Shown here one piece after another: positions 1-28,112 of a stretch of 28,112 nt of DNA. The number at the start of each line of letters is the position of its first letter. Within the stretch, counting starts at the first letter, position 1. The translations under genes were made by a program, and so were the position numbers. The stretch is from NCBI GenBank assembly GCA_000310025.1, contig FN649727.1, positions 4,015,050 through 4,043,161 on the forward strand, in the 5' to 3' direction. The notes under the pieces were generated by a model. The model was not told the origin of the DNA. It searched no databases and saw nothing but the letters and a program-made list of their open reading frames with translations. The DNA comes from Ectocarpus siliculosus (Eukaryota; Sar; Phaeophyceae; Ectocarpales; Ectocarpaceae).

Positions 1-15
1 ACGACGTTGTAAAAC
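1..15. other. Possible cloning-vector remnant at the window edge
   Basis: The first 15 bases (ACGACGTTGTAAAAC) match, from memory, the lacZ-alpha sequence next to the M13 forward priming site of pUC-type vectors. The match stops at base 16, where the vector would continue with CGACGG-like sequence. A 15-base match exactly at the edge suggests untrimmed vector at a contig end, but chance is not excluded. Confidence 0.4.
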
Positions 16-333
16 AAGCCAATTCACCTCGTGAACTCGGCAACCAGGTTACCGTCTTTTTTTTTTACCTCTGTTTTTTTTTTTTGGCGGTAACCATAAT
101 GGTGGTCGAGTAGATCATGTTGTGCGGGGTCGAGAAACCTCACTCCGCTCAACGGGGGATGATCGCACCACGTTGTGTTAAAATGGTCAAGCTTCCTCGA
201 GGCAGTTACACAGTGCTTACAACTGTCTCTGGAAGTGAAAGCACCAGAAAATAAATTAAGTCATACGTAGCTGTCATCCGTACGCAAGGAAGTAAGCACA
301 AGATGCCGAACACCCTTAGCAGGATGCAGCTCA

Positions 334-501
334 CCCTTCATGCGACTCGCCAAATACCTCACGGCGCTTCGCGCTTGGTGATGTGAGAGCCTGGTCCGGT
401 GAGAACCCGGCGTGCTCCGTCCCGGCTTTGTAGGGATGCGAGGTCAATGGTCAAACGACTACGGCATGCACGACTATGAGTATGAGTACACCCCCCCCCC
501 C
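334..501 (+). repeat. Dispersed poly-C-ended repeat, copy 1
   Basis: About 168 bp that recurs, almost unchanged, in inverse orientation at 19896-20072. It runs from a CCCTTCATGCGACTCGCC start through GGTCAATGGTCAAACGACTA to a run of 11 C at 491-501. Outside these limits the two copies are unrelated, so the unit has defined ends. Both copies keep one reading frame ending in GENPACSVPAL and a stop, so it may be the 3' end of a retroelement that ends in poly-C. The family is not recognised. Confidence 0.75.
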
Positions 502-814
502 TGGGGAGTGTGAGTTGTACAGGAAGGAAAGAGAGGATCTCGAGGAGGAAATGAGACAGAGAGGATGTGACATGGACAAGTTTGGTAAATTAGACAACAG
601 CGAAAAAACGATCGCGATAATTGGGGATAGATGGTGGGCACAAGAGGCCCTAGAGGACGGGGATAAGATGTGCAAGAATTTTTTATGGAGTTTGTGGCAG
701 AAACGTGAAGAGCTCCCAAATGTTGGTGGTGTCTCTAGTAGGTGTAGGAACGGTGCTCCGTCTCGAAAGGGACGCGTGGTCAATGGTCAAATGACTACGG
801 CAAGCAACAAATGA
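502..814 (+). pseudogene. Possible 3' fragment of a retroelement ORF
   Basis: An open frame (in frame from about 476, stop at 812-814) encodes a hydrophilic peptide. It has a CELYRKEREDLEEE segment, then DRWWAQ and KMCKNFLWSLWQKREEL. The Cys plus tyrosine/arginine-rich helix followed by a Trp-rich segment reminds me of the C-terminal tail of non-LTR retrotransposon reverse transcriptases, but no catalytic motif is present. It sits between two copies of the poly-C repeat, and its last codons run into the second copy. A 5'-truncated retroelement end is a reasonable guess; a chance ORF is the alternative. Confidence 0.25.
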
Positions 815-840
815 GTACGCCCCCCCCCCCACCCCCCCCC
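751..840 (+). repeat. Dispersed poly-C-ended repeat, copy 2 (short, degenerate)
   Basis: It shares the 3' terminal part of copy 1: GGTGCTCCGTC, then GGTCAATGGTCAAATGACTA and CGGCA, then ATGAGTACG followed by two C runs (about 819-840). The internal part is diverged. It lies head to tail with copy 1, about 250 bp downstream. Confidence 0.6.
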
Positions 841-1104
841 TGGAAAACACACCGCAGGGCGGGGGGCATCGCTTGGCCGGGCGCGTCGGGCTTCCACCTC
901 GTCGTGCTCTGCCTCTCTGTCTCGGAAGGGCTCACCTTCGGCACGCGACCCTGGCTGCTGGGGAGCGGAATCCTCCTGTTCTGCGTGGGCTCGGGCGCTA
1001 CGGTCGGGGGCAAGCGCGGAAGAAAGCCGAACCGTGCGATCTGGAGCACCAGCGGGAGGAGGGCCATGGGCGGGAATGGGGGGTCCCTGATGCCTCTGTT
1101 TCAG

Positions 1105-1200
1105 GGCGCGGCGGGGGCGGGGGGCGGGGGCGGGAAGAACGGGCGTAGCAACGGGGGCGGCGGCCGGGGGGGGGCGGGGGGTGGTAGCTGGGGGGCGGGC
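1105..1200 (+). other. G-rich tract with quadruplex potential
   Basis: The plus strand holds many runs of three to nine G separated by short spacers, including GGGGGCGGGGGGCGGGGGCGGG-type spacing near 1117-1136 and a run of nine G near 1168-1176. This satisfies the usual G-quadruplex pattern several times over. Open frames through it are glycine or proline low-complexity and not credible genes. Confidence 0.6.
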
Positions 1201-1602
1201 CGGCATAAGGAGTAGTGGTGAGATGGGCTGCGGACGCTCAGACTTGAGCGTGCGCTTGGCTCATGCTGGTGTTGCTGCTGCAGAGCAGTGTCAGCCTGTA
1301 GGAAAAGGCTGTTGGTACTGCAGCGGCAGCGGTAGTACCATAGCTGCAGAAAGGGTAGCGCCTTTTGAAGGTGGGTTTGTTGTTATTTTGTTGGCGTTCG
1401 CTTGGGCGGTGCATTTCGGTGCTTTGGGTACATAGATGAACGCTTGGGTAGCACCTCCGTTTGACCCGAGACCGGCACGTTCTCACTGTTATTTGGTGCG
1501 TACATTTTGTGGGGTTGTCGTTTTGTCTTCGTCTGTTACAAATTATGTTTGTGTTTTTTGTGCATCGGGGTATTGCACACTAGAAAACGGTTGTCGGCGC
1601 CT

Positions 1603-1638
<36 letters not shown>
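1603..1638. repeat. (GCG)12 trinucleotide microsatellite
   Basis: Twelve uninterrupted GCG units. Frames through it read as poly-Ala or poly-Arg in short ORFs with no other sign of coding. Confidence 0.9.
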
Positions 1639-1639
<1 letters not shown>

Positions 1640-1884
1640 AACGTACAACTAAGGGTTACAGCCGTCCGTTCTTGACGGATTGTGGTATTAAACGATAAAG
1701 ATTTTGTGAAAAAATACACACTTATGCCGAGGCGACCGTTGGTCGAGTCTGTGCGCATTGCACACGCCGCCAGCAAATCGCACAGGGGTCGGCTGCCTTT
1801 GGTATGAACCTAATAATGACGCGCTGATTATATTTGAGGTTCATTTACAAGTTAAAACCGCACACGACGCGGAGCCCCGCCGGC

Positions 1885-1920
1885 GGACGAGAACGCGTTA
1901 AGCGCGTGGCTTTTTCGTCC
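1885..1920. other. Inverted repeat / hairpin
   Basis: GGACGA (1885-1890) pairs with TCGTCC (1915-1920), and ACGCG (1893-1897) with CGCGT (1903-1907) around a TTAAG loop. The internal loop is asymmetric. Function unknown. Confidence 0.4.
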
Positions 1921-3267
1921 CACGAAGACGTCATGGCTTTCGTGACGTAATGTTTTTCGTGTTTCGCTATACTCCTTCAGGCAGGAAACTTAGTTTTGGG
2001 TGGGAGCTGAAGCAGCCGGTTTTCTGCCTCTCTTTCGGGTGTATCACGGGTTATTTCGTTGCACACCCTCAGCAGCGCCCCTCGACAGCTTGTATCGAGT
2101 TGTCTTAAGGAGACGCATACTCGCCTGTTACTGTTACGGTTACGTCCATTCGTGATGGTGTCATCAATAATCACGATTTGCCGTGAATCAGACATGGCAG
2201 TAAACCTCATTTCTCCAAGCGAAGTCGACCGAAAAAATCAACGTCAGTCAACGTCAGAGTCAAGCAAGCCAGTCAAGAGTCTTCCGGGCATCACCGATTC
2301 AATTTCTCATCCCCAAAAACCACTAAAATCCCAATACGGGACGATGCGCACGGGTATCTTGTCGTCATCCATCACACCAAGACACGGGACAGCCACGCCC
2401 GTCCAGCAATACCGCCGTGCAGACGTGCGCAACGAAAGAGACCCCCCCCTCGCAACCAACATCGTGAACGCCCGTCTGTGTGTCGTCGAACTCATGAGGA
2501 AGAACCAACTCGCAGCAGACGCGACCTTCCGACCTTTGTACTCGTAATCCTGGAACCAGTTTTTTGCGACGCGCCCGCTTCCGGTACACCCACGCCGGTC
2601 GCGTGCGGCTGGATACGCGTAAACCAAGACCCACACGACAGACACGTCTACCCTTCGCCTTTGTAACGCCTGTTGCGTGCCAATATCATACTTTGTACAT
2701 AAAAAGCTACCGGACAAAAAAAAAACAAAATCGCATTAGTAAAATGAAGAAATACCAGACTCGCCGTAAACGCCGTTTTCCTCCGTACAGTATTGAGGGG
2801 ACCACGGCGTGTGCCTCTCCCCTAGCACACGCACGTCACCAGTCGCCCGTCAGCGGACTGTACGTAGGCTCACAGCGACCATCTTAGCCTGTTGTCAGAT
2901 ATCGTACCGCTGTGGGAAAAAGCACTTTCTTCCGTTGCGCTATGGCCACCTCTTCTCGGGGAACAAACATCCTAGTCTACCACCACCGGCTGCCACGCAA
3001 AAGCGAGTGCGCCGGTTCCTTTTGCACAGCTATGTATCGTGGTGCTTGCATGCTCGCACGACAACAACGCCGTACAAAAAGCCAGCGCGACATCGCGTCA
3101 TCGAAAACGGCAACCATTGTGTTGCTCGCGCAGCCGCCACCAGCACGCGGCGAGCAGCCAATGAAAAAAAAGAAGGACACCCAACCCCTCTCGAACGGCA
3201 AAGAGAACGAACAGCACACCCAATCAATGCTTTCGATGTACTGCGTATCGGATCACAACATGGGGTC

Positions 3268-3304
3268 GGGGTAGCCCAAAGTGAATTAATACCTGGGCTA
3301 CCCC
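3268..3304. other. Perfect 11-bp stem hairpin downstream of tubulin copy A
   Basis: GGGGTAGCCCA (3268-3278) is the exact reverse complement of TGGGCTACCCC (3294-3304), with a 15-nt A/T-rich loop. It lies about 215 bp beyond the stop codon of tubulin copy A, so it may be in that gene's 3' UTR. It is not followed by a T run on either strand. Confidence 0.6.
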
Positions 3305-3518
3305 CGTATCGGAAAAAAACAACATAATCATTATCCCGTTTAAATACAATAAACGAGAAGGCTCACGACCAAAAACAAAACATTTTCACCCAAATCTAGT
3401 GTTGGTGGATCAAACTCGCCCCTGTGTTAAAATCGTGCCGGATACGGGAAGATTCTCCTAGCAGTGAGTTATCGTCGTTCAGAGAAACACGGAGGGCGGT
3501 GCATCTATACTTTTGGTT

Positions 3519-6500
3519 TTATCCCATGGCATCGTCGAGTTCTTCGTCCTCATCGAACTCTCCCTCCTCTTCCGCGGTGGCGTCCTGGTACTGCTGGTAC
3601 TCCGACACCAGGTCGTTCATGTTGGACTCGGCCTCCGTGAACTCCATCTCGTCCATGCCCTCGCCGGTGTACCTGTATGATTGGTCGATTTGGCGGCAGG
3701 GCAGGGTACAGTAACAGCAGTAGCAGGTTCAACAGAAGAACACAAGAGGTATTGTAGAGAGAAATACGGACACGACAGAATCGCAGAAAGGTGGGCACAC
3801 CAGGCCGAAACCGCATTTGGTGCTGCAAGGAGTGAAAAAGATAAAACAAACCTCACAGCACAAATGACGTCCTGCACCAGCATATTGCATGACACCCACA
3901 CATATGACAACGCAGGTACACACGACCGTTGTGTACTTCCCTGCAAGTCAACATGAACTACACATTTACGCACACATACACGTCTCACCAGTGGAGGAAG
4001 GCCTTTCGCCGGAACATGGCCGTGAACTGCTCCGCCACACGCTTCCAAACCTCCTGGATGGCGGTGGTGTTACCCACGAAGGTGGTGGACATCTTGAGTC
4101 CCTTCGGTGGGATGTCGCAGATGGAGGCCTTGACGTTGTTGGGGATCCACTCCACGAAGTAGGACGAGTTCTTGTTCACGACGTTCAGCATCTGATGCAA
4201 CGCGAAGGATGGCAGCGCCGCATATCACAATGAATGGCACAATCGGCATGTTGCGTTAGGGTCGTATATCCCATGTTGCAAACGTACGTCGCACGATGTG
4301 GGTGAGGGGTAAGCAGTCACAGTGCTCCTGAGCATAAGACAGACATCCAAGCACCAACGCATACCCGAAACTGAAAGTACCAACGAGGAAGACTGCTGAC
4401 CATTTCAACTTCGGCTAATCCTGGTACACGTTTCGACGCAACACGTGTGGGAGCGTTCTACGACACCTCAGCGCTCACACAACAGGAGAGAGGACAGCGG
4501 CGCAATAGGTAATGATGTGCTCTACAACGGGCCCTCACCTGTTCGTCGACCTCCTTGGTGGACATTCGCCCTCGGAACATCACGGCGCAGGTCAGGTACC
4601 GCCCGTGGCGAGGGTCGGCGGCGCACATCATGTTCTTCGAGTCAAAGCACTGCTGGGTCAGCTCGGGGACCGTCAGGGCGCGGTACTGCTGCGAGCCGCG
4701 GCTGGTGAGGGGAGCGAAGCCGATCATGAAGAAGTGCAGGCGGGGGAACGGCACCATGTTGACCGCCAGCTTCCGGAGGTCGCAGTTGAGCTGCCCGGGG
4801 AAGCGGAGGGAGCAGGTAGTACCGCAGATGGCGGCCGACACCAGGTGGTTCAGGTCACCGTAGGTGGGCGTGGTGAGCTTGAGGGTCCGGAAGCAGATGT
4901 CGTACAGTGCCTCGTTGTCGAGCATGAAGCACTGGTCGGCGTTCTCGACGAGCTGGTGCACGGAGAGGGTAGCGTTGTAGGGCTCGACGACGGTGTCGGA
5001 CACCTTGGGCGACGGGATGACGGAGTAGGTGGACATGACGCGGTCCGGGTACTCTTCTCGGATCTTCGAGATGAGCAGAGTGCCCATGCCCGCACCCGTC
5101 CCGCCTCCCATGGAATGGGTCATCTGGAAGCCCTGCAGCGCGTCGCACGACTCGGCCTCTTTGCGGACGACGTCCAGCACCGAGTCGATGAGCTCGGCGC
5201 CCTCGGTGTAGTGGCCCTTGGCCCAGTTGTTCCCCGCGCCCGTCTGGCCGAACACGAAGTTGTCCGGCCGGAAGAGCTGTCCGAAGGGGCCCGCGCGCAC
5301 GGAGTCCATGGTTCCGGGCTCGAGGTCCATGAGGATGGCGCGCGGGACGTAGCGGCCGCCGGTGGCCTCGTTGAAGTAGCAGTTGATGCGCTCGAGCTGG
5401 AGGTCGGAGTCGCCGTGGTAGGCCCCCGTGGGGTCGATGCCGTGCTCATCGGAGATGACTTCCCAGAACTTGGACCCGATCTGTGTTGGAGGGCCAGCGA
5501 TACGTGTATGAGCGGCAGCAAGCGGTTTCCGAATGTAGTACTATGTCACCAAATAGTTCCCTCATGCAGTTTAATGCTCCATAACTTGTGTAGTATTCAT
5601 TCACAGGAGGTAAGTTTCAAGTTTCATTCATATCTACGAACGTGGTAGGGTATGTTACATCCCATCGTTCTGAATATGCTGAAACACGGGCGGCTCGCGC
5701 TTGGACCCGTGAACTTACTCCGCTGATTTAATTCAATATATACATGAGTTTCGGGGATTACGCCCCCCGGGCGACAAAAAACAAGTTATGGTTCAGAGCA
5801 GAAGAGAGCGCCAAACGGAACCGCGAGAACGGGCATGAGCGGTTGTGTTAATGTGAAGCCGTCTAGGGCGCGTGAGGGTAGATCGATGCTTTCAGTAGCG
5901 CTCATCATACTCTAGCCAGCCAGCCCCAAATGATGCGGTAGCAGTGCTGGGGTGCTATTGCGACACATGCAGAGATGTGCGGCGTATCGGGCGTAAATGA
6001 CGGTTTCTCTGGTATTCCCTTCAACAACATGTATTGCGTGCAGAAGTGGGGGGGGTTTGGCGACCCAACAAGATGGCACTCGAGCCCTTCGTTTCGGAAT
6101 GAGGGTGCTTACTGAGCGCCCCCGGCCTGCCGCTGTATGCTGCCGGCCACAGGTCAGAAACTGGGGTTGCTGTCATGCAACGACAATGCTTCATACGCTT
6201 TTTCTCTCGTCAAAAGAAGCCCGAAGAATAGTACTCTGATGCAGCTCGTCGGTGCAAGCAACTTTGGCTGTTCGTGTTATGGACTACAGTAGCATGCGGT
6301 CATTTTCTTTTCGCGCCGTGGGGGAAAGTCACAAGCTACCACAAGTGCGTGATTCGAACTCACCTGGTTACCACACTGTCCGGCCTGAACGTGAACTTGA
6401 GTTGCCAGGGTAGCGGAGGAGGAGTTGGGAAGTACCAGCGGAGGGAAAGGAGAGAGAAACAGAGGGAAAGGCAAGAGAAAGAGAGACATGTTAATGTTAG

Positions 6501-6623
6501 CGAGTGGTATGCAAACATGCACGGACAGGCATCTTGCGTGTTTGCTGCAGTATGGGGCGTTCGCTCTTCCTTACACCCGACGTCCCTCGTGCCAACCCCA
6601 TCAGCCGTACCGATTTCCCTCAT
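3519..6623 (-). CDS. tubB: Beta-tubulin, copy A (5 exons, 447 aa)
   Basis: Beta subunit of the microtubule alpha/beta heterodimer; it binds and hydrolyses GTP. Exons in transcript order: 6623-6611 (13 nt, MREI plus one base), 6395-6364, 5480-4539, 4191-3989, 3672-3519. Introns are GT-AG and the spliced length is 1,344 nt, normal for the family. Visible hallmarks are the MREI start, QCGNQ, the tubulin signature GGGTGAGMG (codons 142-150 region), GDLNHLV and a C-terminal acidic tail ending [13 protein letters not shown]. Codon 155 is Ile and there is no intron there, unlike copy B. Codons 167 and 198 are Tyr and Gln. It is divergent from copy B across a 340 bp spacer. The very short first exon is supported by frame, by acceptor CTCAAG and by donor GTACGG. 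Confidence 0.97.
3532..5507. repeat. Left arm of the tubulin inverted repeat
   Basis: This segment matches 8785-12815 in reverse complement. Identity starts 27 nt inside intron 2 and stops inside the penultimate Asp codons. In intron 4 (347 bp in both copies) I see about three differences. The right arm is longer because it carries an extra intron and a transposon-like insertion. The sharp limits and identical introns indicate recent duplication with, or homogenised by, gene conversion. Confidence 0.95.
3908..3915. other. Empty target site of the insertion found in tubulin copy B
   Basis: On the minus strand the last intron reads ACCTGCGTTGTCATATG without interruption. In copy B the same CTGCGTTG is present twice, flanking a 1,715 bp insertion. 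This is the pre-insertion state of the site. Confidence 0.93.
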
Positions 6624-6963
6624 GGTTTAGCTTGGCGCGTTGATACGGAAAAGCGTTGTGTGGAGTGTGGAGGGTGGAGAAGAGGAGTGGGGAGTGAGAG
6701 GTGTGGGTTCATGTTTCACGTGACGCGAGTGTCGTGCATGAAAAATGCGGAGGAATTATATTAAAAACCGCCAGCAACAAAAACGCCTCCGTCATTGGTT
6801 CCATTCGTGGGTGCCCTCCATCCCCTGCCCCCTGCTGCAGGCTGTGCGTTTTTTTGGCCCCGGGAGCCGAGCAATCACCCCCTCTGCTCGGTCTCTTTGA
6901 ACACTCTCACCTTTTGTCTTTGGGTGCCTCTTTGTCTCCACAGCCGAACACCCGTCTAAAACC
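6624..6963. promoter_or_regulatory. Shared 340-bp divergent promoter region of the two beta-tubulins
   Basis: The start codons of copy A (6623, minus) and copy B (6964, plus) are 340 bp apart, so both 5' UTRs and core promoters must lie here. Visible candidate sites are a CACGTG palindrome at 6717-6722, ATTGG (inverted CCAAT) at 6794-6798, and an A/T-rich TATA-like stretch ATTATATTAAAAA near 6755-6767. The copy-B side is pyrimidine-rich (6860-6945), as expected for a 5' UTR or initiator region. None of these sites is proven. Confidence 0.6.
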
Positions 6964-12828
<5,865 letters not shown>

Positions 12829-14856
12829 ACGCTGGATGCCGAATGTTAGTGCTGTGTATTGTCTACGTCACTTTAACTGTCCTGATTTCTGTCCGACAGA
12901 TCATTATACTTGCTTGCTGGTCGTGCAAGAAGTGGTGGTGGATGCCCGAGGCTGGCGGGATAACGCCCGAGGACACCGGTAGTGTTACGGAAGTCTTTCT
13001 CTTTCTTTTAGTTTAATCAAAATTTGTGTTGCTGGCATTTGTTGGCCGTTTTGGCTTCTCCAGTTTTGTCTCGCTTTGTTGCCGTGGCTGTGTTGGGGTC
13101 GTCGGACTACTGGCATTGTTGTGTAGCATCGGCACTTGAGTTATTTTCCCCCCTTGGGGTTGTTTTTGTTTCTTCAGTTGTTTTATTCAAACGGGGTTTT
13201 AATAAGATTAGCCTTGACCTACTTGTTTTAAGGTCATTTTTGGGGTTGTATTCCGGCATCGTGGCATTTGCTTGTTTTTGGTTCGTCCGTGGTGATGTTG
13301 GTGTGTGTTTTAAGTCCTTCAGCCGCCTGTCGATCATTGTTTTGTTGTAGCTGTAAAGTTTGTACGTGGGTTTCGCCATCCTGTTCCTACACTCGTTCTG
13401 AACAAGATGTTGGTACCGAACGCTGCGGTGAGCGGGTGCTTGGTGCACTGGCCCACAGTACAAAGAGTTCACACGTAGTTTTGTTGTAATTTTATATCTC
13501 GCTCATTACAAGTATTATAGATTGCGGTGTCGTTTTTTGTGGGTGGGCTCGGAGACGGTTGCTGCTCATTTCCCTATTTTCCCGCCTGCGATGGCGTCCC
13601 TTCTTAAGCAGAAGGTCCACGAATTGTGTGGGAAGAGTGTTTGGAGGTTCGAGCCTATGTTTCCGGATGGGGCGTATGTTGACGAGCGGTGCTGGTTGAG
13701 CACCAGGTTTTGCATTTCGCTCCGTCGTTGAGCCTATTTTAGTTGTTTCGCCCGTTTTTTTTCTGGCGTAGGATTCTGCGTTCCCTCATCGTTACAGCCT
13801 ATGGGAAAGAGAAACATGAGATATCTTCACGGATTCACTGCTGTGCCTCCGGCAAGCTTCTATAACGCCAGTTTGAACGTCCGCACTCGCACACGCGAAG
13901 AGAAGGCGTTTTAGAGAAGAACTGGCTTGGAAATGTAGGTGTTTGTTCGCACTGCCGTGTAAAAGGAGCGAGGTTCCTTGTTTCTGATGAACTTGGGGCT
14001 GGTTTGAGTCCTGCTGCAGATGTTCTGCCAACATTGTTCCAGGCATTTGTCGTCGAAATACCTCGCAAGCAGTGCTTTACACAACGCACGCTTTTGGAAG
14101 ACAATCGGTCGAGCTCGACAAGCCACCGTTCACTCCCGCGGTGGACAATATTTATATCTCCAACACCCCACTCTCCCAAGTATGCTATGCAATATGCCGG
14201 GTGTGCCAACAGGACCTCGTCGCACCAGTGCATGTTCCAGATTGATGTTTAACTGCTTGCCTCGTTTTGCGTGCTTGATCATGTGTCACCCATTCTTACA
14301 TGTAGAAAAGTGCGACGCACCAGCGTCCATGCCGCGGAGTGCACTGACCCGGGTAATCCGTAAGGGTGACGGCAGTAACAACCCAGCAACATCCACCCCC
14401 CATAGCCACAAGAGACCCTTACATACTACCGCTTACAGCAGTATCTGTTTCTCTGGCACGCATATTCAAACCCCTTTCTAGGCGCACTTTTTTTCAGACT
14501 ATGGCTTTCGCTCCCACTCTCCTTGTGGAAAACCAAAGCAATGAACTGCAGGGTCGGGTCTGGTTCTTCCTACTGCACTATCCTCATCTACTACCTGGAA
14601 ATCTCGATTTTCCCGCCACATCTATATTCTGTCCTATATACCATTTTCCAGTAGTTCCTGCGCCAGACAGGCAGGCCAATCCCTGTTGTCTGCCTCCCCC
14701 ACTTCCCGTCGACAAGATGGGCAACAAACATCCGACGTCTGAGCATGGGGCTCATAAGTGAGCTCCGGGGCATAACATTAGAGAGACGAAAGAAAGCAAC
14801 GCCATATCGCGAAGCTGAAGCAATCGGATCTACCTGGTCTAATTTGTCACTTTTCA
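12829..14856. other. Convergent intergenic region between tubulin copy B and clpP
   Basis: No supported gene. The first 700 bp are T/G-rich and probably include the 3' UTR of tubulin copy B. Small open frames (for example 13591-13731 plus and 13911-14126 minus) have protein-like runs but no start context, splice signals or recognised motif. The right end should include the 3' UTR of clpP. Confidence 0.5.
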
Positions 14857-17592
14857 CTATTGTACAGTCCCCGAGCCTTCGCCCTCTTTTGGCCGTTTCT
14901 TGAGAATCTTGTCCACCACGCCGAACTCTATCGCTTCCTGGGCGGTCATGTAGAAGTCGCGGTCCATGACCTTCTCGATCTCCCCCACTTCCTGCGAGGA
15001 GAGGGAGGGGTCGAAGAGCACCCAAGCCCGACGCAAAGGGAAGGTACGTACGTATGGCACGTCGTTAAAAGGGCAGAAGGTCGAAAACAAGGGGGGCTCT
15101 TCCGAGAAAAAAAGGTTGGGAGTAGAGCGCCCTCCCTTCGTGAAAGGGGGGCAAGGGTGGCGAGTGGTGACGGCACGGAGTGTCAAGGCTTTTTTCGGCG
15201 TTTTTTTCACGGGGAATGGTGGGCGAGATCACGCAAATGCACAACTGGAGAGAGCTGAGAAGCTCGCTTCTGGCCCTCTCCTTTCCTGGAACGAGTGCAT
15301 ACAAGCAATCGCTACCGTCGATTTTAAACGGAGTAGTTGTCACGGAAATGATGGGGGTGCGACGAAGTTATCCATCCCATTCGTCGGGCGAGCGGATGGC
15401 GGAAGGCAGGCAAGAAAAATTCGTGCGCGCACGCGAGAGAGGAGAGGAACCAGCACGACCCAAAGAAGGCAGCGTAGCGGTAACCCAGCCTACCAGTAGT
15501 AGCACGTACGGTAGAACAGGGAGGCATGCCTTTCTCACCACGATCACGAAGAGATCCATTCGGCAAATGAATGGCGTTATTTCGCACTCTGGTTTGTGCA
15601 CGAGCTTCGTACACTACACAATTTTCGGCAACGACTGATCCTGTAGTAACGACGAAGGCCCACGGCAAGCCACATACATAAACCGCACACATCAAACGAG
15701 TACAAAAAAACTAGCAAAGAGAGAATTAAGTCACTCTGTGCGGTCCTTACTCGTCCGGTGTGCTCCGCGTAGATGTCGTTCAAGCGCGCCCTAGTCTTGA
15801 TTATCTCTTCCGCCATGATGGCGATGTCGGCCGCCATGCCGTTCGCCCCGCCACTCGGCTGATGCAACATGACCTGGGTCACCGGTTGGTTGACGAGGGC
15901 GAACAACAAACACGGGGTGGCGTTATTGTTTTCGCACCTCGTTGCTTGGTGACGCTTCGTGAACTACTGCCGGGGGCAAAGGCCTACGAGGTACAAGGTT
16001 GAATTATCCTGCCGCAAAAATGAGTGTGGCACTCCACTCGGCTTCGCCAGGACCGCTGAGCGTGTACCGCATATGTATCGCAGCGTCTCCTTTCTATGCA
16101 CATACATATCCTTTTGAGTTTTCATGTGTGGTCATCGGTTCCGTAGACTGAATAGGCACGGCACAGCCCCTCGCTTATCCCAACCCCGGCTTCTTCTTGC
16201 CTTGGCGTTCGGAAGTATGAAGCGCATCTCCGGAGAACCTGCGGTAAGAAGCAGCGATCCCATCGACGCGGCCTGCCCCATGCAGATCGTGCAGATCTCC
16301 GGCCGGACGTACTGCATGGTGTCGTAGATCGCCAATCCGGCCGTGACCACGCCACCGGGGCTGGGTTGATTTTGATTTGATTGGACAATGCATTAGAGAG
16401 CTTGTTGGTGTATTTTTGGGTTTTCCGCTCGTTCGAGTACGGCACAACGGCGGGTGCGTCATCGGGGGTGAGAGGGATATCCATCGAGAAAACAACCGAA
16501 ATACAATAAAAAGTCTGGTGGGAGGCCGAAGGAAGGTAGGTACATGGCGAGATATCTCCCAGTCAAAAGTGGTGGAACTTACGTGTGCCTGACTGACTTA
16601 CAACAGCAGTGCAGGCTTTCGACCGTGTGTTGAATTCAAGACGACTATCACAACAGCCACGACAACCGCCAGGCAAGAACGTGTACTGTTCTTCCTGGTG
16701 TGTAAGATATTCCATACACGGACGAAGGAAACCTTCGAAATAACTAGCCACAACTGCTGCATGTATGTATTTAGCACGTGCGATGGTTTCGCATGGGGGG
16801 TTGAAAACAAACACGGACGGACCTGTTGATGTACATGTTGATGGGCTTATCCGGATTCTCCGACTCGAGGAACAGGAGCTGGGCCGTCACCAACGATGTC
16901 ATCTGCTCCGTTACAGGCCCGTGCATGCAGATAATGCGTTCCTGGTTTCCGGCAGAGGGATCGATCGCCCAGTAGACAACAGCGCCATAGACGTGAAATT
17001 GTTACACCTGCGGTATCAACTTGGACTCGCGGGAAATGACCGACGTATCCGAACACGCCGCCCGAATCTCAGAAGCAGTCAACCAAACTAACTTGCTGCC
17101 GGCGTCTGCTACGAAATTCAATGTCTCAGGAAAGAGTGCACGATTACATGCAATCTCCTCAAGCCCAAATACTGCCACCTACAGCAGCAGTTAGGTAGGA
17201 TAACACACACACCCGTTGGCGTACCCGTGGTTGTATTGTGGTTGTTCTATGTACAACAACGTTGTTGGTGTGGTTGTTCTATGTACAACAACGTTGTTGT
17301 TGGTGTATCTGTCCGCGGGTTCAACATGGAATTCAAAATCCAATACACTCGTGATGGAAGCTACGCTTCCATTGAACCTACACCGAAGCATACACACCCT
17401 GAGAAGTCTTGAGTAAATATCGTAGGCGCGCTCCCCTCTTGGCGTTGACTCGAGCACCATGGGCAAGTAGTTCATCTCTACTCGGCGGGTGCTGCTATAC
17501 GCTCTGAAGGCAATCCTGCTGTTCTTGGCTGCAGCCGGTCCTGCACCAGCGAGACTAGCCAATGCTCGGGCATGTATCGATGTCAGCAACAT
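14857..17592 (-). CDS. clpP: ATP-dependent Clp protease proteolytic subunit, probably mitochondrial (5 exons, 243 aa)
   Basis: Serine protease subunit of the ClpXP complex, which degrades misfolded or regulatory proteins. Exons in order: 17592-17398, 16941-16823, 16360-16201, 15873-15751, 14991-14857; total 732 nt. The N-terminus ([13 protein letters not shown]..., RAYSS near residue 30) is basic and hydroxylated with no acidic residue, as in a mitochondrial presequence. The mature part starts near LPMVLES. Catalytic residues are visible: Ser137 in GQAASMGS, His162 in MLHQPSGG, Asp211 in MDRDFYM. The oxyanion-type loop [11 protein letters not shown] spans the exon 2/3 junction. Intron 3 has a GC donor (CCAAG/GCAAGA); all others are GT-AG. 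Plastid location is less likely because no signal peptide is seen. It lies downstream of, and on the same strand as, the hydrolase. Confidence 0.95.
17239..17303. repeat. Two-unit tandem repeat with palindromes in clpP intron 1
   Basis: GTGGTTGTTCTATGTACAAC plus AACGTTGTTG occurs twice in a row. Each unit contains the perfect palindrome CAACAACGTTGTTG, so the intron RNA could form small hairpins. Confidence 0.8.
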
Positions 17593-17900
17593 GCTACTAT
17601 AGTTCAGCTGGCGTGGCCGGTTCGCCCAGAGAGAGAGAGGTAGAGTGAGGAGTGAGGTAGCGAGGCACGAGACCTAAAGCCTCAGCAAGGCCGCCGTTGC
17701 GGCGTAATTCACATTCCTAGGGGCACCGTGATGGACAAGCGTCCCCCCCCCCTGTTCTGTGATTATGACGTCATGATGTCACATGCTGATCGTTAGGGTG
17801 GTAAATGGCGGATCCTACACACGTATGGTGTTGGGTGTCGGTGAACAATCCTGGCCATCATGCATGTGTGACTTTTTATTTACGAAGTACACATAAGGCC
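17593..17900. other. Upstream region of clpP
   Basis: This should contain the clpP promoter. It has a GA-rich stretch near 17629-17660, a poly-C run at about 17742-17752, and two TGACGTCA-like motifs near 17766-17776 (GACGTCATGATGTCA). No gene seen. Confidence 0.5.
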
Positions 17901-18233
17901 GGTCGCCCCGGTGGTCTAGTTGGTCACCTCGAAACCTTCTAGAGGTCAGGTCAGGGGTTCGAATCCCGGCGTAAGCGAGCTTTCTTGCAAAGAAAGTGAG
18001 TTTTTCTCTCGCATCCGCTCCTGGCCTACTAGTGGATAGCGCTAGTTCGTGTGTAGTATTGCTGAACTCTTCTCGCATTAAAAATCGAAGGCAAAGTACC
18101 GCAGGAGGGGAGGGTAGAGAGGGGCTCTTCTGTGTGACCACGGGTTGGAGTAAACGGCACTACTAGTTCTGTGAGCGCTGATTTGAAGTGAAGACAAAAA
18201 AATAAACAAATAAATAAATAAATAAATAAATAA
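17901..18233 (+). mobile_element. tRNA-derived SINE, copy 1
   Basis: The head resembles a tRNA: GGTCGCCCCGG start, A box TGGTCTAGTTGG at 17912-17923 and B box GGTTCGAATCC at 17956-17966, i.e. an internal RNA polymerase III promoter. A non-tRNA body of about 200 bp follows, with a 3' A-rich tail of AAAT repeats ending at 18233. A second copy with the same head and body lies at 23509-23810 in inverse orientation, which shows it is a dispersed element and not a tRNA gene. The 3' acceptor half of a tRNA is missing. Confidence 0.9.
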
Positions 18234-18300
18234 CGTTAGAGAAGGACGCAGACTATTTACTGCCCGCTCAATATCGGAACTTGTCGGGAGATCTTGGAGA

Positions 18301-18524
18301 TAGATCGGGGTTGCCTAGCTCTCTTCGTATTTTCGTTTTTCCCTTTTATTTCATGTGTGCATCTTCGCATGTACATACGGATGCCTTGTCTTGGTGTGAC
18401 TTTTCGTGCGGATCGGTAGATCGGGGGTGCCGAGCTCTCTTCGTATTTTCGTTTTTCCCTATCATGTGTACATATCTTCGCATGTGACGGATGCCTTGTC
18501 TTGGTACTTTTCGTGCGGATCGGT
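18301..18524. repeat. 116-bp tandem duplication
   Basis: Two adjacent copies (about 18301-18416 and 18417-18524) starting TAGATCGGGG and containing CTCTCTTCGTATTTTCG and GGATGCCTTGTCTTGGT. The second copy has small deletions. No coding sense recognised. Confidence 0.9.
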
Positions 18525-19323
18525 GTCATCTACAAGTATGCCGGCTATTCGTCTTTGGCGTACGAGGGCCGTGTTTCTCAAGAGAACGCAAAGAACTCCG
18601 ACGACCGAGTCAATTCGTCAAAATAACCCATGCCTTGCGCGAATCCATATTCTGGTGAAAATGGCACACCCGCGACCACCCATCCACCGATCATGTTGAG
18701 TGTTTTTGACCAGCACCACCAACTGCTTTGTACTGCTATTAACTGTTGTTCCGGGAATTCTTGGCACTTCGCACCACCATCGATTGTCGTGATTCCGCCT
18801 GCTTCTTCACTCAAGGGAATCAATCGTACTCTGCACTACAACAACCATCGATAGTATTGTTTGCAAGGGTCGCTGTATGCATACGGACCAGTTCCTGCAT
18901 CAGCAGTACGTCGAGATGCCCTCTTTTGATACGGGCTTCCAACAAAGTCATACTGGTACAACAAACAAGGATAGACAACATCCTACTTCCCTCTGACGAG
19001 ACAAGAAGCGGTCTCCAACTATACTGCATACAGAACGCGCCACCACCTAAGAACTTCGCAGTTTTAAGATAAGAAATTGAGCCTCGAAAAATTCAAAATG
19101 AGCCTCAAAAAGTTCAAAAAGGAAAACTTGGCCATGAGACCAGGTGCTCAGTCAAAAAGCCTGCAGTACACTAATATAACCTATATAGTCGCCGTGGGGG
19201 TACCCCATAAACAAAACAAGAAACGAGCCTTTGCCAACGTCTGCAGTGGCGAGGGGACCCGTTCTGTGTGAGGAGCCGCCGCACGCCCCCATTCAACCCC
19301 GCCCCCCCAGCCCGCGCCAGTCC
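18525..19323. other. Intergenic region downstream of the hydrolase
   Basis: No gene supported. A 108-codon open frame (18746-19072, plus) has no motif. The right end is probably the 3' UTR of the hydrolase. CGATTG/CATCGAT-type short repeats near 18778 and 18846 are not significant. Confidence 0.5.
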
Positions 19324-21954
19324 CTATCTCTCTGCGGTTGACGGTTCTTCCGCCTTCTCCAAGTATCGGTTGAGCGCCTTCATTACTTCGACCTGCTCGG
19401 GCTCGGTGGCGAAGCGGTGGGTTGCACCCTCCACGACGACGAGCTCGTTGTTGGGCAGCACCTTGTCGAACTCGTAAGCATCGGCTACCGGGATGGTTTC
19501 ATCCTCGGTGCCGTGAATGGTCAGGACCTTCGATCGGCTGCGATGTTTGATTATGAGAGTGTGGGACGACGAAGGCCAGGGAGGCGGCGCACAGAGATTG
19601 CCCGGGAAGCTTGCAATGAGGGCAGGGCGATGTGGCGGTTCACTTGGGATGGCCGAGAGTAGGGGAGGAAGAAGGCTGCGTAAGTATGTAAACTATCACT
19701 ATCTACAGTAGGCTACCCAGGCTTGGTTTGGCCCTCAGCTCACACGTAGACCAAACACGGTCAATCGCATGTAGAGACTCACGTGATCGATGCGGCCGTC
19801 TTCTTCATGTTGAGCGCGGCTCGCTCCTCAAAATCGCTTTTGTTGATGGTGAGATCTTCCCCCTGCAAGCAATAAGAACGGATACACCATGCAACGGGGG
19901 GCGGGGGGGGGGGGGGGGTGAGGTACTCACAGTCGTGCATGCCGTAGTCGTTAGACCATTGACCTCGCATCCCTACAAAGCCGGGACGGAGCACGCCGGG
20001 TTCTCACCGGACCAGGCTCTCACATGACCAAGCGCGAAACGCCGTGAGGTATTCGGCGAGTCGCATGAAGGGAGGACGGGGGGAAGGGAGAAAAGGTTGA
20101 CGAGCGTACTGCATGGCATAGAGGTCAAGCAGCAAGAGGAAAGTACATGGATGTGAGAACGCACAACACGGTATCACCACACACACCATTGTTCGCCATC
20201 TCTGAGATGAGTGCATAGAACCAACCTGTTTCGAGGATTCATCCGGTATAACTTCTGGAACAGCGTTAAAAAGATCAAAATGGCCCCATCGACCTCAGTA
20301 CAGCAGCTTCCTTCATTTTTGCTGTACTTCACGCAAGCGCACACAGCTCGGAACTCCAACCCTCCGGGATGAAACACATGCTTCGACCCAGCCTTATTGT
20401 TGTTCAATTCCGACAGCTTGTCTCGTGCACACCAACTCCAGCACGTCGTACCTCTTTGGCAGCAATTTTCAAACCCCAAGCCTGCGTTTTCCAGCGTCTG
20501 GGTGTCCTACTTGCGTCATCTGCCAAGGCAAACGCCCCAATCCAGACAGGCCACGTCCCCAAACGTTACAAAAACAACATGGGGACAGGACAACGCCACC
20601 CACCCTGACATTCCACTCGAAAGATCCCGTCTCCTCGAGCTGGTTCCACTGCTCCTCCGTGAAGCGTGATCGAGGGGTCTCACTCGTGTCGAATCGTCCC
20701 GCCACGTTCACCACCAGCGGGACGTCGTCAAACGTCTCCCCGTACCGCAACACGGCCGCAGCGCCTGCGTTTCCGTTCAAACCAAGAATAGCGAGGCACA
20801 AGATTGTTGACTTTCACAACCATTACAATGTTGGAGAAGGTGCGCTTTGCTGTAGAGCGAAATTAAACGTGGCGAGGCAACACCAATCCATCCAACAAAG
20901 GATATACCCACATGCCAGTTTTGGCGAGCAGTGGAGCGAAAATCTACTTGAGAGTCGAGGGAGTCCATTTCAGGTAAAGCGTGTTTGCGAGTCGGGGTAA
21001 CGCAGGGATATCTAGACAAACCAGACGATGACTCGAAGCTATTTCGAGCAGGTCGGTCGCTTGGAGCAGAACGCACAGTTGCTGGATCACGCCAACAAAA
21101 AGAAGGGTCCACATAACTGCATGGTGAAGATTGAACCATCCTTGCATCTGGTGGGTGGGGGAGCTTGGGCGTAAACTCTGAACGGCACCGGGGGCTTCAA
21201 GGGAGGCGTTTCGTTTTCTGTAACAAAAGTTTTACAACAGGGTGGAGACAAAGCAATCTTTGTCGAGAACCCATCGCTTCCACCTCGCACGAACTCCGAA
21301 CCGATTTTTACTTGTCTCGAAAGCTCTCGAAATTTTTCCTTGCAGAGGTACGCAAAGGAGGAGGATCCGTCCCATAATAATCTTACGCCTGGATGAACCC
21401 CTTTTCCAACACGCGGCCGAGAACTTCTGGCCCACTCACCCTTCGAATGGCCCAGAACGCAGTCCACGTTCCACCCGAGCTCCCTTAGCCGAAGCACAAC
21501 CGCTCGCAAGTCGCCCAGTTCTTTCTGGGAATCCATTGCCATACACACATAAAACACACATGGGTGTTGGGAGATAGTATGGTAGCCGAGCAGCGTCAAT
21601 TCTCGAAACCACAACTGGCGGCACGTCACCCCTTCCCCTTGCTCAATACCCTCCATTTCTGGAACACTACTGTACGTCTCGTCTCTTGTTGGTGCCGGGA
21701 GGGGGGCGCGGGGGGGTCGTGCATGAAAGGACCTGGCAAGACACCTCCACAAGAGGCAACACCCTCTCGTCTTGATGTACTATACTGCTCGTGAATAAGA
21801 AGAGGATGTAGTGCGGGCGAGCGGTAGCGGGCTGGAGTGGCGGGAAAAGAGTTAGGGAAAAATTATCCCCGTGTGGTCAAAGGAACTGAGGGACCAGCAG
21901 TGATCATGGGGATTGACCACCGCACGGGGGCACAGAGGGAACACCCTAACAACG

Positions 21955-21988
<34 letters not shown>

Positions 21989-23375
21989 CATTCCTCGAGG
22001 AAATATCTGCTGGACGGGGTTGTTCCCGGAGAGTATGCCTGACGCTTGCTCGACCAACACAATCTCATGCCAAACAACCTTTTCGATATCTTCACATGAC
22101 ACACAGGCCTTCATGGCGTGCCATTGCTACGAACGCCGACCACTTACGTCGTAGCCGGCGTACCTCCAGTCCCCCCCGGACTGCCCGCATCCGGCAAAGT
22201 CGAATCTGCGAAAAGAGAAAAGACAAGAGGCAGGTACGTCAGTAGGAATATCGTAGATGTCATCAGAAACGACCAGGATAGGGTTCCGATGTATGCGGTT
22301 CTTCCTCGAAGTTGGGGAGTTCTCTCTTTCCCTTCCGTCACTCCCACCAAGCCTTTGGTAACGAGTTAGTCTAGATACTTGCGAGTATATTTAGCGCCTT
22401 GGAAAACAAGCGGCCAGCCCTCTGTTGCTCATCAGCAGCGGGCGACTACGGATGGATGCGCAGGACCAATCAATGGAGGCATTGCTGTCACTACCTTCTT
22501 CTCCAGAGGCATCAAGCGACACGGTTGGGGACTCCGACTCTTGCAAGACGGACAGGCCTTGGCTCATGTTACTCGGGTGGCCGCCACTCTTCTGCTCACT
22601 GCTCTCACATGATTCTAAAGAACAGAAGTTTGGGTCTCTGAACAACATACACAATATCGTGCGCTTCTTTCGTAGCAATCATGACGGGGGGGAAGCAAGG
22701 CTGGAGTGGAGTGGTGGCAAGCAGCAATCTGCTCTATGGCCCAATTGGTGCTGGTGCTCCTGTGATTTACCCATGTACAAAATAGTGCGCAAGACCGTGC
22801 GGGGGAAAGAGGTAGGCTCACCGCAGTAGACTCCCGTACACGATCCTCCTACTTCGTGTACCGCAACAATACAAATTCACCTCTACCCATGGACAAAATA
22901 AAGTCGAGGATGCATTAGACTACTTCACGATGGAAACATAGTGGTACATGGTCTACCAGCTGTGCTGATGTGCCACAAAAGTCTGCCAAAAACATTGTAC
23001 ACCGACGCTCTCTTGCCTGTAGGTGTTCTCCGACAGCTCTCGGCTAACAAATGCGGGAACGGTGCCTTCGCAGCTCGAGCAGAGCCCGTGGCAAAGAACC
23101 CACACGGACTTAGAATCCTCTCGTTTCACCGTCAGCACGCCATTCAGATCGTAGCCCTCTTCCTCGTTCCTGACCACCAGCTGCGATTTCCCTGGTACCG
23201 TGACGGCTCCTGCTTCCCCCGCCGGTTGCACTGCTGATGATGATGTGCTCGTAGATGACATCGTTCCGCCGCTGATCGGCGCGTGTTGCGTTGATGATGA
23301 AGGGTACACGATGAACGACTGGGAAAAAGGCGCCACTGCCACTAGCACTAAAGCAAAGGCGGAAAGGAGTCGCAT
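19324..23375 (-). CDS. Alpha/beta hydrolase (serine aminopeptidase S33-like), probably plastid-targeted (6 exons, 318 aa)
   Basis: Esterase/peptidase-fold enzyme; substrate unknown. Exons: 23375-23017, 22205-22148, 21524-21440, 20764-20604, 19862-19783, 19537-19324; total 957 nt. Fold landmarks are the oxyanion HG at residues 96-97 (VLCHGLCSS), RFDFAGCGQSGG, nucleophile elbow GHSKG with Ser166, Asp260 in HGTEDETIP and His288 in GATHRF, so the triad is complete. The N-terminus is a hydrophobic signal peptide, and the likely cleavage SQS/F resembles the ASAFAP plastid site of red-lineage secondary plastids. A Ser/Thr/Pro-rich linker follows. Intron 1 has a GC donor (CTACAG/GCAAGA), and no GT alternative keeps the frame. 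Intron 4 carries a dispersed repeat and intron 2 a CT microsatellite. The enzyme class is sure; location is inference. Confidence 0.92.
19896..20072 (-). repeat. Dispersed poly-C-ended repeat, copy 3, in hydrolase intron 4
   Basis: Reverse-complement match of 334-501, with its poly-C end (seen as G on the plus strand, 19896-19918) pointing toward exon 5 in the sense of the gene. The C run lies about 33 nt upstream of the 3' splice site and so falls in the polypyrimidine-tract position. Sequence on the far side of TCGCATGAAGGG is unrelated to copy 1. Confidence 0.85.
21957..21986. repeat. (CT)15 dinucleotide microsatellite in hydrolase intron 2
   Basis: Fifteen uninterrupted CT units on the plus strand (GA in the sense of the gene). 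Confidence 0.95.
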
Positions 23376-23472
23376 TGATTAGGAATCTGCGCTATTGTGC
23401 TGCTGTCGGTGAGCGTGTCGTCGTTGGTGGACAAAAAGGTTGGGTTTTGGGGACTGCTGTGAGCATGACACA

Positions 23473-23508
23473 TCTACGAACGAAGAATATGACTCTTTAT
23501 AAATACCA
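23473..23508. repeat. Left arm of an inverted repeat around SINE copy 2
   Basis: It reads TCTACGA, then GAAGAATATGACTCTTTATA, then AATACCA. Its reverse complement recurs with a few differences at 23822-23857, on the other side of the SINE. Confidence 0.8.
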
Positions 23509-23810
23509 TTTTTTTTTTTGTCAACGCTCACACAGCACTAGTGCCGTTTACTCCAACCCGTGGAAACACAGAAGAGCTCCTGTCTTCCCTCCCCTCCTGC
23601 GGTACTTTGCCTTCGATTTTTAAAGCGAGAACAGTTCAGCACTCTCTTCCCTCTGTGTACACACAAACTAGCGCTATCCATTATTTAGGCCAGGGGCGGA
23701 AGCGAGAGAAAAGCTCACTTTGCAAGAAAAGCTCGCTTACGCCGGGATTCGAACCCCTGACCTGACCTCTAGAAGGCTTCGAGGATACCAACTAGACTGC
23801 CGGGGCGACC
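23509..23810 (-). mobile_element. tRNA-derived SINE, copy 2
   Basis: The inverse copy of 17901-18233, with the same GGTCGCCCCGG head (at 23810), A box TCTAGTTGG, B box GGTTCGAATCC, and a body ending in a poly-A tail (T run 23509-23519 on the plus strand). The body is recognisably similar to copy 1 with several small indels. It lies immediately upstream of the hydrolase gene. Confidence 0.9.
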
Positions 23811-23821
23811 AGTGCATGCCA

Positions 23822-23857
23822 TGGTATTGTAAAGAGTCATATTCTTTGTCTACGAAG
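23822..23857. repeat. Right arm of the inverted repeat around SINE copy 2
   Basis: TGGTATTGTAAAGAGTCATA followed by TTCTTTGTCTACGA, an inverted match to 23473-23508. Direct target duplications would be expected for a SINE; these are inverted. Confidence 0.8.
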
Positions 23858-25043
23858 AAAGCGGAGATGCGGGGGAGACGGAATTTGCATAGGTGGGGGG
23901 GGGTACCGTAGACGGGTTCCCAAATCTTGGCTGCACTCGCTCTTGCAAAGAGTTGCTTTGTTCTTGTCTCCTCTCGATCCCCTCTTTCTTGCCCCCATCC
24001 TGTATCGAACGCGGTCCGAGGTAACGGACTGGTGGGCAACATTTTGCACACGCTGGTGAGTTCCAATTCGGGGTTGATGCGTCCGCAGATTCCAAACGAC
24101 ACTGGTATGTAGGCTAGACTACGCATATATATGTGTACACAGATCTGTGCGAAGATATACAGCAGTAGGTTGTTGCGTCCCTTGTCTTGCCCGAGTCATC
24201 TCTCTCTTCGTTGTATGTTACCCCCGGTCTTGCTTGGATGCACTGCTACTCTCCTGAAGGTAGCAACCCTGATACGATGGCCAGGCAGGCCCAGATGTGT
24301 GGCAGGGCCAAGTTCTTGTGTACAAAGAGGATTTTCTCAGGAGGATGACACGTTTTTCTTTCATTTGTTGTTTTTCCCTGGGTGCTATGTAGTCTACAGT
24401 AGTCCACGCAATACTTCCAAATACCATACCTCTGATCGTGGAGGAGTGCATGCAGGAGTCCGCCCTTCGTTTTGCGTGTGGTGAATCAATACCACCAATG
24501 CATGAAGCAGCGTACCTCCAATGGCGCCATCACCGCGTTACAGTAGTGTAGGCGCCGCAGATATTCAGCCGGGTCGGCAAAAGGAAACAACGACATGATA
24601 ACTCAATAGCCGCAGTACCCCATCGCCCTGCAAGACAGAACGGTGTTTCACACAAACAAACAGGGCTGAAGAAAAGAAGAGAAATGGCATTTTGACATCG
24701 CTCGTTTGGTTGGCCCAACAGCACAGTCACAACAACAGACAGCGTGGTACGCCGTGGATTTATTGTGTACCGATCGACGCACCAGACCGAGCAAAACAGA
24801 TGTTCTTGATGCCGCCCCGCTCTCACCTTAAGATGGCAGGGGCAACCTCAAACAAAGCCACTTTATGGTCTATTGCCACGTGATGCATCGCGACAATCCT
24901 GTACACTCCGTCTGGCCTCATCGCTGGGATTTGGATGTAGTACAACGTCAGTGCCTTGCTTATTGGCCTCCTTTCTAACCTATCCCTGTATACCATTATT
25001 GTACAGAGGGAGAAAAACACCTGACGGAAATTCACCTTCGTCA
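23858..25043. other. Intergenic region between divergent genes
   Basis: No supported gene or RNA. It should contain the promoter of the plus-strand gene starting near 25044. A poly-G run of about 9 bases at 23896-23904 and an ATATATATG run near 24124-24133 are the only visible simple sequences. Confidence 0.5.
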
Positions 25044-27016
25044 ATGGTCGGGAGCGCTGCACCTCCAGGAGCACCCTCCAACGCTCCTTCGTTGTTGGAC
25101 GATTTTCCGGAACTGGCCATCACTCGTGAAGACGATGAGGTGAAAGAAGGGCAGGAACGAAGGAGATTTCCATGGCAACTGAATTCTTGATTTTACCAAG
25201 ATTTTTTGTATCACTTCGGTTTTTCCTTGGAGAGATAATTGACGGATGGGGTGAATGCCATGCCCCCTCCCCCTCTCCTTCCTGAAGGACGGCGTCACCA
25301 AAGATGAGGTAGCCATGTCGAAGGTAATGCCCCGAGGCGTGTTTTCTGTAGATACTACCCGATTCCACTTTCTTTGGGACAACAATGTGCCGCCTCCGCC
25401 TACGCAGATACCCACCCACCAGAACTCTAGTCTATGGCTAGCGTGTTTGTGTTCTATATCCCGCTATAACGTCCAGTCGATTCGCGCGCTCGATGATAAT
25501 TAAAGATGCGCACGCGCGCTCTTCTCCCGATTGGGCAGCCTGTTCCCGCTTCTTCGAGAAGCACACAAACACACACACAGGTACGTACGTTCCCACGTAT
25601 ACTCACCGATGATGATGCGTTTATACTCGTCTCGTCGCGAAACAAGCTTCTGACATCGCTCCTCCAAGAGTCCGGCTGGGGCGAAACAAGCAATGAGGAC
25701 GACCGCGCCATCAATCTGCCGATCGAGTGGGTAGTGGACATAGCGGACAAGGACAACGACTGGTTCCTTGCCACGGCCTTCGGCTACAACGACATGAAGC
25801 AGACTCTGCACGTCATGGTGCCGGACGGCATCAACCCTACCTGGACAGGCGACGTGGCGGTCAACCAGTTGGTGCGCTGTTTTCGATCGATCGTTTGGTG
25901 TAGGCCTGATGACGTTCTCGTTTGTCACTAGTATGCAACCTGGTTGCTGATAAGTTGGGGTGCTCTCTCCAGCGCTGGGGCCGTAAATGCTGCGTGCGGC
26001 AAGGCATTCGGAACTTCTCTGTTGGTAAACACACATACTCTACACGTAGAGCATGTTGCCTGGGCTTTTAAGGTTTGTCGTTCTCCTTCATGTTCAGGTT
26101 GTGGTGCGCATGTTCCTGCGGCAAGTCGATACATAGGCCAATCTCCAGTCAAGCGCCATCCCTCCCCACCATCCCTCTTTGGTGCCGTCTAGTCGCTCTT
26201 TGTGTTGCGCAACTACCGCTTGTTGTCCACGGATAGCTGTTGCAAGCTCGTTAACTTGGCGACAGGAACATTGTTCATACGTCAAGTATTTGTTTTCCAC
26301 CCACTTCACATAATCCTGGTGTCGTGCACACTTCGACCCGTACGGACAAAATGTTGTTGTCGATGTCGTCAGCAACAGGTCGACATTCAGAATCGTGGCA
26401 GTGAGCGACGCATGCCTGACTCCAACGAAGCACAGCGATCAACACCCCACCCCAATCACGTTCTCGTGCAGCTTCGACAGAAAGAGAAGAGCAAACATCC
26501 GTGGCGGTGGTGGTTGCCGCCAGTAGAGGCAGCACCAGGGTAGCGTCCACCCGAACGCTTTGTTGACGAAAGACTTTGAAGGAGTTGGCAGAGGACACAA
26601 CAATGTGGCCTGTCTGTCTCCTCCAGGGGGCTGATATGTTTGTTTTCCCTCTCGTTTAGCACTCCCCCGCCCGAAAAAATACAATGGTCTCGGCACATTC
26701 GTCAAACAGGCCCTCGTTCTGCTAGCGCGAGTACCCGTGCGCTGTGCAAAAAGAAGGCCTCACGCGTCCTCCCCGTTCCGATCCCATTGATGGGTAATCG
26801 ACGGACTTTGTGCCCTCAAGGCCGCAGCGAATGCAATCGACGGACCACACGTCTATTAATGGCTGTCCATAACAGGGCATAGAAATAAACTCCTTTGCTT
26901 CCCTTCAGACTGTGCGACTCTTGGAGTGCTGCGACAAACGCTCCATGGCGCTGTTCAAGCAGCTGGTGCGAGAGAGCGCGATAGAGGTGGATTGGGACGT
27001 GTCCATTCATCATCGG
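25044..27016 (+). CDS. Unknown gene, 5' part (4 exons proposed, 3' end unresolved)
   Basis: Proposed exons: 25044-25139, 25288-25323, 25581-25871, 26909-27016, all phase 0 with GT-AG borders, giving 177 codons that read on without a stop. Exons 3 and 4 are the best supported. They encode a segment with EWVVDIADKDNDWFLATAFGY, LHVMVPDG, PTWTGDVAVN and LLECCDKRSMALFKQLVRES. The pattern Trp-Val-x-Ile-x-Asp ... Trp-Phe-x-Ala ... Leu-His-Val-x-x-Pro-Asp resembles a small SH3-like barrel (Tudor/Agenet type), but this is a weak structural guess. Exon 1 (MVGSAAPPGAPS..., then LLDDFPELAIT) and the 36-nt exon 2 are tentative. The gene continues downstream. No family recognised. Confidence 0.5.
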
Positions 27017-27310
27017 GTGAGAGGATAGAGCGTGCACAGTATGCCACCTGAGATGAATTTTTGTTTTTCTCCCCACGAGAAGCATTCCACACGAAGGATG
27101 AGTGCGGGAGGGCGGGGGCGAGTACAGATTCCTATACCCTTTTCGTCTCCGTGATATCACCAAGCAGCTGGCCCGTCGCGTGCGTATATCACATGCACAC
27201 GCACGCGGCGAACATCTCGCGGAAACTGTCAGCGCACGTCAAGAACAAACCCAACACCCGGACGTTTCAAACAACTTTACCGTGCGAGCGGGGCGAGCGG
27301 CCTGCGGTAA

Positions 27311-27371
27311 CTCGCCGCACCGGGGAAGATGACCCGTCCGGTAGGTCGCCGCACCGCGGAAGATGACCCGT
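27311..27371. repeat. 34-bp direct repeat
   Basis: TCGCCGCACCGGGGAAGATG plus ACCCGT (from 27312) recurs with one change 34 bp later (from 27346). It introduces in-frame stops between the possible downstream exons of the unknown gene. Confidence 0.8.
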
Positions 27372-27765
27372 AACACCAACACCGACGAGGTAGCATTGCC
27401 GTCAACTCGCCAGGTGACAGGCGGGGAGGACAACGACACGGATGATTCGGCTGCCGCCAGCAACCGCAGCAGGAAACCGTCATCAGGAGCAACAGCAGAA
27501 GCAGCAGCAGCCAGCGCGACCGCTCGAGCCACACTGCTGTTGCCCCTGGGGAACCTCGTTGTCGTTGAGGTCGAGAGCGGCGACAACAGTGGCCCCGAAG
27601 GGGGAGCTTCTTGCCCCATTTCAGGCGGCAGCGACGTTGTTGGAGTTGTTGCACTAGGTGGTGAGGGCGGTGGTGACACCGGAGCCACCGCCACCAGCAC
27701 CGAAAAGGAACAGAAGCTGGTGCAGCTAGATGGCCGCTTCGAGCTCCTACACTGCAGAGGTGAAG
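27363..27765 (+). other. Possible downstream exon of the unknown gene (low-complexity, acidic)
   Basis: A long open frame rich in Thr, Ser, Ala, Asp and Gly (TGGEDNDTDDSAAAS, later a Gly/Ala/Thr stretch) ends in QKLVQLDGRFELLHCRGEG at a good donor (GGTACGCG). An upstream segment 27165-27281 is open in the same frame (LARRVRISHAHARGEH...). An intron of 63 or 81 bp from 27282 would join the two in frame, but this is not proven. The minus strand is also open here and Pro-rich. Confidence 0.3.
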
Positions 27766-28112
27766 GTACGCGCGGACGCGTCCAACCGAGGACTCTTTGG
27801 TTGTCATCATATCGCTGTCAAGCCTAAATACAACGTGGACCTAGCAGCATGGGGAAACCCTTAAAGTGCTTGCTCTTTCGCGCCCCATTTTGTGTTCGCT
27901 ATGGCGTGTATGGGGATGTGTTTCCAGCCCATCAACGACGGAGCCCATATCAGATTAACTCGTGGTCATTAAATCACCTTGGCGTGTCAACATCGTGACT
28001 AGCCACCAGGTGTGGCGTAGGTGGTGGGTTTGGCACATATTGTGATCATGCGAAGAAGTACCAAGTTGGGCCTGTTCTGAACACACGAAGTCGTCGCCTT
28101 GCTTCCGTGCCG
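27766..28112. other. Window end, presumed intron
   Basis: I see no gene. If the exon ending at 27765 is real, this is the start of its following intron and the gene leaves the window. Confidence 0.35.

Follow-up and report, generated by a model that had tools for sequence, protein, structure and literature searches.

The stretch of DNA analysed here (the window, 28,112 nucleotides of Ectocarpus siliculosus) contains two beta-tubulin genes, A and B, which are very probably old, separate head-to-head paralogues whose bodies have recently been homogenised by gene conversion between the inverted arms. Both genes are intact and divergently transcribed, and they lie on a 9.28-Mb contig (C2) of the 189-Mb genome. 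Their alignment is a mosaic of near-identical and unrelated segments that conflicts with the intron positions and the type of protein tail, and a second head-to-head pair of the family is present in the same genome.

The first-pass annotation had proposed a head-to-head beta-tubulin pair, and splicing bears this out, with an intact protein obtained from each strand. The two longest exons of B score above the cutoff for Pfam PF00091 (Tubulin) and PF03953 (Tubulin_C). In window coordinates, the gene models are as follows.

3519-6623, minus strand: beta-tubulin gene A, start to stop codon, spliced to an intact 447-aa protein from five exons
6623-6611, 6395-6364, 5480-4539, 4191-3989 and 3672-3519, minus strand: exons of gene A (splicing model)
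6396-6610, minus strand: intron 1 of A, at codon 5 phase 1, a position unused by the other four beta-tubulin genes
6624-6963, no strand: intergenic region, the start codons of A and B being 340 bp apart (exon models)
6964-12828, plus strand: beta-tubulin gene B, start to stop codon, spliced to an intact 447-aa protein from six exons
6964-6991, 7174-7190, 8812-9228, 9561-10085, 10433-10635 and 12675-12828, plus strand: exons of gene B (splicing model)
6992-7173, plus strand: intron 1 of B, at codon 10 phase 1, a position common to the other three copies, C9m, C9p and C27

The intergenic region is a candidate shared divergent promoter region of A and B. The distance between start codons, here as in the second pair (340 and 289 bp, respectively), is below the limit of about 600 bp used for divergent pairs (PMC7784034). 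In that study, 61.7% of the genes flanking the examined intergenic regions of Ectocarpus are in divergent pairs, whose median spacing is 409 bp, and pairs under 600 bp have a common nucleosome-depleted region and uncorrelated transcript levels. Against this background, the head-to-head layout is ordinary in Ectocarpus and by itself no sign of coexpression.

MacKay and Gallant are said to have described several beta-tubulin genes in Ectocarpus variabilis in 1991. A search of the present genome with an exon of B returned 11 matches, namely, five beta-tubulin loci (99-100%), three alpha-tubulin-like loci (45%) and three weaker ones. Besides A and B, the beta-tubulin loci comprise C27, which is unpaired, and two loci that form another head-to-head pair.

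Contig C9, about 4684959-4690008, minus strand: beta-tubulin gene C9m of the second head-to-head pair
Contig C9, about 4690298-4695889, plus strand: beta-tubulin gene C9p, its start codon 289 bp from that of C9m

All five genes are intact when spliced and qualify as eukaryotic beta-tubulins. We found no tubulin partner of C27 in the 10 kb examined around it; about 340 bp upstream of it there appears to be a divergent nontubulin gene, recognised by eye as an open ATG frame (L014, about 6979), which would again give the common head-to-head arrangement. C9m starts with MGREI (L012, about 9009), one glycine more than the usual MREI start of beta-tubulins. In animals, the autoregulation of tubulin mRNA takes the MREI start as its signal, and C9m might escape such control if it exists in this alga. 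A limited sample of flanks gave no common neighbourhood between the A/B, C9 and C27 loci of the kind that block duplication of a pair would leave: flanking open reading frames (window 1-3400 and 12901-28112; C9 stretch 1-3800 and 15101-19501) had 10 matches in the C9 and C27 stretches and the window, of which 8 came from a single repeat with which the C9 stretch ends and two were weak (29.5% over 88 aa and 35% over 34 aa). As a control, we compared the alpha-tubulin-like loci (L006, L007 and L008, labelled alpha by their 45% identity to the beta query), two on contig C13 and one on C10. The C13 copies lie 69 kb apart in opposite orientations and are 96.6% identical over a 2,052-bp block, apparently including introns, and 81% over a further 571 bp; the C10 copy matches each of them at 95% over 1,001 bp and 91% over about 210 bp. 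The likeness of these copies over long blocks indicates that unlinked copies, too, can be quite similar.

Near-identity between A and B is confined to the following segments, which were delimited by a self-BLAST of the window and by alignment of the introns.

3532-5511, minus strand: homogenised arm of A
8781-12815, plus strand: homogenised arm of B, broken by 9229-9560 and 10717-12431
10086-10432, plus strand (B), and 4192-4538, minus strand (A): homogenised 347-bp intron after codon 329, with 3 differences and no gaps

Near-identity had been proposed to run from the end of intron 2 to the penultimate codons. Its extent stands, with 99.0% identity from the last 27 nt of intron 2 through codon 443, introns counted. 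The likeness is not continuous, however, but comes in three inverted blocks of 451, ~1,155 and 384 bp (97.8, 99.2 and 99.7% identity, respectively), B being interrupted twice. The two coding sequences differ at 26 of 1,344 nt; when A or B is set against each of the other three copies (six comparisons), the count is 109 to 154 of 1,344. The likeness of A and B is thus far above chance. Compared with 5,000 permutations of the polymorphic sites, the longest run of identity between A and B has a P of 0.0006 for all 220 sites and 0.0068 for the 187 silent ones. The placement of the 26 differences is strongly uneven: 4 fall in the 45 nt of exons 1 and 2, 10 in positions 403-487 of the coding sequence, 7 in the last 13 nt and only 5 in the other 1,201 nt. 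Outside positions 403-487, exclusion of which raises the identity of the body to 99.5%, the bodies differ by 0.4% in exons (5/1,201 nt) and 0.6% in introns (4/663 nt). Because the introns are as alike as the exons, selection on the protein is not the cause of the likeness. The 347-bp intron had been noted to carry about three differences, exactly the number we count, and the last intron differs at 1 of 316 positions once an insert in B is set aside. Introns 1 and 2 and the 3' flanks are, as the annotation also held, unrelated: intron 2 measures 883 bp in A and 1,621 bp in B and shares just its final 27 nt, and the flanks diverge from the last codons onward. Within a single gene, introns included, the pair thus switches sharply between near-identical and unrelated sequence, the pattern by which gene conversion is recognised.

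The positions of introns and the protein tails tell of another relationship. Intron 1 lies at codon 10 in B, C9m, C9p and C27 and at codon 5 in A alone. B, C9m and C9p have a Met-Met tail (DDGMM in B) and an intron after codon 154; A and C27 are without this intron and end in DDAMG. Thus, B is grouped with C9m and C9p by the position of intron 1, the codon-154 intron, residue 163 and the tail type, and A with C27 by the last three of these. One marker is out of line, the last intron, which is absent from C27 only and would join A to C27 only if it was lost in C27 or moved by conversion. Among the best 120 of 7,977 protein matches (8 without the motif and 18 with more than one), residue 155 is isoleucine in 105 of 130 motif occurrences, valine in 23 and leucine in 2, a variation so free that the residue counts for little as a class marker; there is variation at residue 163 as well (I 97, M 19, V 14). 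No brown-algal name is visible among the same best 120, some of the names being partial and the collection clustered at 90%. Nor did viral contigs, scanned with a single tubulin exon of B, yield a confirmed relative.

The codon-154 intron of B coincides with the cluster of differences at positions 403-487.

9229-9560, plus strand: 332-bp intron after codon 154, in B and not in A
9169-9585, plus strand (B), and 5123-5039 (A): unconverted islet, coding positions 403-487 on both sides of the codon-154 intron, with 10 A/B differences in 85 nt

Of these differences, 7 fall in the 60 nt before the intron and 3 in the 25 nt after it. Within 60 nt of the intron, A and B differ at 10 of 121 nt, against 5 of 1,165 elsewhere in positions 46-1331 (Fisher P = 7.6e-8, which is optimistic, the plus/minus 60-nt window having been picked after the cluster was seen). 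Over the same 85 nt, A or B differs from the three unlinked copies at 12 to 18 positions, and C9m differs from C9p at 2. The islet is best read as old divergence that conversion missed, although it is slightly less diverged than the unlinked copies are. Its class signal is mixed: at several silent sites before the intron, A is like the C9 genes and B like C27. The C9 pair, with the intron present in both genes, has no islet there.

Trees of the five genes give further, if mixed, information; their partitions were drawn after the A/B differences were seen, so that the P values are optimistic. Of the seven trees evaluated for the body, that with A and B as sisters alone survives the approximately unbiased (AU) test, the other six having a P of 0.00027 or lower, though the SH test does not reject two of these six (P = 0.118 and 0.119). 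For the 5' exons plus the tail (58 nt), the A+B tree is rejected by AU (P = 0.024) and not by SH (P = 0.098), and for the tail alone it is again rejected by AU (P = 0.028). The body and the 5' exons plus tail therefore support different trees under AU, while A+B is not rejected by three of the six segments examined: the 45-nt 5' exons, which slightly prefer A+B and reject no tree by AU; the islet, by which A+B and the two rivals closest to it all survive; and the three unconverted parts pooled (143 nt). Given these mixed partitions, the case for old paralogy rests mainly on the intron positions, on the tail and on introns 1 and 2, which are unrelated in A and B.

The C9 pair repeats the division into diverged 5' ends and a homogenised body. 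C9m and C9p differ at 35 of 1,344 coding nt, 7 of them in the 45 nt of exons 1 and 2 and 28 in the 1,299 nt of the body (P = 9.7e-5), whose exons are about 98% alike. A BLAST comparison of their introns gave no match, save where exon matches run roughly 10 to 70 nt past some borders, and the run test that was applied to A and B is weak here (P = 0.041 for all sites and 0.23 for silent sites). The C9 pair was thus homogenised exon by exon, and apparently less recently than A and B. Third-position GC is 0.925-0.94 in the four paired bodies and 0.84 in the unpaired C27 body, which would fit GC-biased conversion without being a test of it; in the 15-codon 5' ends of all five genes it is 0.47-0.67.

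The second interruption of arm B is a mobile element.

10717-12431, plus strand: nonautonomous DNA transposon of 1,715 bp, inside the last intron of B only

It is bounded by terminal inverted repeats CACACCCTGTACAAC and an 8-bp target duplication CTGCGTTG, and its interior holds two 42-bp repeat arrays. From the size of the target duplication, we take the element to be hAT-like. Among its further matches in the genome (L016-L021), three are full-length copies at 99% (L016, L017 and L018); these three and the partial match L020 each have 8-bp duplicated flanks of their own. The three full-length copies suggest that the transposon was active recently. As the flanks of the insert in B match A almost perfectly, either the element entered after the last conversion or conversion bypassed it. 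The former is most likely.

Elsewhere in the window, a ClpP-like protease gene with several exons occupies 14857-17592 on the minus strand. It is 99% identical to an Ectocarpus siliculosus protein, and among the eight matches listed for its product (spliced by eye) are those of Ectocarpus sp. 6 (93%), Scytosiphon promiscuus (82%) and Pylaiella littoralis (73%). Two inverted repeats are also present, 334-501/19908-20072 (94%) and 17901-18181/23521-23810 (85%); the family of the former also matches the C9 locus and is probably a dispersed repeat.

On the basis of this pattern, we infer the mechanism, the number of tracts and their direction. Nonreciprocal ectopic recombination between the inverted arms, 3.3 kb apart, would copy one body onto the other over the stretch from the end of intron 2 to codon 443. 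At least two tracts would be needed, flanking the codon-154 intron, a heterology that is envisaged to halt conversion. The 5' ends, promoter sides and last codons would have stayed private because no shared sequence was left there for pairing. A direction from B to A is mildly favoured: an otherwise C27-like A would have taken the body of B, including the last intron that C27 lacks, and the bodies of A and B are nearer to the C9 genes than to C27. This is a lean and no result, as loss of the last intron in C27 explains the same data. The annotation had also predicted inversion and cruciform potential from the inverted arms. Crossing-over between the arms is possible and would turn the centre around, exchanging the two 5' ends. 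The cruciform potential finds no support, as a cruciform calls for a short spacer and the arms are 3,269 bp apart.

A more ambitious reading, to which we give a low but appreciable probability, is that both head-to-head pairs are self-homogenising units, with uniform bodies, heterology barriers guarding isotype residues and occasional crossing-over between the arms. Conversion would then keep the filament-forming body uniform inside each pair. The intron and tail heterologies would act as the barriers, protecting at C2 residues 135, 155 and 163 and the tail, and each inversion of the centre would swap which promoter drives which tail.

Gene conversion explains the data better than a simple recent duplication, as had been proposed, because the intron positions and the tail conflict with the body; the islet around the intron heterology and the repetition of the split at C9 lend it further support. 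A recent inverted duplication followed by replacement or rearrangement of the 5' end, introns 1 and 2 and the flanks in one copy suits the near-identity of the arms, which would fit a young event, and the 45-nt 5' exons do not speak against A+B. However, it is very unlikely: while the introns diverged by just 0.6%, intron 1 would have had to move and the codon-154 intron to be lost or gained, 0.9-1.6 kb of intron 2 to be replaced, 10 changes to accumulate in 85 nt and the tail of one copy to come to match C27, and the codon-154 intron site and tail type of B are in any case common to the C9 pair. Less probable still, in our estimation, is an assembly artefact in which a collapsed or mispolished repeat makes the copies look alike, as a single contig holds both copies, which have introns, flanks and a transposon of their own, their longest near-identical block is ~1,155 bp, and C9 shows a comparable pattern.

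Purifying selection or codon bias alone, keeping the coding regions alike without conversion, might be thought adequate for a highly conserved protein encoded by five bodies of uniformly high third-position GC (0.84-0.94), but it is barely conceivable, given that A or B differs from the other three copies at 22-32% of third positions while A and B differ from each other at 4.2%, and it is contradicted by the equally alike introns. We regard as just as improbable a template of reverse-transcribed spliced message in place of the neighbouring gene. This idea draws on the C9 pair, whose likeness ends within tens of bases of the exon borders, although it does reach about 10 to about 70 nt beyond some of them. 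At C2, two introns are homogenised over their full length, transposon aside, which requires a genomic template at least there. A spliced-message template is thus refuted for the C2 pair, though it might apply to the C9 pair.

Several consequences follow if A and B were homogenised in this way. The ends of the tracts are readable in one genome against two heterologies of different age, and within B the codon-154 intron with its unconverted islet can be set against the transposon without one. With two head-to-head pairs of one family, a single genome also offers a replicate study. Beta-tubulin is sometimes used as a phylogenetic marker or reference gene; in Ectocarpus it may not track gene history, and its use as a marker calls for caution. 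Our literature search, to whose coverage most subscription papers are external, returned no report on a brown-algal case or on head-to-head tubulin conversion, nor one on Drosophila amylase.

Similar histories are known from other paralogues. In Drosophila, the amylase and heat-shock genes combine an inverted arrangement with homogenised bodies and free flanks. These genes are cited as cases of ectopic conversion (PMC1533823), and the beta-tubulin paralogues of Leishmania have coding regions evolving in concert, probably by ectopic gene conversion, with flanks distinct for each locus (PMC1533823). The concerted coding bodies and private flanks of A and B resemble the latter, but the Leishmania evidence is drawn from between-species comparison of loci on different chromosomes, whereas the Ectocarpus genes are linked head-to-head, with homogenised introns and an islet inside the gene. 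The mammalian TUBG1/TUBG2 and BMP8A/BMP8B, the latter inverted, are long-lived pairs in which some exon/intron blocks are homogenised and others have diverged (PMC2720389), just as in A and B; those pairs are about 45 and 235 kb apart and were studied by comparing orthologues from many species, whereas the arms of A and B are 3.3 kb apart in one genome. Conversion has also been proposed between neighbouring paralogues in inverted orientation in Caenorhabditis, the two hsp16 modules 416 bp apart among them, and in other cases there, as in A and B, tracts reach into introns (PMC3966223). The hsp16 repeat consists of whole two-gene modules, in contrast to the single-gene arms of A and B with their unrelated 5' ends and promoters. 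The C9 pair, in which exons are alike and introns diverged, resembles the ruminant lysozyme genes, whose exons convert while introns and flanks diverge (as cited in PMC1533823). Gene conversion between paralogues in pairs is thus already known, and A and B are a new example, to which the Ectocarpus genome adds the second pair and the intron islet.
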